Of a stretch of 64,000 nt of DNA, positions 1 through 64,000 are shown piece after piece. Location of the stretch: contig JAFTGH010000029.1 of assembly GCA_017458005.1 (NCBI GenBank), forward strand, positions 31,210-95,209, given 5' to 3'. Under the pieces are notes generated by a model. The model ran no database searches and had not been told where the DNA came from. It saw only the letters and a program-made list of their open reading frames with translations. The position numbers and the translations under genes were made by a program. Position 1 is the first letter of the stretch, and each line of letters begins with the position of its first letter. This stretch comes from Prevotella sp. (lineage in GTDB: Bacteria; Bacteroidota; Bacteroidia; Bacteroidales; Bacteroidaceae).

Positions 1-932
1 AACCGCATCACCTCTGACACCCCCAATGGAGAGCGCATGATATCCCGTAACTCCTCCTTTGTATAGGCTGGATGTATTTTCTTCTCCTCATGTAGGATAG
101 TGCATGCGATATAGAATTCCGTCAGCATGACCTTATAGGTACGCAGGGGAAGATATGACTCATTCTTTATACGTTCTGTACTCCATTTGAGTCTATTGAT
201 TAAGTCAACCGTCTGCTGTATCTCCTCCTTACGTATCACCGTCCGTTTCTGAAAATGTGACAAAGAGCCGCCACGACAATAATACTGATAAGTGACATCC
301 GGCAGCAGCACCACACGGGTGACATAGGTCGGAAAGTCAATCGATACCGCAAAATCCTCCCAGTAATTGACAGGTTGGAAACGTACCTCATTTTTGCGCA
401 GCACCTCCACCAACATCAAAATATTCCAAACAGGAGCCTGGATATTATCATATTTAAGATAAGCAAAGTTTGCAAACTCGTCCTCATCCAGCAATTTCAA
501 GAACGGATAACAATATGAGGTAGATTTTGTCTTTCCGCTATCACTTACCTCAATCCGCTCATAAGAGGCATAGACAAATTCCGCATCAGACTCCTTGGCA
601 GCGCGAACCATCAGTTCTATGGTGTAAGGTGAGATCGTGTCATCAGCATCCATGAAATACAAATACCTACCATGTGCCTCGTCAATCAGTCGATTACGCG
701 CATTGCCAATACCCATATTCTGGGGTTGGCGCACTATACGGATATCCTTACCACGAGGGTGCGAATGCTGGAGTTCACGAATAATATCTATCGACTGGTC
801 GTAGCCACAATCATCACATATGAGGAATTCTATATCAGAGAATGTCTGTTCCAACACAGAGTCCATCGTCTCACGAATGTGTTTCTCTGCATTATAGACT
901 GGTATTGCTATGGTTACTTCATACGAATTCAT
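1..932 (-). CDS. Glycosyltransferase family 2, 3' end outside window
   Basis: Transfers a sugar from a nucleotide-sugar donor during synthesis of a surface polysaccharide. The start is the ATG at 930-932, giving MNSYEVTIAIPVYN, the usual GT-A opening. A CDDCG stretch and a DADD metal-binding motif follow at about residue 90. At least 310 residues lie in the window and the C-terminus is cut by its edge. It closely resembles the GT2 at 2167-3189: both carry the SHPRGKDIRIV and MGIG-ARNRLIDEA stretches, so they are probably duplicates. It lies 4 nt downstream of the next glycosyltransferase in a minus-strand operon. The sugar specificity cannot be read from the sequence. Confidence 0.88.
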   Translation of the reverse strand, partial: MNSYEVTIAIPVYNAEKHIRETMDSVLEQTFSDIEFLICDDCGYDQSIDIIRELQHSHPRGKDIRIVRQPQNMGIGNARNRLIDEAHGRYLYFMDADDTISPYTIELMVRAAKESDAEFVYASYERIEVSDSGKTKSTSYCYPFLKLLDEDEFANFAYLKYDNIQAPVWNILMLVEVLRKNEVRFQPVNYWEDFAVSIDFPTYVTRVVLLPDVTYQYYCRGGSLSHFQKRTVIRKEEIQQTVDLINRLKWSTERIKNESYLPLRTYKVMLTEFYIACTILHEEKKIHPAYTKEELRDIMRSPLGVSEVMR

Positions 933-936
933 ATCC

Positions 937-2097
937 TCATGATTTCACAGTATTATGATAAAAAAACGCATCAACCACCTTTTCCATCTGGATCTTCCAT
1001 TGGAGATCCTCCACAGTTTGGCGGATATCCTCTGGTCTCATGTCAAAACCATTTAAAAAGTCGAGAATGCGTTGGATATCAATGGGCGACTCATCAGCAG
1101 GTGCCTTAATCACATACGGCTGATGGTCAAAATCACTATCTTGCTCACTATATATAAAAGGTATACCACGGGTGGCATACTCCCGATTCTTCAATGTCTT
1201 AATCACGGTGATACCACTGCGATGTCGACCTAACGAACCAATGGCAAACTGACACCTGTTGAAGACCTCTGTCAACTGCTCACCAAACAAAGTGCCATGG
1301 AAGATAATCTTATCTTGTATCTGATATTTCTCGATAATAGGCGTGAAATACTCCTTCATCTGATGAGGATGCACACCACCCACAATATGGAAATAGACAT
1401 CTGGCTGTTGGCTATCGGCTAATGACCTATGGCTCATGAATTCCCCAATCCCTGCCACTACCCTATCGAAAGCATGCCATGGATGAACCTCTGCGACACC
1501 GATAAGATGTAATTGGCTGTTGGCTATTGGCTGCTGGCAGTGATGGAGAGGAATACTGTCGAAATCTACTCCATTACTGATATTGATGGTACGCTGCCCG
1601 AAAATCTCCTTCGCATCAGAAAAAGTAACCACTGCGTCCATCTGCTGATAAAGACTATTGCGGAACAACTGATCCATCTTTAGTCCCATTCGCATCTTCC
1701 ACTCGAAATTGCGGAACTCCTGATCATACGGATAGGTAGGAATCTCGGTCACCGCATGAATACCTGCCTTGCGAAGTCGCTTGAAGAAACGGATAAGCCA
1801 AGGATTGGCATTCTGGAAGCAACGGGCATATACCAGTTCTATCTGATGCTCTTTACAGTAGTCATAGATACTATCATAACCGATGCGCTGACGGATTGCA
1901 GCAACCATACCACTTCCATAATCCTTGATGACCTGACCATTGACATATCTACACCGATGTCCTTCTGGCGAGAAATCATAATAGCACAAATGCACATCAT
2001 GCCCATTCTCGCGAAGTCCTTTCACCTGATAGTGAATCTTCTTCGAGATACCGCTATGCTCTGAGAATCCATGATATACAAGAAAGAGTATTCGCAT
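937..2097 (-). CDS. Glycosyltransferase, GT4-like, non-canonical subgroup
   Basis: 386 residues with a GT-B plan. The N-terminal half opens MRILFLVYHGFSEHSGISKK, a Rossmann strand followed by a glycine loop. The C-terminal half has VGGVHPHQ and a donor-site region near residues 295-325. The usual GT4 E-x7-E motif is absent; instead there is RSGITVIK-TLKNREYATRGIPF, a variant seen in a subgroup of Bacteroidetes GT4-like enzymes. Donor and acceptor are unknown. It sits in the polysaccharide operon between two GT2 genes. Two loops contain in-frame low-complexity insertions (LADSQQP and QQPIANSQ) encoded by the GGCTGTTGGCTA-type repeats noted separately. Confidence 0.8.
   Translation of the reverse strand: MRILFLVYHGFSEHSGISKKIHYQVKGLRENGHDVHLCYYDFSPEGHRCRYVNGQVIKDYGSGMVAAIRQRIGYDSIYDYCKEHQIELVYARCFQNANPWLIRFFKRLRKAGIHAVTEIPTYPYDQEFRNFEWKMRMGLKMDQLFRNSLYQQMDAVVTFSDAKEIFGQRTINISNGVDFDSIPLHHCQQPIANSQLHLIGVAEVHPWHAFDRVVAGIGEFMSHRSLADSQQPDVYFHIVGGVHPHQMKEYFTPIIEKYQIQDKIIFHGTLFGEQLTEVFNRCQFAIGSLGRHRSGITVIKTLKNREYATRGIPFIYSEQDSDFDHQPYVIKAPADESPIDIQRILDFLNGFDMRPEDIRQTVEDLQWKIQMEKVVDAFFYHNTVKS
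1401..1423. repeat. GGCTGTTGGCTA-type repeat inside a gene
   Basis: Degenerate 7-bp repeats (ggctgtt, ggctatc, ggctaat) lie inside the glycosyltransferase at 937-2097. On the coding strand they encode LADSQQP, which sits in a variable loop and keeps the frame. The same family recurs at 1511-1541 and 27790-27830. Confidence 0.6.
1511..1541. repeat. GGCTGTTGGCTA-type repeat inside a gene
   Basis: A second block of the 7-bp family (ttggctgttggctattggct and a degenerate unit) in the same glycosyltransferase, coding QQPIANSQ. The flanking residues (SIPLHH before, LHLIGVAEVHPWHA after) look like normal glycosyltransferase sequence, so this reads as an insertion into a surface loop. Confidence 0.6.
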
Positions 2098-2166
2098 CTT
2101 TAGTAGTAATTTACTGCAAAGTTACAATATTTTATACAAAAAACATTCGTTTCTTTCAATTATTTT

Positions 2167-3189
2167 CTATTTTAGCCGCATTGCCGTCCGCATCAACATC
2201 ACACAAAGACGTGGTGGTAACTTCCCCAGAAGCCAGTAGAAGAGATTCTTTCCTCTGGAATCGCTATCACCAAGAATCTGCAGCAACTTCATGGGATGCC
2301 ACATGATGTCACGTATCTCTCTGTTCGTATAGGGTGGCTCAGCCTGACCTGGGCGCGACAAGATAGCGCGGGCGAAGTTATAGTCATACATCATGAGCAT
2401 GGCACAACGCCGGGCAAACCATGGGCGTCGCCTCAACCCCTGCCGTCTTTTCTTATCATCAATTGCTTTCAGGGCAAGATCCATCTGCTTTCGTGACAGT
2501 TTCTTATCTTTTCTCTTGCCAAGAAAGACATCCTCCTCAATATAGTATTCATAGGTGATGTCGGGCAACAGGACAACCCTTGACACGTACGTGGGCAGAT
2601 CGACAGTAAATGTATAATCCTCCCCATAGCCATGACCTACCTCTGCCACCCTAAGATGATTACGACGTAGGATATCGACCAGAATCAAGTAGTTCCAGTT
2701 TTGCACCTGCATCCTTTCATGATAGGCATACCAAGCGTATTCATCACAGGTGGTGAACACCTTATAAGGATTCATATAGATGGCTGCTCCAGTCTCACCG
2801 TCACACAGATAAGAGTGCCGCCTACTACCATATACTAAATCTGCCTTGTGCTGCTCTGCTGCTCCATGAAGTAGTTCGATAGACTCTTTGTGAATGGTAT
2901 CATCAGCATCCAAGAAGAAGAGGAAGCGTCCTTTTGCCTCGTCAATCAGTCTGTTACGCGCTGCCCCGATGCCCATATTATGAGGCTGGTGAACAATGCG
3001 TATGTCTTTTCCTCGGGGGTGACTTTGCTGATACTCCTTGATAATATCAATGGAGCCATCTGTCCCACAGTCGTCGCACAATAGAAACTCAATACTCTCA
3101 AAGGTTTGATTCAAGGCAGACTCCAAGGTCACCCTGATGCGGTCCTTTACGTTATAGACCGGAATGCCAATAGTTACTTCGTAGTTCAT
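2167..3189 (-). CDS. Glycosyltransferase family 2
   Basis: 340 residues. The GT-A fold is visible from VTIGIPVYNVKDRI at the start, through CDDCGTDGSIDI, to the FFLDADDT metal-binding motif near residue 95. A GEDYTF stretch near residue 190 is the likely acceptor-side base region. It is a close paralogue of the truncated GT2 at the left edge of the window, so the cluster has duplicated this gene. The 77 nt between it and the next gene are AT-rich with no clear terminator, consistent with one minus-strand transcript from the promoter at 5604-5634. The sugar and acceptor are not predictable. Confidence 0.9.
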   Translation of the reverse strand: MNYEVTIGIPVYNVKDRIRVTLESALNQTFESIEFLLCDDCGTDGSIDIIKEYQQSHPRGKDIRIVHQPHNMGIGAARNRLIDEAKGRFLFFLDADDTIHKESIELLHGAAEQHKADLVYGSRRHSYLCDGETGAAIYMNPYKVFTTCDEYAWYAYHERMQVQNWNYLILVDILRRNHLRVAEVGHGYGEDYTFTVDLPTYVSRVVLLPDITYEYYIEEDVFLGKRKDKKLSRKQMDLALKAIDDKKRRQGLRRRPWFARRCAMLMMYDYNFARAILSRPGQAEPPYTNREIRDIMWHPMKLLQILGDSDSRGKNLFYWLLGKLPPRLCVMLMRTAMRLK

Positions 3190-3219
3190 ATAGTTTTGTG
3201 TTTTAAGTTTTTTCTGTTG

Positions 3220-3345
3220 TCAAAAAACCGCATGAGACATTTTGGCTGCCTTGTTCAGGCTAGGAGATGGCGTTTCAGTTTTCACCTCATCGCCACCCAA
3301 TGAATAGAAATAGCGTCCCTTAGCCTCAGTCATCATGCGGTTATC
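3220..3345 (-). pseudogene. Remnant of a third GT2 gene
   Basis: Between the GT4 stop (3333) and the GT2 start (3189), the minus strand reads DNRMMTEAKGRYFYSLGGDE and then about 20 unrelated residues to a TGA at 3220-3222. The first half matches the RNRLIDEAKGRFLFFLDADD segment of the two GT2 neighbours (DADD degraded to GGDE), in a different frame from the end of the GT4 gene it overlaps. I read it as the scar of another GT2 copy lost by recombination. An expressed 37-residue peptide from the tandem ATGs cannot be excluded. Confidence 0.45.
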
Positions 3346-4490
3346 TTTTTAAATATCTCATTCAGCCATTGCTCCGCAACACGCTCAATCTGAAAGCGTT
3401 GCACATTAGCCAATGCTGCTTTTGCCATCTGCTGGCGCATGTCTGCATCGTTGATTAAGGCAACAAGTCCTTGAGCCAAGGATATCCAGTCGCCATTGGC
3501 TGCCAGCAAACCGTCCTCCCCGTCATGGATGATCGAACGAGGTCCCCACGGACAGTCAAAGGCGACGACTGGCAAGCCGCATGCCATCGCCTCGATGATG
3601 ACCATGCCAAAGCCCTCGAAACGGGAACTTAAAACGAAGATGCTGCTATTGCAATACTCCCGTTCTACATCATCGGTACGTCCATGAAGTTGACATCTTG
3701 TCTTATCAATACCAAGACTGTCTATCTGATGTTCGTATAGTGTCCTGTCCCCATCGCCATAGACATCCAGTCGCCACTCATCACAGTAGTTCTCCACTTC
3801 CGCCCAGGCTCGCAGCAACAAGTCGATACCTTTCTCATGGGAATAGCGGGCAATGGCAACTACTCGTTTCTCTGTCAAGGGGCTGACCTTAGCAGGCACA
3901 AAGGGCAAGGGATCGGGTATTGTCACCACATGGTCCAGTTCCGTCCACGCCTCACGGTCTTTGTCTGTCAGGACGACCAAAGTGTCCAACTTCCGTAGAT
4001 GCTTCACCAGGTTATGCGACCACACCTTTGAGAACATCCGTTTAAGCCAATGGGCACCCTCCGCATCGAAGTTACGATAGTTCGCGCGATTGATATGTAT
4101 CTCCCCAATCTTCCTGCTTCCGTCTTTAATCTCATTGATGAAGTTTATCTCGCGACGCAGCAAACTAATGGTGATATCAGGACGGAGGCGCATCAGTTCC
4201 TTGGTTAGAAGTCTCTTGAACTGTCGCTGCTTTCTCAGATATACTATGACTTTCCTCGCAAAGCCGCAGGTCCATAGTTCCTCGAAATTAATATCCAAGT
4301 TAATAACCTTGATCTTCTCCGACAAGGGATAGAACAAAGGCTTGTCTTTCCCCTCCGTCAGGATAATCGTGATATCATAGCCATAATGCTCTGCGAAATA
4401 ATTCGCCTTGAGTGTCAAGACACGCTCCACCCCACCAGCCATATACAACGCCGGTGTCACATAGACAATTTTCAGGGGGGTCGTATCCAT
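3333..4490 (-). CDS. Glycosyltransferase family 4
   Basis: 385 residues from the ATG at 4488-4490 (MDTTPLKIVYVT). An earlier in-frame ATG exists at 4526 but would overlap the epimerase gene, so the later one is preferred. Domains: N-terminal GT-B Rossmann half (residues 1-180, with the AGGVERV loop), then the donor half with ARYSHEKGIDLLLRA and the canonical E-x7-E motif in EGFGMVIIEAMACGLPVV. It would transfer a sugar, probably with retention of configuration, during capsule or exopolysaccharide repeat assembly. It lies 8 nt after the epimerase in the same operon. Its 3' end runs into the GT2 remnant, so its last residues may come from a recombination joint. Confidence 0.9.
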   Translation of the reverse strand: MDTTPLKIVYVTPALYMAGGVERVLTLKANYFAEHYGYDITIILTEGKDKPLFYPLSEKIKVINLDINFEELWTCGFARKVIVYLRKQRQFKRLLTKELMRLRPDITISLLRREINFINEIKDGSRKIGEIHINRANYRNFDAEGAHWLKRMFSKVWSHNLVKHLRKLDTLVVLTDKDREAWTELDHVVTIPDPLPFVPAKVSPLTEKRVVAIARYSHEKGIDLLLRAWAEVENYCDEWRLDVYGDGDRTLYEHQIDSLGIDKTRCQLHGRTDDVEREYCNSSIFVLSSRFEGFGMVIIEAMACGLPVVAFDCPWGPRSIIHDGEDGLLAANGDWISLAQGLVALINDADMRQQMAKAALANVQRFQIERVAEQWLNEIFKKITA

Positions 4491-4498
4491 GGTAATGC

Positions 4499-5581
4499 TT
4501 ATTTCTGATAGAATGCTGCATACCACTCGGCGAAGGCACGAAGTCCGTTACGGAGGGAGGTAGATGGCTTATAGCCATAGTCACGTTCCAAGGCACTGGT
4601 ATCTGCATAGGTCACGGGCACATCACCAGGCTGCATGGGTACTAATTTCTTATGCGCCTCAAAATCATAATCGGCAGGCAGCACTTTAGCCCGTATCAAC
4701 TCCTGTTGCAGGATATCCACGAAGGTCAACAGGTTCTCAGGTTGGTTGTTTCCAATGTTATAGACAGCATAGGGCGGAACAGGTAAGCCATCATCCCCTA
4801 CCTTCTTCTCCGGAGCACCTTGCATGATACGCACCACACCTTCCACGATATCATCTACATAGGTGAAGTCTCGCTTACAGTTGCCGAAGTTGAAGATCTG
4901 GATGGTATCACCCTTCACGAGTTTATTGGTGAAACCGAAGTATGCCATGTCAGGACGACCAGCAGGACCGTATACTGTGAAGAAACGCAGTCCTGTGCTT
5001 GGAATGTTATACAACTTAGAATAGGCATGTGCCATCAACTCATTACTCTTCTTCGTGGCGGCATAGAGGGACACGGGATTGTCCACCTTGTCGTCCGTAG
5101 AATACGGAATCTTCTTGTTGGAGCCATAGACCGATGAGGAACTGGCATACACCAGATGCTCAACACCTGTCCCGCCCTCGTCGTACGAGTGACGACAGGC
5201 TTCCAGAATGTTATAGAAACCTATCAGGTTCGACTGGATATAGGCATCAGGATTGGTGATGGAATAGCGTACGCCAGCCTGTGCCGCCAAGTTGACTACC
5301 ACCTGTGGTTGGTACTTCTCAAAGATTCCGTCAATGGTCGCCTTGTCAGCGATATCTCCTTTGACAAACTCCCACTGATTATCATTCAGCCCATTCAATC
5401 CATTCAGCCCATCAAGTCTGAAGTCTTTCAATGACACATCATAATAGTCATTCATATTATCGATACCGATAATTGTGGCATCTTTCACATCCTGAAACAG
5501 GCGTTTCACCAGATTACTGCCAATGAAGCCAGCAGCACCTGTGACTAGGATAGACTTTCCGTTTAACTCTACTTTTTGCAT
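4499..5581 (-). CDS. NAD-dependent epimerase, UDP-glucuronate 4-epimerase type
   Basis: 360 residues starting MQKVELNGKSILVTGAAGF. It has the short-chain dehydrogenase/epimerase layout: GAAGFIGSNL NAD-binding loop (about residues 14-23), NLAAQAGVRYS, SSSSVYG, and the catalytic YAATKKSN (Tyr-x3-Lys). NLAAQAGVRYS and the length fit UDP-glucuronate/UDP-galacturonate 4-epimerases, which supply UDP-GalA for acidic surface polysaccharide; other UDP-sugars are possible. It is the first gene of the minus-strand operon. An in-frame LNG-LNG-LNG insertion near residues 55-65 is encoded by a 9-bp tandem repeat. A longer open frame continues upstream to 6028 but lies antisense to the divergent glycosyltransferase, so the 5581 start is used. 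Confidence 0.88.
   Translation of the reverse strand: MQKVELNGKSILVTGAAGFIGSNLVKRLFQDVKDATIIGIDNMNDYYDVSLKDFRLDGLNGLNGLNDNQWEFVKGDIADKATIDGIFEKYQPQVVVNLAAQAGVRYSITNPDAYIQSNLIGFYNILEACRHSYDEGGTGVEHLVYASSSSVYGSNKKIPYSTDDKVDNPVSLYAATKKSNELMAHAYSKLYNIPSTGLRFFTVYGPAGRPDMAYFGFTNKLVKGDTIQIFNFGNCKRDFTYVDDIVEGVVRIMQGAPEKKVGDDGLPVPPYAVYNIGNNQPENLLTFVDILQQELIRAKVLPADYDFEAHKKLVPMQPGDVPVTYADTSALERDYGYKPSTSLRNGLRAFAEWYAAFYQK
5383..5418. repeat. 9-bp tandem repeat, four units, coding Leu-Asn-Gly
   Basis: Four consecutive 9-bp units (cattcagcc, cattcaatc, cattcagcc, catcaagtc) within the epimerase gene. On the coding strand three codons per unit give the LNGLNGLN stretch in a loop before the KGDI strand. 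The period is a multiple of three, so copy-number changes would preserve the frame. Confidence 0.8.
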
Positions 5582-5603
5582 AATCAAAGAAACTTTATAA
5601 ATG

Positions 5604-5634
5604 CAAATATACAACAAATATTTGGAACTATCAA
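5604..5634 (-). promoter_or_regulatory. Bacteroidetes promoter for the minus-strand polysaccharide operon
   Basis: On the minus strand TTG (5632-5634), a 20-nt spacer and TATATTTG (5604-5611) match the TTG-N19-21-TAnnTTTG consensus. It lies about 23 nt upstream of the epimerase ATG and interleaves with the divergent plus-strand promoter at 5622-5652. Confidence 0.7.
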
Positions 5635-5652
5635 GTTTTTTTCGTACTTTTG
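5622..5652 (+). promoter_or_regulatory. Bacteroidetes promoter, near-leaderless
   Basis: TTG (5622-5624), a 20-nt spacer and TACTTTTG (5645-5652). Only 7 nt separate the -7 element from the ATG at 5660, so the transcript would have almost no 5' leader. Its -33 element overlaps the spacer of the opposing promoter, so the two directions probably compete. Confidence 0.65.
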
Positions 5653-5659
5653 TGACAAA

Positions 5660-6811
5660 ATGAAGAGAATCTGTTTTTTGGTAGACTCCATCTTCTCTTT
5701 CGGAGGAGTGCAACGGGTAACGGCTGTCATTGCCATGGCATTGGCTGAGGATGATGACGTGACCATTGTCACGCTCGACGATCATTCGGCAAAAGACACG
5801 TCCCTGTACGGACTGCAAGAAGCAGACATCCACTACCGCTTTTTCCGCTACCCATCCACAGGACGGTGGAAGAACCTGTGCTGCAAGGCATATAGTGCGC
5901 TCTATCGGAAAATACTGCCCCAGACGAGACTCACCTCCGACTGGTATGCCCATAGTTCGTTTCCCTCTGAGAAGCGTGACGCACTCGCTAAGGAACTGGA
6001 AGGATACGACACCATTATCGGGGTACATGCCCCCTTGGCTGTCCGCCTTGCCTCCTGTAAGTCATTGTTAGGAGATGCCCGACTCATCGGATGGGTTCAT
6101 AACTCCTATGAGGCACTGTTCGGGGAGAAATCGCTGTATATCGGTCCAGAACTACGAAAGCATTATGAGTTCCAACTGGCGAAACTGCATCATACGGTGG
6201 TGCTCTGCCAATACGATGCCCGCCAGTATCATTTCCCCACACAGGTCATCTACAACCCGCTAACCTTATCACCTGGCGCTTTATCCACTGGCACCTCCAA
6301 GAAGTTTCTTGCCGTGGGACGCTTCTCCCGTCAGCACAAAGGCTTCGACCTGCTGATTGACGCTTTCCGTCTCTTTGCCCAAAAGGATTCCGAATGGACC
6401 CTCGACATCGTAGGAGAAGGTGTGGAGGAGACGCTCTACCGCAAGATGATAGCAGACTACGGACTACAGGAGCGCATCACGATCCATCCTTTTACCAACC
6501 ATATCCAAGACTATTATACCGACGCACAAGTCTATGTGCTGAGTTCCCGCTGGGAAGGTTTCGGACTGGTCTTGGTAGAGGCGATGGCTCACGGACTACC
6601 CGTTGTCTCGTCTGACCTGCCCACCAGTCAGGAGATCATGGGGGACTTCGGATTGTACTTCAAGAATGGGAACATAGAGGAACTCGCCCTGCGACTGGAA
6701 GAGGCGACGCGGATTGACTGGCAACAGAAGTCAAAGGAGGCTATAGACATCGCCAAGCGATTCAATATAGATACCATTATTAAACAATGGAAAACAATCA
6801 TCAATGAATAA
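5660..6811 (+). CDS. Glycosyltransferase family 4
   Basis: 383 residues from the ATG at 5660 (MKRICFLVDSIFSFGGVQRV). The start was chosen because it opens the first Rossmann strand and lies just after a good promoter; an earlier ATG exists at 5576 but precedes the promoter. The donor half has GRFSRQHKGFDLLIDAF, VGEG and the E-x7-E motif in EGFGLVLVEAMAHGLPVV. It is the first gene of the plus-strand half of the polysaccharide cluster and overlaps the acetyltransferase gene by 8 nt (ATGAATAA), so translation is probably coupled. The linkage formed is unknown. Confidence 0.9.
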   Translation: MKRICFLVDSIFSFGGVQRVTAVIAMALAEDDDVTIVTLDDHSAKDTSLYGLQEADIHYRFFRYPSTGRWKNLCCKAYSALYRKILPQTRLTSDWYAHSSFPSEKRDALAKELEGYDTIIGVHAPLAVRLASCKSLLGDARLIGWVHNSYEALFGEKSLYIGPELRKHYEFQLAKLHHTVVLCQYDARQYHFPTQVIYNPLTLSPGALSTGTSKKFLAVGRFSRQHKGFDLLIDAFRLFAQKDSEWTLDIVGEGVEETLYRKMIADYGLQERITIHPFTNHIQDYYTDAQVYVLSSRWEGFGLVLVEAMAHGLPVVSSDLPTSQEIMGDFGLYFKNGNIEELALRLEEATRIDWQQKSKEAIDIAKRFNIDTIIKQWKTIINE

Positions 6812-7409
6812 AGAAGAAATCAGAACGCAAATGAAATCGAGTCCACGATTGAAGCATTGGCTGGACTCTCTGATCATGAATCAGCGGGATGCCCGACCAC
6901 GATGGTATATCCGTATGCTTGCCCCATTCTACCAACACAGGGGACGAGGCTCCAAGATCTACCATAGCGTGAGGATGGACACGCCGCCCTATCGGCAATT
7001 CTCACTGGGCAAGCGAAGCGTGATAGAGTCGTATTGCTGCATCAATAATGCCGTAGGCGATGTGGTGATTGGCGACCACACCCGTGTCGGCATCCACTGC
7101 ACGGTGATCGGTCCTGTGAAGATAGGCAGTCATGTGAACCTCGCCCAAGGCATTACCGTCACTGCGCTGAATCATAATTTCAAGGACACTACCCTACGGA
7201 TTGACGAGCAAGGGATATCCACGAAACCTGTTGTCATCGGTGATGACGTATGGATTGGCGCCAATGCTGTCATCTTGCCAGGAGTGACCATAGGCAGACA
7301 TGCCGTCGTCGCCGCTGGAGCCGTCGTCACCAAGGACGTGCCCGATAACTGTATCGTGGGGGGAGTTCCTGCCCATATTATAAAAGACCTTAATCCACAG
7401 ACGGTATGA
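6804..7409 (+). CDS. Left-handed beta-helix O-acyltransferase (hexapeptide repeat)
   Basis: 201 residues. From about residue 70 the hexapeptide pattern is clear (VIGDHTRVGIHCTVIGPVKI, then IGDDVWIGANAVILPGVTIG and VVAAGAVVTKDVP), ending in the VGGVPAHIIK of the maltose/galactoside O-acetyltransferase group. The His in TALNHNF is the likely catalytic base. It probably acetylates a sugar of the polysaccharide using acetyl-CoA as a cytoplasmic trimer. It sits between two glycosyltransferases with overlapping start and stop codons on both sides, which supports a role in the same pathway. The substrate is not predictable. Confidence 0.88.
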   Translation: MNKEEIRTQMKSSPRLKHWLDSLIMNQRDARPRWYIRMLAPFYQHRGRGSKIYHSVRMDTPPYRQFSLGKRSVIESYCCINNAVGDVVIGDHTRVGIHCTVIGPVKIGSHVNLAQGITVTALNHNFKDTTLRIDEQGISTKPVVIGDDVWIGANAVILPGVTIGRHAVVAAGAVVTKDVPDNCIVGGVPAHIIKDLNPQTV

Positions 7410-8542
7410 GAATAGGTATTGAAGCCCAACGCATCTTTCGCACCAACAAGCATGGCATGGACTATGTGGTGCTGCAAGAGATACGGGAGATCCAGCAGAT
7501 GGACAAGGAGAACGAGTATTATGTGTTTGTCAAACCAGGTGAAGACCGTTGTGTGGAGAGTACCGACAACGTACATGTCGTAGAGATCGATTGTCCCTCC
7601 TATCCGCTTTGGGAGCAATGGGCACTACCCCGTGCGGCAAAGAAGGCGAAGGTGGACATCCTCCACTGCACTAGCAATACCGCCCCTATCTGGTGTGACA
7701 TTCCACTCGTGCTGACCCTCCATGACATCATTTTCCTGGAACCACGCGACAAGCAGAACAAGTCACTCTATCAGAACATGGGATGGCTCTATCGCCGACT
7801 GGATGTGCCTCGCATCTTAGACAAGTGTCGTCGCATCATCACCGTCTCTGACTTCGAGAAAGAGAATATCATCGCCAAACTGGACATCCCCCGTGAGCGG
7901 ATGGCGATGATCTATAACGGCTATAACGACTGGTTCCGCCCCATTGACAAGTGTGAACTGCCCCCAATCATCAACCAGCGACTGACAGCCAATGACTATT
8001 TCTTCTTCCTTGGCAATACCGATCCGAAGAAGAACACGGAGCGCACCCTGATAGCCTACTCGAAATACCTGAGACAGTCTGCTGTCAAGCGTAAACTGCT
8101 GATGGCTGACCTCGACCATGACTACCTCAACGGCATCATCTCCCGCAATGGCATAGAAAACATCCGTGAACAGATTGTCATGCCAGGGTATATCGTCAAC
8201 AGCGACCTGCCGTCTATCTACAACAACGCCTTCGCGTTCCTCTATACCTCCCTGCGTGAGAGTTTCGGCATTCCACTCCTGGAGGGTATGGCATGCGGAA
8301 CACCCGTCATCACCAGCAACACCTCATCCATGCCAGAGATAGGTGGTCCTGACGCTATCCTCATCAACCCGGAGAGCAGCGATGAGATAGCGGCGATGAT
8401 GCTAAGACTGGAGACTGACGAGGCTTTCTACCAACGGCAAAAAGCGATAGGACTAGAACGGGCGAAACTGTTCTCATGGAAGAAGACGGCAGAGAACCTG
8501 CTACAACTGTACCATGAGGTATACCAAGAACTAAGCGAATAA
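7406..8542 (+). CDS. Glycosyltransferase family 4
   Basis: 378 residues (MRIGIEAQRIFRTNKHGMDY). The N-terminal acceptor half contains VLTLHDIIFLEP, as in mannosyltransferase-type GT4 enzymes. The C-terminal half has FFFLGNTDPKKNTERTL and the E-x7-E motif in ESFGIPLLEGMACGTPVI. The start overlaps the stop of the acyltransferase by 4 nt (ATGA). It is the last gene of the plus-strand part of the cluster. Its 3' end overlaps the convergent winged-helix gene by 12 nt, so no room is left for a terminator in between. Confidence 0.9.
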   Translation: MRIGIEAQRIFRTNKHGMDYVVLQEIREIQQMDKENEYYVFVKPGEDRCVESTDNVHVVEIDCPSYPLWEQWALPRAAKKAKVDILHCTSNTAPIWCDIPLVLTLHDIIFLEPRDKQNKSLYQNMGWLYRRLDVPRILDKCRRIITVSDFEKENIIAKLDIPRERMAMIYNGYNDWFRPIDKCELPPIINQRLTANDYFFFLGNTDPKKNTERTLIAYSKYLRQSAVKRKLLMADLDHDYLNGIISRNGIENIREQIVMPGYIVNSDLPSIYNNAFAFLYTSLRESFGIPLLEGMACGTPVITSNTSSMPEIGGPDAILINPESSDEIAAMMLRLETDEAFYQRQKAIGLERAKLFSWKKTAENLLQLYHEVYQELSE

Positions 8543-8869
8543 ATCAAGGGAGAGATCCTGCTGGGGCTTCTCCACTTCTTTCTCCTCTATCTGCTCGTCA
8601 CGAAACTGGAGCATCATCTGACGGGCATCGGCGGAGCCTTCCGTATTCAGACGATAATAGCCACGACGACCAGTAGACTCTATCAGCGACTGGGACGACT
8701 TACTATTGCGCAGCAGGAACTGTTGCACGTACCCACGGATATCCTCATAATCGGGCTGCGTGAAGAAGGTACAGTTCATGTTGTAAACATGCTTGGCAAT
8801 CGCCTGCACGCTTACACCACCTTCTCCCGCATCGGTGAGCACCTTCAATATCTGTTGGTCGTATCCCAA
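8531..8869 (-). CDS. Winged-helix-like conserved Bacteroidales protein
   Basis: 112 residues, starting at a TTG codon (8867-8869). No ATG lies in frame upstream before a stop, and the conserved opening YDQQILKVLTDAGEGGVSVQ follows immediately. This resembles a small family I know from Bacteroidales, in which 'YDQ-ILKVL--AG--G-SVQ-IA-HV' forms a helix-turn-helix; the family has no assigned function. The C-terminus (LSLDLFA) is acidic and low in complexity. A 14-nt-spaced repeat abuts the start codon and may have replaced the original start. It is probably transcribed from the 9263 gene by read-through, since the only upstream landmark is that gene's terminator. Confidence 0.7.
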   Translation of the reverse strand: MGYDQQILKVLTDAGEGGVSVQAIAKHVYNMNCTFFTQPDYEDIRGYVQQFLLRNSKSSQSLIESTGRRGYYRLNTEGSADARQMMLQFRDEQIEEKEVEKPQQDLSLDLFA

Positions 8870-8893
8870 ACTATGAACTCTTAACTATGAACT
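8869..8893. repeat. AACTATGAACT repeat, two units
   Basis: Two copies of aactatgaact, 14 nt apart (8869-8879 and 8883-8893), placed exactly between the start codon of the 112-residue gene and the terminator of its upstream neighbour. This is another member of the short-repeat families found at gene junctions in this window. Confidence 0.6.
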
Positions 8894-8902
8894 AAAAAAA
8901 GA

Positions 8903-8926
8903 CCGGTATGCCTTAACGCTTACCGG
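8903..8926 (-). terminator. Rho-independent terminator
   Basis: CCGGTA (8903-8908) pairs with TACCGG (8921-8926), and further pairs extend the stem after one mismatch. On the minus strand it is followed by seven T (8894-8900). It lies 25 nt after the stop of the gene at 8952-9263. Confidence 0.75.
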
Positions 8927-8951
8927 CCCTTTTATGCTTCGTTTGATTTGA

Positions 8952-9263
8952 TTAAGCAAGTGTAATCTTCTCGTCAGCAGCAGCGAGTTTGCCCTCTTTG
9001 AAGAGCCATCCCAGACCCAGCAGAGTCTCCTCCTCACTGATCTTTGCTGCCTTTGCAATCTCCTTAACGGTCAAAGCCTTACCAGCAGCAGCGAGTGCCT
9101 GATAAACATCACCAGCCTTGAAACCAGCGTTCTCAGCGTTAACAACTGCGACCTTCTTCTCTGCAGCCTTCTTAGGAGCAGCGGCTTTCTTTACGGTTGC
9201 CTTCTTTGGCTCTGCAGCCTTAACAGGAGCAGCGGCCTTCTTTGTAGTTTTCTTTTCTGCCAT
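8952..9263 (-). CDS. DUF2582-type winged-helix protein with Lys/Ala-rich tail
   Basis: 103 residues. Residues 1-45 are a basic Lys/Ala/Pro tail (KKTTKKAAAPVKAAEPKK and repeats) like histone H1 or bacterial nucleoid tails. Residues 46-103 look like the DUF2582 winged helix (AGDVYQALAAAGKALTVKEI, then EETLLGLGWLFKEGKL). This suggests a small DNA-binding, perhaps nucleoid-associated, protein; the function is unproven. It has its own promoter (-7 element at 9328-9335) and a good terminator at 8903-8926, so it is expressed as a short transcript, as expected for an abundant small protein. Confidence 0.8.
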   Translation of the reverse strand: MAEKKTTKKAAAPVKAAEPKKATVKKAAAPKKAAEKKVAVVNAENAGFKAGDVYQALAAAGKALTVKEIAKAAKISEEETLLGLGWLFKEGKLAAADEKITLA

Positions 9264-9327
9264 AATTCTTTTAAATTAATACGCTATTGAATGTTCTTTA
9301 TTAAGAATATTTTCTTTTTTCTGGGTG

Positions 9328-9335
9328 CAAAGGTA
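9328..9335 (-). promoter_or_regulatory. Bacteroidetes -7 element for the 8952-9263 gene
   Basis: On the minus strand TACCTTTG, followed by CACCC. The leader to the ATG would be about 60 nt. No convincing TTG sits at the expected distance. Confidence 0.5.
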
Positions 9336-9406
9336 GAAATTATTTACAACCGTTGTTTCCGTGCACAGCGTATTTTTTATGTTTTTTTAATTATTCTTGA
9401 CTTAGG

Positions 9407-11161
9407 TCAAGCGAGATGAACCTCTAACTGCAACTCTTCCAGTTGTTTAGCATCCAACTCACCTGGTGCGTCGAGCATCACGTCACGACCCGAATTGTTC
9501 TTCGGGAAGGCGATGCAGTCGCGGATAGAATCCAACCCTGCCATCAGGCTCACGAAGCGATCGAGACCAAAGGCGAGTCCAGCGTGAGGGGGCGCGCCAT
9601 ACTTAAAGGCGTTGATGAGGAAGCCAAACTGTGCCATGGCACGCTCTGGGGTGAAGCCCAGGATCTGGAACATCTTCTCCTGCAACTTACCGTCATGGAT
9701 ACGCAGGGAGCCGCCACCGACCTCCACGCCATTACATACAAAGTCATAGGCAACGGCACGTACCTTCTCTGGTGCGGTGTCGAGCAAGGGGATATCATCG
9801 GGGTTAGGCAGGGTGAACGGATGGTGGGTAGCCATCAGGCGCTGCTCCTCGTCGCTCCACTCGAACAAGGGGAAGTCGACAATCCAGAGGCACACGAACT
9901 TATCCTTGTCACGCAGTCCGAGACGGTCGCCCATCTCCAAGCGCAGCGTACAGAGTTGTGTGCGGGTTTTGTTCGCCTTGTCGCCACTGAGTATCAGTAC
10001 GAGGTCACCATCCTTGGCACCAGTCTTCTCCTTCAGTTTCGTCCACACCTCTGGGGTATAGAACTTATCAATAGAGGTCTTCACCGTACCATCGGCGTTG
10101 AACTTCACATAGACCAGCCCCTTGGCTCCTACCTGCGGACGCTTTACGAAGTCAGTCAACTGGTCGAGTTGCTTGCGGGTATAGTCCGCACAACCTGGTA
10201 CCACGATACCTCCGATATACTCCGCCTCGTTGAAGACAGGGAACTCACCCGTACCTTTCAGCACGTCCATCAGTTCCACGAACTCCATACCGAATCGCAG
10301 GTCGGGCTTGTCAGAGCCGAAGCGACACATCGCCTCCTGCCATGTCATGCGCTGCAACTTAGGCAACTCTACCCCACGCACCTCTTTGAAGAGATGACGG
10401 GCAAGGTCCTCAAAGATATTCAGCACGTCCTCTTGGTCGGCAAACGACATCTCACAGTCAATCTGTGTGAACTCCGGCTGACGGTCAGCACGCAGGTCCT
10501 CGTCACGGAAACACTTGGCGATCTGGAAATAACGGTCGAAGCCAGACACCATCAGCAACTGCTTCAGCGTCTGCGGACTCTGGGGCAGTGCGTAGAACTG
10601 TCCTGGGTTCATACGAGAGGGAACCACAAAGTCTCGTGCGCCCTCTGGCGTGGAGCCAATCAGAATAGGTGTCTCCACCTCGATAAAGTTCAGGTTGTCG
10701 AGGAAGTTACGAATGAGGATCGTCATACGATGGCGCAACTCCAAGTTCTTACGGACACAGTTACGGCGCAAGTCGAGATAACGGTATTTCATGCGGATAT
10801 CGTCACCGCCGTCGGTATTGTCCTCTATCGTGAAGGGAGGTGTCAGACTCTCGCTCAGCACATTCAGTTCCTGGGCGATGATCTCAATCTCTCCCGTAGG
10901 GATATTCTTGTTCTTACTCTCACGCTCGTTGACGGTACCCTTCACCTGAATACACCACTCACGTCCCAGGCGGTTAGCCTGTTCACAGAGTGCGGCATCC
11001 TTCGACTCGTCAAAAACCAACTGTGTGATTCCATAGCGGTCGCGCAGGTCAACAAAGGTCATACCTCCCATCTTACGTGTCTTCTGTACCCATCCGGCAA
11101 GTGTCACCACCTGTACGGCATCTGTGAGTCTCAACTCACCACAAGTCTTTGTCCTATACAT
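9407..11161 (-). CDS. aspS: Aspartate--tRNA ligase
   Basis: 584 residues from the ATG at 11159-11161 ([19 protein letters not shown]); the open frame runs further upstream through the promoter, so that part is not coding. Charges tRNA-Asp with aspartate in the cytoplasm. Visible parts: N-terminal OB-fold anticodon domain ([20 protein letters not shown]), class II motif 2 ([18 protein letters not shown]), a GAD insert in the middle, and motif 3 ([15 protein letters not shown]). The length matches bacterial AspRS. It is a single gene with its own promoter at 11190-11219; no partner gene is evident. Confidence 0.97.
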
Positions 11162-11189
11162 ATTATATAATATATTTCGTTTGGGAGTG

Positions 11190-11219
11190 CAAAGGTACAA
11201 ATAAGTGAGTAAAGAACAA
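11190..11219 (-). promoter_or_regulatory. Bacteroidetes promoter for aspS
   Basis: On the minus strand TTG (11217-11219), a 19-nt spacer and TACCTTTG (11190-11197). The leader is about 24 nt. The bases around the -7 element and the motif at 11241-11278 further upstream resemble the promoter region of the lipoprotein operon at 39979-40062. Confidence 0.75.
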
Positions 11220-11240
11220 AATAAATCCATTTATTTTTTC

Positions 11241-11278
11241 TTTCGAACGTGAGTACCTTCGACCAAAGGTCAAAGATA
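11241..11278. promoter_or_regulatory. Shared upstream motif, copy 1
   Basis: Begins tttcgaacgtgagtac and ends with an inverted GACC/GGTC followed by AAAG. A near-identical 39-bp block lies at 40024-40062, also upstream of a minus-strand promoter. Candidate operator or enhancer-like site. Confidence 0.45.
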
Positions 11279-11299
11279 AATAAAAAATTGGCAAAAACA

Positions 11300-11329
11300 T
11301 TGTATTTTCAAAAAAATATCGTATTTTTG
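11300..11329 (+). promoter_or_regulatory. Bacteroidetes promoter for the small gene at 11356
   Basis: TTG (11300-11302), a 19-nt spacer and TATTTTTG (11322-11329). The leader to the ATG at 11356 would be about 22 nt. Confidence 0.7.
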
Positions 11330-11355
11330 CATCGAAAAATAAAAGTAGACTAATT

Positions 11356-11532
11356 ATGGCATTAGCAATCAAAGCAATTCCAACGCTATACGGTGACGAG
11401 GCGCGTCGTTTCCGCGAGATGGCAGACGAAACAGAGCGCAAGTTTGATTTGCGCCCGAAGCGAGATATCACAAAAGACCCTCGCTATAAAGCGATGCGCA
11501 CTATTCTTGATAGGTCGAACATCAACTTCTAA
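11356..11532 (+). CDS. Small protein of a GNAT-associated pair
   Basis: 58 residues (MALAIKAIPTLYGDEARRF at the start, ILDRSNINF at the end), too short for most gene callers but preceded by a good promoter. It resembles the short proteins starting 'MA-AI---PTL-G--A-RF' that precede GNAT acetyltransferase genes in many Bacteroidetes and look like antitoxins. This recognition is from memory and is not certain. The GNAT gene expected downstream is present only as a 26-codon stub 9 nt later, so this member has probably lost its partner. The Arg/Lys-rich C-terminal half could bind nucleic acid or the missing toxin. Confidence 0.6.
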   Translation: MALAIKAIPTLYGDEARRFREMADETERKFDLRPKRDITKDPRYKAMRTILDRSNINF

Positions 11533-11541
11533 CAATAACGA

Positions 11542-11622
11542 ATGGCGTTTCTCGAAGAAAACTGTGTTCTTGATATCTTGACAGATGACATTCTTGCTGA
11601 GTGTCATTCTTTTTTCCTTTAA
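11542..11622 (+). pseudogene. Truncated GNAT acetyltransferase, 5' stub
   Basis: Reads MAFLEENCVLDILTDDILAE then CHSFFL and stops. The pattern 'LDILTD-IL--C-PF' is the N-terminus of a Bacteroidetes GNAT family whose next residues are a conserved Cys-Gly-Asn segment; here the match ends after the Cys and only AT-rich sequence follows. The acetyl-CoA-binding motif is missing. The break lies next to promoter-repeat copy A (11658-11714), which suggests loss by recombination. Confidence 0.5.
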
Positions 11623-11657
11623 AATCACAAGTAGTACTTTTGATTTTCAATCAAATT

Positions 11658-11714
11658 CGAGTGCAAAAATAACACAAATTATCAAATGTTGCAAGTATTT
11701 GGGGAAGATTTTGT
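11658..11714 (-). repeat. Promoter-bearing direct repeat, copy A
   Basis: 57 bp matching 48 of 57 positions with copy B at 12487-12543, in the same orientation. It contains a complete minus-strand promoter (TTG 11692-11694, 20-nt spacer, TATTTTTG 11664-11671), which points into the truncated GNAT gene and no longer drives a recognisable gene. Confidence 0.65.
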
Positions 11715-11739
11715 TTTAAAAATACCAGATAACACAACA

Positions 11740-11767
11740 AAGCCATCAACTCTGAGAGTGATGGCTT
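11740..11767 (-). terminator. Stem-loop, probable terminator
   Basis: AAGCCATCA (11740-11748) pairs perfectly with TGATGGCTT (11759-11767). It lies 56 nt after the stop of the gene at 11824-12321. The T-run after it on the minus strand is weak, so confidence is moderate. Confidence 0.5.
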
Positions 11768-11823
11768 GTAAATTTGAGGCTCGAAACGACTTATGAGAGT
11801 TCAGAGATACAGCCTTTTTATGA

Positions 11824-12321
11824 TTATTTTGGCTTTTGCTTAAAAAAGCCGACAAAATTGTCAAAATCACTGATAATCCTATTGAGATCTGGGTTCTCTC
11901 GTTGTACAATGACTGCGGCAAAGTTAGAAATACCTTCTGCTATTATCTCTGATACTTTTATAAAGTAATGGTCACTATGTTCATATTCACTAAACCAGCG
12001 AAGAAATAGACGGTCACGCATTGCCTGCCGATTATCTCCTGTCTCACATTGATAAAGGAGGATTTCTGGATTAGAGGCAAAAAACTCTTCAATAATACCG
12101 AAAACGGTCTCACGAAGTTGTTTGTCGCTAGGTGATGACTTTTGATTCTCATTAAGAATACCAAATTCATAGGCACCATCCTCCCATATTGTCTGGTCAG
12201 GCGTAAAAACAATACGGTATAATACACCAAAGTCTGTTTTAAAGCCATAGGTTTCCTCGTTTACCTGCCATACAGAATAAGGAACTCGCACATTTAAGCG
12301 ATTTAGATCTATAGGGTTCAT
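11824..12321 (-). CDS. DUF6169-like hypothetical protein
   Basis: 165 residues, acidic to neutral, with no signal peptide or membrane segment. It resembles DUF6169 of Bacteroidetes: an N-terminal beta-rich part (TYGFKTDFGVLYRIVF), a helix (ETVFGIIEEFFAS), the conserved ILLYQCETGDNRQAMRDRLF segment, and RWFSEY. Function unknown. It follows an 18-nt gap after a 43-codon gene, and the two share one promoter. This small-gene-plus-larger-gene layout resembles toxin-antitoxin units, though nothing shows activity. The pair is flanked by two copies of the same promoter-containing repeat, suggesting it moved in as a cassette. Confidence 0.65.
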   Translation of the reverse strand: MNPIDLNRLNVRVPYSVWQVNEETYGFKTDFGVLYRIVFTPDQTIWEDGAYEFGILNENQKSSPSDKQLRETVFGIIEEFFASNPEILLYQCETGDNRQAMRDRLFLRWFSEYEHSDHYFIKVSEIIAEGISNFAAVIVQRENPDLNRIISDFDNFVGFFKQKPK

Positions 12322-12339
12322 AGTTGAATAAATCTTTTT

Positions 12340-12471
12340 TTACAAAGCCTGATGTCTGAGCATGTTAAACTCATGCTCAGTCTTTTCAATCCACTCCTTC
12401 TTACGCTCCATCATCTTACGGAACGCAACCAGTGCTTCATTTCTGCTCTTATATTTTATTGCTTTATACAT
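12340..12471 (-). CDS. Small basic helical protein upstream of the DUF6169-like gene
   Basis: 43 residues: MYKAIKYKSRNEALVAFRKM, then a predicted amphipathic helix with MERKKEWIEKTEHE. It starts at the ATG 12469-12471, about 20 nt after a strong promoter, and ends 18 nt before the DUF6169-like gene, so it is the first gene of a two-gene operon. It is highly charged and has no known domain that I can name. Small partners of this kind do occur next to DUF6169 genes in Bacteroidetes, in my recollection; an antitoxin or chaperone role is a guess. Confidence 0.55.
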   Translation of the reverse strand: MYKAIKYKSRNEALVAFRKMMERKKEWIEKTEHEFNMLRHQAL

Positions 12472-12486
12472 TTAAACTAATATTTA

Positions 12487-12543
12487 CGAGTGCAAAGATA
12501 GGGAAAATTCTCGAATATTGCAAGTATTTGGGGAAGAATTTGT
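12487..12543 (-). promoter_or_regulatory. Promoter of the DUF6169-like operon (repeat copy B)
   Basis: On the minus strand TTG (12521-12523), a 20-nt spacer and TATCTTTG (12493-12500), ending about 21 nt before the ATG at 12471. The 57-bp block is duplicated at 11658-11714 on the far side of the operon. Confidence 0.75.
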
Positions 12544-12638
12544 ATCTGGCACCATCAAAACATGAATGGTCACATCACTTTGGATGGTGCTAAGCGATGA
12601 GAAGGAACGGGGGAAGCGAGTGAAAGAAGCATCCGATT

Positions 12639-12750
12639 CGGTTGTCGACTCCAGTCGACACGGTTGCTGACTCCAGTCAACCGATTGTTTGACTCTAAGT
12701 CAACCGATCGTTCGACTCCATGTCAACCGATTGTTTGACTCCATGTCAAC
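12639..12750. repeat. Tandem array of five ~23-bp units with internal dyads
   Basis: Units start at 12639, 12661, 12682, 12705 and 12728 and are 21-23 bp. The consensus is cgattgtttgactccatg followed by tcaac. Within each unit TTGACT/AGTCAA-like halves form a short palindrome (GTCGACTCCAGTCGAC in the first), so the array could fold into serial hairpins or bind a dimeric protein repeatedly. The first two units are the most diverged. There are no unique spacers, so it is not a CRISPR. Confidence 0.8.
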
Positions 12751-12762
12751 CAGTAAAAAGAA

Positions 12763-12791
12763 ACCTCCGCAAAAGTGACTTCTGCGGAGGT
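12763..12791 (-). terminator. Rho-independent terminator of the OmpA-family gene
   Basis: ACCTCCGCA (12763-12771) pairs with TGCGGAGGT (12783-12791), followed on the minus strand by TTTCTTTTT. It lies 45 nt after the stop codon at 12837. Confidence 0.85.
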
Positions 12792-12836
12792 AATGTATGA
12801 TTTCCTTTATTTATCTCACTAAAAGAGATGGGATTA

Positions 12837-14102
12837 TCACTTCTTTACGAATACGACACGACGGTTCTGTGCACGTCCTGCGTCTGTTTTGTTGTCAGCA
12901 ACTGGCTCATGGGAGCCCTTACCTACCGCACGGAGATTGAATCCATCAACGCCTAAGCCTTCCAGAGCCTTGACGATAGCCTCAGCACGCTGCTGTGACA
13001 AAGGATCGTTAATCTTGTCAGAGCCTTGGTTGTCAGTATGTCCCTGTACCTCGAAGCGAGCCGTCGGGTTCTTCTTCATATAGTCGGCGACCTTCATGAT
13101 CTCAATCATCGACTCCTGTTTCAGCGTTGCCTTGCCAGTGTCGAAGAGAATATTGTTAGTGACAAACTTACCTGTCTCCTGGATTGCCTTCTCGACAGCG
13201 GAAACATCTTGTGCATTGCGATCGTAGAGCGCAACAGCACCCTTGGCAATCACCACATTGCGGATGAAGGTCAGGTTCTCGTAATCGAAAGGTACCTGGA
13301 AGCACATCCATGTGGGCTGGTTGACACGTGGTAGGTTCACTACGCGCTTGTCGTTGAAATAAACTTTCAAGGCACGCTTGTTAAACGACAGTGCCACATG
13401 GTTCCATCCCTTCTTGAAGGAGTAGTCAAACCCACCTTCCTTGTTTCCGTTGAACAAATAACTTTGTTCTTTGGTATCACAGACACCATGTTTCAGGACG
13501 AATGCTGTCAGGTCACCGCTATCATATCCCTCGCCTGGGAACTCAGAACGCTCTTTGGTAACGGCAAGAATCAACTTGATGTCGTTCAAGCCAACATTGT
13601 CCTTGCTATTCCAATAGTAGAAATCATATTCAATGGTGAATTCCTCTGGCAGATAGGCACCTTTCTCCTTGATGAGTGGCTGTATTTGAGCATTGTCGGT
13701 CAAGTTAATGGCTTTCACCCCACCCAGTGTCTTGGTCTCTACAGTACCTTGGAAAAGATCCCACTTAGAAGGGAATTCGCCAACAGTCTCACCATTGAAA
13801 TCGTCTTGGAAAAGGATCACCTCACCACGCTTGAAGTCACTCGATGTGACAGCACTTGGATTGTCATCGCCTACTTCTGCATCATCTCCTTTCGACTTCT
13901 TCCCATTCTTGCCCTTCACAGCGTCAGAGGCTTCGTCCTCGGCTTTGTCGAGTCCCTTCTCCATTGCTCGGTCGATGGCATTGTCGACTCTGCTTTCCAC
14001 CTTGTACTTGAGTCTGTCCTTTGCTCTGTTCAACCAGTTCTGCGCATTGGCAGAAGTTGCGATGGCAAAAGCCACAACCAGCATCAATAATAATCTTTTC
14101 AT
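12837..14102 (-). CDS. OmpA family outer-membrane/peptidoglycan-linking protein
   Basis: 421 residues from the second of two adjacent ATGs (14100-14102; the other is at 14105). A signal peptide MKRLLLMLVVAFAIATSANA is followed by a charged helical stretch (DRLKYKVESRVDNAIDRAME) and an acidic linker. A beta-rich middle (residues about 90-290, FQDDFNGETVGEFPSKWDLF) resembles a LamG/concanavalin-like fold. The C-terminal OmpA domain (NILFDTGKATLKQES, then GHTDNQGSDKIN and RAEAIVKALEGLG) binds peptidoglycan. It thus probably tethers envelope to wall. It has its own promoter (14148-14178) and terminator, so it is monocistronic. Confidence 0.88.
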   Translation of the reverse strand: MKRLLLMLVVAFAIATSANAQNWLNRAKDRLKYKVESRVDNAIDRAMEKGLDKAEDEASDAVKGKNGKKSKGDDAEVGDDNPSAVTSSDFKRGEVILFQDDFNGETVGEFPSKWDLFQGTVETKTLGGVKAINLTDNAQIQPLIKEKGAYLPEEFTIEYDFYYWNSKDNVGLNDIKLILAVTKERSEFPGEGYDSGDLTAFVLKHGVCDTKEQSYLFNGNKEGGFDYSFKKGWNHVALSFNKRALKVYFNDKRVVNLPRVNQPTWMCFQVPFDYENLTFIRNVVIAKGAVALYDRNAQDVSAVEKAIQETGKFVTNNILFDTGKATLKQESMIEIMKVADYMKKNPTARFEVQGHTDNQGSDKINDPLSQQRAEAIVKALEGLGVDGFNLRAVGKGSHEPVADNKTDAGRAQNRRVVFVKK

Positions 14103-14147
14103 CATAATAAAGTTATTTAATGTTATTTTAAGTTTTATTGTTGGGGA

Positions 14148-14178
14148 CAAAGATACAACTTATCCTTGATTTAAGCAA
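14148..14178 (-). promoter_or_regulatory. Bacteroidetes promoter for the OmpA-family gene
   Basis: On the minus strand TTG (14176-14178), a 20-nt spacer and TATCTTTG (14148-14155); about 45 nt to the ATG. Confidence 0.75.
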
Positions 14179-14282
14179 CATAATAAGTATTAAAATTGTT
14201 AAAAAACGAATGCTATATGCTAATAGTATCAGAAAAATGCTATACATTTGCATCGTTTTACGTACTAAAAATTGACTAAAAG

Positions 14283-14672
14283 ATGAAAAAGATACTCGTA
14301 ATGACCCTGATGCTGGTATGTGGCATGACAGCCGTTATGGCACAGAAGCCCGCACAGATCAAGTTTGACAAGACCGTTCATAACTTCGGCACTTTCTCTG
14401 AGAAGGAGCCTAAGGTGACTTGCACCTTCACCTATACGAACATTGGCGAACAGCCCCTGGTCATCAATCAGGCTGTGGCAAGTTGCGGATGCACTGTCCC
14501 TGAGTACACGAAGACTCCCGTGCAGCCAGGTGAGCAGGGCGAGATCAAGGTGACTTACAATGGTACTGGTAAGTTTCCTGGTCATTTCAAGAAGTCAATC
14601 ACTATCCGCACCAATGGTGCTGTCGAGATGACTCGCCTCTATATCGAGGGCGACATGACGGAGGCGAAGTAA
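14283..14672 (+). CDS. DUF1573 domain protein
   Basis: 129 residues with signal peptide MKKILVMTLMLVCGMTAVMA. The mature part is a single DUF1573 domain, an immunoglobulin-like fold common in Bacteroidetes: VHNFGTFSEKEPKVTCTFTY, VASCGCTVPEY with the family's conserved Cys-Gly-Cys, and PGEQGEIKVTYN. Periplasmic or surface location is expected and the function is unknown. A -7 element TACATTTG (14243-14250) precedes it by about 30 nt. The stop codon is the first base triplet of the GGTAAAAA repeat tract, and a bidirectional terminator follows. Confidence 0.88.
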   Translation: MKKILVMTLMLVCGMTAVMAQKPAQIKFDKTVHNFGTFSEKEPKVTCTFTYTNIGEQPLVINQAVASCGCTVPEYTKTPVQPGEQGEIKVTYNGTGKFPGHFKKSITIRTNGAVEMTRLYIEGDMTEAK

Positions 14673-14823
14673 AGGTAAAAAGGTAAGAAGGTAAAAAAGT
14701 AAAAAGGTAAAACATTACCCCAACATAAAAGGCTACTCATCATTAACTGATGCGCAGCCTTTTTACTTTTTTACCTTCTTACCTTTTTACCTTTTATTTT
14801 TTACCTTCTTACCTTTTTACCTT
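14671..14823. repeat. GGTAAAAA repeat tract forming a 37-bp perfect inverted repeat
   Basis: 14671-14707 and 14758-14794 are exact reverse complements over 37 bp, built from GGTAAAAA/GGTAAGAA units. The roughly 50-nt loop holds the terminator at 14729-14761. A further TTTTTACC block (14797-14823) reaches the stop codon of the converging DUF3078 gene. The tract begins within the stop codon of the DUF1573 gene. Confidence 0.85.
14729..14761. terminator. Bidirectional terminator between converging genes
   Basis: AAGGCT and TCATCA on the left pair with TGATG and AGCCTT on the right around a short loop, with two internal mismatches; A-rich sequence precedes it and a T-run follows it. Confidence 0.7.
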
Positions 14824-15990
14824 TTAAAAGGTGTAACTGAGTCCCAAGGAACTATACTCCATGAACTGCCAGTAGCCATTGTCGCTATCCCTCGTGGCGG
14901 CATCGTCGAAGCGAGGATAGAGGAACAGGTTTGCAGAGATATACTTGGTGACTTTGAACTCTATCTGGTTCTCCCACTCCACCAACGCACGTTTATAGGA
15001 GGTATAGGCATAGAGGCGGCTCTTCCACGACACCTGGTCGACAATCTGCCATTTGACATCGCCTGTGAACTGCGCACCAAACTCGTGCTTGGTATGCTTT
15101 CCCTCCATGCCATTCCGATCGAAGAGGGTGGTACGTCCCACATAGCGAAGGTTATAGGCGAGAGGCAGGAAGTTGAGCGTACCAGTCAGTTTCCCATCCA
15201 GCGCATTGAGTTTATACTCCATACCAATACCGATATTCAGGTCGAAGGGTGAGAAGAAATCGGAGTACACAAACTCGTCGTTCGCCTTCAAGCCCTTGGC
15301 AAACTGCGTATAGGCAAGCAACTGCAGACTGTAGTACCACTTATTGGATGCCTGAACGCCCAGTTTGCTGGTCAGACGCAGAATGTCGTTATTGGTCTTG
15401 AACTTATGGACGGAGTCGGTACGGGAGGTCTGGAAGCCCAGTTTCATCTCCAGTTTATTCTCGAAAGTGAACTTATCCTTGTCGTTATAGTTGAGTTCCA
15501 GTGTGACAGCACCCACGGCAGAGTAGTTGCTCTCGCCACCCTTATGCCAGTTGCTGGTCACATAGTTCTGCAAGAACTGCAGGAAGCCGTCGCCCTTGAA
15601 CTTCCAGAAGTTGGGCTTGGTGACCACGATACCCACAGGCAGTGCCTCTGGCTCATCAGGAGCGGGAAGCGTCTGGTCGACCAGTTCCACATCCTGCTTC
15701 ACCTCCTGGTTGACATCCTCACGGACGGAGCCCGTCTTCTGCAACTGGCTCTCCGTGTTCTGCACCAAGTCAGGACGGTTGAGGTAGATATGCATCAACG
15801 CCTCGTCGACGGCATCCGTCACCTCATCGCCCATCGTAGGGTTGAGCGACAACGACTTATTGGCACCAGAGTGATAGAACGTGGTAGGTGCAAACAAACG
15901 GTAATAACGACCATCGGGCTTTGTCTGGGCACTCGTCTCCTGCACTACCAAGAGGGCAAAGAGGGGCAATAGGAACTTTCTATATTTCAT
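14824..15990 (-). CDS. DUF3078 outer-membrane beta-barrel protein
   Basis: 388 residues. Signal peptide MKYRKFLLPLFALLVVQETSAQ, then a low-complexity segment to about residue 125, then the DUF3078 part: PNFWKFKGDGFLQFLQNYVT, NWHKGGESNYS, and alternating beta-strand patterns to the end. It terminates in an aromatic residue (GLSYTF), the usual signal for the outer-membrane barrel assembly machine. Function unknown. A -7 element TATCTTTG on the minus strand (16011-16018) lies about 20 nt upstream, back to back with the yidC promoter. It converges on the DUF1573 gene. Confidence 0.8.
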   Translation of the reverse strand: MKYRKFLLPLFALLVVQETSAQTKPDGRYYRLFAPTTFYHSGANKSLSLNPTMGDEVTDAVDEALMHIYLNRPDLVQNTESQLQKTGSVREDVNQEVKQDVELVDQTLPAPDEPEALPVGIVVTKPNFWKFKGDGFLQFLQNYVTSNWHKGGESNYSAVGAVTLELNYNDKDKFTFENKLEMKLGFQTSRTDSVHKFKTNNDILRLTSKLGVQASNKWYYSLQLLAYTQFAKGLKANDEFVYSDFFSPFDLNIGIGMEYKLNALDGKLTGTLNFLPLAYNLRYVGRTTLFDRNGMEGKHTKHEFGAQFTGDVKWQIVDQVSWKSRLYAYTSYKRALVEWENQIEFKVTKYISANLFLYPRFDDAATRDSDNGYWQFMEYSSLGLSYTF

Positions 15991-16113
15991 CTTCTTATCG
16001 ATTTTGTGTGCAAAGATACGAAATAATTCTTAATGTATCATGAATATTTCGATAATATTTTGTACCTTTGCACCTCGTATGCGAATTAGAAACTATATTA
16101 ATAAGGTATAATT

Positions 16114-17994
16114 ATGAATAGAGATACGATTATCGGTTTTGTCCTTATCGCCGTGGTACTGATAGGATTCAGTTGGTATAACAGTCCATCGCAGGAGGAC
16201 ATAGAAGCCGCACGACTGCAAGACTCCATTGCCGCAGTGGCACAGGATAACGCAAAGAAAGCCGCCCAGCAGGAGGCTGCCGCCCAACAGGCAAAGGCAG
16301 ACTCAGCGAAGGCTGACACCACAGCACTCTTCTTCAGTGCCCAGAAAGGGACTTCCCAGAAGGTCATCCTGAAGAACCAGAAACTGGAACTGACGCTCGA
16401 CACAAAGGGTGGCATCATCAAGAAAGCGAGAATACTCGATTACAAAGACCTTAACGACGAGAAAGACCTGACGCTCTTCGACGAGCAGGACCAGAACCTG
16501 AACTTTATGCTGGCTGGCAAGCAGGACAACATCGTCACTGCCGACCTCTATTTCACTCCCTCTGAGCAGACTGACTCCACCGTGACGATGACAGCGACAG
16601 CAGGGAATGGCGGTCAGATCATCTTGAGATACAACCTCGGCAAGGACTACCTGTTGGGCTTCTCCTTGCAGGCAAAAGGTCTTGCCAACACCTTCGCTCC
16701 CTCGTACAAGGAGATGGAGATAGAATGGAACGACCATTGTCGCCAGCATGAGAAAGGCTTCTCTTTTGAGAACCGCTATACCTCTATCTTCTATAAGGAG
16801 GCAAAGGGAAGCACCGACAACCTGACGGAGGCTTCCGACAAGAACGAGGTCATCGAGGAGGAACTCGACTGGGTAGCCTTCCGCAACCAGTTCTTCAGTG
16901 TCGCCCTCATCTCGAAGGAAAACTTCGCCAAGAACGCCGACCTGACGAGCACCCTCGAGGAGAAAGGCTCTGGCTATCTGAAGCAGTTTGGCGCCAAACT
17001 CAAGACCGCCTTCGATCCCACAGGACAGAAGCCCTCGGAGTTTGAGATGTATATTGGTCCCAACAACTTCCGACTGATTCAGGAGGTGGAGGAGCAAAGC
17101 ACCTTCGGCAAGGACCTCGACCTGGAGCAACTCGTCAACCTCGGCTGGTGGCTGTTCCGACTGATCAACCGCTGGTTTACCCTCTATGTCTTCGACTGGC
17201 TCGCCAGTTTCGGATTCAGCATGGGTATCGTCCTCATCCTCATCACCATCCTCTTGAAGGCTATCACCTTCCCCATGGTGAAGAAGAGTTATATGTCATC
17301 GGCGAAGATGCGTGTGCTCAAGCCCAAACTGGAGGAGGCCACCAAGCAGTATGACAAGCCAGAGGACCAGATGAAGAAACAACAGGAGATGATGTCGCTC
17401 TACTCCAAATATGGGGTGAGCCCGATGGGCGGCTGTCTGCCCATGCTTATCCAGATGCCTATCTGGATCGCCATGTTCTGGTTTGTGCCCAATGCCATCC
17501 AGTTGCGTGGTGAGTCCTTCCTGTGGATGGCAGACCTCAGCACCTACGACCCCATCGTGGAGTGGTCGACGAACATCTGGGGCATTGGCGACCACCTGTC
17601 GCTGACCTGTATCCTATTCTGTGCCGCCCAGTTGATCTACACATGGATCAGCATGCGCCAGCAGAAAGACCAGATGATTGGCGCGCAGGCTGAGCAGATG
17701 AAGGTGATGCAGTGGATGATGTACATCATGCCGCTGATGTTCTTCTTTATCTTCAACGACTACTCGTCAGGTCTGAACTTCTACTATTTCATCTCCCTGT
17801 TCTTCTCCGCAGCCATCATGTGGACCCTCCGCAAGACGACCAACGACGAGAAACTGCTTGCCATTCTGGAGGCGAAGTATCAGGAGAACAAGAACAACCC
17901 CAAGAAGCAGGGTGGTCTTGCCGCCCGTCTGGAGGCATTGCAGAAGCAGCAGGCTGAGTTGGAGCGTCAGCGTAAGAATGGATATAGGAAGTAG
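16114..17994 (+). CDS. yidC: Membrane protein insertase YidC
   Basis: 626 residues. Inserts inner-membrane proteins with or without SecYEG. An N-terminal transmembrane segment (IIGFVLIAVVLIGFSWY), a charged Gln/Ala-rich linker, and a large periplasmic beta-sandwich domain (about residues 85-340) precede the conserved Oxa1 core with four or five helices: FSMGIVLILITILLKAITFP, the SPMGGCLPMLIQMPIWIAMF hydrophilic-groove segment, and FNDYSSGLNFYYFISLFFSA. The basic tail (QRKNGYRK) fits ribosome contact. A -7 element TACCTTTG lies at 16063-16070. The stop codon is TAG after AAG and starts a GGAGTTAA repeat tract. Confidence 0.96.
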   Translation: MNRDTIIGFVLIAVVLIGFSWYNSPSQEDIEAARLQDSIAAVAQDNAKKAAQQEAAAQQAKADSAKADTTALFFSAQKGTSQKVILKNQKLELTLDTKGGIIKKARILDYKDLNDEKDLTLFDEQDQNLNFMLAGKQDNIVTADLYFTPSEQTDSTVTMTATAGNGGQIILRYNLGKDYLLGFSLQAKGLANTFAPSYKEMEIEWNDHCRQHEKGFSFENRYTSIFYKEAKGSTDNLTEASDKNEVIEEELDWVAFRNQFFSVALISKENFAKNADLTSTLEEKGSGYLKQFGAKLKTAFDPTGQKPSEFEMYIGPNNFRLIQEVEEQSTFGKDLDLEQLVNLGWWLFRLINRWFTLYVFDWLASFGFSMGIVLILITILLKAITFPMVKKSYMSSAKMRVLKPKLEEATKQYDKPEDQMKKQQEMMSLYSKYGVSPMGGCLPMLIQMPIWIAMFWFVPNAIQLRGESFLWMADLSTYDPIVEWSTNIWGIGDHLSLTCILFCAAQLIYTWISMRQQKDQMIGAQAEQMKVMQWMMYIMPLMFFFIFNDYSSGLNFYYFISLFFSAAIMWTLRKTTNDEKLLAILEAKYQENKNNPKKQGGLAARLEALQKQQAELERQRKNGYRK

Positions 17995-18028
17995 GAGTTA
18001 AGGAGTTAAGATTATAAGAAGTTAAGAT
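17992..18028 (+). repeat. GGAGTTAA repeat tract at the yidC stop codon
   Basis: Begins with the yidC stop (AAG-TAG) and continues ggagttaaggagttaag, then a degenerate unit agaagttaag just before the ATGATG of the next gene. It fills the whole intergenic spacer. Confidence 0.7.
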
Positions 18029-19495
18029 ATGATGAAGATAGGATTCGATAACGACAAATACCTCAAGATACAGTCGGAGCACATCAAGGAGCGTATCGCA
18101 CAGTTTGACGGAAAACTGTATCTGGAACTGGGTGGCAAACTATTCGACGACCACCATGCGAGCCGTGTACTGCCTGGTTTCAAGCCAGACTCCAAACTCC
18201 GCATGTTCAGTAAGATCAGTGACAGCATCGAGATTGTCATTGTCATCAGTGCGGAGGATATCGAGAAGAACAAGGTACGTGCCGACCTCGGCATCACCTA
18301 CGACGAGGATGTGCTGCGCCTCCGTGATGAGTTCATGAACAGAGGCTTTATGGTAGGCTCTGTCGTCATCACCCACTATAACGGACAGCATGCCGCCGAC
18401 CTGTTCCGCCATCGCTTGGAGCGACTGGGCATCAAGTCGTATGTACACTATCTGATAGACGGCTATCCCCATAGTGTCAAACTGATTGCCTCGGATGAGG
18501 GATTCGGCAAGAACGACTACGTGGAGACCTCTCGTGAGTTGGTCATCGTGACTGCCCCAGGTCCTGGCTCTGGCAAGATGGCTGTCTGTCTCTCCCAACT
18601 GTATAACGAGAACAAGCGTGGCATCCGTGCCGGCTATGCCAAGTTCGAGACCTTCCCCGTGTGGAACCTCCCACTGAAGCATCCTGTCAATATCGCCTAT
18701 GAGGCTGCTACTGCCGACCTCAACGATGTGAACATGATCGACCCGTTCCATCTGGAGGCATACGGTAGTACCGCCATCAACTACAACCGTGACATTGAGA
18801 TATTCCCTGTGCTCAACGCCCTCTTTGAGGGTATCTACGGGGAGAACCCCTATAAGTCGCCTACGGACATGGGTGTCAACATGGTGGGCTTCTGTATCAG
18901 TGATGACGAGGTGTGCTGCAACGCCAGTCGTGACGAGATCATCCGTCGCTACTACGACGCCACCAACAAACTCGCTGATGGCGCCGATAACGAGAATGAG
19001 GTCAACAAGATCCTGATGCTCTTCAACCAGGCGAAGATAACGACGGCATATCGCCGTGTCACCGTTGCCGCTGCCGCCAAGCAGGAACTGTCGGGACTCA
19101 CCGCCGCCGCCATCGAACTGCATGACGGAACACTGATAACGGCAAAGACATCTCCCCTACTCGGCTGCTGCGCGGCACTCCTGCTGAATGCCACCAAGCA
19201 TCTCGCAGGCATCGAGCATGAGGCGAAACTCATCCCGCAGAGCATGATAGAGCCTATTCAGAAAACCAAGATAGAATACCTGGGCGGTAAGAACCCCCGC
19301 CTGCATACCGATGAGGTTCTGGTGGCACTCAGTGTGCTGTCGAAGGACGACGAGCAATGCCGTCGCGCCTTGGAGCAGTTGCCTAACCTGCGCGACTGTC
19401 AGGTACACTCTACCGTCATGCTCTCTGAGGTAGACCGCAAGATATTCAAGAAACTCGGTTGCGGACTGACCTGCGATCCTGTTAGGAAAAAGTAA
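18029..19495 (+). CDS. DUF1846 (UPF0371) family protein
   Basis: 488 residues, the family's usual length (about 490-505). Recognised from MKIGFDNDKYLKIQSEHIKE, KLYLELGGKLFDDHHASRVL, VIVISAEDIEKNKVRADLGI and APGPGSGKMAVCLSQLYNEN. The last resembles a nucleotide-binding glycine loop. Structures of the family show a Rossmann-like domain; the biochemical role is not settled. It is cytoplasmic, with no signal peptide. It lies 34 nt after yidC and 87 nt before the S9 peptidase, both spacers made of short tandem repeats, so the run is probably one operon. The C-terminal RKK is encoded at the repeat edge. Confidence 0.9.
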   Translation: MMKIGFDNDKYLKIQSEHIKERIAQFDGKLYLELGGKLFDDHHASRVLPGFKPDSKLRMFSKISDSIEIVIVISAEDIEKNKVRADLGITYDEDVLRLRDEFMNRGFMVGSVVITHYNGQHAADLFRHRLERLGIKSYVHYLIDGYPHSVKLIASDEGFGKNDYVETSRELVIVTAPGPGSGKMAVCLSQLYNENKRGIRAGYAKFETFPVWNLPLKHPVNIAYEAATADLNDVNMIDPFHLEAYGSTAINYNRDIEIFPVLNALFEGIYGENPYKSPTDMGVNMVGFCISDDEVCCNASRDEIIRRYYDATNKLADGADNENEVNKILMLFNQAKITTAYRRVTVAAAAKQELSGLTAAAIELHDGTLITAKTSPLLGCCAALLLNATKHLAGIEHEAKLIPQSMIEPIQKTKIEYLGGKNPRLHTDEVLVALSVLSKDDEQCRRALEQLPNLRDCQVHSTVMLSEVDRKIFKKLGCGLTCDPVRKK

Positions 19496-19571
19496 AAAGG
19501 TAAAAAAGTAAAAAAGTAAAAAGGTAAAAAAGTAAAAAGGTAAAAAGGTAAAAAGGTAAAAAAAGTAAAAG
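19493..19571 (+). repeat. GGTAAAAA repeat tract at the DUF1846 stop codon
   Basis: Starts at the stop (AAG-TAA) and runs as about ten gtaaaaag/ggtaaaaa units to 11 nt before the S9 peptidase ATG. It contains many TAA triplets in all frames. Confidence 0.85.
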
Positions 19572-19582
19572 AAAACTGAGAA

Positions 19583-21811
19583 ATGAAGAATACAATGACA
19601 AACAGTATGGTAAAAGGTTTGGTAAATTGGGTTTTACCTTTTTACCTCTTTACCTTTTTACCTTTAAATATCAATGCAGACGAAGTGATAGGAAAGAGTA
19701 ACATCAAACTGGAGAGCCGCATGATGACTCCTGAGGCACTATGGGCAATGGGGCGCATCGGTACGGTGGAGGTTTCACCTGACGGCAAACAGATAGCCTA
19801 TCAGGTAGGCTACTATAGCGTGAAGGCGAACAAGAGCCGACAGGTCATCTGCGTCATGGATGCGGATGGCAAGAACAACCGCCAGTTATCTGTCAGCAGC
19901 AAGAGCGAGACTGACCCTACCTGGTTGGATGCCAACACGATCGCCTACCTCTCAGGTGGTGAAATATGGGCGATGAAGAGCGACGGCACGGAACGCCGCC
20001 AACTCAGTAAGACGGACGGCAAGGTGGAGGGCTTTAAGTTCTCACCCGACCGCACGAAGGTCATCCTGATTGAGAGCATTCCTTTCCATGAGATTATCAA
20101 GGAGAACCCAGATGACCTGCCCAAGGCTACTGGTCGTCGTGTCACCGACTTGATGTACCGCCATTGGGACCACTATGTGGAGAGCATCCAGCATCCGTTC
20201 CTCTGTTCCGTAAGCGGATATGCTATAGCCACAGAACAAACGGACATCCTCGATGGGGAGCCCTACGAGTGCCCGATGGAGCCGTTTGGCGGTATTGAGC
20301 AACTTGCCTGGAGCCCTGACTCCAAGACCATCGCCTATACTTGTCGTAAGAAGACAGGATTGGAGTATTCCATCTCCACCGACTCAGACATCTATCTATA
20401 TAATATAGGTACGCGCAAAACGACAAACCTCTGTAAGCCCGCTGATTACAAGGCTCCTGTCAATGATCCTACCCGTACATTGAAGATACAACCTGTCAAT
20501 GCGCCAGAGAATCTGAAGAACAACGTGGGCTATGACCAAAACCCGCAGTTCTCGCCCGATGGCAAGTATATCGCTTGGCAGTCGATGGAGCGTGACGGCT
20601 ATGAGGCTGACCTCAACCGCCTGTGCATCTATGAGATGGCAACGGGCACGAAGTGCTATGTTGACTGGAAGAGTGATGTCGAGGCTTTCTGCTGGGGCTA
20701 TGGCAAGGAGCATCTTCTCTACTTCCTCAGCGTATGGCACGGCTGTAACAATATGTACGCCGTCACCAAAGACCTGAAGACAATACAACTCACGGAGTCA
20801 TGGGGTGACTGGACCAGTCTGCAACTTGCCAATGACGGTAAGCATATCATCGCCACCCGTCAGAGTCTCTCCGCACCTACAGATATCTATAGGGTAACAC
20901 CTATGGCAGTACAGGACCAGCCTTTGGACGGCACACCAGGCGTTCGTCATATCATAGAGAGCCTTATTGAGCAAATCTCCTTCGAGAACAAGCATATCCT
21001 CGACCAACTGACCTTCGGTAAAGTACAGCAGCGTTGGGTGGATACCAGTGATGGTAAGAAGATGCTGGTATGGATCATGCTGCCCGCCAACTATGAGGAA
21101 GGCAAGAAATACCCCACCCTGCTCTTCTGCGAGGGTGGTCCCCAGAGTCCTGTCAGCCAGTTCTGGAGTTACCGCTGGAACTTCCAGATGATGGCGGCAA
21201 ACGGTTATGTGGTCATCGCTCCTAACCGTCATGGACTGCCTGGTTTCGGACAGGAATGGAAAGAGGAGATCAGTGGCGACTGGTCGGGACAGTGTATGAG
21301 TGACTATCTCGCCGCCATCGATGACGCTGCCGAGAACCTGCCTTTTGTGGACAAAGACCGCCTTGGTGCCGTTGGTGCCTCGTTTGGTGGTTTCAGTGTC
21401 TACTATCTCGCTGGCATCCACGAGAAGCGTTTCAAGGCATTCATTGCCCATGACGGCGCTTTCAATCTTGCCGCCATGTACTTAGAGACGGAGGAGAACT
21501 GGTTCTCCAACTGGGAGTATGACGAGGCATACTGGCACCGTCCACAGATGCCGAACGCCAAGAAGACCTACCATGACTCTCCCCATAAGATGGTGGAGAA
21601 ATGGGACACGCCTATCCTCTGCATCCATGGGGAGAAGGACTACCGCATCAACTACACCCAGGGCATGGCAGCATTTAACGCTGCACGTATGAAAGGAATT
21701 CCTGCGGAGTTGCTTATCTTCCCAGACGAGAACCACTGGGTATTGAAGCCCCAGAACGGAATCCTGTGGCAGCGCACCTTCTTCGGATGGCTCGACCGCT
21801 GGCTGAAGTAA
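19583..21811 (+). CDS. S9 family prolyl oligopeptidase, exported
   Basis: 742 residues. Cleaves peptides, probably X-Pro or X-Ala, in the periplasm. The N-terminal half is a WD40-like propeller (VSPDGKQIAYQVGYYSVKA, SPDSKTIAYTCRKK, SPDGKYIAWQSMER). The C-terminal alpha/beta-hydrolase has the nucleophile Ser near residue 599 in GASFGGFSVYY, Asp near 685 in HGEKDYRINYT and His near 716 in DENHWVLKP. The signal-peptide core LPFYLFTFLPL is encoded by antisense GGTAAAAA repeats (TTTTTACC units around 19630-19665). It is flanked by the same repeats on both sides. Close relatives are DPP-like dipeptidyl peptidases; the exact specificity is uncertain. Confidence 0.92.
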   Translation: MKNTMTNSMVKGLVNWVLPFYLFTFLPLNINADEVIGKSNIKLESRMMTPEALWAMGRIGTVEVSPDGKQIAYQVGYYSVKANKSRQVICVMDADGKNNRQLSVSSKSETDPTWLDANTIAYLSGGEIWAMKSDGTERRQLSKTDGKVEGFKFSPDRTKVILIESIPFHEIIKENPDDLPKATGRRVTDLMYRHWDHYVESIQHPFLCSVSGYAIATEQTDILDGEPYECPMEPFGGIEQLAWSPDSKTIAYTCRKKTGLEYSISTDSDIYLYNIGTRKTTNLCKPADYKAPVNDPTRTLKIQPVNAPENLKNNVGYDQNPQFSPDGKYIAWQSMERDGYEADLNRLCIYEMATGTKCYVDWKSDVEAFCWGYGKEHLLYFLSVWHGCNNMYAVTKDLKTIQLTESWGDWTSLQLANDGKHIIATRQSLSAPTDIYRVTPMAVQDQPLDGTPGVRHIIESLIEQISFENKHILDQLTFGKVQQRWVDTSDGKKMLVWIMLPANYEEGKKYPTLLFCEGGPQSPVSQFWSYRWNFQMMAANGYVVIAPNRHGLPGFGQEWKEEISGDWSGQCMSDYLAAIDDAAENLPFVDKDRLGAVGASFGGFSVYYLAGIHEKRFKAFIAHDGAFNLAAMYLETEENWFSNWEYDEAYWHRPQMPNAKKTYHDSPHKMVEKWDTPILCIHGEKDYRINYTQGMAAFNAARMKGIPAELLIFPDENHWVLKPQNGILWQRTFFGWLDRWLK
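19611..19665 (+). repeat. GGTAAAA/TTTTTACC repeats coding a signal peptide
   Basis: Within codons 10-28 of the S9 peptidase: ggtaaaaggt units in one orientation and then three TTTTTACC units in the other. The second part codes the hydrophobic FYLFTFLPL core. Confidence 0.75.
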
Positions 21812-21874
21812 AGGTAAAAAGGTAAAAAGGTAAAAAAGTAAAAAGGTAAAAAAGTAAAAAAGTAAAAAGGTAAA
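21809..21874 (+). repeat. GGTAAAAA repeat tract at the S9 peptidase stop codon
   Basis: Begins with AAG-TAA, the end of the peptidase gene, and repeats ggtaaaaa/agtaaaaa units to about 13 nt before the MFS transporter start. Its first 18 bases are identical to the start of the tract behind the DUF1573 gene. Confidence 0.85.
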
Positions 21875-21886
21875 AGAATAAAAGAT

Positions 21887-23506
21887 ATGACACAAGTTAT
21901 TCAAAAAACGCTGCGCGACAGTGCGGCAATGCGATGGACTGCATTACTGCTGCTTGCCCTCGCCATGTTCTGTTCATACATTTTCATGGACATCCTCTCG
22001 CCTATCAAGGACCTGATGCAGGAGACCCGTGGTTGGGACTCCACCGCCTTCGGCACCATGCAGGGCTCTGAGGTGTTCCTGAACGTATTCGTCTTCTTCC
22101 TCATCTTCGCAGGTATCATCCTCGACAAGATGGGCGTGCGCTTCACCGCCGTACTCTCCGCCGCTGTGATGCTGGTGGGTGCCTGTGTGAAGTGGTATGC
22201 TGTCAGTGAAGGTTTCATCGGCAGTGGACTGGAGACATGGTTTACCAACAACCTCAACTACATCCCTGTCTTTGACGAGTTAGGGGTATCACCGTTCTAT
22301 CAGGGCATGCCCGCCTCCGCTAAGTTTGCCGCCTGTGGCTTTATGATCTTCGGCTGTGGCTGTGAGATGGCTGGTATCACCGTTAGCCGTGGTATCGTGA
22401 AATGGTTCAAGGGACGTGAGATGGCACTTGCCATGGGTTCTGAGATGGCACTGGCACGTCTGGGTGTCGCCACCTGTATGATCTTCTCACCCTTCTTCGC
22501 TAAGTTAGGCGGTGAGGTCAGTGTCAGCCGCAGTGTTGCCTTCGGTGTTGTCCTGATGTGTATCGCCCTGATCATGACGATTGTCTATTTCTTCATGGAT
22601 AAGAAACTCGACAGCCAGACTGGTGAGGCAGAGGAGAAGGACGATCCCTTCAAGATCAGTGATATCGGTAAGATCCTTAGCGACAGCGGTTTCTGGCTTG
22701 TGGCTCTGTTGTGCGTACTCTACTACTCCGCCATCTTCCCCTTCCAGAAGTATGCTGTGAACATGTTGCAGTGTAACCTGACACTGACAGAACCAAGCAC
22801 AGACTCTTTCTGGGCAAGTCCCTCTGTCACGATAGTACAGTATGTCATCATGCTGTTGGTGGCTGCCGCAGGCTTTGCCTCCAACTTCCAGAAGAAGGCG
22901 AACATGAAATACACGCTGTTAGGTATCTCCATCCTTGCCCTTATCACCTATTGCTATATGGGTTTTATGCGCCAGACGGCAGAGAGTATCTTCGCTGTAT
23001 TCCCCCTGCTTGCCGTGCTCATCACCCCTATCTTGGGTAACTATCTCGACAACCACGGCAAGGCGGTGTCTATGTTGATATTGGGTTCCTTGCTGCTCAT
23101 CGGCTGCCACCTGACCTTCGCCTTCATCCTGCCTTTGTTCAAGGGCAGTGCTGTCGGTGGAGTCATCGTAGCCTACGCCACGATCCTGGTACTGGGTGCC
23201 TCCTTCTCTTTGGTACCTGCCTCGCTATGGCCCAGCGTACCCAAACTCGTGGATGCCAAGGTGATTGGCTCAGCCTATGCCCTGATCTTCTGGATTCAGA
23301 ACATCGGCTTGTGGCTGTTCCCACTGCTGATCGGTAAGGTCCTTGACGCCACCAACCCCGAGGGAGCCAGTGCCACCGAGTTGGACTATACCGCTCCCCT
23401 TGTGATGCTCGCCTGCCTAGGTGTCGCCGCCCTCATCCTCGGCTTCATTCTGAAGGCAGTCGACAAGAAGAAGGGTATCGGACTTGAGGAGCCGAATATC
23501 AAATAA
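21887..23506 (+). CDS. Major facilitator superfamily transporter
   Basis: 539 residues with about 12 predicted transmembrane helices. Helix 1 is WTALLLLALAMFCSYIFMDI. An MFS signature-like loop follows helix 2 (IILDKMGVRF, D-x-x-G-x-R). A cytoplasmic loop near residue 245 (KKLDSQTGEAEEKDD) divides the two halves. The substrate cannot be told from the sequence; similar Bacteroidetes proteins are annotated simply as MFS transporters. As last gene of the yidC-DUF1846-peptidase run, it could take up products of the S9 peptidase, but that is a guess from position. It converges on the exo/endonuclease gene with a 2-nt gap. Confidence 0.85.
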   Translation: MTQVIQKTLRDSAAMRWTALLLLALAMFCSYIFMDILSPIKDLMQETRGWDSTAFGTMQGSEVFLNVFVFFLIFAGIILDKMGVRFTAVLSAAVMLVGACVKWYAVSEGFIGSGLETWFTNNLNYIPVFDELGVSPFYQGMPASAKFAACGFMIFGCGCEMAGITVSRGIVKWFKGREMALAMGSEMALARLGVATCMIFSPFFAKLGGEVSVSRSVAFGVVLMCIALIMTIVYFFMDKKLDSQTGEAEEKDDPFKISDIGKILSDSGFWLVALLCVLYYSAIFPFQKYAVNMLQCNLTLTEPSTDSFWASPSVTIVQYVIMLLVAAAGFASNFQKKANMKYTLLGISILALITYCYMGFMRQTAESIFAVFPLLAVLITPILGNYLDNHGKAVSMLILGSLLLIGCHLTFAFILPLFKGSAVGGVIVAYATILVLGASFSLVPASLWPSVPKLVDAKVIGSAYALIFWIQNIGLWLFPLLIGKVLDATNPEGASATELDYTAPLVMLACLGVAALILGFILKAVDKKKGIGLEEPNIK

Positions 23507-23508
23507 GA

Positions 23509-24426
23509 CTAGAACTGAAAGTGCACGACAAGGGGAAGATGATCGCTGAACCCTTGTTGATAGCGCATACCGTTATAAGTGCGGAGGGGCTTGAACCCTC
23601 CGTATTTTTTATCCTCCTCTAAAAGGAAAGGGCTGTCGTTGATGTATACCTGCTGGACACGGTCAAGCAGCAGGGGACACACAAAGACATGGTCAATACT
23701 CCCCCACTCGCCTTGATAGCGGTAGGTCGCCTTGGCACCGTGAGAGCCTCTCGCATGGCAGGTGACGTTCTGCAAACCATGAGCGGACAGGTATCGCAAG
23801 GCAGGAGCCTCAGCGTCATCGTTGAAGTCACCTGCCACGATGACCTTTGCACTGGAAGGCAGTTGGCGGATGGATTGCACCAGACGGTCAGCAACCAACT
23901 GGCGGTTGGGACGAGTCGCCTTCTCTCCTCCATAGCGACTGGGGGCATGGACGACGAAGACATGCAGGGTATCGCCTGTGATATACTCCCCCTGCACATA
24001 GAGGATGTCACGGGTGGGGCGCATCCCCTCCAAAGGGGTGATACCTAACGTCTCATAACAGATAGGACGAAACATAAAAGGCTGATAGAGCAAGGCGACA
24101 TCAATGCCACGCTCATCAGGCGACTCCGTCATCAGATACTGATAGCCAGCATGGCGCAACAGGGATCTCCTCGTCAGGTCGATGAGGACGGAGTCGTTCT
24201 CGACCTCCACCAAGGCGACAAGGTCGGGCACCCCTTCCTCCTGACAAGACAGGATCTCCTGTCCGATATTGTTCACCTTACGCCAATAGCGTGAGGGAGT
24301 CCAATGACGCACTGAAGCAGGCAACCATTCGGTGTCCTGCTTCAGGGTATCGTGGCGACAATCAAAGAGATTCTCGCAATTCAGTTCTACTAAGGTGAAT
24401 AATGACGCTAACAGGAGATTTAGCAT
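23509..24426 (-). CDS. Endonuclease/exonuclease/phosphatase family protein
   Basis: 305 residues from the ATG at 24424-24426 (MLNLLLASLFTLVELNCENL); a longer frame upstream lies inside the transporter gene. The superfamily's catalytic motifs appear in order: LVALVEVEND (Glu, metal), VIVAGDFNDD (Asp/Asn), GSIDHVFV and SDHLPLVVHF (His). A hydrophobic start suggests export or membrane anchoring, as in Bacteroidetes secreted members. The substrate could be nucleic acid, a phospholipid headgroup or another phosphodiester. It overlaps the end of the transporter gene by 7 nt and ends the four-gene minus-strand operon. Confidence 0.85.
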   Translation of the reverse strand: MLNLLLASLFTLVELNCENLFDCRHDTLKQDTEWLPASVRHWTPSRYWRKVNNIGQEILSCQEEGVPDLVALVEVENDSVLIDLTRRSLLRHAGYQYLMTESPDERGIDVALLYQPFMFRPICYETLGITPLEGMRPTRDILYVQGEYITGDTLHVFVVHAPSRYGGEKATRPNRQLVADRLVQSIRQLPSSAKVIVAGDFNDDAEAPALRYLSAHGLQNVTCHARGSHGAKATYRYQGEWGSIDHVFVCPLLLDRVQQVYINDSPFLLEEDKKYGGFKPLRTYNGMRYQQGFSDHLPLVVHFQF

Positions 24427-25949
24427 ACCTTCTCCAGACGCTTCATCATGATAAACATGAAGATGGCGGCAATGAGGCAGACGGCGAGGAACACACTCCA
24501 GCAGAGCCAGAGGGGAACGGCACCCCACAACAGACCACCTACTACCACGAGTTGGTTACCAATTGCCGTGGCAACGAACCAGCCACCCATCATCATACCC
24601 TTGTACTTGGGAGGAGCCACCTTCGACACGAAGGAGATACCCATAGGCGACAGCAGCAACTCACCAAAGGTCAGAATGAGGTATACAGAGATCAACAGAT
24701 TAGGTGTCACGTCAGCCACATGCATGGCAACAGGATTGCCGTCGGCACCTATCTCCGTCTGTGGCATCGGCAGTCCTAAAGAGCCAAACGCCATCAAGGC
24801 ATAGGCGATAGCAGCGACGATCATACCGTAGGCTATCTTACGAGGAGCAGAAGGCTCTTTTCCCTTTGCCGCCAAAGCGCCAAAGATTGCCATAGATACA
24901 GGTGTCAAAGCCACCACATAGAACGGATTGAACTGCTGGAAGATAGGCGCGGAGATAGCGACCGTTGTGGCTTGTCCGTACTGCCAGCAGAGGTATGCCA
25001 CAGCAAGAACGACAACGGCTACCGAGATCAGGCGTGCTTTGGTCGTCTTCGACTGGAAGACAGAGAACAAGGCATAGACAATGAAGATGACGGCAACCAG
25101 GTTCCACACATCGAAGCACATCGACTGCAGACCAGAGGCGGAGTTGGCGGTGAACTCATCTGCGAAATACGTCAGCGAGAGTCCGTTCTGATGGAATGCC
25201 ATCCAGAAGAAGATGACAACGGCGAAGACGAGACACAGGGCGACAATGCGCTGTTTGGTCTCTTCCCTGCTCAGTTCCTCTACAGCCGTCTCAGCAGCCT
25301 GAGCCGTTTTCTTCGTACCTCCCTCCGTATGACGGAAGGTAGAGCGGAAGATATAATAGATAGCGATAGACAGAATCAATGACGCACAGGCAACCGCAAA
25401 CGAGAAGTGGTAGGCGTCATTGCTGGAGTAGCCCAGAGAGGTCTCCGCATACTCCTTGATCTTGATGGCGGCAGTAGGAGCAAACAAGGCACCGATGTTG
25501 ATCGCCATGTAGAAGATGGAGAAACCTGCGTCACGCTTGTCCTTATACTGCGGATCGTTATAGAGGTCGCCCACCATCACCTGCAGGTTGCCTTTGAAGA
25601 GTCCTGTGCCAAATCCGATCAGCAACAAAGCGGCAAGCATCACTACCAGGGCGAAGGTGTCGCCTCCCAGAGGGACACTCAGCAACAGGTAGCCTGCGAA
25701 CATGATGATGATACCCGTGGTGACCATACGCCCAAAGCCGAACTTGTCGGCAAGCATGCCGCCAAACAGCGGGAAGAAATACACAAACATGAGGAAAGCA
25801 CTGTAGATGGTACCAGCCAAGGCGGGTGACAATCCGTAGTTTGCCCTCAGAAACAATGCAAACACAGCAAGCATCGTGTAATAGCCGAAGCGCTCTCCCG
25901 TATTGGCGAGAGCCAACGCAAATAATCCTTTCGGTTGTCCTTCAAACAT
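24420..25949 (-). CDS. Proton-dependent oligopeptide (POT/PTR) transporter
   Basis: 509 residues with about 14 predicted transmembrane helices. The family motif E-R-F-x-Y-Y is present at the start (NTGERFGYYTMLAVF), then GGMLADKFGFGRMV and the PTR2 signature region FSIFYMAINIGALFAPT. It imports di- and tripeptides with protons across the inner membrane. It follows the porin-like gene by 5 nt in an operon with a LysM protein, so it may act in peptide or wall-peptide scavenging. The helix-rich middle insertion (EEVQ/EELSREETKQR region) is typical of Bacteroidetes members. Confidence 0.92.
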   Translation of the reverse strand: MFEGQPKGLFALALANTGERFGYYTMLAVFALFLRANYGLSPALAGTIYSAFLMFVYFFPLFGGMLADKFGFGRMVTTGIIIMFAGYLLLSVPLGGDTFALVVMLAALLLIGFGTGLFKGNLQVMVGDLYNDPQYKDKRDAGFSIFYMAINIGALFAPTAAIKIKEYAETSLGYSSNDAYHFSFAVACASLILSIAIYYIFRSTFRHTEGGTKKTAQAAETAVEELSREETKQRIVALCLVFAVVIFFWMAFHQNGLSLTYFADEFTANSASGLQSMCFDVWNLVAVIFIVYALFSVFQSKTTKARLISVAVVVLAVAYLCWQYGQATTVAISAPIFQQFNPFYVVALTPVSMAIFGALAAKGKEPSAPRKIAYGMIVAAIAYALMAFGSLGLPMPQTEIGADGNPVAMHVADVTPNLLISVYLILTFGELLLSPMGISFVSKVAPPKYKGMMMGGWFVATAIGNQLVVVGGLLWGAVPLWLCWSVFLAVCLIAAIFMFIMMKRLEKVC

Positions 25950-25954
25950 AGTAT

Positions 25955-26707
25955 TTATTTTATTTTATCGTTTTTAGTCTTCACTATATCAAAGAGGTAG
26001 GTCGCCTTGATGACAATCTGTCCGAAATTGGACTTAGCGAAATAGTCACTTTTCGTGTTGCCATAGATATTCCCTAACCCATAGTAATAACGTCCCTCCA
26101 ATAGGAAGTGTCCAACTTTCGGCATCGAGAACTCAATACCAGCACCCCCGGTAATACCATACTCGAACTTCTTCTCGACAGGCATCGACTCCTGTGCTAC
26201 GATAGTGGAACTACGTGTCTCGGTTGGCTCCTTCCCCTCTACAAGATTCGTACTCGTCGACTCACTCATAAAGACACCGAACTGCGGACCTATCTGGAAG
26301 AAGCCTTGTAGTCCACGGCGCTCCCTACCCCAACCCAGACGGGCTAACAAAGGAATTTGCAGGTAGGTCATCTTACGTTCATAATGCAGGGCATTGGCAT
26401 CACCCTCATAATACAGGGGTTGACTTTGCAGACCCTCTATCTTCTCCCTCCATCCCACTTGTGCGATATTCACTTCCGCCACGATGGCACAGATGCTCTT
26501 GAAATATTTCTCACAAGTATAGCGGAAGGTGATACCAGCCGTCATGCCACCTAACATGCTCTGAGGCACATCAGGAGTGAAGCCTACATTACTTAATACA
26601 TAGCCACCATTCACACCTACGGCAAAGTCGGTGCGATATTCACCCACCTGTGCCTTCGAGATGAAAGGTAAAAAGGCAAAAAGGTAAAAAAGTAATAGTT
26701 TCCTCAT
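25955..26707 (-). CDS. Outer-membrane beta-barrel (porin-like) protein
   Basis: 250 residues. Signal peptide MRKLLLFYLFAFLPFISKAQ, whose core is encoded by TTTTTACC-type repeats (26664-26695). The mature part is alternating beta strands with aromatic girdles (GEYRTDFAVGVNGGYVLSNV, FRYTCEKYFKSICAIVAEVN, FLLEGRYYYGLGNIYG), resembling the OmpW/PorT-like 'outer membrane beta-barrel' group of Bacteroidetes. No substrate can be assigned. It lies 2 nt after the LysM gene and 5 nt before the peptide transporter, so all are one transcript. Confidence 0.8.
   Translation of the reverse strand: MRKLLLFYLFAFLPFISKAQVGEYRTDFAVGVNGGYVLSNVGFTPDVPQSMLGGMTAGITFRYTCEKYFKSICAIVAEVNIAQVGWREKIEGLQSQPLYYEGDANALHYERKMTYLQIPLLARLGWGRERRGLQGFFQIGPQFGVFMSESTSTNLVEGKEPTETRSSTIVAQESMPVEKKFEYGITGGAGIEFSMPKVGHFLLEGRYYYGLGNIYGNTKSDYFAKSNFGQIVIKATYLFDIVKTKNDKIK
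26664..26695. repeat. GGTAAAAA repeats inside a signal-peptide coding region
   Basis: aaaggtaaaaaggcaaaaag and two more units on the plus strand. On the coding (minus) strand they are read as TTTTTACC, TTTTTGCC and TTTTTACC, giving FYLFAFLPF. Confidence 0.8.
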
Positions 26708-26709
26708 CG

Positions 26710-28095
26710 TTAAAAATAGATCGTTTCTGTATGACGTGCTGGCAGGTAATGGACGAAGAGCATACTCTTATTCTTCAAGCCACCATTGCCGATTCGCTCG
26801 AAGTGAAGAGGTGTCTGGATGGGGGTATATCCAACCATTCCTGCTCCACCCGTAAAGTCCTTTCCATACATGTGGAGCCCTTTCAACAGGAAGAGGGCAT
26901 GGTCATAACCTGTGATGGCGAAACGTGGTAGCGCATTCATCATGTCAGCATGGAAGTTCCATCGGTACTTGAGCATGATACGCTCCGTCTGCGGAGACTG
27001 CAGGTTGGTATAAAAAGGTGCGGGGATATAGGTGTCGAACTTATAGAAGTTCTCCAGTTGATGACGTGTATAGAGCATCCAGTCCGTATAGCCGAAGACA
27101 CTGATCTGCAACTCGGGATGCGACAGGCGCAAGCCATTCAGTTTTGCCATGGCGGCATTGAGTTCCTTGGAACGTCCTGTGTTCAGAATCACCATATTAC
27201 GCTTGGTGGGACTGAAAGACTTGAAGAACGCTGCCTCACTGGAGTTCAGGTTAGTGATCTTATACTCGATACTCTTCGCTTCCAGTCTGCGACGAAGCCC
27301 GAAGGTGAAGATTCCCTTCTGACTGGTGGTATCATTGCAATCGATAAACACGGGATGGGTGTCACTGAACCGATCCATGAAATGCCCGATAATCGTCTCG
27401 TTCTGTTCTGTCTGTGGCTGATAGACCTGCATCAGATGGCGATTGACCAGTATCTCATGACTATTGATAGAGAATGGAATAAAAACACGGATATCATTCT
27501 CCGTAGCGAAATCAGCGAGTGGTTTCACCATCTTGGAGTAAAGCGGACCAATGATCACATCACACTCAGCGGCTTTCGGATCGTCAAGGAATGTCTGGAT
27601 ATCAGTGTCCTCTGCCACATTCCATGCACGGATGTCAGTAGAGATACCATTGGCACGCAGACTGTCGCATGCCATCAGGAAACCCCGATAATACTCCAGC
27701 ATGCGCTTGCCGTCACCATTCACTTTATGAAGTGGCAACATGACACCAACACGAATCTCACGCTGACGGACATCAGTCTTCTCCCTCTTGGCTGGGGCTG
27801 TCGGCTGTTGGCTATTGGCTGTCGGCTGATCAACTTCAGGTGCCTGGGGCTGATTGGCTGACCAAGGAATATTGATAAAGTCGCCCTTCTTCAACTCGTA
27901 CCCCGGATTGTTCATCTCCGGGTTGGCTGCGATGAGTTCCTGAATCGTAATCCCATACATTCGTGAGATGCCGAAGATAGTCTCTTTGCGCTTCACTTGG
28001 TGCTTCTCACGAAACTGAGGCTGTTGCGCAAAGGCTGTCTCCACGGTAAAAGCCAAACAGGCTAGCATCAGAAAATATCTAATAATAGACTTCAT
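26710..28095 (-). CDS. LysM-domain protein with periplasmic-binding (type 1) fold
   Basis: 461 residues. Signal peptide to about residue 23 (MKSIIRYFLMLACLAFTVET). A LysM domain (about 30-80: KRKETIFGISRMYGITIQEL, ELKKGDFINIP) binds peptidoglycan. A low-complexity QPTANSQQPTAPAK linker follows, and then a PBP type 1 fold (REIRVGVMLPLHKVNGDGKR, DVIIGPLYSKMVKPLADFA, NMVILNTGRSKEL) like LivJ or the LpoA-type proteins. It could sense or bind a ligand at the wall, or activate peptidoglycan synthesis as LpoA does; both are inference. It heads the operon and has a -7 element at 28124-28131. Confidence 0.85.
   Translation of the reverse strand: MKSIIRYFLMLACLAFTVETAFAQQPQFREKHQVKRKETIFGISRMYGITIQELIAANPEMNNPGYELKKGDFINIPWSANQPQAPEVDQPTANSQQPTAPAKREKTDVRQREIRVGVMLPLHKVNGDGKRMLEYYRGFLMACDSLRANGISTDIRAWNVAEDTDIQTFLDDPKAAECDVIIGPLYSKMVKPLADFATENDIRVFIPFSINSHEILVNRHLMQVYQPQTEQNETIIGHFMDRFSDTHPVFIDCNDTTSQKGIFTFGLRRRLEAKSIEYKITNLNSSEAAFFKSFSPTKRNMVILNTGRSKELNAAMAKLNGLRLSHPELQISVFGYTDWMLYTRHQLENFYKFDTYIPAPFYTNLQSPQTERIMLKYRWNFHADMMNALPRFAITGYDHALFLLKGLHMYGKDFTGGAGMVGYTPIQTPLHFERIGNGGLKNKSMLFVHYLPARHTETIYF
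27790..27830. repeat. GGCTGTTGGCTA-type repeat coding a linker
   Basis: Six degenerate 7-bp units (ggctgtcggctgttggctat, then ggctgtcggctg) inside the LysM gene. The coding strand gives the QPTANSQQPTAP linker between LysM and binding domains. Confidence 0.7.
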
Positions 28096-28122
28096 AATTT
28101 CTGTTTTTTAGTCATTTCTGGT

Positions 28123-28186
28123 GCAAAATTACGAAAATTCTTTTGTTCTGCACTCGAATTTTCGTAATTTTGCAGAAATATTCTGC
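28123..28186. promoter_or_regulatory. Divergent promoters built on an 18-bp perfect inverted repeat
   Basis: GCAAAATTACGAAAATTC (28123-28140) and its exact reverse complement (28156-28173) flank a 15-nt spacer. Each arm ends in a TAATTTTG -7 element, one for the minus-strand LysM operon (28124-28131) and one for the plus-strand gene at 28189 (28165-28172, with TTG at 28143-28145 and a 19-nt spacer). A second dyad GCAGAA-ata-TTCTGC (28172-28186) sits at the plus-strand start site. One dimeric regulator could control both sides. Confidence 0.7.
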
Positions 28187-28188
28187 TT

Positions 28189-28620
28189 ATGAAAACATTT
28201 TTATATATATTCCTGTTTCTTTTTGCCATTGTGGCAATGCCTACAATCGCCCATCCCGATGATGATGACGACGAGACGGAAGAGGCAGTCGACAGCACGA
28301 CGATTCAGAAAAGCATCTTGCTGATGCCTAACGCCTTCTCGCCTAACGGTGATGGTGTCAATGATATCTATAGACCCAAGCAATACCAGAATATCGTGGA
28401 GTTTAAGGCTATGATCTTCAACCGCTGGGGACAGTGTCTTTATTCCTGGACGGATATTGAAGGGAGTTGGGACGGCACCTATAAAGGCAAACCCGTCAAA
28501 GACGGTGTCTATTTCGTCAGGGTCAAGGCAAAAGGCGGTGACGGTCAGGAATTTGATATCAAGAAAGATGTCAACCTGCTTCGTAAGTTTAATGAGGTGA
28601 CAGGAGCCAATGAGCAGTGA
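28189..28620 (+). CDS. Short protein consisting of a T9SS type-B sorting domain
   Basis: 143 residues. Signal peptide MKTFLYIFLFLFAIVAMPTI, an acidic stretch (HPDDDDDETEEAVDS), then a gliding-motility-associated C-terminal (CHU_C) domain from about residue 50: PNAFSPNGDGVNDIY, FKAMIFNRWGQCLYSW, GSWDGTYKGKPVKDGVYFVR. This domain normally sits at the C-terminus of large proteins exported by the type IX secretion system; here almost nothing precedes it. It is not a visible truncation, because signal peptide and promoter are intact. Its last 11 nt overlap the uvrA start, so the two are translationally coupled. Confidence 0.85.
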   Translation: MKTFLYIFLFLFAIVAMPTIAHPDDDDDETEEAVDSTTIQKSILLMPNAFSPNGDGVNDIYRPKQYQNIVEFKAMIFNRWGQCLYSWTDIEGSWDGTYKGKPVKDGVYFVRVKAKGGDGQEFDIKKDVNLLRKFNEVTGANEQ

Positions 28621-31435
28621 ACAGAAAATCAATGTCTGGGGGGCAAGAGTCCATAATCTAAAGAACATAGATGTGGAGATTCCTCGTCAGTCACTGACCG
28701 TCATCACCGGTCTCAGTGGCTCAGGCAAGTCGTCTCTTGCTTTCGACACCATCTTTGCGGAGGGGCAACGCCGTTATATCGAGACCTTCTCCGCCTATGC
28801 CCGTAATTTCCTGGGAGGCATGGAGCGTCCTGATGTGGATAAGATCACGGGACTCTCCCCTGTTATCAGTATCGAGCAGAAGACGACGAACAAGAACCCG
28901 CGCTCCACGGTAGGTACCACGACAGAGGTCTACGACTATATGCGCCTGCTCTTTGCCCGTGCCGGAAAGGCTTATAGTTACATGACTGGTGAGCCGATGG
29001 TGAAATATACGGAGGAGAAAGTCATTGACATGGTCATGCACGACTATGCTGGCAAGAAGATTCTCATCCTCGCCCCTGTTGTGAGAAGTCGTAAGGGTCA
29101 TTACCGTGAACTCTTCGAGAGCATGCGCCGCAAGGGTTATCTCCATGTCCGTGTGGACGGAGAGGTACAGGAGATTACCCGTGGCATGAAAGTCGACCGC
29201 TATAAGAACCACGACATCGAGGTGGTCATCGACCGCCTTGCCGTGAAGGACACGATTGACGACCGTCTGAAGAAGAGCATCCAGATCGCCATGAAACAAG
29301 GTGAGGGACTGCTGATGATTATGGATCATGAGACGGGAGCCGTGAAGCATTTCTCCAAACGACTGATGTGTCCTACCACAGGTATCTCCTATAGTGACCC
29401 TGCCCCCAACACGTTCTCGTTTAACTCTCCACAGGGAGCCTGTCCTCGTTGTAAGGGACTGGGCTATATCAATGAGATCGACCTGGCGAAAGTCATTCCC
29501 AACCGTAAACTGAGCATCCACGATGGTGCCATCGTTCCTTTAGGGAAGTACAAGAACCAGATGATTTTCTGGCAGATAGACGCTATCCTCAAGAAATATG
29601 AGTGCGACATCAAGACCCGTGTGGAGGACATCCCCGAGGAGGCATTGAACGAGATTCTGTATGGCTCTTTGGAGACCATCCGCATCGATAAGGAACTGGT
29701 ACACACGTCGAGTGACTATTTTGTGAGTTTCGACGGTATCGTGAAATACCTGCGTAACGTGATGGAGAACGATGAGAGCACGAGCGGACAGAAATGGGCT
29801 GACCAGTTTCTGGCGGAGTGCGAGTGTCCAGAATGTCATGGGCAACGACTTCATCGCGAGGCGCTCTCCTACAAGATTGCCGACAAGAACATCTCGGAAC
29901 TTGCCAATATGGACCTGACGGAACTGCGCCAGTGGATCGATGAGGTGGAGCAGCATATGGACCATCAGCAACAGCAAATCGCCGCCGAGATACTGAAGGA
30001 GATACGTACTCGCCTTGATTTCCTGTTGGAGGTAGGTCTTGATTACCTTGCCCTCAACCGCCAGTCGGCATCGCTCTCTGGCGGTGAGAGTCAGCGCATC
30101 CGCCTCGCCACACAGATTGGCTCGCAACTCGTCAACGTCCTGTATATCCTCGACGAGCCCAGTATCGGACTGCACCAGCGGGATAACGACCGCCTTATCA
30201 AGTCGCTCAAAGAACTGCGCGACCTCGGCAATACCGTCATCGTCGTGGAGCACGACCGTGACATGATGCTCAATGCCGACTATATCGTGGACATCGGTCC
30301 GAAGGCAGGACGCAAAGGTGGCGAGGTCGTCTTCCAAGGTACCATCGATGAGATGATGAAGACTGACACTATCACGGCACAGTATCTGAGTGGTCAGCGG
30401 AATATCGACATACCGACAACACGCCGTGAGGGCAACGGAAAGAGCCTCTGGCTACATGGCTGTCGTGGCAATAACCTGAAGAATATCGACGTGGAGTTCC
30501 CGTTAGGGAAACTCATCCTGGTAACAGGTGTCAGCGGATCGGGTAAGTCGACCCTCATCAACGAGACCCTCTACCCCATCCTCTCCAAGCATTTCTACCG
30601 CTCTTTGCAGCACCCCATGCCCTACGACAGCATCGAGGGACTGGAATATATAGATAAGGTGGTGAATGTCGACCAGAGTCCTATCGGTCGCACCCCACGC
30701 TCTAACCCTGCGACATACACAGGTGTTTTCTCGGATATCCGTTCACTGTTCGTGAATCTCCCAGAGGCACAGATCAGAGGCTACAAGCCAGGACGCTTCT
30801 CCTTCAACGTGAAAGGCGGGCGATGCGAGACCTGTGGCGGTAATGGCTATAAGACGATCGAGATGAATTTCCTGCCCGACATACAGGTACCCTGTGAGGA
30901 GTGTCATGGCAAACGCTATAACCGTGAGACCCTGGAGGTGCGCTTCAAGGGCAAGTCGATTGCCGATGTGTTGGATATGACCATCAATCAGGCGGTGGAG
31001 TTCTTCGAGAACGTACCTGAAATCCTGCGTAAGATCAAGACGATACAGGAAGTGGGATTGGGATATATCAAACTCGGACAACCCTCCACGACACTCAGCG
31101 GCGGTGAGAGCCAACGTGTCAAACTAGCCACCGAACTATCGAAGAAAGACACGGGGAAAACGCTTTATATCCTCGACGAGCCTACCACAGGACTTCATTT
31201 CGAGGACATCCGCATCCTCATGGGAGTACTCCAGAAGTTGGTAGACCGTGGCAATACCGTCATTGTCATCGAGCATAACCTTGATGTCATCAAACTTGCC
31301 GACTATATCATCGACATGGGACCTGAGGGAGGACGTAATGGTGGCACAATCCTGTCAACAGGTACTCCAGAGCAGGTAGCGAAGAGCAAGAAAGGCTTTA
31401 CTCCAAGATTCCTAAAAGAAGAACTTAAAAAATAA
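28610..31435 (+). CDS. uvrA: Excinuclease ABC subunit A
   Basis: 941 residues, normal for UvrA. Finds DNA lesions and loads UvrB in nucleotide excision repair. Two ABC ATPase cassettes are present: Walker A GLSGSGKSSLAFDT near residue 32 and GVSGSGKSTLINET near residue 640, and signature sequences SLSGGESQRIRLATQ and TLSGGESQRVKLATE. Zinc-finger cysteines are visible (CPRCKGLGY, CETCGGNGY, CEECHGKRY). Translation begins inside the preceding sorting-domain gene, and a GH43-like gene follows after 6 nt. That chain of three genes of unrelated function is unusual but looks like a real operon. Confidence 0.97.
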   Translation: MSSEQKINVWGARVHNLKNIDVEIPRQSLTVITGLSGSGKSSLAFDTIFAEGQRRYIETFSAYARNFLGGMERPDVDKITGLSPVISIEQKTTNKNPRSTVGTTTEVYDYMRLLFARAGKAYSYMTGEPMVKYTEEKVIDMVMHDYAGKKILILAPVVRSRKGHYRELFESMRRKGYLHVRVDGEVQEITRGMKVDRYKNHDIEVVIDRLAVKDTIDDRLKKSIQIAMKQGEGLLMIMDHETGAVKHFSKRLMCPTTGISYSDPAPNTFSFNSPQGACPRCKGLGYINEIDLAKVIPNRKLSIHDGAIVPLGKYKNQMIFWQIDAILKKYECDIKTRVEDIPEEALNEILYGSLETIRIDKELVHTSSDYFVSFDGIVKYLRNVMENDESTSGQKWADQFLAECECPECHGQRLHREALSYKIADKNISELANMDLTELRQWIDEVEQHMDHQQQQIAAEILKEIRTRLDFLLEVGLDYLALNRQSASLSGGESQRIRLATQIGSQLVNVLYILDEPSIGLHQRDNDRLIKSLKELRDLGNTVIVVEHDRDMMLNADYIVDIGPKAGRKGGEVVFQGTIDEMMKTDTITAQYLSGQRNIDIPTTRREGNGKSLWLHGCRGNNLKNIDVEFPLGKLILVTGVSGSGKSTLINETLYPILSKHFYRSLQHPMPYDSIEGLEYIDKVVNVDQSPIGRTPRSNPATYTGVFSDIRSLFVNLPEAQIRGYKPGRFSFNVKGGRCETCGGNGYKTIEMNFLPDIQVPCEECHGKRYNRETLEVRFKGKSIADVLDMTINQAVEFFENVPEILRKIKTIQEVGLGYIKLGQPSTTLSGGESQRVKLATELSKKDTGKTLYILDEPTTGLHFEDIRILMGVLQKLVDRGNTVIVIEHNLDVIKLADYIIDMGPEGGRNGGTILSTGTPEQVAKSKKGFTPRFLKEELKK

Positions 31436-31441
31436 AACAAA

Positions 31442-33427
31442 ATGAGAAGATTACTATTATTATCACTATTGGCACTCACGACAATGTCTGTGAAAGCGCA
31501 AAACCCTTACCTTCCTTTGTGGGAACACCTGCCCGATGGCGAACCCCGTGTTTTTGAAGACCCTGACCAACCTGGCAAGTATCGCGCCTATATCATCGGC
31601 TCCCACGATACCCACTACAAAGAATACTGCGGTAACGATATCCGTATGTGGTCAGCACCTGTCGAGGACCTGAGCCAGTGGCGCGATGAGGGTCCGATAT
31701 TCAGTTGGTATGTCGATGGACGGTGGGACACGATGTTTGCACCCGATCTGGTGGAAGTCAAAGACAAGACGACAGGTAAGAAGACCTACTACCTCTATCC
31801 CCACTCTCGTGGATGGCAGCGTGTCCCCATGGTATGTAAGGGAGAGCGTCCCAATGGTCCTTTCACCCCCATCAACCTGACGGAGGATGGCAGGAAGTGC
31901 CTACCCGGCTCTTTGATCGATTTTGACCCCTCTGTCTTTATAGAGACTATCACGAACAAGAAAGACCCTGACTACGAGAAAGGCTTTCGTGCTTATGTCT
32001 TCTATGGTTTCCAGCACTCCACAGCCTGTGAGTTGGACCAGAACACCATGTACTCGATGCGTCCAGGCACCCAACTTCACGACTATTTCATCCCTGCCAG
32101 TGCCCGCTATGGTGTTGTCAGAGATCCTGAGGGCACCCAATACCCCTCCCTATATAAAGGACAAAAACCTGGCGACTTCAACTTCTTTGAGGCATCCTCT
32201 ATCCGTCAGGTAGGTAACAAATACGTGATGGTGTTCTCCGGCTATAGCGGTCCTGACTACGGACTCGGCTCCACCAACTCCGCCCTACGCTATGCCTATG
32301 GCGACTCCCCGTTGGGTCCCTGGCGTTCTGGCGGTGTCCTTGTTGACTCCCGTGGTGTCGTTCCCAACGAGGACGGCTCACAACTCACCACAACGAACGC
32401 AGCCCATAACACCCATGGTTCCTTGCAGGAGATCAACGGACAATGGTATGTGTTCTACCATCGTCCTCCCCGTGGCTTCGGCTATGCGCGTCAGGCGATG
32501 GTTGCTCCTGTGAAGATCACATGGGACAAGAAGAAAGTGGCTGATGGAGGTACCGTACGCATTGTTGCCTACGACCCTTATTCTAAAGACAATGAATGGA
32601 CGGCAAAGGCTTCTAATGGCATGGAGTATACTGGTGCCGAGGTGACCTCCGAGGGCTTTCAGATTTTCGGACTGCCTCCCTATCAATACTACTCCGCAGG
32701 TATCGCCTGCTATATGACGGGCAATGACTGGATGCTGGACAATCACGACGTATGGGACAACCACATGGACCTGAAGGGTATCACTGACAAAGGTATCGTG
32801 GGATTCAAGTATTTCGGTTTTGGCGGACTTGACAAGGCAACGAAGGGTATCAAGGCTTTCGCTGGTACCCAGAAGGGCGACGGTACGGTGCTGAACATCA
32901 ACCTGACTCCATCTAGCAAGGAGGCGTTCAAGATTCACGTCCTGTTAGACGGACCTTATGCCAACAATTGCTGGAAAGGCAAAGAGATTGCCGTTGTCAC
33001 TATTCCTGCTGACGCATCTCATACGGCAAAGACCTATCAGGTTGCCGTACCCGATGTGGAGGGACTGACCGGCAAGCATGCCATCTACTTGGTGGCAGAG
33101 GGATCCGAGGGCGGGTTATTCAACCTTCATGGCATTGGTTTCTCGAAGACTGGAACGACCTGTGAGCGACCTGCCGTCCCCGTTATCACTATCACTGCCG
33201 ATGGCAACAAACTGAATATCCCCGACACACCTGTCTTCTGCTCGAATGCCAACGGTCTGACAGAGATGAACCGCTATCAGGTGTATGGACCATTAAAGGA
33301 TAATACTGTCTTAAAAGCCACCTCGAGTGACCCATCCGTCCAGATAGAGGTAGGCAGAATCACGGATGGTCGTGCTACCATCCGCTGCACCTACAACGGT
33401 CTTACAAAGATATTCTTGATCAACTAA
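31442..33427 (+). CDS. GH43-like secreted glycoside hydrolase with C-terminal carbohydrate-binding part
   Basis: 661 residues with signal peptide MRRLLLLSLLALTTMSVKAQ. The N-terminal catalytic part (about 25-370) has the five-bladed propeller signs of GH43: VFEDPDQPGKYRAYIIGSHD, WDTMFAPDLVEV, SLIDFDPSVFIE and FFEASSIRQVG, which supply plausible Asp, Asp and Glu catalytic residues. The following 130 residues, including WDNHMDLKGITDKGIVGFKY, resemble a CBM6-type beta-sandwich. It would cleave arabinose or xylose side chains from plant polysaccharides; the subfamily is not determined. It lies 6 nt after uvrA and converges on the GH10-like gene with a 4-nt gap. No susCD pair is near. Confidence 0.8.
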   Translation: MRRLLLLSLLALTTMSVKAQNPYLPLWEHLPDGEPRVFEDPDQPGKYRAYIIGSHDTHYKEYCGNDIRMWSAPVEDLSQWRDEGPIFSWYVDGRWDTMFAPDLVEVKDKTTGKKTYYLYPHSRGWQRVPMVCKGERPNGPFTPINLTEDGRKCLPGSLIDFDPSVFIETITNKKDPDYEKGFRAYVFYGFQHSTACELDQNTMYSMRPGTQLHDYFIPASARYGVVRDPEGTQYPSLYKGQKPGDFNFFEASSIRQVGNKYVMVFSGYSGPDYGLGSTNSALRYAYGDSPLGPWRSGGVLVDSRGVVPNEDGSQLTTTNAAHNTHGSLQEINGQWYVFYHRPPRGFGYARQAMVAPVKITWDKKKVADGGTVRIVAYDPYSKDNEWTAKASNGMEYTGAEVTSEGFQIFGLPPYQYYSAGIACYMTGNDWMLDNHDVWDNHMDLKGITDKGIVGFKYFGFGGLDKATKGIKAFAGTQKGDGTVLNINLTPSSKEAFKIHVLLDGPYANNCWKGKEIAVVTIPADASHTAKTYQVAVPDVEGLTGKHAIYLVAEGSEGGLFNLHGIGFSKTGTTCERPAVPVITITADGNKLNIPDTPVFCSNANGLTEMNRYQVYGPLKDNTVLKATSSDPSVQIEVGRITDGRATIRCTYNGLTKIFLIN

Positions 33428-33431
33428 GCCT

Positions 33432-34934
33432 TTAGCGGTTGATTCTCACCTTCTTCTTCACCACCTTGCTCTCATTCTGAAGACGGTCGAGAGCAGTAAC
33501 GAGGTAGACATAACGGTCTGCCTCTTGGGTGGTGGGAATCTCATAATAGGTATCGGCGGTGATGGCTACGATATGAGAGGGGTCGTCAGTCTGAATGTCC
33601 TCCCCCTTCTTAAAGCAGTAGACGACATACTTCACAGCCTCATCGCCCTTTTGCTTTGCCTTTGGCGCAGTCCACATCAGCACTTGGTTAGTACCCATAT
33701 CAATCACCTTCAACTTACGCACCTTATCAGGAGCCTTGTTGTCCAGATGAGGCATCAGAGGCTGGAGAGCAGGATAACGCCAATAGACATTCCTCAGACT
33801 GGTACCATAGTTGCCGATATTATCGACGGCGACTTTGGCATACCAGAGGACAGTTCCCTGCACACCCTCATTCTCCTGATGTAACCGCATCTTGGCAGGC
33901 AACTGGTGACTCTGCGGATTGCTGGGGTCCGCTTTCTTGACGGTGCGCTCCACATCCTCTCCAATGAACAGTGGACGAGCGGAGGCATGGTCACTCCACC
34001 AGCGTATCAGTTCCGTATAGTCGGCAGCCTTGTGTCCCATCTCCCAATAGAGTTGTGGAACGGTATAGTCAACCCATCCTTTCTCTATCCACAACAGGAT
34101 GTCCGCATACAGGTCGTCATAGTTTTGCAGTCCGTTGGTCTTACTTCCCCGTGGGTCGTTCTTCTGGTTACGATAGATGCCAAAGGGACTCACTCCGAAC
34201 TTCACCCACGGCTTCACCCGATGGATGGTACTGTTAAGTTGCTCGATGAGCAGGTCGACCTGATGGCGACGCCAGTCGCCCTTATCGCTATAGACCTGTG
34301 GGTCAGCCTGATACTGTGCGTCGTCAGGAATCGAGACACCAGGTACAGGATAAGGATAGAAATAGTCGTCGATATGCAGTCCGTCGACATCATAGCGGTT
34401 GAGGATATCCTCCACGATGGTACATATATAATCACGATTCTCCTGCAAGGCAGGATTGAGCACCATCAGTCCGTCGTACTCAAAGGCACGCTCAGGATGC
34501 TGCTTGCAGATATGGTTAGCCGTCAGCGGATAGGCACTCTTCATCTTAGCGCGATAGGGATTGATCCACGCATGCAACTCCATCCCACGCTTATGGCATT
34601 CGTCAATCATCCATTGCAAAGGGTCCCAATAAGGTGACGGAGCCTTGCCCTGCACTCCTGTCAGGAAATGGCTCCAAGGCTCCATACTACTGGGATAGAG
34701 CGCGTCACAGGCTGGACGCACCTGGAAGATGATGGCATTGGCACCGTCTTTCTGCAACTCGTCGAGTTGGTAGGTGAGTGTCTGCTGCATCTTCTCCGTC
34801 CCAATATTCTGGAACTGACCGTTCACACACTGTATCCAAGCGGCACGGAACTCTCTTTTGGGAACCTGATAGGTTTGCGCATGAAGCATCATGCCCACAC
34901 AGCACAACAGGATCGTCATTGTCTTCTTCATCAT
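33432..34934 (-). CDS. Glycosyl hydrolase-like GHL10 (DUF187) protein
   Basis: 500 residues with signal peptide MKKTMTILLCCVGMMLHAQ. The GHL10 TIM-barrel begins at about residue 27: REFRAAWIQCVNGQFQNIG, NAIIFQVRPACDALYPSSMEP, ELHAWINPYRAK, DVDGLHIDDYFYPYPVPGV and PQLYWEMGHKAADYTELIRW. The C-terminal 90 residues look like a fibronectin type III domain (VRKLKVIDMGTNQVLMWTAP). Family members resemble E. coli DigH and act on denuded peptidoglycan glycan strands, so a wall role is more likely than plant-polysaccharide digestion. It is the last gene of the minus-strand operon that runs from 39970. Confidence 0.9.
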   Translation of the reverse strand: MMKKTMTILLCCVGMMLHAQTYQVPKREFRAAWIQCVNGQFQNIGTEKMQQTLTYQLDELQKDGANAIIFQVRPACDALYPSSMEPWSHFLTGVQGKAPSPYWDPLQWMIDECHKRGMELHAWINPYRAKMKSAYPLTANHICKQHPERAFEYDGLMVLNPALQENRDYICTIVEDILNRYDVDGLHIDDYFYPYPVPGVSIPDDAQYQADPQVYSDKGDWRRHQVDLLIEQLNSTIHRVKPWVKFGVSPFGIYRNQKNDPRGSKTNGLQNYDDLYADILLWIEKGWVDYTVPQLYWEMGHKAADYTELIRWWSDHASARPLFIGEDVERTVKKADPSNPQSHQLPAKMRLHQENEGVQGTVLWYAKVAVDNIGNYGTSLRNVYWRYPALQPLMPHLDNKAPDKVRKLKVIDMGTNQVLMWTAPKAKQKGDEAVKYVVYCFKKGEDIQTDDPSHIVAITADTYYEIPTTQEADRYVYLVTALDRLQNESKVVKKKVRINR

Positions 34935-34937
34935 AGG

Positions 34938-35561
34938 TCAGTCCTTTAAGTATTCATAAATCTCCTCAGTCCAGTCAGCCCCATTCTTAGGACAGAAAGT
35001 GCGGATTCCCAATTGACTGGCAGCAGCCACGTTACGAGGTCCATCGTCAACGAAGAGAATCTCATTCGGCAGACGCTTCTCCTGCTTCAACACATGGCGG
35101 AAGATGTCCTCGTGGGGTTTCATCATCTTCAACTCATAACTCAGATAGCAATGGTCGAAATAGTCGGCAAGAGTATGTCCTTGCCCGTCAAACTTAGGAC
35201 TCATCGCCCACTCCATCATATAGGGATTGGTATTGGAGAGCAAGACGACACGATAGCCCTGCTGGCGTAGTTTCTTGACGATCTCAAGGTTGCGCAAAGG
35301 GACATCCTTGGCATAACCTTGCCAGGCATAGGCACACTGCGCTGCCGTCAGTTCCTTACCGATCAGTCGACTGAGTTCCCGACGGAAGTCCTCCGCAGAG
35401 ATCAGTCCATGCTCCAAATCACCGAAAATACCTGTCTGTGTATACGGATCAAGCCATTCCTCCACATTGACAGCCCCTATCTCCTTGAAACGGCTGATAG
35501 CCTGCGGCTGGTCAATAGTGATGATGACACCTCCTAAATCGAATGCTATCGTCTTAATCAT
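34938..35561 (-). CDS. HAD-superfamily hydrolase, YihX-like
   Basis: 207 residues from the ATG at 35559-35561. HAD motif I is FDLGGVIITID, with the nucleophile Asp but Gly instead of the usual second Asp, as in YihX-type sugar-phosphatases. Motif II is VVLLSNTNPYMMEW, with the conserved Lys in LKMMKPHEDIF. Motif IV is ILFVDDGPRNVAAASQLGI. The helical cap lies at about residues 15-85. It dephosphorylates a small phosphate ester, perhaps alpha-glucose-1-phosphate by analogy. It lies 7 nt after metH and 3 nt before the GHL10 gene. An upstream extension to 35648 exists but overlaps metH. Confidence 0.88.
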   Translation of the reverse strand: MIKTIAFDLGGVIITIDQPQAISRFKEIGAVNVEEWLDPYTQTGIFGDLEHGLISAEDFRRELSRLIGKELTAAQCAYAWQGYAKDVPLRNLEIVKKLRQQGYRVVLLSNTNPYMMEWAMSPKFDGQGHTLADYFDHCYLSYELKMMKPHEDIFRHVLKQEKRLPNEILFVDDGPRNVAAASQLGIRTFCPKNGADWTEEIYEYLKD

Positions 35562-35568
35562 TATCGTG

Positions 35569-38313
35569 TTATTTAAAAAAGTCCTTTTTCTGTCGTCGCG
35601 CCTCGTCAAGCGAAAGCAACTCCTGTTGCTCTTGCTGATACTCCTCACGCAGGTGCTGGTATTTCTCGTCGAGTTCGTGCTCCATTCTCCGCTCCTCGCT
35701 CTTATTGAGCAGACGAGCGGCTACTAGCGCGTTCTGCGAGGCATCCTTCATCCACACCACAGGACCGCCATAGACGGGGGCGATCTTCAAGGCGACATGA
35801 AGTTCACTGGTGGTCGCCCCACCAATCATGATGGGAATCTCCAAACCCGCACGCTGCATCTCGTTGGCGACATTCACCATCTCCTCCAGACTTGGGGTGA
35901 TAAGACCTGAGAGTCCGATAATATCCGCTTTGACCTCTATCGCCTTACGGACGATCTGCTCTGCCGGCACCATCACGCCCATGTCCACCACCTCGTATCC
36001 GTTGCAGGCAAGGACCACGGCAACGATATTCTTACCAATGTCATGCACGTCACCTTTCACGGTGGCAAGCAATACCTTACCCGCTTTCTTGCCGTCGCCC
36101 TCCTGTTGCTGCTCTATCACAGGCTGCAGAATCTCCACCGCCTGCTTCATCGTGCGAGCCGTCTTGACGACCTGCGGCAGGAACATCTTGCCACTTCCAA
36201 ACAAGCGACCGACCTCATTCATTCCTGCCATCAAAGGACCCTCGATGATGTCGACAGCCTTCGGATATTGTTGTAACGCCTCCGTGATATCCTCGGAGAG
36301 GTAATCACCGATACCTTTTATCAGCGCATGTTGCAGACGATGGTTGACATCCTCGTCCCGCCATGCCTCATGCTGTATGGGGGCTTTCACCTCCGCAGAC
36401 GAAGATGGTACCTGTTGCTCCTCCAACAGACGGTTGGCAAGGTCTGTCAAGGCATCCGCTGCCCCCGTCCGACGGTTCAGGATCACATCCTCGATTATCG
36501 TCAACTGGTCCTCTGGGATATCACTATACAGCACCTTCGTGGCTGGATTCACGATACCAAAGTCCATACCCTGTTGGATGGCATGGTAAAGGAACACGGC
36601 ATGCATCGCCTCACGGATATAGTTATTTCCTCGGAAGGAGAAAGAGAGGTTGCTGACACCACCACTGACATGCGCACCTGGCAGGTTCTTTCTAATCCAT
36701 CCTGTCGCCTTGATGAAGTCGGCGGCATAACTGTCATGCTCCTCCATACCTGTGGCAACGGCGAGGACATTAGGGTCGAAGATAATATCCAATGGATTCA
36801 TTCCAACTTGCTGGGTCAGAATACGATACGAACGCTCCGCAATGGCAATACGACGCTCGTAACTGGTTGCCTGTCCCTGCTCGTCGAAGCACATCACCAC
36901 CACGGCAGCACCATAGCGCATCACGTCCTTGGCATGCTGGACAAACAACTCCTCGCCCTCTTTCAAGGAGATGGAGTTGACGATATACTTGCCCTGTACG
37001 CACTTCAATCCCGCAAGGATCACCTGCCAGTCTGACGAGTCGATCATCACAGGAACAGAGGCGATATCTGGCTCCGCCGCTATCATATTCAGGAAGGTGG
37101 TCATCTCGGCACGCGCCTCCAGCAGACCATCGTCCATATTGACATCTATCACGAGGGCACCGTCACTGACCTGTTTACGGGCAATGGCTATCGCCTCGTC
37201 GTATTTCTTCTCCTTGATGAGACGGAGGAACTTACGGGAACCTGCCACATTACAGCGTTCACCCACATTGACGAAACGCACCTCGGGAGTGACATCCAGA
37301 ATCTCCAAGCCGCTCAACCACATCGTCTGGGATGCGGCAACGGGCTGATGGGGCTTTTGCCCCTCCACCAACGGCACATATCGCTCGATGAAATGCTCAT
37401 CGGTACCACAACAGCCTCCGATGATATTCACCAGTCCCTCCTCCACCATGCAGCCCATCTGCGGAGCCATCGACTCCGCCGTCTCGTCATAGAGTCCCAT
37501 GGAGTTGGGCAGTCCCGCATTGGGATAGGCACTAATATAATAAGGTGCCTTTTTCGCCAACTGGCGGAGGAACGGCAACATCTGAGTGGCACCAAACGAG
37601 CAGTTGAGTCCGACAGAGAAAATCGGGTAACTGCTGACGCTGGCAAGGAAAGCCTCCAATGTCTGACCGCTCAGCGTACGACCAGCCAAGTCGCTGACGG
37701 TCACACTGAGCATGATGGGCAGGTCCACGCCCTGCTGTCGCATCACGGTCATGGCAGCATCGATGGCGACCTTGGCATTCAAGGTATCGAAGATCGTCTC
37801 TATCAGGAAGGCGTCCACCCCACCCGCTATCAATCCGTCGACCTGCTCACAATATGCCGCATACAGTTCGTCATACGTCATATCACGAGCCGCAGGATTG
37901 CTGACATCGGGCGACATCGAGCATGTCTTATTGGTAGGACCAATACTGCCTGCCACGAAACGAGGTTTCTCTGAAGTGGTGAACGCGTCCGCCACCCGAC
38001 GGGCAATACGAGCCCCCTCGTAGGCCATCTCACGAGCCACCTCCTCTAAATGGTAGTCTGCCTGGGAGATCCGTTGCGAACTGAAGGTATTCGTCGAGAT
38101 GATATCGGCACCCGCCTGCAAATAGCGTCTGTGAATGTCCTCGATGACATCGGGACGGGTCAGACAGAGCATGTCGTTATTGCCCTTCATCTGTCCCTTG
38201 ACATCACGGAAGCGCTGTCCACGGAAATCCGACTCTGTAAGGTTATACCTCTGAATCACGGTTCCCATAGCACCATCGAGAATCAAGATTCTTTCCTTGA
38301 TTATTTGCCGCAT
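35569..38313 (-). CDS. metH: Cobalamin-dependent methionine synthase without reactivation domain
   Basis: 914 residues from the ATG at 38311-38313 (MRQIIKERILILDGAMGTVI). Transfers methyl from methyltetrahydrofolate to homocysteine via methylcobalamin. Domains: homocysteine-binding barrel with zinc ligands in SVGLNCSFGA and GGCCGTDEHF (1-325); pterin-binding (about 340-600, VNVGERCNVAGSRKFLRLI); helical cap (about 620-720); B12-binding with DVHDIG, where His near residue 757 ligates cobalt. The chain ends soon after the B12 domain (LDEARRQKKDFFK), so the about 300-residue AdoMet-binding reactivation domain of E. coli MetH (about 1,230 residues) is absent. No B12 riboswitch precedes it; it follows smpB by 42 nt. 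Confidence 0.95.
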   Translation of the reverse strand: MRQIIKERILILDGAMGTVIQRYNLTESDFRGQRFRDVKGQMKGNNDMLCLTRPDVIEDIHRRYLQAGADIISTNTFSSQRISQADYHLEEVAREMAYEGARIARRVADAFTTSEKPRFVAGSIGPTNKTCSMSPDVSNPAARDMTYDELYAAYCEQVDGLIAGGVDAFLIETIFDTLNAKVAIDAAMTVMRQQGVDLPIMLSVTVSDLAGRTLSGQTLEAFLASVSSYPIFSVGLNCSFGATQMLPFLRQLAKKAPYYISAYPNAGLPNSMGLYDETAESMAPQMGCMVEEGLVNIIGGCCGTDEHFIERYVPLVEGQKPHQPVAASQTMWLSGLEILDVTPEVRFVNVGERCNVAGSRKFLRLIKEKKYDEAIAIARKQVSDGALVIDVNMDDGLLEARAEMTTFLNMIAAEPDIASVPVMIDSSDWQVILAGLKCVQGKYIVNSISLKEGEELFVQHAKDVMRYGAAVVVMCFDEQGQATSYERRIAIAERSYRILTQQVGMNPLDIIFDPNVLAVATGMEEHDSYAADFIKATGWIRKNLPGAHVSGGVSNLSFSFRGNNYIREAMHAVFLYHAIQQGMDFGIVNPATKVLYSDIPEDQLTIIEDVILNRRTGAADALTDLANRLLEEQQVPSSSAEVKAPIQHEAWRDEDVNHRLQHALIKGIGDYLSEDITEALQQYPKAVDIIEGPLMAGMNEVGRLFGSGKMFLPQVVKTARTMKQAVEILQPVIEQQQEGDGKKAGKVLLATVKGDVHDIGKNIVAVVLACNGYEVVDMGVMVPAEQIVRKAIEVKADIIGLSGLITPSLEEMVNVANEMQRAGLEIPIMIGGATTSELHVALKIAPVYGGPVVWMKDASQNALVAARLLNKSEERRMEHELDEKYQHLREEYQQEQQELLSLDEARRQKKDFFK

Positions 38314-38320
38314 ACTTCTC

Positions 38321-38358
38321 ACCTCATTATCTATTTATCTCTTATCTCTCATCTCTCA
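38321..38358 (-). repeat. GAGATAA repeat tract at the smpB stop codon
   Basis: On the minus strand the smpB stop (AAG-TGA) is followed by gagatgagagataagagata and further degenerate units up to the metH start. The tract carries stop triplets TGA, TAA and TAG in several frames. Confidence 0.7.
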
Positions 38359-38838
38359 CTTATACACCTTCATCGCTCGATCCATCTCACGCTTGTCTTC
38401 CTTTTCCTTTAGGGTCTGGCGCTTGTCAAACTCCTTCTTACCTTTACAGAGCGCAATATCCATCTTGGCGCGACCATGCTCGTCAATGAACACCAACAGG
38501 GGGACAATGGTATATCCTGTCTGCTTGGTGGCGGCATGTAGTTTCTGTATCTCTTTCTTGTTGAGCAGCAGTTTTCGGTCACGCTTCATCTCATGGTTAT
38601 TGTAAGAGCCATAGAAATAGGGCGAGATATTCATGCCCTTCACCCATATCTCACCATTGGTGATAAAGCAATAGGTGTCCACCAGACTCGCCTTGCCGAG
38701 ACGGATGGACTTGATCTCCGTACCCGTCAAGACGATGCCTGCGGTATAGGTCTCGATGAAAAAATACTCAAACGATGCCTTTTTGTTGCGTATCTGTACA
38801 GGACTTTTCTTCCTGATCTTCTCTTCGTCTTTATTCAT
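38356..38838 (-). CDS. smpB: SsrA-binding protein SmpB
   Basis: 160 residues. Binds tmRNA and brings it to stalled ribosomes for trans-translation. Visible features: [40 protein letters not shown], the [13 protein letters not shown] core strands, [16 protein letters not shown], and the C-terminal basic helix [20 protein letters not shown], which reads the mRNA channel. The start overlaps the end of the DMP19 gene by 4 nt. No ssrA gene was found in the window. The end AAG-TGA begins a short repeat tract. Confidence 0.97.
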
Positions 38839-39347
38839 GATTCTTTCTCTATATGGGCAAACTGCTCCAGATGCTGGTCAATATATGACGCGATCTGCTC
38901 CGTCCATGCCTCCTCGTTCTCCACAAAGGCGTCATCCAGATTGTCAAAAGCGGGAAACTGCTCGAACAATGCCATGAACTCCTCTTCCGTGCAGTCCTTC
39001 TCGATCTCCTCGCGATACTTCAGATAAAGTGTATGCGCCTCATAGACCAGTTTGGAGAGGTCACGCATGCCCCATAACTTGACAGCCTTGGCAAACGGGT
39101 TCTTGAAGACAAAAGGACCATAGCCGTTATGGATCAATTGGATGAAGCCCCCATCCATCACCTCCTCATGCAGGGTGTCCCACACCAAGAGGGTCATCTG
39201 GTCGGCATTCAACTGAGACATGGTCTCTGCCGTCAACTCACCGTTAACAGACTGGCGGATGGCATCGATGAAGGTACGGACAAAAGCATCCATCCCCTCC
39301 TCTGCTGACTGGCGCAGCAATGCGTCTTTGACTCTTACTTCTATCAT
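38835..39347 (-). CDS. DMP19 family (DUF4375) protein
   Basis: 170 residues, cytoplasmic, acidic. The family pattern appears in [40 protein letters not shown] and [19 protein letters not shown]. It matches the DMP19 group named after a DNA-mimic protein of Neisseria, although most members are uncharacterised. It overlaps the lipoprotein gene by 4 nt upstream and smpB by 4 nt downstream, so translation of all three is coupled. Confidence 0.82.
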
Positions 39348-39970
39348 AGTTCGATAATGACTTCCTCAAAATTACCTTCCTTGTTGATGACATAGCGACG
39401 AATCGAGTCCTCCTTCTCGTGCTCGTCATCCTCTTTGCGGGAATATCTCACCAGCGTCACCTCATAGTCGCTCGTGATGAAGTATTCCAGACGGGAGGTG
39501 CCTAACGTACCGCCCTTGCTCTCCACTTTCTGCTCATAGATACACAGGCGGTCCACCATCACATACTCCTGATTCATCGTACAGAGATAGAGCGAGGTCG
39601 ACACCGAGTCCAGTTTCTCAGCGAGCAGCATCACATGGAAATGCTGATAGGAAGGAAGTTTAACAGCATACAGGTCGACATTGCTCTCATAGTCGAAACG
39701 ACTATTCATGACAGGTGGGACTTTCTCCAACTGAGGCAGATAGGCGACAAACGTCTCACTATATTTCATAGGTACGGATTTCATTGCCAACGAGTCGAGG
39801 AATTGGATGACGGGGTCACCTGCCGTAGGCTTCAGCAACTCGTTCTCCACCTCAGCCTTACGGATACTGTCTAACATCTGCTCATAGTCAGCGGCAGTCT
39901 TCTTGTTGCCACAAGAGGATGTAAGGAACAATGTGACTAATACCACTACTAAATACGTTATCTTCTTCAT
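39344..39970 (-). CDS. Hypothetical lipoprotein, first gene of the smpB-metH operon
   Basis: 208 residues from the ATG at 39968-39970 (MKKITYLVVVLVTLFLTSSC). The lipobox LTSSC places the acylated Cys at residue 20, followed by GNKKTAADYEQMLDSIRKAE, a helical segment. The rest is a soluble alpha/beta domain with no family I recognise. After the Cys there is no run of acidic residues, so it is more likely to face the periplasm than the cell surface. The -7 element ends 8 nt before the ATG, so its transcript would be almost leaderless. Confidence 0.75.
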   Translation of the reverse strand: MKKITYLVVVLVTLFLTSSCGNKKTAADYEQMLDSIRKAEVENELLKPTAGDPVIQFLDSLAMKSVPMKYSETFVAYLPQLEKVPPVMNSRFDYESNVDLYAVKLPSYQHFHVMLLAEKLDSVSTSLYLCTMNQEYVMVDRLCIYEQKVESKGGTLGTSRLEYFITSDYEVTLVRYSRKEDDEHEKEDSIRRYVINKEGNFEEVIIEL

Positions 39971-39978
39971 ATCGACTG

Positions 39979-40009
39979 CAAAGGTACGATTAAGTGAGCA
40001 AAATGCCAA
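39979..40009 (-). promoter_or_regulatory. Bacteroidetes promoter of the smpB-metH operon, near-leaderless
   Basis: On the minus strand TTG (40007-40009), a 20-nt spacer and TACCTTTG (39979-39986), 8 nt before the ATG at 39970. Confidence 0.75.
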
Positions 40010-40023
40010 ATTTATTTGAGCAT

Positions 40024-40062
40024 TTTCGAACGTGAGTACTTTCGACCGTCAGGTCAAAGGTA
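40024..40062. promoter_or_regulatory. Shared upstream motif, copy 2
   Basis: tttcgaacgtgagtacttt then CGACC-GTCA-GGTCAAAG; the counterpart of 11241-11278. It lies 15 nt upstream of the -33 element of the lipoprotein promoter. Confidence 0.45.
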
Positions 40063-40103
40063 CTAAAAACGAGTGAAGAGAGAAAGAAAAAATCTCTAAA
40101 TAT

Positions 40104-40134
40104 TTGGTATATATTGAATAATTCACTATCTTTG
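40104..40134 (+). promoter_or_regulatory. Bacteroidetes promoter of the toxin-antitoxin pair
   Basis: TTG (40104-40106), a 20-nt spacer and TATCTTTG (40127-40134); the ATG is at 40154. Confidence 0.75.
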
Positions 40135-40153
40135 CAAATAAATACTGACAACT

Positions 40154-40408
40154 ATGAGTGAAGATTTCAAGGATTTGGAAAAAGAAGAATGTATGGCTAA
40201 TGAGCCGGCATTGGCTGAGATGCCATTAACAGAGTTCAAAAAAGTCGATTACTCGTTTGGTAATCATGACTTTGGCTATCCCCATACACGTGAGGAGTTA
40301 GTTGCGGTTCTTGACAATGCTGATGCTCAACGAAATGACCCATCAAAGTGGCTATCTTCGATAGAGTTCCATACCCGTCTTGAAAACAAGTATCCATGGC
40401 TAAGATAG
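40154..40408 (+). CDS. Probable antitoxin partner of a ParE/RelE-type toxin
   Basis: 84 residues, acidic (MSEDFKDLEKEECMANEPAL at the start). No DNA-binding motif is obvious; the C-terminal half (TREELVAVLDNADAQRNDPS, SSIEFHTRLENKYPWLR) is helical and could wrap the toxin. The call rests mainly on position: it is a small gene directly upstream of and overlapping (13 nt) a ParE-like toxin, with its own promoter. Similar short 'DUF' proteins precede such toxins in Bacteroidetes. Confidence 0.65.
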   Translation: MSEDFKDLEKEECMANEPALAEMPLTEFKKVDYSFGNHDFGYPHTREELVAVLDNADAQRNDPSKWLSSIEFHTRLENKYPWLR

Positions 40409-40716
40409 TATGGAACGAGTTGGCTGCCAGTCAACTTGAGGCTCATCTGGATTATGCTGTAGAAGAGTTTGGTCAAAAGTGTGTACGTAACTGGTATCGC
40501 GACATCTTGAAAATAGAGTCCAGGCTCACCCTTCAGCCATTGTCATATTCCCCTGTGCCTGCTCTTGAGCATCAGACAAAAGAATATCGCGGTGCTACCA
40601 TTATGAAATCGTTTCAATTGATTCATTATTATGCCCCAGAGATTGACACCGTCTACATTGATGCCATTTGGGACATGCGAATGAATCCTGTAAAACTAGA
40701 CCAATTGGTTAAGTAA
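40396..40716 (+). CDS. ParE/RelE-superfamily toxin
   Basis: 106 residues, basic. The fold is recognisable from MAKIVWNELAASQLEAHLDY (first strand and helix), the second helix (WYRDILKIESRLTLQPLSY), KEYRGATIMKSFQLIHYYAP and VYIDAIWDMRMNP, the usual final strands. ParE types act on gyrase and RelE types cut ribosome-bound mRNA; the sequence does not decide between them. It appears intact. A 515-nt non-coding stretch with a dispersed repeat follows. Confidence 0.85.
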   Translation: MAKIVWNELAASQLEAHLDYAVEEFGQKCVRNWYRDILKIESRLTLQPLSYSPVPALEHQTKEYRGATIMKSFQLIHYYAPEIDTVYIDAIWDMRMNPVKLDQLVK

Positions 40717-41231
40717 CAAGATTCAAAGCCTGCGATTCCGTTCAGAATATCATTGTTCTTTGTTTTTGATGCCTTCCATCACGTGTTAGTAAGCCTCCAC
40801 CACAAGACTATCATGCCTCCGATTGAGGAGCGGGCAGTCTACGATGGCTGATGGGAGACTCTCGTGTCAAGGAAGAAAAACTCTTGTCTTCACTATCGGA
40901 GGCTTTAGTGACGGAAAACGTCCTGACACACAATATTCTAATTAGAAGAAATGCGTCATTTTATGAAGGTACGGCCTCCTTGCCACGAAGCCCGTACCTC
41001 CGAGGGCAGGAGGCGGCACCTCCGAGGGTCGAAGGTACGGCCTCCGAAGGCAGGATGTCGGGCCTTCTCCGTGAGGAGCCTCCTCACGAAAAATACCAGC
41101 CTCCTCACAAAAATTAGGAGGCTCCTCACGAAAATGAAGAGCCTCCTAATGGTAGTCAGCGACGAAATCGCTTGCAAGAGCAAGAACCACCTCCCGCTTT
41201 TTCAGTGGTTGGTGACTTACTCAATCCACTA
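40717..41231. other. Non-coding stretch with dispersed repeat
   Basis: No convincing gene. 40740-40960 is plain sequence without clear signals. 40968-41088 is the dispersed element; 41080-41150 repeats GAGGAGCCTCCTCAC-like palindromes separated by A-rich spacers. Short frames across it contain only arginine/proline-rich translations of the repeat. Confidence 0.7.
40968..41088. repeat. Dispersed GC-rich repeat, copy 1
   Basis: About 121 bp, starting ggtacggcctccttgccacg and ending cctcctcacg. It aligns along its whole length with 60148-60269, roughly 85-90% identical by eye. It contains nested complementary pieces (GTGAGGA/TCCTCAC and several CCTCCGA/TCGGAGG-type pairs) and is much richer in G+C than its flanks. 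Confidence 0.8.
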
Positions 41232-43004
41232 CTACTCCACCCACTCAAAGTGCTGGTAGTCCTTGCGGGTAGTCCAGTCACCGCCCCACTCGAAGCCTGC
41301 CTCGGTGAAGAGGCGGTAGCAGAGGTCGTCGTGGTCGATCTTGTAGGGGAAGTCCCACGTGCGGTCGCAGTAAGGCTCGCCGGTGGCGGGCTGGATGAGG
41401 AGCGAGCCGTCGTCGAGTGTCTTGATGTAGGGGTTGTAGAGCGTATTGATGTCGATGGCAAGTCCACGGGCATGCTTGGAGAGATTGTTAGTGGCGGCGA
41501 TGTTGCGGTAGCAGAAGCACGACGAGTTGTTGTCTTCCATCTGCCTTTCATCGTCAGCGTCATAGACATCGGGCAGCAGCATGCGCTGGATGGGGTACTT
41601 GGCATCGAAGAGTTGGCGCAGGATGGTGACCACACGGTCGGCAATCATAGCGTTGCACACCATCTCGCCGACGTGCATCTGGTTATCGTAGTCCCAGTGC
41701 AGGACACGGATGTGGCGCAGGTCATCGCGCCCGATGTAGGGGTTCTCCTTGTACGTCTTGCCCTGCATGCGTGCCCAAACGCCATCGGGGATGGGTCCGG
41801 CGCTGAAGCATTTGTCTATTCCGCCAAAGGCATCTACCGCCTCTTGGCTGACGGTGCGCCCTGCCTGCCACTCGGTGAGGGGTCTCACATCGACGGGGAA
41901 GGTGAAGTCGGTCTTCACCACGCCGTCGCCGTAGATGGTCTTGAAGTCGTCACGCATAGAGATGACGTGATAGCCCGCCGTGCGCCACTGCTCGCCCAGG
42001 GTGAGCGCCTTCTCACGGTTGGCGTGGTCGCGCTGGTCATCGTCGGCTATCAGCATGAAGGCGGCTGACTTGTATTTCTGGTTGCCCAATGCGTAGTTAT
42101 GCATGGCGGCATCGCCACCACTGTTGCCAAACGAGAGGACAGGCACCTTGCCGATCTCCTGCGAGATCTGCAGCACCTTGTTCGTCTTCAGATTCTTGAT
42201 GATGAGTTCGTCGGTGCGCACGAGGTCCTCCTCCTTGCCCATCGTGTAGTTCACGCCCTCCACGTCGCCCTGACTGGTGGAGTGCAGTTTCACGTCCATA
42301 CCGATGACACGGTTCGACGGGATGCCGATGCGCTCCGTCAGCGCACGGCAGATGAAGCGGTCGGAGCCTGAGACGACATAGTACGTAAAGCCGTTGTCCT
42401 TCAGATAGTCAAAGACCTCCAGCATGGGTTTGTAGAAACTCTCACCGTAGGTCATCCCCGTGAAACCGTTGGCGGTGTGCTGGGCGTATGCCTTCACATA
42501 GGCATCGAACTCCGCCAGTGTCATACCTGCGTATGCCTTGGCGGCGGCGTAGGCATGCTTCATGTCGAAGTGGTCGGGCAGTTTCTTGCCGTTGCGCACG
42601 AAGTCGCGAATCTCCTGTGCCGCCTCCATCACGTCCTTCGGTGCCTCGTAGGTGGCATCGTCCAGGGCGCGGTACTCCAGCAGGTTATACTCGAAGTACG
42701 TCGGGTAGAGTTCACCGACGAACGTGCCGTCCATATCGAACGTGGCGATGCGGTCCTCCGTCGGGATGTAGTTCGCCGATGCGGGGTTGGTCACATCCTT
42801 CACGTAGTCCTGCAGAGCGGTCAGTGCCTCACACTGGTTCCACAGCGTGAAGTACTCCTTCTGCGGGGGTACGATGGTTTTGTTGTCGTCATCCTTGCTG
42901 CACGAGGTCAGCACCGTTGCGCCGCTGATTGTCAGGATGGCGGCGAACATCCATAATCTTATCTGTTGCATAATCTGTATTTGTTCTTCATCTTTATCTT
43001 TCAT
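41232..43004 (-). CDS. Lipoprotein fusing a HAD phosphatase and a peptidase M15 domain
   Basis: About 590 residues. The start ATG at 43002-43004 follows the neighbour's stop by 5 nt; a start at 42971 would give a cleaner lipoprotein signal (MQQIRLWMFAAILTISGATV then LTSC). Residues about 60-380 are HAD type: motif I ATFDMDGTFVGELYP, motif II YVVSGSDRF, and LSFGNSGGDAAMHNY as motif IV. Residues about 420-590 are M15 (VanX/VanY-like): SKHARGLAIDINTLYNPY supplies zinc His and Asp, HFEW the last His. Both domains keep their catalytic residues. The periplasmic substrates may be a phosphate ester and a D-Ala or peptidoglycan peptide. G+C is clearly higher than in nearby genes. Confidence 0.85.
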   Translation of the reverse strand: MKDKDEEQIQIMQQIRLWMFAAILTISGATVLTSCSKDDDNKTIVPPQKEYFTLWNQCEALTALQDYVKDVTNPASANYIPTEDRIATFDMDGTFVGELYPTYFEYNLLEYRALDDATYEAPKDVMEAAQEIRDFVRNGKKLPDHFDMKHAYAAAKAYAGMTLAEFDAYVKAYAQHTANGFTGMTYGESFYKPMLEVFDYLKDNGFTYYVVSGSDRFICRALTERIGIPSNRVIGMDVKLHSTSQGDVEGVNYTMGKEEDLVRTDELIIKNLKTNKVLQISQEIGKVPVLSFGNSGGDAAMHNYALGNQKYKSAAFMLIADDDQRDHANREKALTLGEQWRTAGYHVISMRDDFKTIYGDGVVKTDFTFPVDVRPLTEWQAGRTVSQEAVDAFGGIDKCFSAGPIPDGVWARMQGKTYKENPYIGRDDLRHIRVLHWDYDNQMHVGEMVCNAMIADRVVTILRQLFDAKYPIQRMLLPDVYDADDERQMEDNNSSCFCYRNIAATNNLSKHARGLAIDINTLYNPYIKTLDDGSLLIQPATGEPYCDRTWDFPYKIDHDDLCYRLFTEAGFEWGGDWTTRKDYQHFEWVE

Positions 43005-43009
43005 GTCTG

Positions 43010-43573
43010 TTACTCCTTCTCCGTTTCCGTCACGAAACATGCCACGAGACCGTAGGTGATGGTGGGACGTATCCATATCTCGACGAGCAGATAGTCAGTG
43101 TACTCGTTGATGGGCTCCAGGTAGATGTCATAGTTATAGAGCGCGGCAATGATCATGTCGATGACGCAAATCGCCCACAAGTTGCGCTTGGTGTAACTCT
43201 GCCAGTTCTTGCGAGCATAGAAAAAGGTAAGCATGCAGAGCAGCAGCACCGACAGCGTGAGGCACAACAGGTGCAGGGCATAGTAGGCAAGCGGTGGGGC
43301 GAAGAGGATGTCGCGCAGCAGCACCGTCATGCCCACCGAGACGGAGCACCAGTAATTGAACTGCTGGGTGGTGATGCGGCGGGAGTTAAAAAAGTACATC
43401 CAAATCATCACCAGACAGGCGATGTAGAACAGGTTAAGCACCAGTTCAGGCCATGCCTCGCCCAGACCGAAATGGAAAATGGCGTAAAGCATCACGCCCA
43501 CCGACAGCGTGCCGCCGACAGCAGTAATCACAATGTCGAAGATCTTGGCATTTTTCTTGAATCTTGTCTGCAT
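43010..43573 (-). CDS. Multi-pass membrane protein of unknown function
   Basis: 187 residues with about six hydrophobic segments: IVITAVGGTLSVGVMLYAIF, LVLNLFYIACLVMIWMYFF, YWCSVSVGMTVLLRDILF, YALHLLCLTLSVLLLCML, LWAICVIDMIIAALYNYDIY and a last one near IRPTITYGLVACFV. No family is recognised. It begins the two-gene unit with the HAD-M15 lipoprotein (5-nt gap), shares its raised G+C, and may be functionally linked to it. Confidence 0.65.
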   Translation of the reverse strand: MQTRFKKNAKIFDIVITAVGGTLSVGVMLYAIFHFGLGEAWPELVLNLFYIACLVMIWMYFFNSRRITTQQFNYWCSVSVGMTVLLRDILFAPPLAYYALHLLCLTLSVLLLCMLTFFYARKNWQSYTKRNLWAICVIDMIIAALYNYDIYLEPINEYTDYLLVEIWIRPTITYGLVACFVTETEKE

Positions 43574-43593
43574 AAGTTATATCTTACATTATA

Positions 43594-44727
43594 TTATAGT
43601 CGTATGCCCAAAGAGCAGTTGATGAACCAGTCGTTCAGATAGCCGTGGCTACTGTTGTGGTGATAGCGCATGTTGTTGAACTGCCCGTAGGCGCCGATGA
43701 AATAGCGATCGAAATTATAGGTCACAGACAGACGGGCATCGAAGTTAATAGTCATGCCGCTGTTGAATGTCTGGTCGCCCATGGGGATGATGCGCACGTT
43801 GCCGTAGAACCAGTCGTCCCACTCTTCGTCGCTCGACTCGGAGTTCCAGAAGGTGGGGTCTTCCATCAACTGCTCCACGTTGGTGGCGTATCCGTATGCC
43901 TTAATTTTGTTGACTAAGGTGAGCATGGGCATTGCCGTCACGTTGACCAGCAGACCGTGCGTCGGCACCCAGTTGTAGGCATAGCCCACGCCCACACTGC
44001 CCTGCCATAACTTCACCTTGCCAAGTCCTTGCATGGCGTATATCAGGTCACCGTTGGAATTTGAGGCATAGTCAATAGAGCCATGGTAATACATGGCTCC
44101 TGCTATCAGCGAACCCGCTGACCGCTTCTGTATCTTCGATTGGGAGTAGGCGGCGGCATAGGAGAAACGCTTACTGTTGAACAGATAAAAAGCATTGGCT
44201 ATGACGGTGCGCACTTTGATGGGGTCGATGAGGTTCACTTTGCCCCAGTCTTCCTTTTCTCCCTCAGGTATGAGATCGCTATTCAGGTCGAAGTTAGGTG
44301 AACTGTTCTCAAACGAGTGAATGCGCAGGTTGGCACTATAGGATCTGCCAGTAACACCTAAGGTGAAGTAATGACCCTTGTCGCCACCGACATTGACCGT
44401 ATAGCCCAGTCCGCAACCTCGATAGCCAGCCCATAGTCCCACATAGCGTGAGGGTTCCGTTTTCAAGTGTGGTTTAGCACTATAGTCCACACCTGCCATC
44501 GTGCCTGATGTTTTCATACTCACGATACTCTGATTCACATTGCCCCTCACAATGATTCGCCAGGGTTTCTCGGGTGCGTCGATATAGCGTCGGTCAACAC
44601 CTCTGACCGACATGGAGTCAATCTTAGTCTTCGCCTTCTTGATAAGAGATAGCAAGTTTCCTTGTGCCTTCGTCTGTCCACAGGCACTAAGGCATAAACC
44701 AAGTAATATGAATTTTATTGCCTTCAT
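43594..44727 (-). CDS. DUF4421-like outer-membrane barrel protein
   Basis: 377 residues. Signal sequence MKAIKFILLGLCLSACGQTK contains a possible lipobox (LSAC). The rest resembles DUF4421: PWRIIVRGNVNQSIVSMK, VGLWAGYRGCGLGYTVNVGG, FTLGVTGRSYSANLRIHSF, then alternating beta strands with aromatic ends and a terminal GIRL. Outer-membrane placement is likely and function unknown. A -7 element TATCTTTG on the minus strand (44747-44754) lies about 20 nt upstream. It is separated by 20 nt from the membrane protein downstream, so a shared transcript is possible. Confidence 0.65.
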   Translation of the reverse strand: MKAIKFILLGLCLSACGQTKAQGNLLSLIKKAKTKIDSMSVRGVDRRYIDAPEKPWRIIVRGNVNQSIVSMKTSGTMAGVDYSAKPHLKTEPSRYVGLWAGYRGCGLGYTVNVGGDKGHYFTLGVTGRSYSANLRIHSFENSSPNFDLNSDLIPEGEKEDWGKVNLIDPIKVRTVIANAFYLFNSKRFSYAAAYSQSKIQKRSAGSLIAGAMYYHGSIDYASNSNGDLIYAMQGLGKVKLWQGSVGVGYAYNWVPTHGLLVNVTAMPMLTLVNKIKAYGYATNVEQLMEDPTFWNSESSDEEWDDWFYGNVRIIPMGDQTFNSGMTINFDARLSVTYNFDRYFIGAYGQFNNMRYHHNSSHGYLNDWFINCSLGIRL

Positions 44728-44802
44728 CTGATTACATTATAATTTGCAAAGATAATAAATTATCTTCAAAAAACCTCATTTAAAATGCCCACAACTAAAG
44801 AT

Positions 44803-44868
44803 TTTGTAAATTCTGAGACTTTTTTTGTAAATTCTGAAAGTCAGAATGAAAATTTAGCAGTATCTTTG
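44803..44868 (+). promoter_or_regulatory. Promoter with operator-like repeats upstream of the T9SS plug gene
   Basis: Direct repeats tttgtaaattctga at 44803-44816 and 44824-44837 are spaced 21 bp (two helical turns). The second is also one half of a perfect dyad TTCTGA-aag-TCAGAA (44832-44846). TATCTTTG at 44861-44868 is the -7 element. Confidence 0.5.
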
Positions 44869-44887
44869 CAACCAGTTTAGAGTTAAT

Positions 44888-46102
44888 ATGAGAAGAAAAA
44901 TTCTGTTTGGGTTGTTGCTCCTCGCCACCACGATGCAGGCTGGCAACAAGATATACTCTCCGATGGTCAAGACACTGACGACCATCGTCAATGACGACTG
45001 GCAGAATCGTCCCGTCATGGAACTGGGGACTGACGACGTGCTGACCATCGGCTTTGACGAACTGTCACACGACGCCCATCGGTATATCTGCCATCTGACC
45101 CGTTGTGAGGCAGACTGGACGGAGTCAACGGATGTCTTTGAGAGCGACTGGCTTCAGGGATTCAACGACTATCCGTTGGATGACTATCGCAACTCTTTGA
45201 ATACAACCATCAACTATACTCATTATGAGTTGAAGATTCCTAACGAGCAATGCAGTATCCGCATGAGCGGCAACTATCGGTTAAGCATCTACGACGAGGA
45301 CAACGGCAACGAGAAAGTCCTTGACGCGGAGTTCTATGTCGTGGAGCCACTGATGAATATCGGACTCAGCATGACAACCAATACGGATATTGACCTCAAC
45401 AGGGGGCATCAGCAAATAGCGATGACACTGGAGTATAAGAACGTGAGAGTGGTACGCCCGGAGGAGGAGATATATACCGTGGTCATGCAAAACTGGAATG
45501 AGCAGACGGCACGTGTCAACTTGTCACCTCAATACACCTATCAACTGGGACTGAGATGGGAACACCAGCGAGACCTCATCTTCGAGGCGGGCAATGAGTA
45601 TCACAAATTCGAGGTCCTTGACGTGAGTCACCCTACCATGGGAATCGACCGCATCACCTGGGACGGGGAGCATTATCAGGCATATCCTTTCACGACGACT
45701 GTCAGACGGAACTATCTGACCAACGAGTCGGCAAATGGCGCCTTCCTTATTCGGAACAGTGACCGCACAGAGATTGACTACACCTGTGACTATGTATGGG
45801 TCAACTACACGCTGGAGGCATCCTACTGTGGAGAGATCTATCTCCAAGGACAATGGACGAACAATGCCGAGCGAACCGCCTATCAGATGCAATATGACGC
45901 AACGGCGCAATGCTATCGGGCACAGGTAATGCAAAAACAAGGCTATTACTCCTACCTTTACGTGGACAAAGACGGTAGGACAGCACCGACAGAGGGGAAT
46001 TTCTACCAGACCCGCAACAGATATCAGGCATTGGTATACTACAAGAGTCTGGGTGAGCGCACTTGGCGTTTGGTCGGCTATCGAGGGTTAGACGCACGAT
46101 AG
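44888..46102 (+). CDS. Type IX secretion system plug protein (DUF5103)
   Basis: 404 residues with signal peptide MRRKILFGLLLLATTMQAG. It matches the DUF5103 family, renamed T9SS plug protein: IYSPMVKTLTTIVNDDWQNR, LSHDAHRYICHLTRCEADW, LQGFNDYPLDDYRNSLNTTI, YTHYELKIPN and HTPR/SGNYRLSIYDEDN. In T9SS the plug closes the SprA/Sov translocon when idle. The gene has its own promoter with operator-like repeats and is convergent with the AraC-type sensor, overlapping by 25 nt. Consistent T9SS users in the window are the sorting-domain protein at 28189 and the BspA-like remnant. Confidence 0.85.
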   Translation: MRRKILFGLLLLATTMQAGNKIYSPMVKTLTTIVNDDWQNRPVMELGTDDVLTIGFDELSHDAHRYICHLTRCEADWTESTDVFESDWLQGFNDYPLDDYRNSLNTTINYTHYELKIPNEQCSIRMSGNYRLSIYDEDNGNEKVLDAEFYVVEPLMNIGLSMTTNTDIDLNRGHQQIAMTLEYKNVRVVRPEEEIYTVVMQNWNEQTARVNLSPQYTYQLGLRWEHQRDLIFEAGNEYHKFEVLDVSHPTMGIDRITWDGEHYQAYPFTTTVRRNYLTNESANGAFLIRNSDRTEIDYTCDYVWVNYTLEASYCGEIYLQGQWTNNAERTAYQMQYDATAQCYRAQVMQKQGYYSYLYVDKDGRTAPTEGNFYQTRNRYQALVYYKSLGERTWRLVGYRGLDAR

Positions 46103-48528
46103 TCGTCTGGCGTCTGACGGTACTGGTGATAGAAACTGGCTATCAGATAGTTAGGAGAGGTGAACTTCAGTTCCTCGGCAATCTCATCAACACTCTTCTC
46201 ACTATGTCGCAACATCTCCGCCACCTGTTGCAGTCTGAGTTTCAAGACCACTACACGTGGAGTCTTATAGAGGTTGGACGACATCACGTCATAGAATCTA
46301 TCAATATCTATCTGGGCGACCTTTGCCAACTGAGCCATCGAAAGTCGTCCTGGATGCTCCAGCACGTAAGGCACTATCTTCGTCATTGCCTCGATGAAGG
46401 TCATCTCATTCTCATCCTCCTGATGTCCCTCGGCATCCATCGCATAAGGCGACAACACGTCGTCCTCCATCTTCTCACACATAGTGGCGAAGACCTTGAC
46501 ACGCTTGAGGACTCCACCTTCTATATTATTGCGACTTAACGTCATACGGGTATTCTTGTTATAGAACACGAAATTAGCGATCATCAGCCCTAAGAGCAAG
46601 ATTCCCAAGGTCAGATAGACAATCGTCATACGCCACCATGGCTCATTGACTGACAACCGCCACACATAAGGTTCCACAGGCCATGAGTCATCATACATGG
46701 AAGCCTGTATCTCTATGTCATAGTTTCCTGGCTGGATGCCAATGATTGGCAGATGGAGCAAGCCCTTGCTGTCTACTCGCCCACTCTCATCACTGGCTGC
46801 GTAAACCTGCCAGTCATCCATGTATCCTTTAATCCTTACTCGGTAATAGGTCTGAGAAGGACGGAAATAGTTCAAGCCAGAGAACAACAGCGTGATAGTG
46901 TTCTGATCGTAGTCGACAGCCATCTCCTTGATTCGAGTAGGAGCACGCTCGATAATCACCTTCCCGTCTAACTCCTTTCCCGGTTGAATTGTCTGTCCAT
47001 TAACCGTCAGCCTGATGAGTTTCGGATAGAGTTTGATATCCATTCTCTTGGTGGTATGGAAATCAGCAGGATCAAACTCCACGATGTAATCCAGGTGCTG
47101 CATGATGATCGTACCGTCAGCCAGTTTCATGGCAAGTCCATTACTGAAAGAGCCCCCTGGTACATTATCCTCTTCTCCATAACTGACGATATTCTGCAGT
47201 TCTCCGTTCTCAAAGAGCAAGACAGAGATACCATCGCTGGTACTGACCCACAGATGATGGTCATTATCCTCAATGATAGAATGGATCACATCATTGTTCA
47301 ATCCATCCTTGATGGTATAGACGATAGGTTTCTCCTGCTTGTCTGACTTATACAGTTTCAAACCAGTATAGGAGCCTTCCCACTTCCATCCCCTACTGTC
47401 ACGATAACCGCAGTTAGTCCGTCGAGGCAATTTCTCCTGTGATTTCAGAGACTCCTGATATAACATGCCACCATACTCCATTGCCTTTGCGTCGCTCCAG
47501 GGGTATGACTTGAATGGCGAGGCATAGGGTTTTGAGTAAAGCAATCCACGCTTCTCAGTACCTACCCACATACCACCCTGCAGGTCGAAGGCAATATCAT
47601 TGATGTCCGTCTCTATGGTCTGGGTACTGCTGATCCTCAGTGACTCAAAATGCTCCTTCTCTCCCGTCTTCAGGTCATAAGTCCAATAGCCATGCTCGGA
47701 GGCGATATAAAGAAGTCCCTCGTGGGTCTCCATATTATTCAGATGATAGGGCATTTCCATGACCGTCCGACTCTCTCCCGTCTTTGCGTCAATGTGCAGG
47801 AGGATAGCCTCTCTCTCCCCATTACGGATCTGGTAAAAGCCATGATTGTCATAAAACAATACTGACGTACTGTTATACTTTGGAACCTGTGTCGGACTCA
47901 GCATGTTCCGGGCGTATCTCAACTTTCCCGTGGCATGGTCAAAAGACTCCACACTACCATCATCATAGAACAGTAATGTCAGCGTTTGCTCATAGGCGCC
48001 TACATCTATGAGGCTCCTGTCTTTCTTGACTGGATAGGACTTCTTGGTCGTACAATTATACAACTTATTGCCCTCCAAGACCAACAAGCAGCCGTCCTCG
48101 TCAACAAACAAATCATCCGCCTTGCCGTTGAACCCCATCTCTGCCAAGACACCCTGTACGTCACGATGGAATTGCTCTGTCAACAAGTTGACACAGGTGA
48201 CCTGATACTTATCCTTCACCCAGAGATGATGCGCTTTGTCGAAATAAAGATGGTAATGTCCCAGATACTTGGGCAACTCATAGATATTCTCGGTATGGGG
48301 GTCAATATGATCGAAAGAAGAGCCGTTATAGAAATTAATATGACCTATAGAACTAATCACCATGCGCCCCGTCTTGGTACATATAACGACCTGTGCGCCA
48401 TTGTCCGCCAAACCATCTGAGGCGTCAAATGGCTTAAACCAACGGACGTTCCCTGCCATACATACGACAGAGGTAGTTGCCATCAGAACAGACAACATCC
48501 AACCGCACAATAATTGCCATTTAGTCAT
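46078..48528 (-). CDS. One-piece sensor: beta-propeller, Y_Y_Y, TM and AraC-type HTH
   Basis: 816 residues from the ATG at 48526-48528; the frame runs on through the tRNA and so is not coding upstream. Signal or anchor MTKWQLLCGWMLSVLMATTS, then a two-component-regulator-type propeller (FDASDGLADNGAQVVICTKT, DLQGGMWVGTEKRGLLYS, DNDHHLWVSTSDGISVL) and a Y_Y_Y domain (FRPSQTYYRVRIKGYMDDW). One TM (WWRMTIVYLTLGILLLGLMI) leads to a cytoplasmic AraC HTH (VDEIAEELKFTSPNYLIASF). No histidine kinase or receiver lies between, unlike hybrid two-component systems, so a periplasmic ligand would control DNA binding directly. Ligand and targets are unknown. Confidence 0.88.
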   Translation of the reverse strand: MTKWQLLCGWMLSVLMATTSVVCMAGNVRWFKPFDASDGLADNGAQVVICTKTGRMVISSIGHINFYNGSSFDHIDPHTENIYELPKYLGHYHLYFDKAHHLWVKDKYQVTCVNLLTEQFHRDVQGVLAEMGFNGKADDLFVDEDGCLLVLEGNKLYNCTTKKSYPVKKDRSLIDVGAYEQTLTLLFYDDGSVESFDHATGKLRYARNMLSPTQVPKYNSTSVLFYDNHGFYQIRNGEREAILLHIDAKTGESRTVMEMPYHLNNMETHEGLLYIASEHGYWTYDLKTGEKEHFESLRISSTQTIETDINDIAFDLQGGMWVGTEKRGLLYSKPYASPFKSYPWSDAKAMEYGGMLYQESLKSQEKLPRRTNCGYRDSRGWKWEGSYTGLKLYKSDKQEKPIVYTIKDGLNNDVIHSIIEDNDHHLWVSTSDGISVLLFENGELQNIVSYGEEDNVPGGSFSNGLAMKLADGTIIMQHLDYIVEFDPADFHTTKRMDIKLYPKLIRLTVNGQTIQPGKELDGKVIIERAPTRIKEMAVDYDQNTITLLFSGLNYFRPSQTYYRVRIKGYMDDWQVYAASDESGRVDSKGLLHLPIIGIQPGNYDIEIQASMYDDSWPVEPYVWRLSVNEPWWRMTIVYLTLGILLLGLMIANFVFYNKNTRMTLSRNNIEGGVLKRVKVFATMCEKMEDDVLSPYAMDAEGHQEDENEMTFIEAMTKIVPYVLEHPGRLSMAQLAKVAQIDIDRFYDVMSSNLYKTPRVVVLKLRLQQVAEMLRHSEKSVDEIAEELKFTSPNYLIASFYHQYRQTPDDYRASNPR

Positions 48529-48558
48529 CACATGTAAGGTTTTTAGCCTATATTTCTG

Positions 48559-48588
48559 CAAAGATACGGAAAAACTTTTGATTTCCAA
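48559..48588 (-). promoter_or_regulatory. Bacteroidetes promoter of the AraC-type sensor
   Basis: On the minus strand TTG (48586-48588), a 19-nt spacer and TATCTTTG (48559-48566); about 30 nt to the ATG. Confidence 0.7.
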
Positions 48589-48604
48589 ACATTTTGAAAG
48601 AAAA

Positions 48605-48636
48605 AAGAGTCCTCTTACCGAAATAAGAGGACTCTT
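48605..48636 (-). terminator. Terminator of tRNA-Pro
   Basis: AAGAGTCCTCTTA (48605-48617) pairs perfectly with 48624-48636 over 13 bp with a 6-nt loop; on the minus strand it is followed by a run of T. Confidence 0.9.
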
Positions 48637-48641
48637 GGAAG

Positions 48642-48714
48642 TCGAGGTGACAGGACTCGAACCTGCGACAGCCTGGTCCCAAACCAGGAACGCTACCAAC
48701 TGCGCTACACCTCG
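48642..48714 (-). tRNA. tRNA-Pro (anticodon TGG)
   Basis: 73 nt on the minus strand. The acceptor stem CGAGGTG pairs with CACCTCG, with A as discriminator. The anticodon stem CCTGG/CCAGG encloses the loop TTTGGGA, giving anticodon TGG for proline. The T-arm has GCAGG-TTCGAGT-CCTGT. CCA is not encoded. It has its own promoter and a strong terminator. Confidence 0.97.
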
Positions 48715-48731
48715 TTGCCCGAAAGCGGATG

Positions 48732-48762
48732 CAAAGGTACGAACTTTTTACGACCTGTGCAA
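48732..48762 (-). promoter_or_regulatory. Bacteroidetes promoter of tRNA-Pro
   Basis: On the minus strand TTG (48760-48762), a 20-nt spacer and TACCTTTG (48732-48739), 17 nt before the mature tRNA. Confidence 0.8.
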
Positions 48763-48774
48763 ATTTTCTGGCAA

Positions 48775-49962
48775 TTATTTAATAATTCCTTGCTCCACGA
48801 AGATTTTCTTCAAGGCGACAACCGAACGGTCAACCTGCTCTTTAGTGTGCGTAGCCATCAAAGCATAACGCACCAGCGTATCCTGAGGAGCACATGCCGG
48901 TGGGATTACTGGATTGATAAACACACCTGCCTTGAAAGCCAATGAGGTAACGAGGAATGTCTTGTCTACATCACGGACATACAACGGGATAATAGGACTT
49001 TCTGTGTCGCCGATCTCAAACCCTTCCTCACGGAAACGCTTCAGCGCATAGCGGGTCACGTTCCACAAAGCCTCAATACGCTCCGGCTCACTCTGGATGA
49101 TATGCAACGCCTCCATCGCTGCGGCAGTAGCCGCTGGCGTGTTCGACGCTGAGAAGATATAGGTACGGCAGGTATGACGCAGGAAGTTGATGGTATCCCA
49201 GTCGGAAGCGATAAAGCCACCAATAGAGGCAAGCGACTTCGAGAAAGTTCCCATAATCAGGTCTACCTCATCAGTCAGACCGAAATGGTCGCAAACGCCA
49301 CGACCTTGCTTACCGAAGACACCCAGACCATGAGCCTCATCCACCATGATAGAGCAGTTGTACTTATGCTTCAGTTCCACAATCTCAGGCAACTTAGCCA
49401 AGTCGCCCTCCATGGAGAACACGCCATCAACGACAATCAGTTTGATAGCCTCTTGAGGAAGTTTCTGAAGCACACGCTCCAAATCCTCCATGTCATTGTG
49501 CTTATAATGCAACTGCTTGGCGAAAGAAAGGCGGCGACCGTCCACAATACTGGCGTGGTCACGATCGTCGCAGATAATATAGTCGTCTTTGCCGACTACC
49601 ATAGCGAGAACACCCTGATTGACAGAGAATCCCGTGGAGAAACAAAGACAATCGTCTTTCCCTATAAACTCTGCGATTTCCTTCTCCAATTGCACATGGA
49701 GGTCAAGTGTTCCATTGAGGAAACGGCTTCCAGCACAACCAGAGCCATATTTATCCAGTGCAGCCTTCGCCGCATCAATGATACGCTGATCACCAGTTAG
49801 TCCTGTATAAGCATTAGATCCAAACATGAGCACCTTGTGTCCGCCCATTTCCACTTCCGTACCCTGCTTTCCCTCAATAGCGCGGAAATAAGGGTAAACG
49901 TCAGCCTCCATAAACTTCTGCGGCTCACGATAGTGCTTGTATTTCTCTTGTAACTGTCCCAT
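48775..49962 (-). CDS. spt: Serine palmitoyltransferase
   Basis: 395 residues from the ATG at 49960-49962 (MGQLQEKYKHYREPQKFMEA). Condenses serine with a fatty acyl-CoA to 3-ketosphinganine, the first step of sphingolipid synthesis; PLP-dependent. It is close to the Bacteroides/Porphyromonas enzymes: YFRAIEGKQGTEVEM, VLMFGSNAYTGLTGD, GSGCAGSRFLNGTLDLH, VDEAHGLGVFGKQGRG and the PLP-Lys in MGTFSKSLASIGGF. KBL or BioF-type relatives are possible but the first half fits SPT better. It is divergent from a lipid kinase gene; a -7 element TACCTTTG lies at 50005-50012. Confidence 0.87.
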   Translation of the reverse strand: MGQLQEKYKHYREPQKFMEADVYPYFRAIEGKQGTEVEMGGHKVLMFGSNAYTGLTGDQRIIDAAKAALDKYGSGCAGSRFLNGTLDLHVQLEKEIAEFIGKDDCLCFSTGFSVNQGVLAMVVGKDDYIICDDRDHASIVDGRRLSFAKQLHYKHNDMEDLERVLQKLPQEAIKLIVVDGVFSMEGDLAKLPEIVELKHKYNCSIMVDEAHGLGVFGKQGRGVCDHFGLTDEVDLIMGTFSKSLASIGGFIASDWDTINFLRHTCRTYIFSASNTPAATAAAMEALHIIQSEPERIEALWNVTRYALKRFREEGFEIGDTESPIIPLYVRDVDKTFLVTSLAFKAGVFINPVIPPACAPQDTLVRYALMATHTKEQVDRSVVALKKIFVEQGIIK

Positions 49963-50004
49963 TCCGATAAGGTATAGTTTCTTATTTTTTGTATTTTCAG
50001 CATG

Positions 50005-50012
50005 CAAAGGTA
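50005..50012 (-). promoter_or_regulatory. -7 element of the spt promoter
   Basis: TACCTTTG followed by CATG on the minus strand, about 42 nt before the start codon. No clear TTG upstream at standard spacing. Confidence 0.5.
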
Positions 50013-50106
50013 CACAAATTTTATCAATTCGTGCACATTTTATGAGATAAATTGTAAATTTATAGAATTTTATTGCTTTCTTACTGCTATTTTACTCCGA
50101 ATTTTG

Positions 50107-50114
50107 TATTTTTG
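50107..50114 (+). promoter_or_regulatory. -7 element of the lipid kinase promoter, near-leaderless
   Basis: TATTTTTG ends 9 nt before the ATG at 50124, so the predicted leader is only a few nucleotides. The -33 element is weak (CTG). Confidence 0.5.
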
Positions 50115-50123
50115 CAGTTGAAT

Positions 50124-51161
50124 ATGAGCAACAAGAGACATATTACGTTTATCGTCAACCCCATATCGGGCAATCACAGCAAGGACGATATTCCACAGAT
50201 GATAGCAGATGGTATTGACCCTGAACGCTTCGAGGTGGACATCCGTTTTACGGAGTACCGTGGTCACGCCGCAGAGATTACCCGTGAGTGTGTTGACAGG
50301 AACGTGGATGTCGTCGTGGCTGTAGGTGGTGACGGAACCGTCAATGAGGTCGCCCGCTCTCTCACCCACTCCAACACGGCGTTAGGTATTATCCCTTGCG
50401 GCTCAGGCAATGGGCTTGCCCGCCACCTCTGTATTCCCATGAATACCCGCAAGGCTATCGGTATCATCAACAAGTGCCAGATAGAGGCTTTCGACTATGG
50501 TGTCGTCAATGGCATCCCCTTCTTCTGTACATGTGGCATGGGGTTCGACGCGTTTATCTCCCTGAAATTTGCAGAAGCGGGAAAACGAGGTCCTGTCACC
50601 TATGTGGAGAATGTCTTGAAGGAAGGACTGAAATACCAGCCGGAGACCTATGAGGTGGAGGACGAGACGGGTGCCCGCCGCTATAAGGCATTCCTGATAG
50701 CCTGTGCCAATGCGTCACAATACGGGAACAATGCCTATATCGCCCCCAAGGCATCCATGAAGGACGGACTGATGGACATCACCATCATGGAGCCCTTCAC
50801 TGCCATGGAAGCCCCTCAGATCAGCATCGACCTTTTCAATAAAACGCTGACCAACAACTCGAAGATCAAGACTTTCCAGGCACGGAGCATCCGCATCCAC
50901 CGCGCAGAGCCGGGAGCCATCCACTATGACGGTGACCCCATTGTGACAGACCAGGATGTCGAGGTACATATTGAGCCCTTAGGCATTAAAATCGTGACCA
51001 ATCCGGATGCCGTGGAGGACACTAGTCAGCCCAATCCTCTCCTGAATGTCTTCAGCGATCTCTTTAATAATATAAATAATGTTCGCGAGGATATCGAGAA
51101 AGGCGGTCGGAAGATTCAGGCTATCAACAAACTCATGCTTCGCAAACTTTCCAAGTTATAA
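50124..51161 (+). CDS. Diacylglycerol/sphingosine kinase-type lipid kinase
   Basis: 345 residues from the ATG at 50124 (MSNKRHITFIVNPISGNHSK). The DAGK catalytic motifs are clear: VNPISG, VVAVGGDGTVNEVA (nucleotide-binding GGDGT) and IIPCGSGNGLARHL. The C-terminal beta-sandwich (EVEDETGARRYKAFLIACAN to the end) completes the YegS/BmrU fold. It phosphorylates a lipid alcohol at the inner membrane. Because spt is divergent from it and the DAGK family includes sphingosine and ceramide kinases, a sphingolipid substrate is plausible but not shown. A 52-residue Cys-rich membrane peptide gene follows after 6 nt. Confidence 0.87.
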   Translation: MSNKRHITFIVNPISGNHSKDDIPQMIADGIDPERFEVDIRFTEYRGHAAEITRECVDRNVDVVVAVGGDGTVNEVARSLTHSNTALGIIPCGSGNGLARHLCIPMNTRKAIGIINKCQIEAFDYGVVNGIPFFCTCGMGFDAFISLKFAEAGKRGPVTYVENVLKEGLKYQPETYEVEDETGARRYKAFLIACANASQYGNNAYIAPKASMKDGLMDITIMEPFTAMEAPQISIDLFNKTLTNNSKIKTFQARSIRIHRAEPGAIHYDGDPIVTDQDVEVHIEPLGIKIVTNPDAVEDTSQPNPLLNVFSDLFNNINNVREDIEKGGRKIQAINKLMLRKLSKL

Positions 51162-51167
51162 TTCCTC

Positions 51168-51326
51168 ATGCAAATCTTTCTCGTCATCCTTATCCTAACG
51201 CTTGCCATTGGTTATGCGGCATGGAGGATTTACAAGAGTCTCACTGCTCCCTCCGACCCTTGTAAAGGATGCAATGGATGTGCGCTGAAGAAAAAAAGTG
51301 GTGGAAAATTTTGTCAGTCCGAATAA
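51168..51326 (+). CDS. Small Cys-rich membrane protein (FeoB-associated type)
   Basis: 52 residues: one transmembrane helix (MQIFLVILILTLAIGYAAWR), then a short tail with the cysteine pattern DPCKGCNGCALKKKSGGKFC. The layout matches the 'FeoB-associated Cys-rich membrane protein' family, usually beside ferrous-iron transporter genes and probably metal-binding. Here no feoAB is in the window; it follows a lipid kinase by 6 nt. The tRNA-Cys promoter overlaps its last codons. Confidence 0.72.
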   Translation: MQIFLVILILTLAIGYAAWRIYKSLTAPSDPCKGCNGCALKKKSGGKFCQSE

Positions 51327-51340
51327 ATGTATTAACTTTG
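51311..51340 (+). promoter_or_regulatory. Bacteroidetes promoter of tRNA-Cys
   Basis: TTG (51311-51313), a 19-nt spacer and TAACTTTG (51333-51340); the -33 element is inside the preceding small gene. Confidence 0.75.
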
Positions 51341-51380
51341 CATCCGCTAAGACAAAAAGTCACTTGACTTCGTCGAGAAC

Positions 51381-51452
51381 GGTGCCTTGGATGAGTGGCT
51401 TAGTCAACGGTCTGCAAAACCGTCTACGGCGGTTCGAATCCGCCAGGCACCT
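51381..51452 (+). tRNA. tRNA-Cys (anticodon GCA)
   Basis: 72 nt. The acceptor stem GGTGCCT pairs with AGGCACC, with T as discriminator. The anticodon arm ACGGT-CTGCAAA-ACCGT reads GCA. The T-arm is GGCGG-TTCGAAT-CCGCC. CCA is not encoded. Confidence 0.96.
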
Positions 51453-51463
51453 CTTCATAAAAG

Positions 51464-51501
51464 AGAATCGGAAGACTCCTATTGGGGAATCTTCCGATTC
51501 T
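51464..51501. terminator. Terminator after tRNA-Cys, shared with the TetR gene
   Basis: AGAATCGGAAGA (51464-51475) pairs perfectly with 51490-51501 over 12 bp. It is followed by TATTTCTTA, and its right arm ends at the stop codon of the converging TetR gene. Confidence 0.8.
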
Positions 51502-52121
51502 TATTTCTTAATCACAGAATCCAGCATCTTCACGCCCTTGGGAGTACAGAAGCCACGGAAAGGCACCAGCATCAGTGTAGAGAGCAGTTCTTCATGAGGA
51601 TATTGGGAGTACAACACTTCCTTACCCACATACTCCCCTATGGCATCGAATAGTTTGCCAATTAGTTCGTAATTGATATCTTTGCGGAAATAGCCCTCTT
51701 TCACACCACGTTGCATAAAAGAGAGGAAAAAGTCATGAGAACTGATGCGCACCTGCTCCATATACGCCAAGATATTCGGATAGAGTTGGATGTCCTGATA
51801 GACCGCATAATTGACTGTCTCCAACTCCTCGACCTTATGGCGATAGACTTCCAAGACCACCTCCATCACGTTATGCTGCTCTGAAAAGACACGCATAAAC
51901 TCCTGTCTCTCCTGATGTTTTTGCTTGATGCAAGCAAACAGCAGCGACTCCTTGTCGCCATAGATCTCATACAGCGTGCGCTTGGAAATCGACAACGAAG
52001 AGGCGATGTCGTCCATCTTCACCGCCTTGATACCTTTATGCCAAAAGGCACTCGTAGCAGCCTCCAGTATCTTGTTCTTCAAAGAGAGGCGATAAGCCGT
52101 CAAGTCTTTTATTTCTTGCAT
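51501..52121 (-). CDS. TetR/AcrR family transcriptional regulator
   Basis: 206 residues. N-terminal HTH: LKNKILEAATSAFWHKGIKA, VKMDDIASSLSISKRTLYEI and YGDKESLLFACI, the classical TetR pattern. The C-terminal ligand domain (residues 65-206) has no recognisable specificity. It is divergent from the malic enzyme gene with 122 nt between them, so it may regulate that gene or itself. A -7 element TAACTTTG lies at 52141-52148 on the minus strand. It shares a terminator with tRNA-Cys. Confidence 0.9.
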   Translation of the reverse strand: MQEIKDLTAYRLSLKNKILEAATSAFWHKGIKAVKMDDIASSLSISKRTLYEIYGDKESLLFACIKQKHQERQEFMRVFSEQHNVMEVVLEVYRHKVEELETVNYAVYQDIQLYPNILAYMEQVRISSHDFFLSFMQRGVKEGYFRKDINYELIGKLFDAIGEYVGKEVLYSQYPHEELLSTLMLVPFRGFCTPKGVKMLDSVIKK

Positions 52122-52190
52122 AAGTAATCATTTTGCGGTACAAAGTTACTAAAAAGATTAAAAAAACATTTGTTTTCGCTGAGTTTTTTG

Positions 52191-52198
52191 TAATTTTG
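52191..52198 (+). promoter_or_regulatory. -7 element of the malic enzyme promoter
   Basis: TAATTTTG, with a TTG at 52170-52172 (18-nt spacer, slightly short). It lies back to back with the TetR promoter; the leader is about 40 nt. Confidence 0.55.
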
Positions 52199-52243
52199 CG
52201 AGGCAAAGTGGAAAAGTAATTATTAATAATACTGCATACTTAT

Positions 52244-54547
52244 ATGGTAAAAATCTCAAAAGAAGCCGCCCTCGAATATCATGAGGCGGGCCGTCCTGGT
52301 AAAATCGAAGTAAAGCCCACCAAGGCTTATCGTACACAAACAGACCTCTCTTTGGCATACTCTCCTGGTGTCGCCTACCCTTGTCTGGAAATCCAGCAGA
52401 ACCCTGACGATGCCTATAAATATACGGATAAAGGCAACCTCGTTGCCGTTATCTCGAATGGTACTGCCGTCCTCGGCTTGGGCGACATTGGTGCCATGAG
52501 CGGAAAACCCGTCATGGAGGGTAAGGGCTTGCTGTTTAAGATATACGGTGGCATTGATGTCTTTGACATCGAGGTCAACGAGAAAGACCCTGAGAAATTC
52601 TGTGAGGCGGTGGAGCGTATTGCTCCTACCTTTGGAGGTATCAACTTGGAGGACATCAAGGCTCCTGAGTGCTTCTATATCGAGGACCGTCTGAAGAAGA
52701 CACTCGACATCCCTGTGATGCACGACGACCAACATGGCACGGCGATTATCTCTGCCGCAGGACTGAAGAATGCGCTGGAGGTGATTGGCAAGGACATCAA
52801 GAAAGTGAAGATTGTCGTCAACGGTGCTGGCGCCGCCGCTATCTCCTGCACCAAACTCTATATGGCTATTGGTGCCCAAAAGGAGAATATCGTCATGCTC
52901 GACTCCAAGGGTGTCATCAGTGTGGCTCGTCAGGACTTGAACGAGCAGAAGAAGTTCTTTGCTACCCAGCGTACTGACATCCACACCCTTGAGGAGGCTG
53001 TCAATGGCGCTGATGTTTTCGTAGGACTCTCAAAAGGAAATGTCCTCTCGAAAGAGATGGTGAAGACCATGGCTAAGGATCCTATCATCTTCGCCCTCGC
53101 CAACCCTGTCCCTGAGATTTCCTATGAGGATGCGATGGAGGCTCGTCCTGACACGCTGATGTCAACGGGTCGTACCGACTATCCTAACCAGATCAATAAT
53201 GTGATTGGCTTCCCTTATATCTTCCGTGGTGCCTTGGACGTACATGCCACAGCAATCAACGAGGAGATGAAACTTGCCGCCGTCTACGCTATCGCCGACC
53301 TTGCCAAGCAACCTGTTCCTGACGTGGTGAATGATGTCTATAAGGTCAATAACCTCAGTTTTGGTCGTGACTACTTTATCCCCAAACCTGTTGACCCCCG
53401 TCTGATCACCGAGGTAAGCGCCGCAGTGGCAAAGGCAGCCATTGAGAGTGGTGTGGCACGCAAGAAGATCGAGGACTGGGACGAGTACAAGAACTCTCTC
53501 AGCATTCTACTGGGTCAAGAGACCAAACTCACACAGAAACTCTATGCGACAGCAGCAGCCCATCCACAGCGTGTGGTCTTTGCTGAGGCTGTTCACCCCA
53601 CGATGCTGAAGGCTGCTGTACAGGCAAAGGCGGAGGGTATCTGCCATCCTATCCTGCTGGGCAACGACGAGGTCATCGAGAAACTCGCCAAACAACTCGA
53701 CTTGAATATCGAGGGCATCGAGATTGTCAACCTGCGCCATCCCTCTGAGCAAGAGCGTCGTGAGCGCTACGCCCGCATCTTGACGGAGAAGCGTCAGCGT
53801 GAGGGCTACACCTTCCAAGAGGCAAACGATAAGATGTTCGAGCGCAACTATTTCGGTATGATGATGGTGGAGACTGGTGAGGCTGACGCCTTCATCACAG
53901 GTCTCTACACCAAATACTCTAATACCGTCAAGGTTGTCAAGGAGGTTATTGGCATCCGCCCGGAGTACAATCACTTTGGAGCCATGCATATCATCAACTC
54001 CCAGAAAGGAACCCTCTATATCGCCGATACATTGGTGAACGAGAATCCTGATACAGAGACCTTGGTGGACATCGCCAAACTGGCTGCCACCAGCGTACGC
54101 TTCTTCAACGAGAAGCCTGTTATCTCAATGATCTCCCACTCTAATTTCGGCAGTTCCACATCTGATGGAGCATTGAAGGTGCGTCGTGCCAATGAGATCA
54201 TGCAGGCACAGTATCCTGACCTTGCCATCGATGGTGAGATGCAGTTAGGCTTCGCCCTTGACCGTGAGTTGCGTGACGGACAATATTCCTTCACCCGTCT
54301 CTTTGGTAAGGACGTGAACACGCTGGTATTCCCTAACCTCACCTCGGCACGCTCCTCGTACAAGATGTTGCAGATGCTCGATGCCGATGTCGAGATTATT
54401 GGTCCTATCCAGATGGGATTGAACAAGCCGATTCACTTCATCGACTTTGGCGCCTCTGTTCGTGATGTCGTCAACATCGTAGCAGTCGCCACTATCGATG
54501 CCTATGTCGACAAGATCAAGAGTCGCATTTCTGCTAATCAGCAATAG
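52244..54547 (+). CDS. maeB: NADP-dependent malic enzyme (MaeB type, with PTA-like domain)
   Basis: 767 residues. Decarboxylates malate to pyruvate with NAD(P)+. Domains: malic enzyme (about 1-430) with TDLSLAYSPGVAYPCLEIQ, MHDDQHGTAIISAAGLKNAL and the nucleotide loop VVNGAGAAAISCTKLY; then a phosphotransacetylase-like regulatory domain (about 440-767) with VFAEAVHPTMLKAAVQAKAE and SHSNFGSSTSDGALKVRRA. In E. coli MaeB the second domain is catalytically inactive and binds acetyl-CoA as inhibitor. It is a single gene with its own promoter, beside a TetR regulator. Confidence 0.95.
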   Translation: MVKISKEAALEYHEAGRPGKIEVKPTKAYRTQTDLSLAYSPGVAYPCLEIQQNPDDAYKYTDKGNLVAVISNGTAVLGLGDIGAMSGKPVMEGKGLLFKIYGGIDVFDIEVNEKDPEKFCEAVERIAPTFGGINLEDIKAPECFYIEDRLKKTLDIPVMHDDQHGTAIISAAGLKNALEVIGKDIKKVKIVVNGAGAAAISCTKLYMAIGAQKENIVMLDSKGVISVARQDLNEQKKFFATQRTDIHTLEEAVNGADVFVGLSKGNVLSKEMVKTMAKDPIIFALANPVPEISYEDAMEARPDTLMSTGRTDYPNQINNVIGFPYIFRGALDVHATAINEEMKLAAVYAIADLAKQPVPDVVNDVYKVNNLSFGRDYFIPKPVDPRLITEVSAAVAKAAIESGVARKKIEDWDEYKNSLSILLGQETKLTQKLYATAAAHPQRVVFAEAVHPTMLKAAVQAKAEGICHPILLGNDEVIEKLAKQLDLNIEGIEIVNLRHPSEQERRERYARILTEKRQREGYTFQEANDKMFERNYFGMMMVETGEADAFITGLYTKYSNTVKVVKEVIGIRPEYNHFGAMHIINSQKGTLYIADTLVNENPDTETLVDIAKLAATSVRFFNEKPVISMISHSNFGSSTSDGALKVRRANEIMQAQYPDLAIDGEMQLGFALDRELRDGQYSFTRLFGKDVNTLVFPNLTSARSSYKMLQMLDADVEIIGPIQMGLNKPIHFIDFGASVRDVVNIVAVATIDAYVDKIKSRISANQQ

Positions 54548-54549
54548 TT

Positions 54550-54630
54550 TTACTTCTCGCTCTTATTCTTGAAGATGATGACACCGAGAATGATCAGTAC
54601 GATGACTGCGATTACATGTATTAAGTCCAT
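54550..54630 (-). CDS. 26-residue single-helix membrane peptide
   Basis: MDLIHVIAVIVLIILGVIIF plus a basic tail KNKSEK. It is a plausible single-pass membrane peptide, 17 nt downstream of the permease gene in the uptake operon and converging on malic enzyme. It could be an accessory peptide, or a chance frame in a short gap. The strongly hydrophobic, codon-consistent sequence favours a real gene only moderately. Confidence 0.4.
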   Translation of the reverse strand: MDLIHVIAVIVLIILGVIIFKNKSEK

Positions 54631-54647
54631 ATTTTAAAGATTTAAAG

Positions 54648-55655
54648 TTATCGTTTCATGATGACATAGATGATGGTGGGGGCACCAATCATGGGAGTGA
54701 CGGCATTCAAAGGGATGACGCCACTCTCACCTGGTAGAATGGTGATGAGATTGCACAACAGGGCTATCACTGCTCCCATTAGCATCGTGGCAGGCAGCAG
54801 CGAACGGTGGTTGTCGGTAGTCAATATCAGTCGGGCGATATGCGGAACGGCAAGACCGATGAAAGCGACTGGACCACAGAATGCCGTGGTGATAGCCGTC
54901 AGGACACCTGTCACTATCAGAAGCCAGTTGCGCACACGGATGATGTTGATGCCTAAGTTCTCCGCATAACGATCACCCAGCATCAAGGCGTTCAGAGGCT
55001 TGATCAGCAAGAGACTGCCTATCAGCCCCAATATCGTAATACTGGCGAAATAGGGCATCATGCGTAGCGAGACACCACCAAAAGAGCCCATACCCCACAC
55101 CATATAGGAGCGTACCCCCTCATCGGTCGCAAAGAAGTTAAGCAGGGAGATTGCCGAATTAGAGATATAGCCTATCATGATACCGATGATCAGCAGCATC
55201 ACATGGTTGCGGACAATGGTGGAGAAGAAGAATATCAACACCATCACTGCCATCGCTCCGATAAAGGCGGCAATCAAGACAGCGACAAATCCCGACAGAC
55301 TGACAGAGCCTGCCGAGATACTACCTCCCAAGAATAGCATTACCAAGGCAACACCCAAGCCTGCTCCACTGTTGATACCAAAGATGCTGGGTCCTGCCAA
55401 GGGGTTGCGGAATGCCGTCTGTAACATTAATCCACTGGCTGCCAAGGCACTGCCGCAAAGGAGAGCAGTGATGGCCTGTGGCAGGCGTGACTGCAGGATG
55501 ATATACTGCCACGAGGGTTTGACACCCTCCTCTCCCATCAGAATACGGAAAGTGTCCTCCACCGGGATGGCGACAGACCCCATCACCAGATTAAGGACAA
55601 ACAATAGGAGGATGACCAATGTCATGCCTAGGCAGTATGTTGTTCCCTTACTCAT
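54648..55655 (-). CDS. FecCD/BtuC-type ABC transporter permease
   Basis: 335 residues with about ten transmembrane helices. Family signs: LPQAITALLCGSALAASGLM followed by LQTAFRNPLAGPSIFGI, GAGLGVALVML, and the conserved GPVAFIGLAVPHIARLI near the C-terminus, which contacts the ATPase. It moves a corrinoid, heme or siderophore across the inner membrane. It overlaps the binding-protein gene by 8 nt. The ATPase gene expected next is not here: a 26-codon frame and the opposing malic enzyme follow, so the permease probably shares an ATPase encoded elsewhere. Confidence 0.93.
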   Translation of the reverse strand: MSKGTTYCLGMTLVILLLFVLNLVMGSVAIPVEDTFRILMGEEGVKPSWQYIILQSRLPQAITALLCGSALAASGLMLQTAFRNPLAGPSIFGINSGAGLGVALVMLFLGGSISAGSVSLSGFVAVLIAAFIGAMAVMVLIFFFSTIVRNHVMLLIIGIMIGYISNSAISLLNFFATDEGVRSYMVWGMGSFGGVSLRMMPYFASITILGLIGSLLLIKPLNALMLGDRYAENLGINIIRVRNWLLIVTGVLTAITTAFCGPVAFIGLAVPHIARLILTTDNHRSLLPATMLMGAVIALLCNLITILPGESGVIPLNAVTPMIGAPTIIYVIMKR

Positions 55656-56769
55656 TCAGTTTATGATAATAACGCAAAGGCACTTTGTTTGGTATGTCCG
55701 GGTGTGCGATTTGTATGAAATCAGAGAGCAACCAGTCAGGACGGAAAGGTGATTCCTCATAGAATTGCGACTGCTCCACATTACAGCCATAGACCTGTCT
55801 GTCGGCAAAAGCCTGTAACTGGTTATACCCACGATACTCGCTCAACAGTTCCTGATAACTTTGGGTATGGTCACTACTGTAGCGATAGACCCACACCTCG
55901 GCATCGCCACCTTTCTCCAGTACCGCCTCAAAAGGCAAGGACACGCTACCACTATGCTCATCGTCAGCCCAAGGATAACGTGCACCAGCATCCTGAACCA
56001 TCTGACCGATGGTGCTCTTTCCGCCTGGCACATACCATACGGAGCCCACCATCTTGTCGATAAGGACGGAATGCCCTACCCCAGCCTGTTTAGCCCGTGC
56101 CTTCAGCACCTGATAACTGCTGTCGACCACCGCAAAGAGACTGTCAGCCTGTCGCTCCTCCCCAAACAGCATGCCATAGAACTTCATCCACTCGGCACGA
56201 GCCAATGGGGAGTTCTCCATATATTCCGCACACTCCACTAAGGGGATGTCTATCTCCTCCAGTTTACCATATCCGCCACTGTTCTCAAAAGGAGAGAGCA
56301 TGATGATATCGGGCTTTACATCGATGATTTTCTCAACGATGGGACTCAGTCCGCCTCCACAATCAGCAATACGTCCCTTTTTAACCTGCTCGTGGATATA
56401 GGGAATCTTGATATACTGCAAGTCGGCAACTCCCACGATATTCTCCCCATGTCCGAATGTCGTCACCAGTGAGCAATGTACAGTAGTGAAGATAGCGGCA
56501 CGCTCCACAGGAGTGCGGATGATGGTGCCATGCGACAAATGATCAGGCATTTCAGCCTCTCTAGGCACGAGGAGATAGGTATGCAAAATCTTTCCCTCCT
56601 TCCAAGGATTACGTACATTGACTTCTGTATAGCCGTCGTGTCGGACGATGGAGAGCAGGGTGGAATATTTTAGGCGTAAGGTGTCACCATCTTTCTGTGA
56701 GAACCCTGTACGGTTTCCACAGGAAGACAGCAACACTGTAACGAATATAAATAGACAGAGACGACGCAT
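55648..56769 (-). CDS. Substrate-binding lipoprotein of the FecCD-type transporter (BtuF-like)
   Basis: 373 residues. Lipobox LLSSC (MRRLCLFIFVTVLLSSCGNR) anchors it to a membrane. The class III binding-protein fold is recognisable: FTTVHCSLVTTFGHGENIV, ADCGGGLSPIVEKIIDVKPD, IIMLSPFENSGGYGKLE, ARAEWMKFYGMLFGEERQAD, and a long connecting helix between lobes. It captures the ligand in the periplasm and hands it to the permease. It overlaps the DUF5074 gene by one base (TAATG) and the permease by 8 nt, so the stoichiometry is probably set by coupled translation. Confidence 0.88.
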   Translation of the reverse strand: MRRLCLFIFVTVLLSSCGNRTGFSQKDGDTLRLKYSTLLSIVRHDGYTEVNVRNPWKEGKILHTYLLVPREAEMPDHLSHGTIIRTPVERAAIFTTVHCSLVTTFGHGENIVGVADLQYIKIPYIHEQVKKGRIADCGGGLSPIVEKIIDVKPDIIMLSPFENSGGYGKLEEIDIPLVECAEYMENSPLARAEWMKFYGMLFGEERQADSLFAVVDSSYQVLKARAKQAGVGHSVLIDKMVGSVWYVPGGKSTIGQMVQDAGARYPWADDEHSGSVSLPFEAVLEKGGDAEVWVYRYSSDHTQSYQELLSEYRGYNQLQAFADRQVYGCNVEQSQFYEESPFRPDWLLSDFIQIAHPDIPNKVPLRYYHKLNE

Positions 56770-57920
56770 TAATACTCTATCACCTCGTAACCCACATTAA
56801 AGACGATAGCGTTAGGACCTACGCCACAGTTGTACTCCTTCAACTTCGTGCCATTAGCGTCATATTCCACGACATAGCCGTTAGTGGTATAACTCGGATT
56901 GTTGGGAGTATCCTGATCCTCACTATAAGAGGCCACAAAGATATTGCCCGTGAGAGGGTCTGCCGTCACCACATTGGGATAGAAGAACTTGCTGACACCA
57001 GAGTCATAGTTCTTCTTGCTGCCTGTAGAAATGTCATAGACTATAAAGCCATCCGTGTCCTGTCCATAGACACAGTTACTGGCATAGATCTTGGTTCCAA
57101 CGAAGGTAGCGTTCGTGCAGTCGAACAAAGTGGTGACATCATCAGCACTGGTTACTTTACGAATACCACCAGCCACGTCATAGTAGTTGCCCATATCCAA
57201 CACGTAGATGTCTGAGCCCGCGATAGCGACTGCAGTAGGGTTCGTAATCTGTGCGTTTGTGACAGTCTCTACTTCCTTTGTACTCATATTAATCACAGAG
57301 AGGGATGCCTTGGTTACGGCACTATAATCAGAGTTAGCGACAACAAGGTAATTACCTGATACGGCAAGACCCTCTGGGTAACTACCCACCGTATAAGTGT
57401 CCTTGAGCGAGAATGTCAAGGTGTCAATCGCTGCCACATAGCCATTACCAGAGGTAGTATAAGTTCCCCAATCATAATTAGACGCACCATAGGTAGACAC
57501 ATAGATGATGCCGTCGGCTGCCGTAATACAACGTGGAGAGACACCGATGACATTATCAATCAACTGTGTCAACTTGATCTGCTTGATAGAAGCAAGTGTT
57601 TTGGCATCCACCACCTCAATGGTATTATCGTCTGTCACGGCAATATACATCTTGTCACCATAGACAATAGCATTATTGGGAGTAGAACCCAGACTGCGTC
57701 CGTTCTTGGCGGCAAACTGATTCTGCGAGGCAGTACCAGTAGCATAGTCGATATAGGTCAGACTACCTTGGATTCCACCCCAGACATTTCCACTACAGAT
57801 GACATAAGCCCCTTTGGTAACGGGTACGGAATAAATGTTCTTACCATTGTCATTGTCATCACAGGCAGTTAAGAGTACAGAACTCAGTATCACTGCCAAA
57901 CTTAAAAGATACTTTTTCAT
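56769..57920 (-). CDS. Surface beta-propeller lipoprotein, BtuG-like (DUF5074)
   Basis: 383 residues. The lipobox LLTAC is followed by DDNDNGKN, an acidic stretch like the Bacteroidetes surface-lipoprotein export signal, so the protein probably faces outward. The rest is a YncE/DUF5074 propeller (VPVTKGAYVICSGNVWGGIQ, NTIEVVDAKTLASIKQIKL, GYVAAIDTLTFSLKDTYTVG). In Bacteroides, BtuG proteins of this layout sit on the receptor BtuB and hand over vitamin B12; the gene order receptor-BtuG-BtuF-BtuC matches. Ligand assignment here is inference. It lies 6 nt after the receptor gene. Confidence 0.82.
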   Translation of the reverse strand: MKKYLLSLAVILSSVLLTACDDNDNGKNIYSVPVTKGAYVICSGNVWGGIQGSLTYIDYATGTASQNQFAAKNGRSLGSTPNNAIVYGDKMYIAVTDDNTIEVVDAKTLASIKQIKLTQLIDNVIGVSPRCITAADGIIYVSTYGASNYDWGTYTTSGNGYVAAIDTLTFSLKDTYTVGSYPEGLAVSGNYLVVANSDYSAVTKASLSVINMSTKEVETVTNAQITNPTAVAIAGSDIYVLDMGNYYDVAGGIRKVTSADDVTTLFDCTNATFVGTKIYASNCVYGQDTDGFIVYDISTGSKKNYDSGVSKFFYPNVVTADPLTGNIFVASYSEDQDTPNNPSYTTNGYVVEYDANGTKLKEYNCGVGPNAIVFNVGYEVIEY

Positions 57921-57926
57921 TTTTAC

Positions 57927-59945
57927 TTAGAGTTTATAATTGATGGTTATTTGATAACTTCTTCCTGGCATGGGATAGTGATAGACAATCTCATACTGCT
58001 CATTGAAAACATTCTTCAAGTCAAATCGCACCTCCAAATGATGGTCTCCAAATGAGAAATTCCTATATGCCGTCAGTCCGACATCCATATAGCCGTCTAT
58101 CATCGTTCCCTCATAATGGTCATTATTGGGCCAACGACTGCTCATCCCCACTCCATGCACAGACAGGTTGACCCACGGATTCTCAAAACTCAAGGCAATA
58201 CTACCTGTATGCTTGGGCATATACGCAATCTGTTTCTTGTAATTCGTGGATGCTGGATTAAAGCGGTTCTCCACCCGCTGATAACTGTAGTTTCCTGACA
58301 AGGAAAGCACATGACGAGGAGAGAAATATACGGCGGTCTTCAAGGTGGCATCCACCCCGTAGGTGTAGACCTTACCCACATTCACGCAGGTCCATACAAA
58401 CATATTATAAGGTATTGCCACTATCATATCCTTCACATGATTGTAATAGCCGTCGAGAGTCATATCCAACAGGAAACTTCCCTTTATATTCAAAGCGTAG
58501 GTGAGTCCCACATTATACTGGTCTGTATTCTCCGGCTTCAGATTCGTGGAGCCATAGTGATAGTAATAACTCTCGTTGAACGTCGGAGAACGGAAGATAT
58601 TCTTATAGGACGCGCGAAGATATAGGTCATGGTCGGCAAGTAACTGATATGACAGGGACACCGAGGGAGAGAGACGGCGCATATCGCTCGCGGAGTTTTG
58701 TTGGATATCCAATCGCTCTGTCTGATACACTCCTCTCTGCCCATTCAGATATAAAGAATAGAGCAAGCGACCTAACACCGTCAGTCGATGACTCCTGTAT
58801 TTTGCCGTCATCGCCTGAAGAACGGTATGCCGATAGGGCTTCCCCACTACCGTGCGCCAAGAACTGCCATTGAGGTTGTTGAAGGCATAGTCTACGGAAT
58901 AGTCAAAAGCCCAGTGTGCGTCAGGGGTGTACAGCAAAGCGGCAGAGGTATACGCCTCACGTTGCCAGTAACTGGCATCGTTGACACCACCAGCATACAT
59001 CGCGTCTTTATAGACCGATGCCGTCCAATTGTATTTCGCATTCCACTTCAAGGATAGTTTCTCTCCCCAGTGAGTCTGGAACATCATCTGCGCAAAGAAA
59101 TTCTGGTCATGCAATGTCTCTCCGCTCAGGTTTGTGTAATAATGTACCAGTCCTGGCAGTTGACGGTCGTTGTCGTAATAATACACCTTACCGCCCAGGC
59201 GACTCACAGGATTTATCCTCCACATGAAATTCAATTCCCCATGTCCTGAGTTCATACGACTGTTCGTCCTTCGCTCTTTCGTCACGAGGGTTACATTACG
59301 TAACTCAAAGGGATAGTCATTCTCCGCATAGGTGTATTCCGCAATAGCGTTGAAGGCGAAACGGTCGGAGAGATTCTGCTCGTAACGCACAAAAGGACTG
59401 ACATAGCCGAAGGAGCCGAATTTCAATTGGGTGGTAAGATGCGGCTTAGTATCCTCTGTCGGCAAGGCTATCGTCTGGATAGACAGCGCGGCGGGTGTAC
59501 TTACCTGACGGGCAGACAGGAAGATATCATCATTATCGCCGATGACCAACGACAGGCTCGCCACATTATCCAATGAGTAACGAGAGAGGTCTATCTCACC
59601 GCTCTGACAATCGGAGAGCATCACACCATCGTAACTCACTCCTGTATGCTTGGCACCAAAACCTCTCACTGAGACAGTCTTCATACCCCCAGCGCCACCA
59701 TAGTCACGAAGGGTGATACCTGGCATACGATGGAGGGCATCGGCAATATCTGTCACTCCCATTGTCAGCATGTCCTGACGGTCGAGCAGATGGAGAGGAG
59801 CCGTGCTGGTGATGGTATGTTGGCGTTGGGTCTCTGTGATAGTCACCTCCTCCAACTGATGTACGCGACCAGTGATGGTGTCAGTCTGTGCCATGGCACA
59901 GACCATTACACTTAGCATAGCCAGAAATGTGACAATCTTTTTCAT
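57927..59945 (-). CDS. TonB-dependent outer-membrane receptor, BtuB-like
   Basis: 672 residues. Signal peptide MKKIVTFLAMLSVMVCAMAQ, plug domain (about 30-140: MGVTDIADALHRMPGITLRD, KTVSVRGFGAKHTGVSYDG), and a 22-strand barrel ending in GRSYQITINYKL. No SusC-type N-terminal extension is seen, which fits B12, heme or siderophore receptors more than glycan ones. Gene order with a BtuG-like propeller and BtuF/BtuC homologues favours corrinoid uptake, which would serve the B12-dependent MetH in this window. The leader from the promoter at 59985-60014 is only about 35 nt, too short for a cobalamin riboswitch. Confidence 0.9.
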   Translation of the reverse strand: MKKIVTFLAMLSVMVCAMAQTDTITGRVHQLEEVTITETQRQHTITSTAPLHLLDRQDMLTMGVTDIADALHRMPGITLRDYGGAGGMKTVSVRGFGAKHTGVSYDGVMLSDCQSGEIDLSRYSLDNVASLSLVIGDNDDIFLSARQVSTPAALSIQTIALPTEDTKPHLTTQLKFGSFGYVSPFVRYEQNLSDRFAFNAIAEYTYAENDYPFELRNVTLVTKERRTNSRMNSGHGELNFMWRINPVSRLGGKVYYYDNDRQLPGLVHYYTNLSGETLHDQNFFAQMMFQTHWGEKLSLKWNAKYNWTASVYKDAMYAGGVNDASYWQREAYTSAALLYTPDAHWAFDYSVDYAFNNLNGSSWRTVVGKPYRHTVLQAMTAKYRSHRLTVLGRLLYSLYLNGQRGVYQTERLDIQQNSASDMRRLSPSVSLSYQLLADHDLYLRASYKNIFRSPTFNESYYYHYGSTNLKPENTDQYNVGLTYALNIKGSFLLDMTLDGYYNHVKDMIVAIPYNMFVWTCVNVGKVYTYGVDATLKTAVYFSPRHVLSLSGNYSYQRVENRFNPASTNYKKQIAYMPKHTGSIALSFENPWVNLSVHGVGMSSRWPNNDHYEGTMIDGYMDVGLTAYRNFSFGDHHLEVRFDLKNVFNEQYEIVYHYPMPGRSYQITINYKL

Positions 59946-59984
59946 TTCTACCTTACTCTAATCACCTAAACCAAAATATGGATG

Positions 59985-60014
59985 CAAAATTACAACTATT
60001 TTGGAAAACAGCAA
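59985..60014 (-). promoter_or_regulatory. Bacteroidetes promoter of the uptake operon
   Basis: On the minus strand TTG (60012-60014), a 19-nt spacer and TAATTTTG (59985-59992). Confidence 0.75.
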
Positions 60015-60147
60015 AACAAAAGACATAATTCTTTACAAGCCAGATTCTCTTTTAATCCAGATGAAGCGTTCAAACGGGTCGAATGTAACGTTCAAACGAC
60101 TCGTTTGTGGCTTACATTCACCATGAAAGTAAGCCTCATTCTACGGA

Positions 60148-60269
60148 GGTGCCGCCTCCTTGCCTCGAAGCCCCTACCTTCGAGGGCAGGAGGTGCCGCC
60201 TTCGAGGGGCGAAGGTACGGCCTCCGAAGGGAGGATGTAGGGGCTTCTCCCGTGAGGAGGCTCCTCACG
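60148..60269. repeat. Dispersed GC-rich repeat, copy 2
   Basis: About 122 bp from ggtgccgcctccttgcctcg to ctcctcacg, aligning with 40968-41088 in the same orientation. Both copies lie downstream of accessory genes in otherwise AT-rich non-coding DNA. Confidence 0.8.
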
Positions 60270-60418
60270 TGTCAACCTTGTGACAACCTTGACAACCTCA
60301 AAAAAGGTTGCAATCCCTTTGTGCATCGGTGTTTTGTCAACCTGACAACCTTTTTCTTGAAAATTACTACTGTTATTATTATTTGATAAGGATTTTTAGA
60401 ACTCATGTTAAATAAAAT

Positions 60419-60450
60419 ACGGCTGACGAACAAATTGTTGCGCCAGCCGT
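60419..60450 (-). terminator. Terminator of the BspA-like pseudogene
   Basis: ACGGCTG (60419-60425) pairs with CAGCCGT (60444-60450), with further pairing inside; on the minus strand it is followed by ATTTTATTT. It lies 21 nt after the stop at 60472. Confidence 0.75.
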
Positions 60451-60471
60451 AAATGCTATAGAATAATTTGG

Positions 60472-61971
60472 TTATTTAACAAAAACCTTTCTGGTTGTTC
60501 CATCACTCATCCTAACGATGTTAATACCCTTTTCAGGTACAGCGAGGCGACGACCTTGCATATTATATCTTGCAACCTCATGGACATCATTCGTTTTGTC
60601 ATTACTGATAACATAGATGCCAGTTGGATCCGAACCTGTGGTAAAGGTTTGAATCTCTCCATAATAGGTACCACTAGACGTGGTGACAAATGCCACATAA
60701 CTGTAATTACTATCAAAGTCAAGATTAGACAGACTTACCTCCATCACTGTTCCACTTGCCTCGATTGTGTTAGCATTGCTTGGAACATCATTTCCTGAGG
60801 CACGACTTGCACCACCTGCATTCTTCCAATATTTGAATCCTTGTACAGTCACATTATCTGAGCCTTCCAAAGCATATCCCTTAACGAGAGCAGTATTACC
60901 TTCAACAACGATCTGGGCATAAGTGTGGACTGTCGGCTCGAAGAATGATACATTTGTTGGATCCAAACCAACCCAATCACCATAATAATAAGTACCATCG
61001 TCAGCAAGATAATACGGACGATACTTCCAAAGTTTTTCCGTATTCAGATTACGGATATATCCCTCCATAGTACCTTCATATATATAAGCCTTTCCTGTAC
61101 TCGACGAAAAATCACCTGTCCAGTCCGTACGTCTCCACTCAAAACCAACATTCTTTTCCTCTTCGTCAACATTCGTCGTTGCAGCCACAATGGCATTACC
61201 TAAAGAAACAACTTTTGGTTGGGAAGTGGTGAGAGCCAGACCTTCTGTTGATAATTGAAGATCTCTTTTTCCTCCATTCGCCCAAGGCTCATACCTTGTA
61301 TCATATATCCAAGTCTTTTCTTTGTTTTCACCATATGCCACTTCAATTTCATATCTTACAGTATGGGTACTATTAGGAGTCAATCCTAATATCTTATGTT
61401 TATTGCCTTCATAAGTCTCACCATCTATGATAATTCTTTGGGAAGCAACGGTTGCATCGCCTTCGAGAAATATACCCTCAATTGATATTGAAGTTGCCGT
61501 ACAAACAGTATTAACTGTTGGACTTATAGGTAAGGTCTCTACTAAGAAAGACCTTTCATAAGAAACAGCACTTTGAACGTTCAAATCCAAACTTACAGAA
61601 AGACCTATATAATCACTATATCCTGGTCGGAGTCCGCTCATAGATAATTTAGTGCCTTCCCAAAAACCTTGATGGCTATAGGGATAGTGATAACTATAGG
61701 AAAATTCTTCATGATAATTATTTATCTCTAGAATCGCTGTAGTCTGGGTGGCAGAAATTAATTTTAAAGCAGGTGCCTCAAGTTTTGTTTCAGTCCCAGT
61801 TTGATAGGGGGTATAATTTCTTTTCCAAAGTGCTAATAACGCTTTTGTCCCCCTATTGACATATATCTTGGTTTCTTCAGGAAAAGCATTTCCGCTTATA
61901 TTTGTAGCATTATCAGGGATCGTTATAGATGTGAGATTAATACAGCCAGTGTATTTGCAAATTGCTTTATA
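60472..61971 (-). pseudogene. 5'-truncated BspA-like LRR surface protein with T9SS-type sorting domain
   Basis: An open frame runs from an in-frame TGA (61972-61974) to 60472, about 500 codons. Its N-terminal part has no start or signal sequence. It begins with one BspA/TpLRR-type repeat (CINLTSITIPDNATNISGNA then FPEETKIYV), followed by Ig/fibronectin-like segments (NSTHTVRYEIEVAYGENKEK, NLDFDSNYSYVAFVTTSSGT). The C-terminus VARYNMQGRRLAVPEKGIN and NIVRMSDGTTRKVFVK is a typical T9SS type-A sorting domain. The first in-frame ATG is at 61641, after the LRR. It is probably the residue of a larger cell-surface adhesin or binding protein that lost its 5' end. A short form from 61641 would lack a signal peptide. 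Confidence 0.75.
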
Positions 61972-62252
61972 TCAATAGATTATGCGCTAAATGGTAGAAA
62001 AGTGATTACCTATATTCTAAAGATTGGGGAAAAGACGAATATTTAACGTTTTTAACTTTTTTTGAACCACAAATAGCATACAAGTGTGCAATGAATTGAT
62101 CAAGTCATGGCATTTAATTCTTGAAGTCGTCTTTTCAGGCAATATTGCCTCCTAATGTAAAAAGCGACACATCATTTATATAGGAATGCCATCTATACAA
62201 CAAGAAAAACGCTATTATTTGCCAATGAAACTTAATTTCAACACTTAAAGTA

Positions 62253-62282
62253 TTGTTGTATGAAAGAAATTTTGTATCTTTG
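62253..62282 (+). promoter_or_regulatory. Bacteroidetes promoter of the AbiE operon
   Basis: TTG (62253-62255), a 19-nt spacer and TATCTTTG (62275-62282). Confidence 0.75.
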
Positions 62283-62283
62283 C

Positions 62284-62312
62284 GGTCGGAAATATTTATT
62301 ATCATTCCGACC
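62284..62312 (+). promoter_or_regulatory. Inverted repeat at the AbiE transcription start
   Basis: GGTCGGAA (62284-62291) and TTCCGACC (62305-62312), 13 nt apart and perfectly complementary, immediately follow the -7 element. AbiEi proteins repress their own promoter by binding inverted repeats, so this is a likely operator. Confidence 0.6.
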
Positions 62313-62332
62313 ATAATTTGCATATAAAATCA

Positions 62333-62932
62333 ATGGAGAATGCAGTAGTACAGCAGATTAGGAAAAGGATTACTCGCAGTAAGTTCGGCGAGATATTCTT
62401 TGTTTCATCTTTTCCCCAATATGATGTCGAGTACGTCACCAAGCTACTCGCCATATTTGAGAAAGAAGGATTGGTTACGCGTATAGCCAAAGGAGTGTAT
62501 GTCAAGGCACGTAAGACACGTTTTGGCATCCTTTACCCTTCGGCTTACGAATTAGTGAAAGAAATTGCTAAACGAGATAAGGCAAAAGTTATACCAACTG
62601 GAGCCACAGCCGCTAATCGCTTAGGATTCTCAACGCAAGTACCAATGAATACTATTTTTCTGACTACTGGGTCTGGGCGGAAATTGAAATTAGGGAGTCG
62701 AACAGTGACTCTGAAGCATGGGGCACCTAAGAACTTCGCATTCAGAGGGCGTTTGATGCCAGAATTGGTACAGGCATTACGCAACATTGGTGAGCATAAC
62801 ATCACTCAGGATGTCGAAGCGAGGATTGGACAACTGTTCACGGAAACTCCTGAGACTGACACCATAGAATATGATTTATTGTTGGCTCCTGTATGGATGC
62901 GGCAAGTTATAAAGAAAGGAATTAAGCAATGA
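62333..62932 (+). CDS. AbiEi-family antitoxin (DUF6088-like)
   Basis: 199 residues from the ATG at 62333 (MENAVVQQIRKRITRSKFGE). Antitoxin and autorepressor of a type IV toxin-antitoxin system. The N-terminal winged helix reads FVSSFPQYDVEYVTKLLAIF and EKEGLVTRIAKGVYVKARKT. The C-terminal domain (KVIPTGATAANRLGFSTQVP, FLTTGSGRKLKLGSRTVTLK) matches AbiEi/DUF6088 proteins. It overlaps the toxin gene by 4 nt (ATGA). It neutralises the toxin's effect rather than binding it, as known for the family. A dyad at the start site is a likely operator. Confidence 0.85.
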   Translation: MENAVVQQIRKRITRSKFGEIFFVSSFPQYDVEYVTKLLAIFEKEGLVTRIAKGVYVKARKTRFGILYPSAYELVKEIAKRDKAKVIPTGATAANRLGFSTQVPMNTIFLTTGSGRKLKLGSRTVTLKHGAPKNFAFRGRLMPELVQALRNIGEHNITQDVEARIGQLFTETPETDTIEYDLLLAPVWMRQVIKKGIKQ

Positions 62933-63990
62933 GTAAATGGATTGATTTTTCGCTCGACGAGCGAAAGGCGATGATACAAGGCGTAGTCGAGGCACGGCAA
63001 ATTGATGAATCCGCTGCCGAGAAGGACTGGTGGGTAACGGCAGTGTTGTATGCCCTCTTTCACACCAGTGTATCAGAATATCTGTTGTTCAAAGGTGGCA
63101 CAAGTCTCAGTAAAGGCTGGGATATCATCAACCGATTCAGTGAAGATATTGATTTAGCATTGAGCCGTGACTATTTTCTGAACGTCAAGCAACTCTCTTG
63201 TGCGAGTTGTACCAGTAATACGCAAATCCATAATCTTCGAGAAAAAGGGCAAGACTTTCTGTTTGGTGAGTTTAAGGACGAGTTAGCAGCCAAACTTACC
63301 GAAATGGGACTTGAAGTTACTGTTCTCACAGACAATGATATTGCCAATGAAAATGGTGAGCCAAGAAAGGTGCCACACGACAAAGACCCTTCTGTGCTTT
63401 ACATTCAATACACTTCACTCTACGATAGCCAAGCCGCATACGCAATACCGACGGTTAAAGTAGAGATTAGTGTATTGTCAATGTCCGAGCCTTACGAGAT
63501 GAGAAGAATTTCATCACTTATAGAACAAACGTTCAAGGATGAAGACGTGGATTCCGACATAGTCCAGACAATTCGCACCGTAAGCCCTGCCAGGACTTTC
63601 TTGGAAAAAGCATTCCTCTTGTGTGAAGAGTTCCAAAAGGACCAACCGAGGACGCACAGAATGACACGTCATTTCTATGACTTGGAGAAACTGATGCAGA
63701 CCCCATATGCAGAAATCGCTCTTAATGATTTGGTGCTTTATCATGAGATTGTGGAACATCGTCGCAAGTTCTATCATGTTGGTTATGTGGATTACGACAA
63801 GGAACTACCTGCCAATATTCAGATTGTGCCAAGTGATGAACTGATGTCTGCTTATGAGTCTGACTACAACGAGATGAAAGAAAGTTTCATCTATGGGCAA
63901 CCTTTGGCTTTCGGCGAGTTAATGGAAAAGATTACGAGCATTCAAGAGCAGTTTAGATCTATAAAAAGCAAAAAAATGGATAAAAGTTAG
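62929..63990 (+). CDS. AbiEii/AbiGii-family nucleotidyltransferase toxin
   Basis: 353 residues. The nucleotidyltransferase signature is intact: LLFKGGTSLSKGWDIINRFS followed by EDIDLALSRDYF (GG-T-S then D-x-D). PTVKVEISVLSMSEPYEMR provides the third acidic residue region, and KAFLLCEEFQKD with RHFYDLEKLMQ the late motifs. AbiEii toxins act as nucleotidyltransferases that arrest growth during phage infection (abortive infection). The gene looks intact and translation is coupled to the antitoxin. The adjacent broken surface gene and repeats suggest an accessory island running past the right edge. Confidence 0.88.
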   Translation: MSKWIDFSLDERKAMIQGVVEARQIDESAAEKDWWVTAVLYALFHTSVSEYLLFKGGTSLSKGWDIINRFSEDIDLALSRDYFLNVKQLSCASCTSNTQIHNLREKGQDFLFGEFKDELAAKLTEMGLEVTVLTDNDIANENGEPRKVPHDKDPSVLYIQYTSLYDSQAAYAIPTVKVEISVLSMSEPYEMRRISSLIEQTFKDEDVDSDIVQTIRTVSPARTFLEKAFLLCEEFQKDQPRTHRMTRHFYDLEKLMQTPYAEIALNDLVLYHEIVEHRRKFYHVGYVDYDKELPANIQIVPSDELMSAYESDYNEMKESFIYGQPLAFGELMEKITSIQEQFRSIKSKKMDKS

Positions 63991-64000
63991 AAGTTGTACC

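Follow-up and report, generated by a model that had tools for sequence, protein, structure and literature searches.

How does a repeat that lies between genes come to stand, in antisense, within the first codons of genes whose products appear to be exported? The question is raised by a 64,000-nucleotide stretch of Prevotella DNA (the window) from genome G000, a MAG of 66 contigs and 92% completeness; most of the named relatives considered here are MAGs as well. The first-pass annotation had pointed to antisense repeats at the starts of two exported-type genes, and both were found to lie in N-terminal signal peptides, at codons 19634-19666 of an S9 peptidase gene and at 26664-26695 of a beta-barrel gene. 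Our answer, to which we assign a probability of about 0.77, is that a dispersed octanucleotide repeat supplies the start regions for many genes of secreted proteins, most likely having replaced former ones in this lineage.

Repeat arrays at stop and start codons

The repeat unit, the 8-bp RGTAAAAA (family A), is A-rich and not G-rich. The window contains 20 copies of the sequence GGTAAAAA, where shuffles predict 1.14, and three tandem units were matched at 108 places in G000, compared with 0 for the reversed control. Arrays were taken from the listed places among these 108 matches, so that the array and gene counts given here are lower bounds. Coding sequence holds 21 of the 71 listed arrays. 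The intergenic arrays lie in sense and mostly run from the previous stop codon to the next start: among the 48 listed arrays outside signal peptides, 44 begin between -9 and +10 nt from a stop codon on the same strand, and in 38 a same-strand ATG follows within 42 nt. Four units are present in 18 of the 21 listed signal-peptide arrays (23 before removal of the spurious antisense ORFs L137 and L146:1991), and array length in signal peptides therefore looks constrained. The family-A pattern was found in 122 of 299 genomes of the genus, in which the reversed control pattern is rare. It is also contained in 25 stretches of viral contigs. No RNA-family match at the gathering threshold was obtained in window positions 14000-28000.

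At one place in the window two arrays converge. A sense array (14671-14712, plus strand) lies right behind the stop codon of the ORF at 14283-14672, and its inverted partner (14758-14826, minus strand) follows, in sense, the stop of the minus-strand ORF at 14824-15990. The two arms have a 37-bp exact inverted match in common, and this is the only locus with such a match. The syntenic sister genome, G299, carries two short arms at this site with a spacer identical to that in G000, where the arms are longer by 23 bp (14671-14712) and 53 bp (14758-14826).

A signal-peptide core with the codons of the repeat

The clearest case in the window is the gene for an S9 family (prolyl oligopeptidase) peptidase (19583-21811, plus strand; Pfam PF00326, E = 1.1e-52). 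Its repeat-type signal peptide, MKNTMTNSMVKGLVNWVLPFYLFTFLPLNINA, is encoded at 19583-19678 on the same strand and is probably cleaved after the A; in G299 it is replaced by MKRIILALAVISMLPTVVNA. The h-region core LPFYLFTFLPL is encoded by an antisense array of four units (19634-19666, plus strand) derived from TTACCTTTTTACCTCTTTACCTTTTTACCTTTA. The intergenic partners of this core are two plus-strand sense arrays, one of about ten units (19487-19570) that fills most of the gap between the stop codon of the ORF at 18029-19495 and the peptidase start, and one of about nine units (21810-21883) that extends from the peptidase stop codon to just short of the ATG of the ORF at 21887-23506. The outer-membrane beta-barrel gene (OMP_b-brl_2; 25955-26707, minus strand; PF13568, E = 2.2e-32) contains the four-unit core LLFYLFAFLPF at 26664-26695 on the minus strand. 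Its orthologue in G299 has the signal peptide MRKLLLFCLFALLPSITKAQ, of equal length and differing by point changes, and the gene is thus a weaker example than the peptidase, as the signal peptides of the two genomes are of common descent.

The core LPFYLFTFLPL, derived from antisense arrays, is found in at least 24 genes of G000, comprising 21 of the 30 array places read, the beta-barrel gene (P0002), L022 and L025. Pfam matches were obtained for 18 of the 20 core genes scanned (all but L129, L131, L022 and L025), each to a different family: S9, OMP, POTRA/BamA, OmpH, BatD, S41, apiosidase, GH97, S46, GH106, Metallophos, FKBP, GH5, OEP, DUF1573, SusD, PorZ and M16. By eye, the translations have the features of Sec signal peptides, with an N-terminal position, a basic n-region, a hydrophobic core and an AxA-type site or lipobox, and from these features we infer that the core genes encode exported proteins. 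By the same inspection, the last residue of most repeat-type signal peptides is A and the next residue Q, D, N, G or T; a Cys lipobox closes those of L122, L127 and L025, and L133 (PLLSH) has no clear cleavage site.

That the signal-peptide core comes from the repeat, as proposed, is borne out by the codons. At residue-matched positions in 22 genes the repeat's own codon is used in 206 of 222 cases, compared with 52 expected from the codon usage of 13 window ORFs, and the codons derived from the repeat include TTA, which makes up 4% of the Leu codons in those ORFs. The first-pass annotation was also right that the repeat yields hydrophobic codons, although the right frame that it called for is needless: as the unit length is not divisible by 3, TTTTTACC(n) gives the cycle FLPFYLFT in each of its three frames, and the other strand has stop codons in every frame. 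It also suggested that slippage could alter the length of the core. A one-unit step would shift the frame, and only steps of three units (24 bp, 8 residues) preserve it; one such difference is seen, between L022 and its G299 counterpart L164, two core-bearing genes whose lengths are exactly 24 bp apart, in frame.

Comparison with a sister genome

G299 is syntenic with G000 at 90-94% DNA identity. Among 22 genes picked for having the core in G000, a choice on which the count is conditional, 21 have orthologues in G299 with an unrelated, ordinary signal peptide and no repeat units in the stretch available. The mature parts of these proteins remain 87-98% identical (77% in L129). Upstream of the preceding stop codon (17 of the 21 loci, with L118, L121, L132 and L133 skipped), identity is down to 76.5% over the nearest 15 nt, with 90.8% at 15-30 nt and 91-92% farther away; downstream of the core (21 loci), it is 79.7% at 0-30 nt, 93.3% at 30-60 nt and 92-94% beyond. 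The change between the two genomes thus reaches no farther than about 15 nt upstream and about 30 nt downstream. At L118 and L123 the replacement may be partial, because their first residues (MKK and MRK) are similar to those of the sister. Within the genus, 78 of 80 S9 orthologues have no repeat and carry entirely different residues in place of the core, so that, as in the sister comparison, orthologues without the repeat differ in residues and not merely in codons. The first-pass annotation had named identical residues with unrelated codons, in orthologues from distant genera, as evidence against a repeat origin; within the genus this combination is not what is seen. For 12 of the 22 genes a repeat-type core occurs in one or more of four other relatives (among which 20 of the genes have an orthologue), so the direction of change may instead be loss in G299 of an ancestral module, or the modules may have been transferred.

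Related species carry other units in the same layout

The same start layout is built from other units in G301, G241, G032 and G302. The repeats in these related species are 7 bp long and unrelated to RGTAAAAA (unit lengths of 8, 7 and 7 for families A, B and C). In families B and C, GC hairpins of varying sequence stand beside the array, with a stem of at least 4 at 23 of 40 array starts compared with about 2.3 expected, while none of the 71 family-A arrays has a terminal hairpin. In related species a hairpin with covariation is found at the cleavage-site end of the signal peptide. The set of 26-mers from B and C contains 25 distinct sequences; L337 was placed in register by hand, L333 was read directly from its sequence, and one duplicate was omitted together with three rows that lack the motif. 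Some start regions are closer between species than the flanks of the same genes. The S9 region of G000 has 87-90% DNA identity to G301 and G241 in the n-region and 100% in the core [flanks 61-81%], the GH97 region matches that of G302 at 59 of 66 bases by direct comparison [flanks 57-85%], and for BamA in G303 and G241 the values are 92% for the n-region and 96% for the core [flanks 54-83%].

Leader arrays and a predicted mRNA stem

At least two sense units lie within 100 nt upstream in 16 of 22 G000 genes in the leader table and are missing in 6. The leader table has 82 rows and keeps the doubtful L009, L021, L137 and L146 (its A-A count of 33 includes L021), which were left out of the 16 of 22 and of the comparison of matches within and between loci; L130 and P0002 were missed by the table filter. 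Leader and core belong to the same family in 10 of 11 pairs in G301 (P = 0.001) and, not significantly, in 8 of 9 in G241 alone (P = 0.22), the pairs having been entered by hand. The sense and antisense arrays are complementary and can pair in the mRNA, leaving the start codon in the loop of the resulting stem. Folding of the region from -100 to +110 gave a mean z of -2.54 for 22 G000 genes and -0.37 for 21 sister orthologues (P = 1e-5), and the predicted folds contain 30.4 leader-coding pairs compared with 19.0 expected (P = 6e-4). Absolute folding energies do not differ significantly between the two genomes (-47.8 and -50.8, P = 0.36), and the unpaired fraction of the start region is 0.55 compared with 0.53 (P = 0.7), and on these grounds we rejected sequestration of the start codon. 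We think it most likely that the predicted stem would link initiation to the translation of the preceding gene. The idea that the leader array serves as template for the signal-peptide array of the same locus was also rejected, as matches within a locus are no better than those between loci (permutation P = 0.28 for A, 0.54 for B and 0.74 for C).

How the start regions may have arisen

We propose that the repeat-type start region acts as a module, serving as Sec signal peptide and as stop-to-start spacer. It would begin with a sense array (GGTAAAAA, A-rich, with stops in every frame) that runs from the previous stop codon towards the start, continue with the start codon and a basic n-region and with antisense units, about four in number, that encode LPFYLFTFLPL on a T-rich strand free of stops in every frame, and close with an ordinary AxA-type or lipoprotein site; pairing of the sense and antisense arrays would enclose the start codon in the loop of the mRNA stem. 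The anatomy of the sequence, the rule of orientation, the repeat codons, the difference from the sister and the predicted stem are shown, whereas export, coupling, the direction of change at each locus and the way in which modules originate and spread are inferred. More tentatively, and with the odds somewhat against it, the genus may hold several families of self-spreading start modules with inverted pairs of A-rich microsatellite arrays, which would couple translation within operons, move as units between genes and species, take over the stretch from a stop codon to the mature N-terminus of the next protein and, over no more than the divergence between two sister species, rewrite a proteome's export signals. 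Some families would be capped by terminal hairpins, and because unit lengths of 8, 7 and 7 are not multiples of three, one strand would always be a spacer with stops and the other a hydrophobic core.

The strongest competing account, with a chance somewhat below even, is that the modules were imported from other Prevotella by homologous recombination between orthologues, and that local replacement is only apparent. The high identity of the S9, GH97 and BamA modules across species relative to the flanks of the same genes agrees with import, as does the excess divergence from G299 over the 15 nt directly ahead of the upstream stop codon (76.5% identity, 17 loci); however, tracts from donors at 75-80% identity should extend farther than the 15 nt upstream and 30 nt downstream beyond which no excess divergence is seen, and import leaves the first origin of each module unexplained. 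Inverted repeat pairs are the arrangement known from BIMEs. This resemblance and the GC hairpins next to the arrays of families B and C (23 of 40 starts) suggest mobile elements of a REP- or MITE-like kind, with a Y1 (TnpA-REP) or another transposase moving them, which we consider unlikely: Y1_Tnp has 0 matches in G000 (92% complete), and its presence in 13 of 21 array-rich genomes and in 8 of 20 that lack the family-A pattern shows no clear association, so that a link to the Y1 transposase was rejected. Family A has no terminal hairpin, and plain insertion would not delete the old signal peptide.

Plain microsatellite slippage from short seeds, retained where harmless, would fit the short sister arms and identical spacer beside the longer arms at 14671-14826 and the 24-bp difference between L022 and L164, but is still less probable, because slippage alone cannot make 21 new signal peptides with new n-regions, the arrays keep a strict strand orientation, and MutS1 is above the cut-off in all 21 array-rich genomes. 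Loss of mismatch repair was likewise rejected (mutS1 is over the cut-off in 40 of 41 genomes, and the exception, G009, is without the family-A pattern). T-rich codons encode hydrophobic residues. Such a bias (compare the passages of PMC7005711) might let ordinary signal-peptide selection arrive at a likeness to the repeat by convergence, yet the repeat's own codons prevail, the rare TTA included, and orthologues without the repeat have unrelated residues, which makes convergence very improbable. An assembly or binning artefact might be feared in a MAG of 66 contigs but is hardly credible either, given cores that are in frame and a pattern that recurs in the single-contig genome G045 (33 matches) and across the genus.

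If the repeat origin of these start regions is correct, noncoding repeats would in this way be able to turn into a standard part of proteins that is reused many times in one genome. It would account for a hydrophobic core that is proof against frame, leaders and signal peptides might be inherited jointly as RNA-structured units, and the origin of signal peptides would become directly testable with sister species. LPFYLFTFLPL, LFTIHCSLFT and SFIICHLSF would then serve as markers for repeat-derived export signals in Prevotella.

Comparison with known systems

In phase-variable simple sequence repeats the tandem units stand at the 5' end of genes for surface proteins. Gain or loss of a single unit in the Prevotella arrays would likewise shift the frame, whereas the signal-peptide arrays mostly have four units. 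In the open-access literature we found no earlier report of repeat-derived signal peptides of this kind. REP and BIME elements with their RAYT transposases (PMC3733652, PMC6006769, PMC3116915) are similarly dispersed as inverted pairs between genes, and the end hairpins of families B and C may be comparable to theirs; the Prevotella arrays differ in their tandem octamer or heptamer arms, one of them coding, and in the lack of a Y1 transposase in G000. The 'TM-first' model, in which thymine-rich intergenic DNA is the source of transmembrane segments in new yeast ORFs (passages of PMC7005711), also turns noncoding T-rich DNA into a hydrophobic peptide segment, whereas here the bacterial genes already exist, and one repeat supplies signal peptides to dozens of them. 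Closest in layout are the GGGAATC heptamer repeats of Xanthomonas and Nostoc, which, in the text passages of PMC4692102, form strand-biased tandem arrays between aligned ORFs near stop and start codons, prefer four units, are G-rich quadruplex formers and are depleted in coding regions; the term 'signal peptide' is absent from those passages. As far as these passages describe the heptamers, the Prevotella arrays resemble them in being genome-wide, short in unit, strand-biased, placed at stop and start codons and mostly of four units in signal peptides, and differ in having an A-rich unit whose antisense strand codes signal peptides.

Signal-peptide cores encoded by a tandem repeat

We find that an 8-bp repeat (family A, unit RGTAAAAA) encodes, in antisense, the signal-peptide core LPFYLFTFLPL of many putatively exported proteins in this Prevotella genome. 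The first-pass annotation had claimed this for two genes, the S9 peptidase (19583-21811, plus strand) and a beta-barrel gene (P0002; 25955-26707, minus strand), and it is borne out by codon choice: the repeat's own codon stands at 206 of the 222 codons with a core residue, with 52 expected. Both genes have the core, but two was too low a number. The 39-residue N-terminus of S9, used as a query against its own genome (G000), matched 30 places, of which 21, together with P0002, are genes in which an N-terminal core precedes an AxA-type or lipoprotein site (unclear in L133); the remaining places lie outside coding sequence, are out of frame or antisense, or are doubtful. Two further core-bearing genes, L022 and L025, came from the array survey. 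When 20 core genes were scanned with Pfam, 18 matched, every one a separate family, and L121 and L132 had no match. Many signal peptides of family A and of two families with 7-bp units (B and C) have in common, by eye, an R/K-W-(M/V) motif where the n-region meets the h-region.

GGTAAAAA was counted 20 times in the window (1.14 expected). Genome-wide, the three-unit pattern RGTAAAAARGTAAAAARGTAAAA has 58 + 50 matches in G000, a metagenome-assembled genome of 3.05 Mb in 66 contigs, and its reversed control has 0. Within the genus the number of matches per genome ranges from 0 to 113, and 122 of 299 genomes have the pattern; it occurs in 0 of the 390 genomes of the order that belong to other genera (393 surveyed, less G000 and two pattern-free genus members). 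Among IMG/VR viral contigs, 25 stretches (L213-L237) contain it, and carriage by prophages or plasmids is possible. The window has further tandem repeats, with 23-bp units at 12647-12751 and 21-bp units at 41074-41147.

The fetched parts of G000 hold 71 arrays of at least three units. For the 48 outside signal peptides, the array starts -9 to +10 nt from a same-strand ORF stop in 44 cases and at -35 in one, with no such stop in three, and a same-strand ATG follows within 42 nt in 38. The other 23 were classed as signal peptide, two of them spuriously, and four units are present in 18 of the 21. From these positions relative to stops and ATGs, the sense strand is the A-rich one between genes and the T-rich one in signal peptides.

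As the unit length of 8 is not divisible by 3, TTTTTACC(n) gives the identical cycle FLPFYLFT from any of three frames; GGTAAAAA(n) encounters a stop in each, and families B and C, with units of 7 bp, show the same frame behaviour. The codons are thus hydrophobic as had been proposed, although a "right frame" is irrelevant. It also follows that slippage by one unit shifts the frame and a three-unit change keeps it, so the suggestion that slippage alters core length needs the latter kind of step. A difference of this size is seen at L022, which exceeds its orthologue L164 in the sister genome G299 by exactly 24 bp, or 3 units, and stays in frame; the core is present in both, and the downstream DNA is 95% identical.

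Comparison with the sister genome and other relatives

The comparison of orthologues suggested in the first-pass annotation set the window's S9 apart: 78 of the 80 S9 orthologues with named records have ordinary signal peptides without TTTTTACC, and the window's type occurs only in L054 and L072. G299 keeps synteny with the window (90-94% identical DNA) and has 3 matches to the three-unit pattern. Orthologues were found there for all 22 genes, and 21 have an unrelated signal peptide and zero units in the available stretch (a shorter one for L121, whose G299 locus ends at a contig edge); in the S9 orthologue (L031) the mature part is 98% identical. The exception is P0002, whose signal peptides are of the same descent in both genomes, so this example has the core but is not a difference between them.

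The change at the start regions is bounded on both sides. Downstream, identity at 21 loci is 79.7% in the 0-30 nt after the core, which still include the cleavage region, and 93.3% at 30-60 nt; upstream, counted back from the stop codon of the preceding gene, identity at 17 loci is 76.5% over the nearest 15 nt, 90.8% over 15-30 nt and 91-92% farther out. At the GH97 gene (L117) the two genomes match up to the stop codon and again right after the signal peptide. The window has about 3 kb at 11197-14181 where G299 has about 93 bp, and at 21811-21877 G299 has about 7.1 kb where the window holds only the array at 21810-21883.

Many G299 signal peptides look, by eye, like their counterparts in more distantly related genomes, suggesting an older ordinary type and a gain of the repeat type in the window's lineage. 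Since a repeat-type core also occurs in one or more of four other relatives (G241, G301, G302, G303) for 12 of the 22 genes, modules may also have been transferred between species, or lost in G299. Transfer of whole modules is favoured by the S9 module shared with G301 and G241, by the BamA module that G303 and G241 share, and by the GH97 module, identical to that of G302 at 59 of 66 bases; long tracts are argued against by the flanks, which are again at background identity within 15-30 nt. The site 14671-14826 holds evidence for array growth in place. A link of a Y1 transposase to the arrays, loss of MutS as a cause and, at the signal-peptide loci, local copying from one arm to the other were not supported. 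In a 260-aa gene the family-B start regions of G241 (L313) and G301 (L315) are nearly identical, and because the S9 region outside the module is only about 60-81% identical in DNA between these genomes, this suggests recent transfer.

Across the four relatives the same genes form a mosaic of signal-peptide types. BamA carries the octamer module in G000, G303 and G241; its signal peptide is of the ordinary type in G299, and G301 and G302 have a different repeat, with TAGTGAATAGTGAA-like units upstream of the gene and LFTIHC as part of the signal peptide. A third family has TAAATGATAAATGA and the residues SFIICHLSFS; of 299 genus genomes, 28 contain its exact three-unit pattern, and G000 is not among them. 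Of 82 rows, 51 have at least two upstream units of some family, and in 47 of these the leader belongs to the family of the core (at least L021 is doubtful). Within G301, which has three families, 10 of 11 match (permutation P 0.001), and within G241 8 of 9 (P 0.22). On contig C53 of G241, the BatD orthologue (L280, L309) has a signal peptide, FLIFSFSHFLIF, built from TTTTCTCA units, with GAGAAAATGAG ahead of the gene; this repeat is possibly a fourth family.

Hairpins and predicted mRNA structure

In families B and C a perfect hairpin (stem of at least 4) precedes 23 of 40 array starts, with about 2.3 expected from shuffles, and the hairpin at the signal-peptide end specifies the cleavage site, which reads SPARAQ or a variant. 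Family A has no terminal hairpins (0 of 71 arrays). Among 25 distinct hairpin sequences, standard pairs fill 94.4% of aligned cells; 14 cells are changed on both sides, a count that none of 500 shuffles reached (mean 3.8), and the covariation score is 0.341 (shuffled 0.159, slid structures 0.05-0.12), a contrast with the shuffles that row relatedness may inflate. Pairs changed on both sides number 3, which is no excess, since two slid structures reach 3 and 4.

Folding of 210 nt around the start gave a mean z of -2.54 for the 22 genes of G000 and -0.37 for 21 G299 orthologues, with more predicted leader-coding pairs in the former (30.4 vs 19.0). Absolute folding energy (-47.8 vs -50.8) and start accessibility did not differ significantly between these two sets. 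We infer from the folding models an mRNA stem whose loop holds the start codon; the most likely use of this stem would be translational coupling.

Relation to known systems

In the open-access literature searched, we found no report of repeats that provide the signal peptides of bacterial genes unrelated to one another. The nearest cases found are the GGGAATC heptamers of Xanthomonas (PMC4692102) and the origin of yeast membrane segments from thymine-rich DNA (PMC7005711). Taken alone, the intergenic arrays would be of an already known kind; what is new here is that a single repeat, represented by several families, is the predicted export signal of many unrelated genes.
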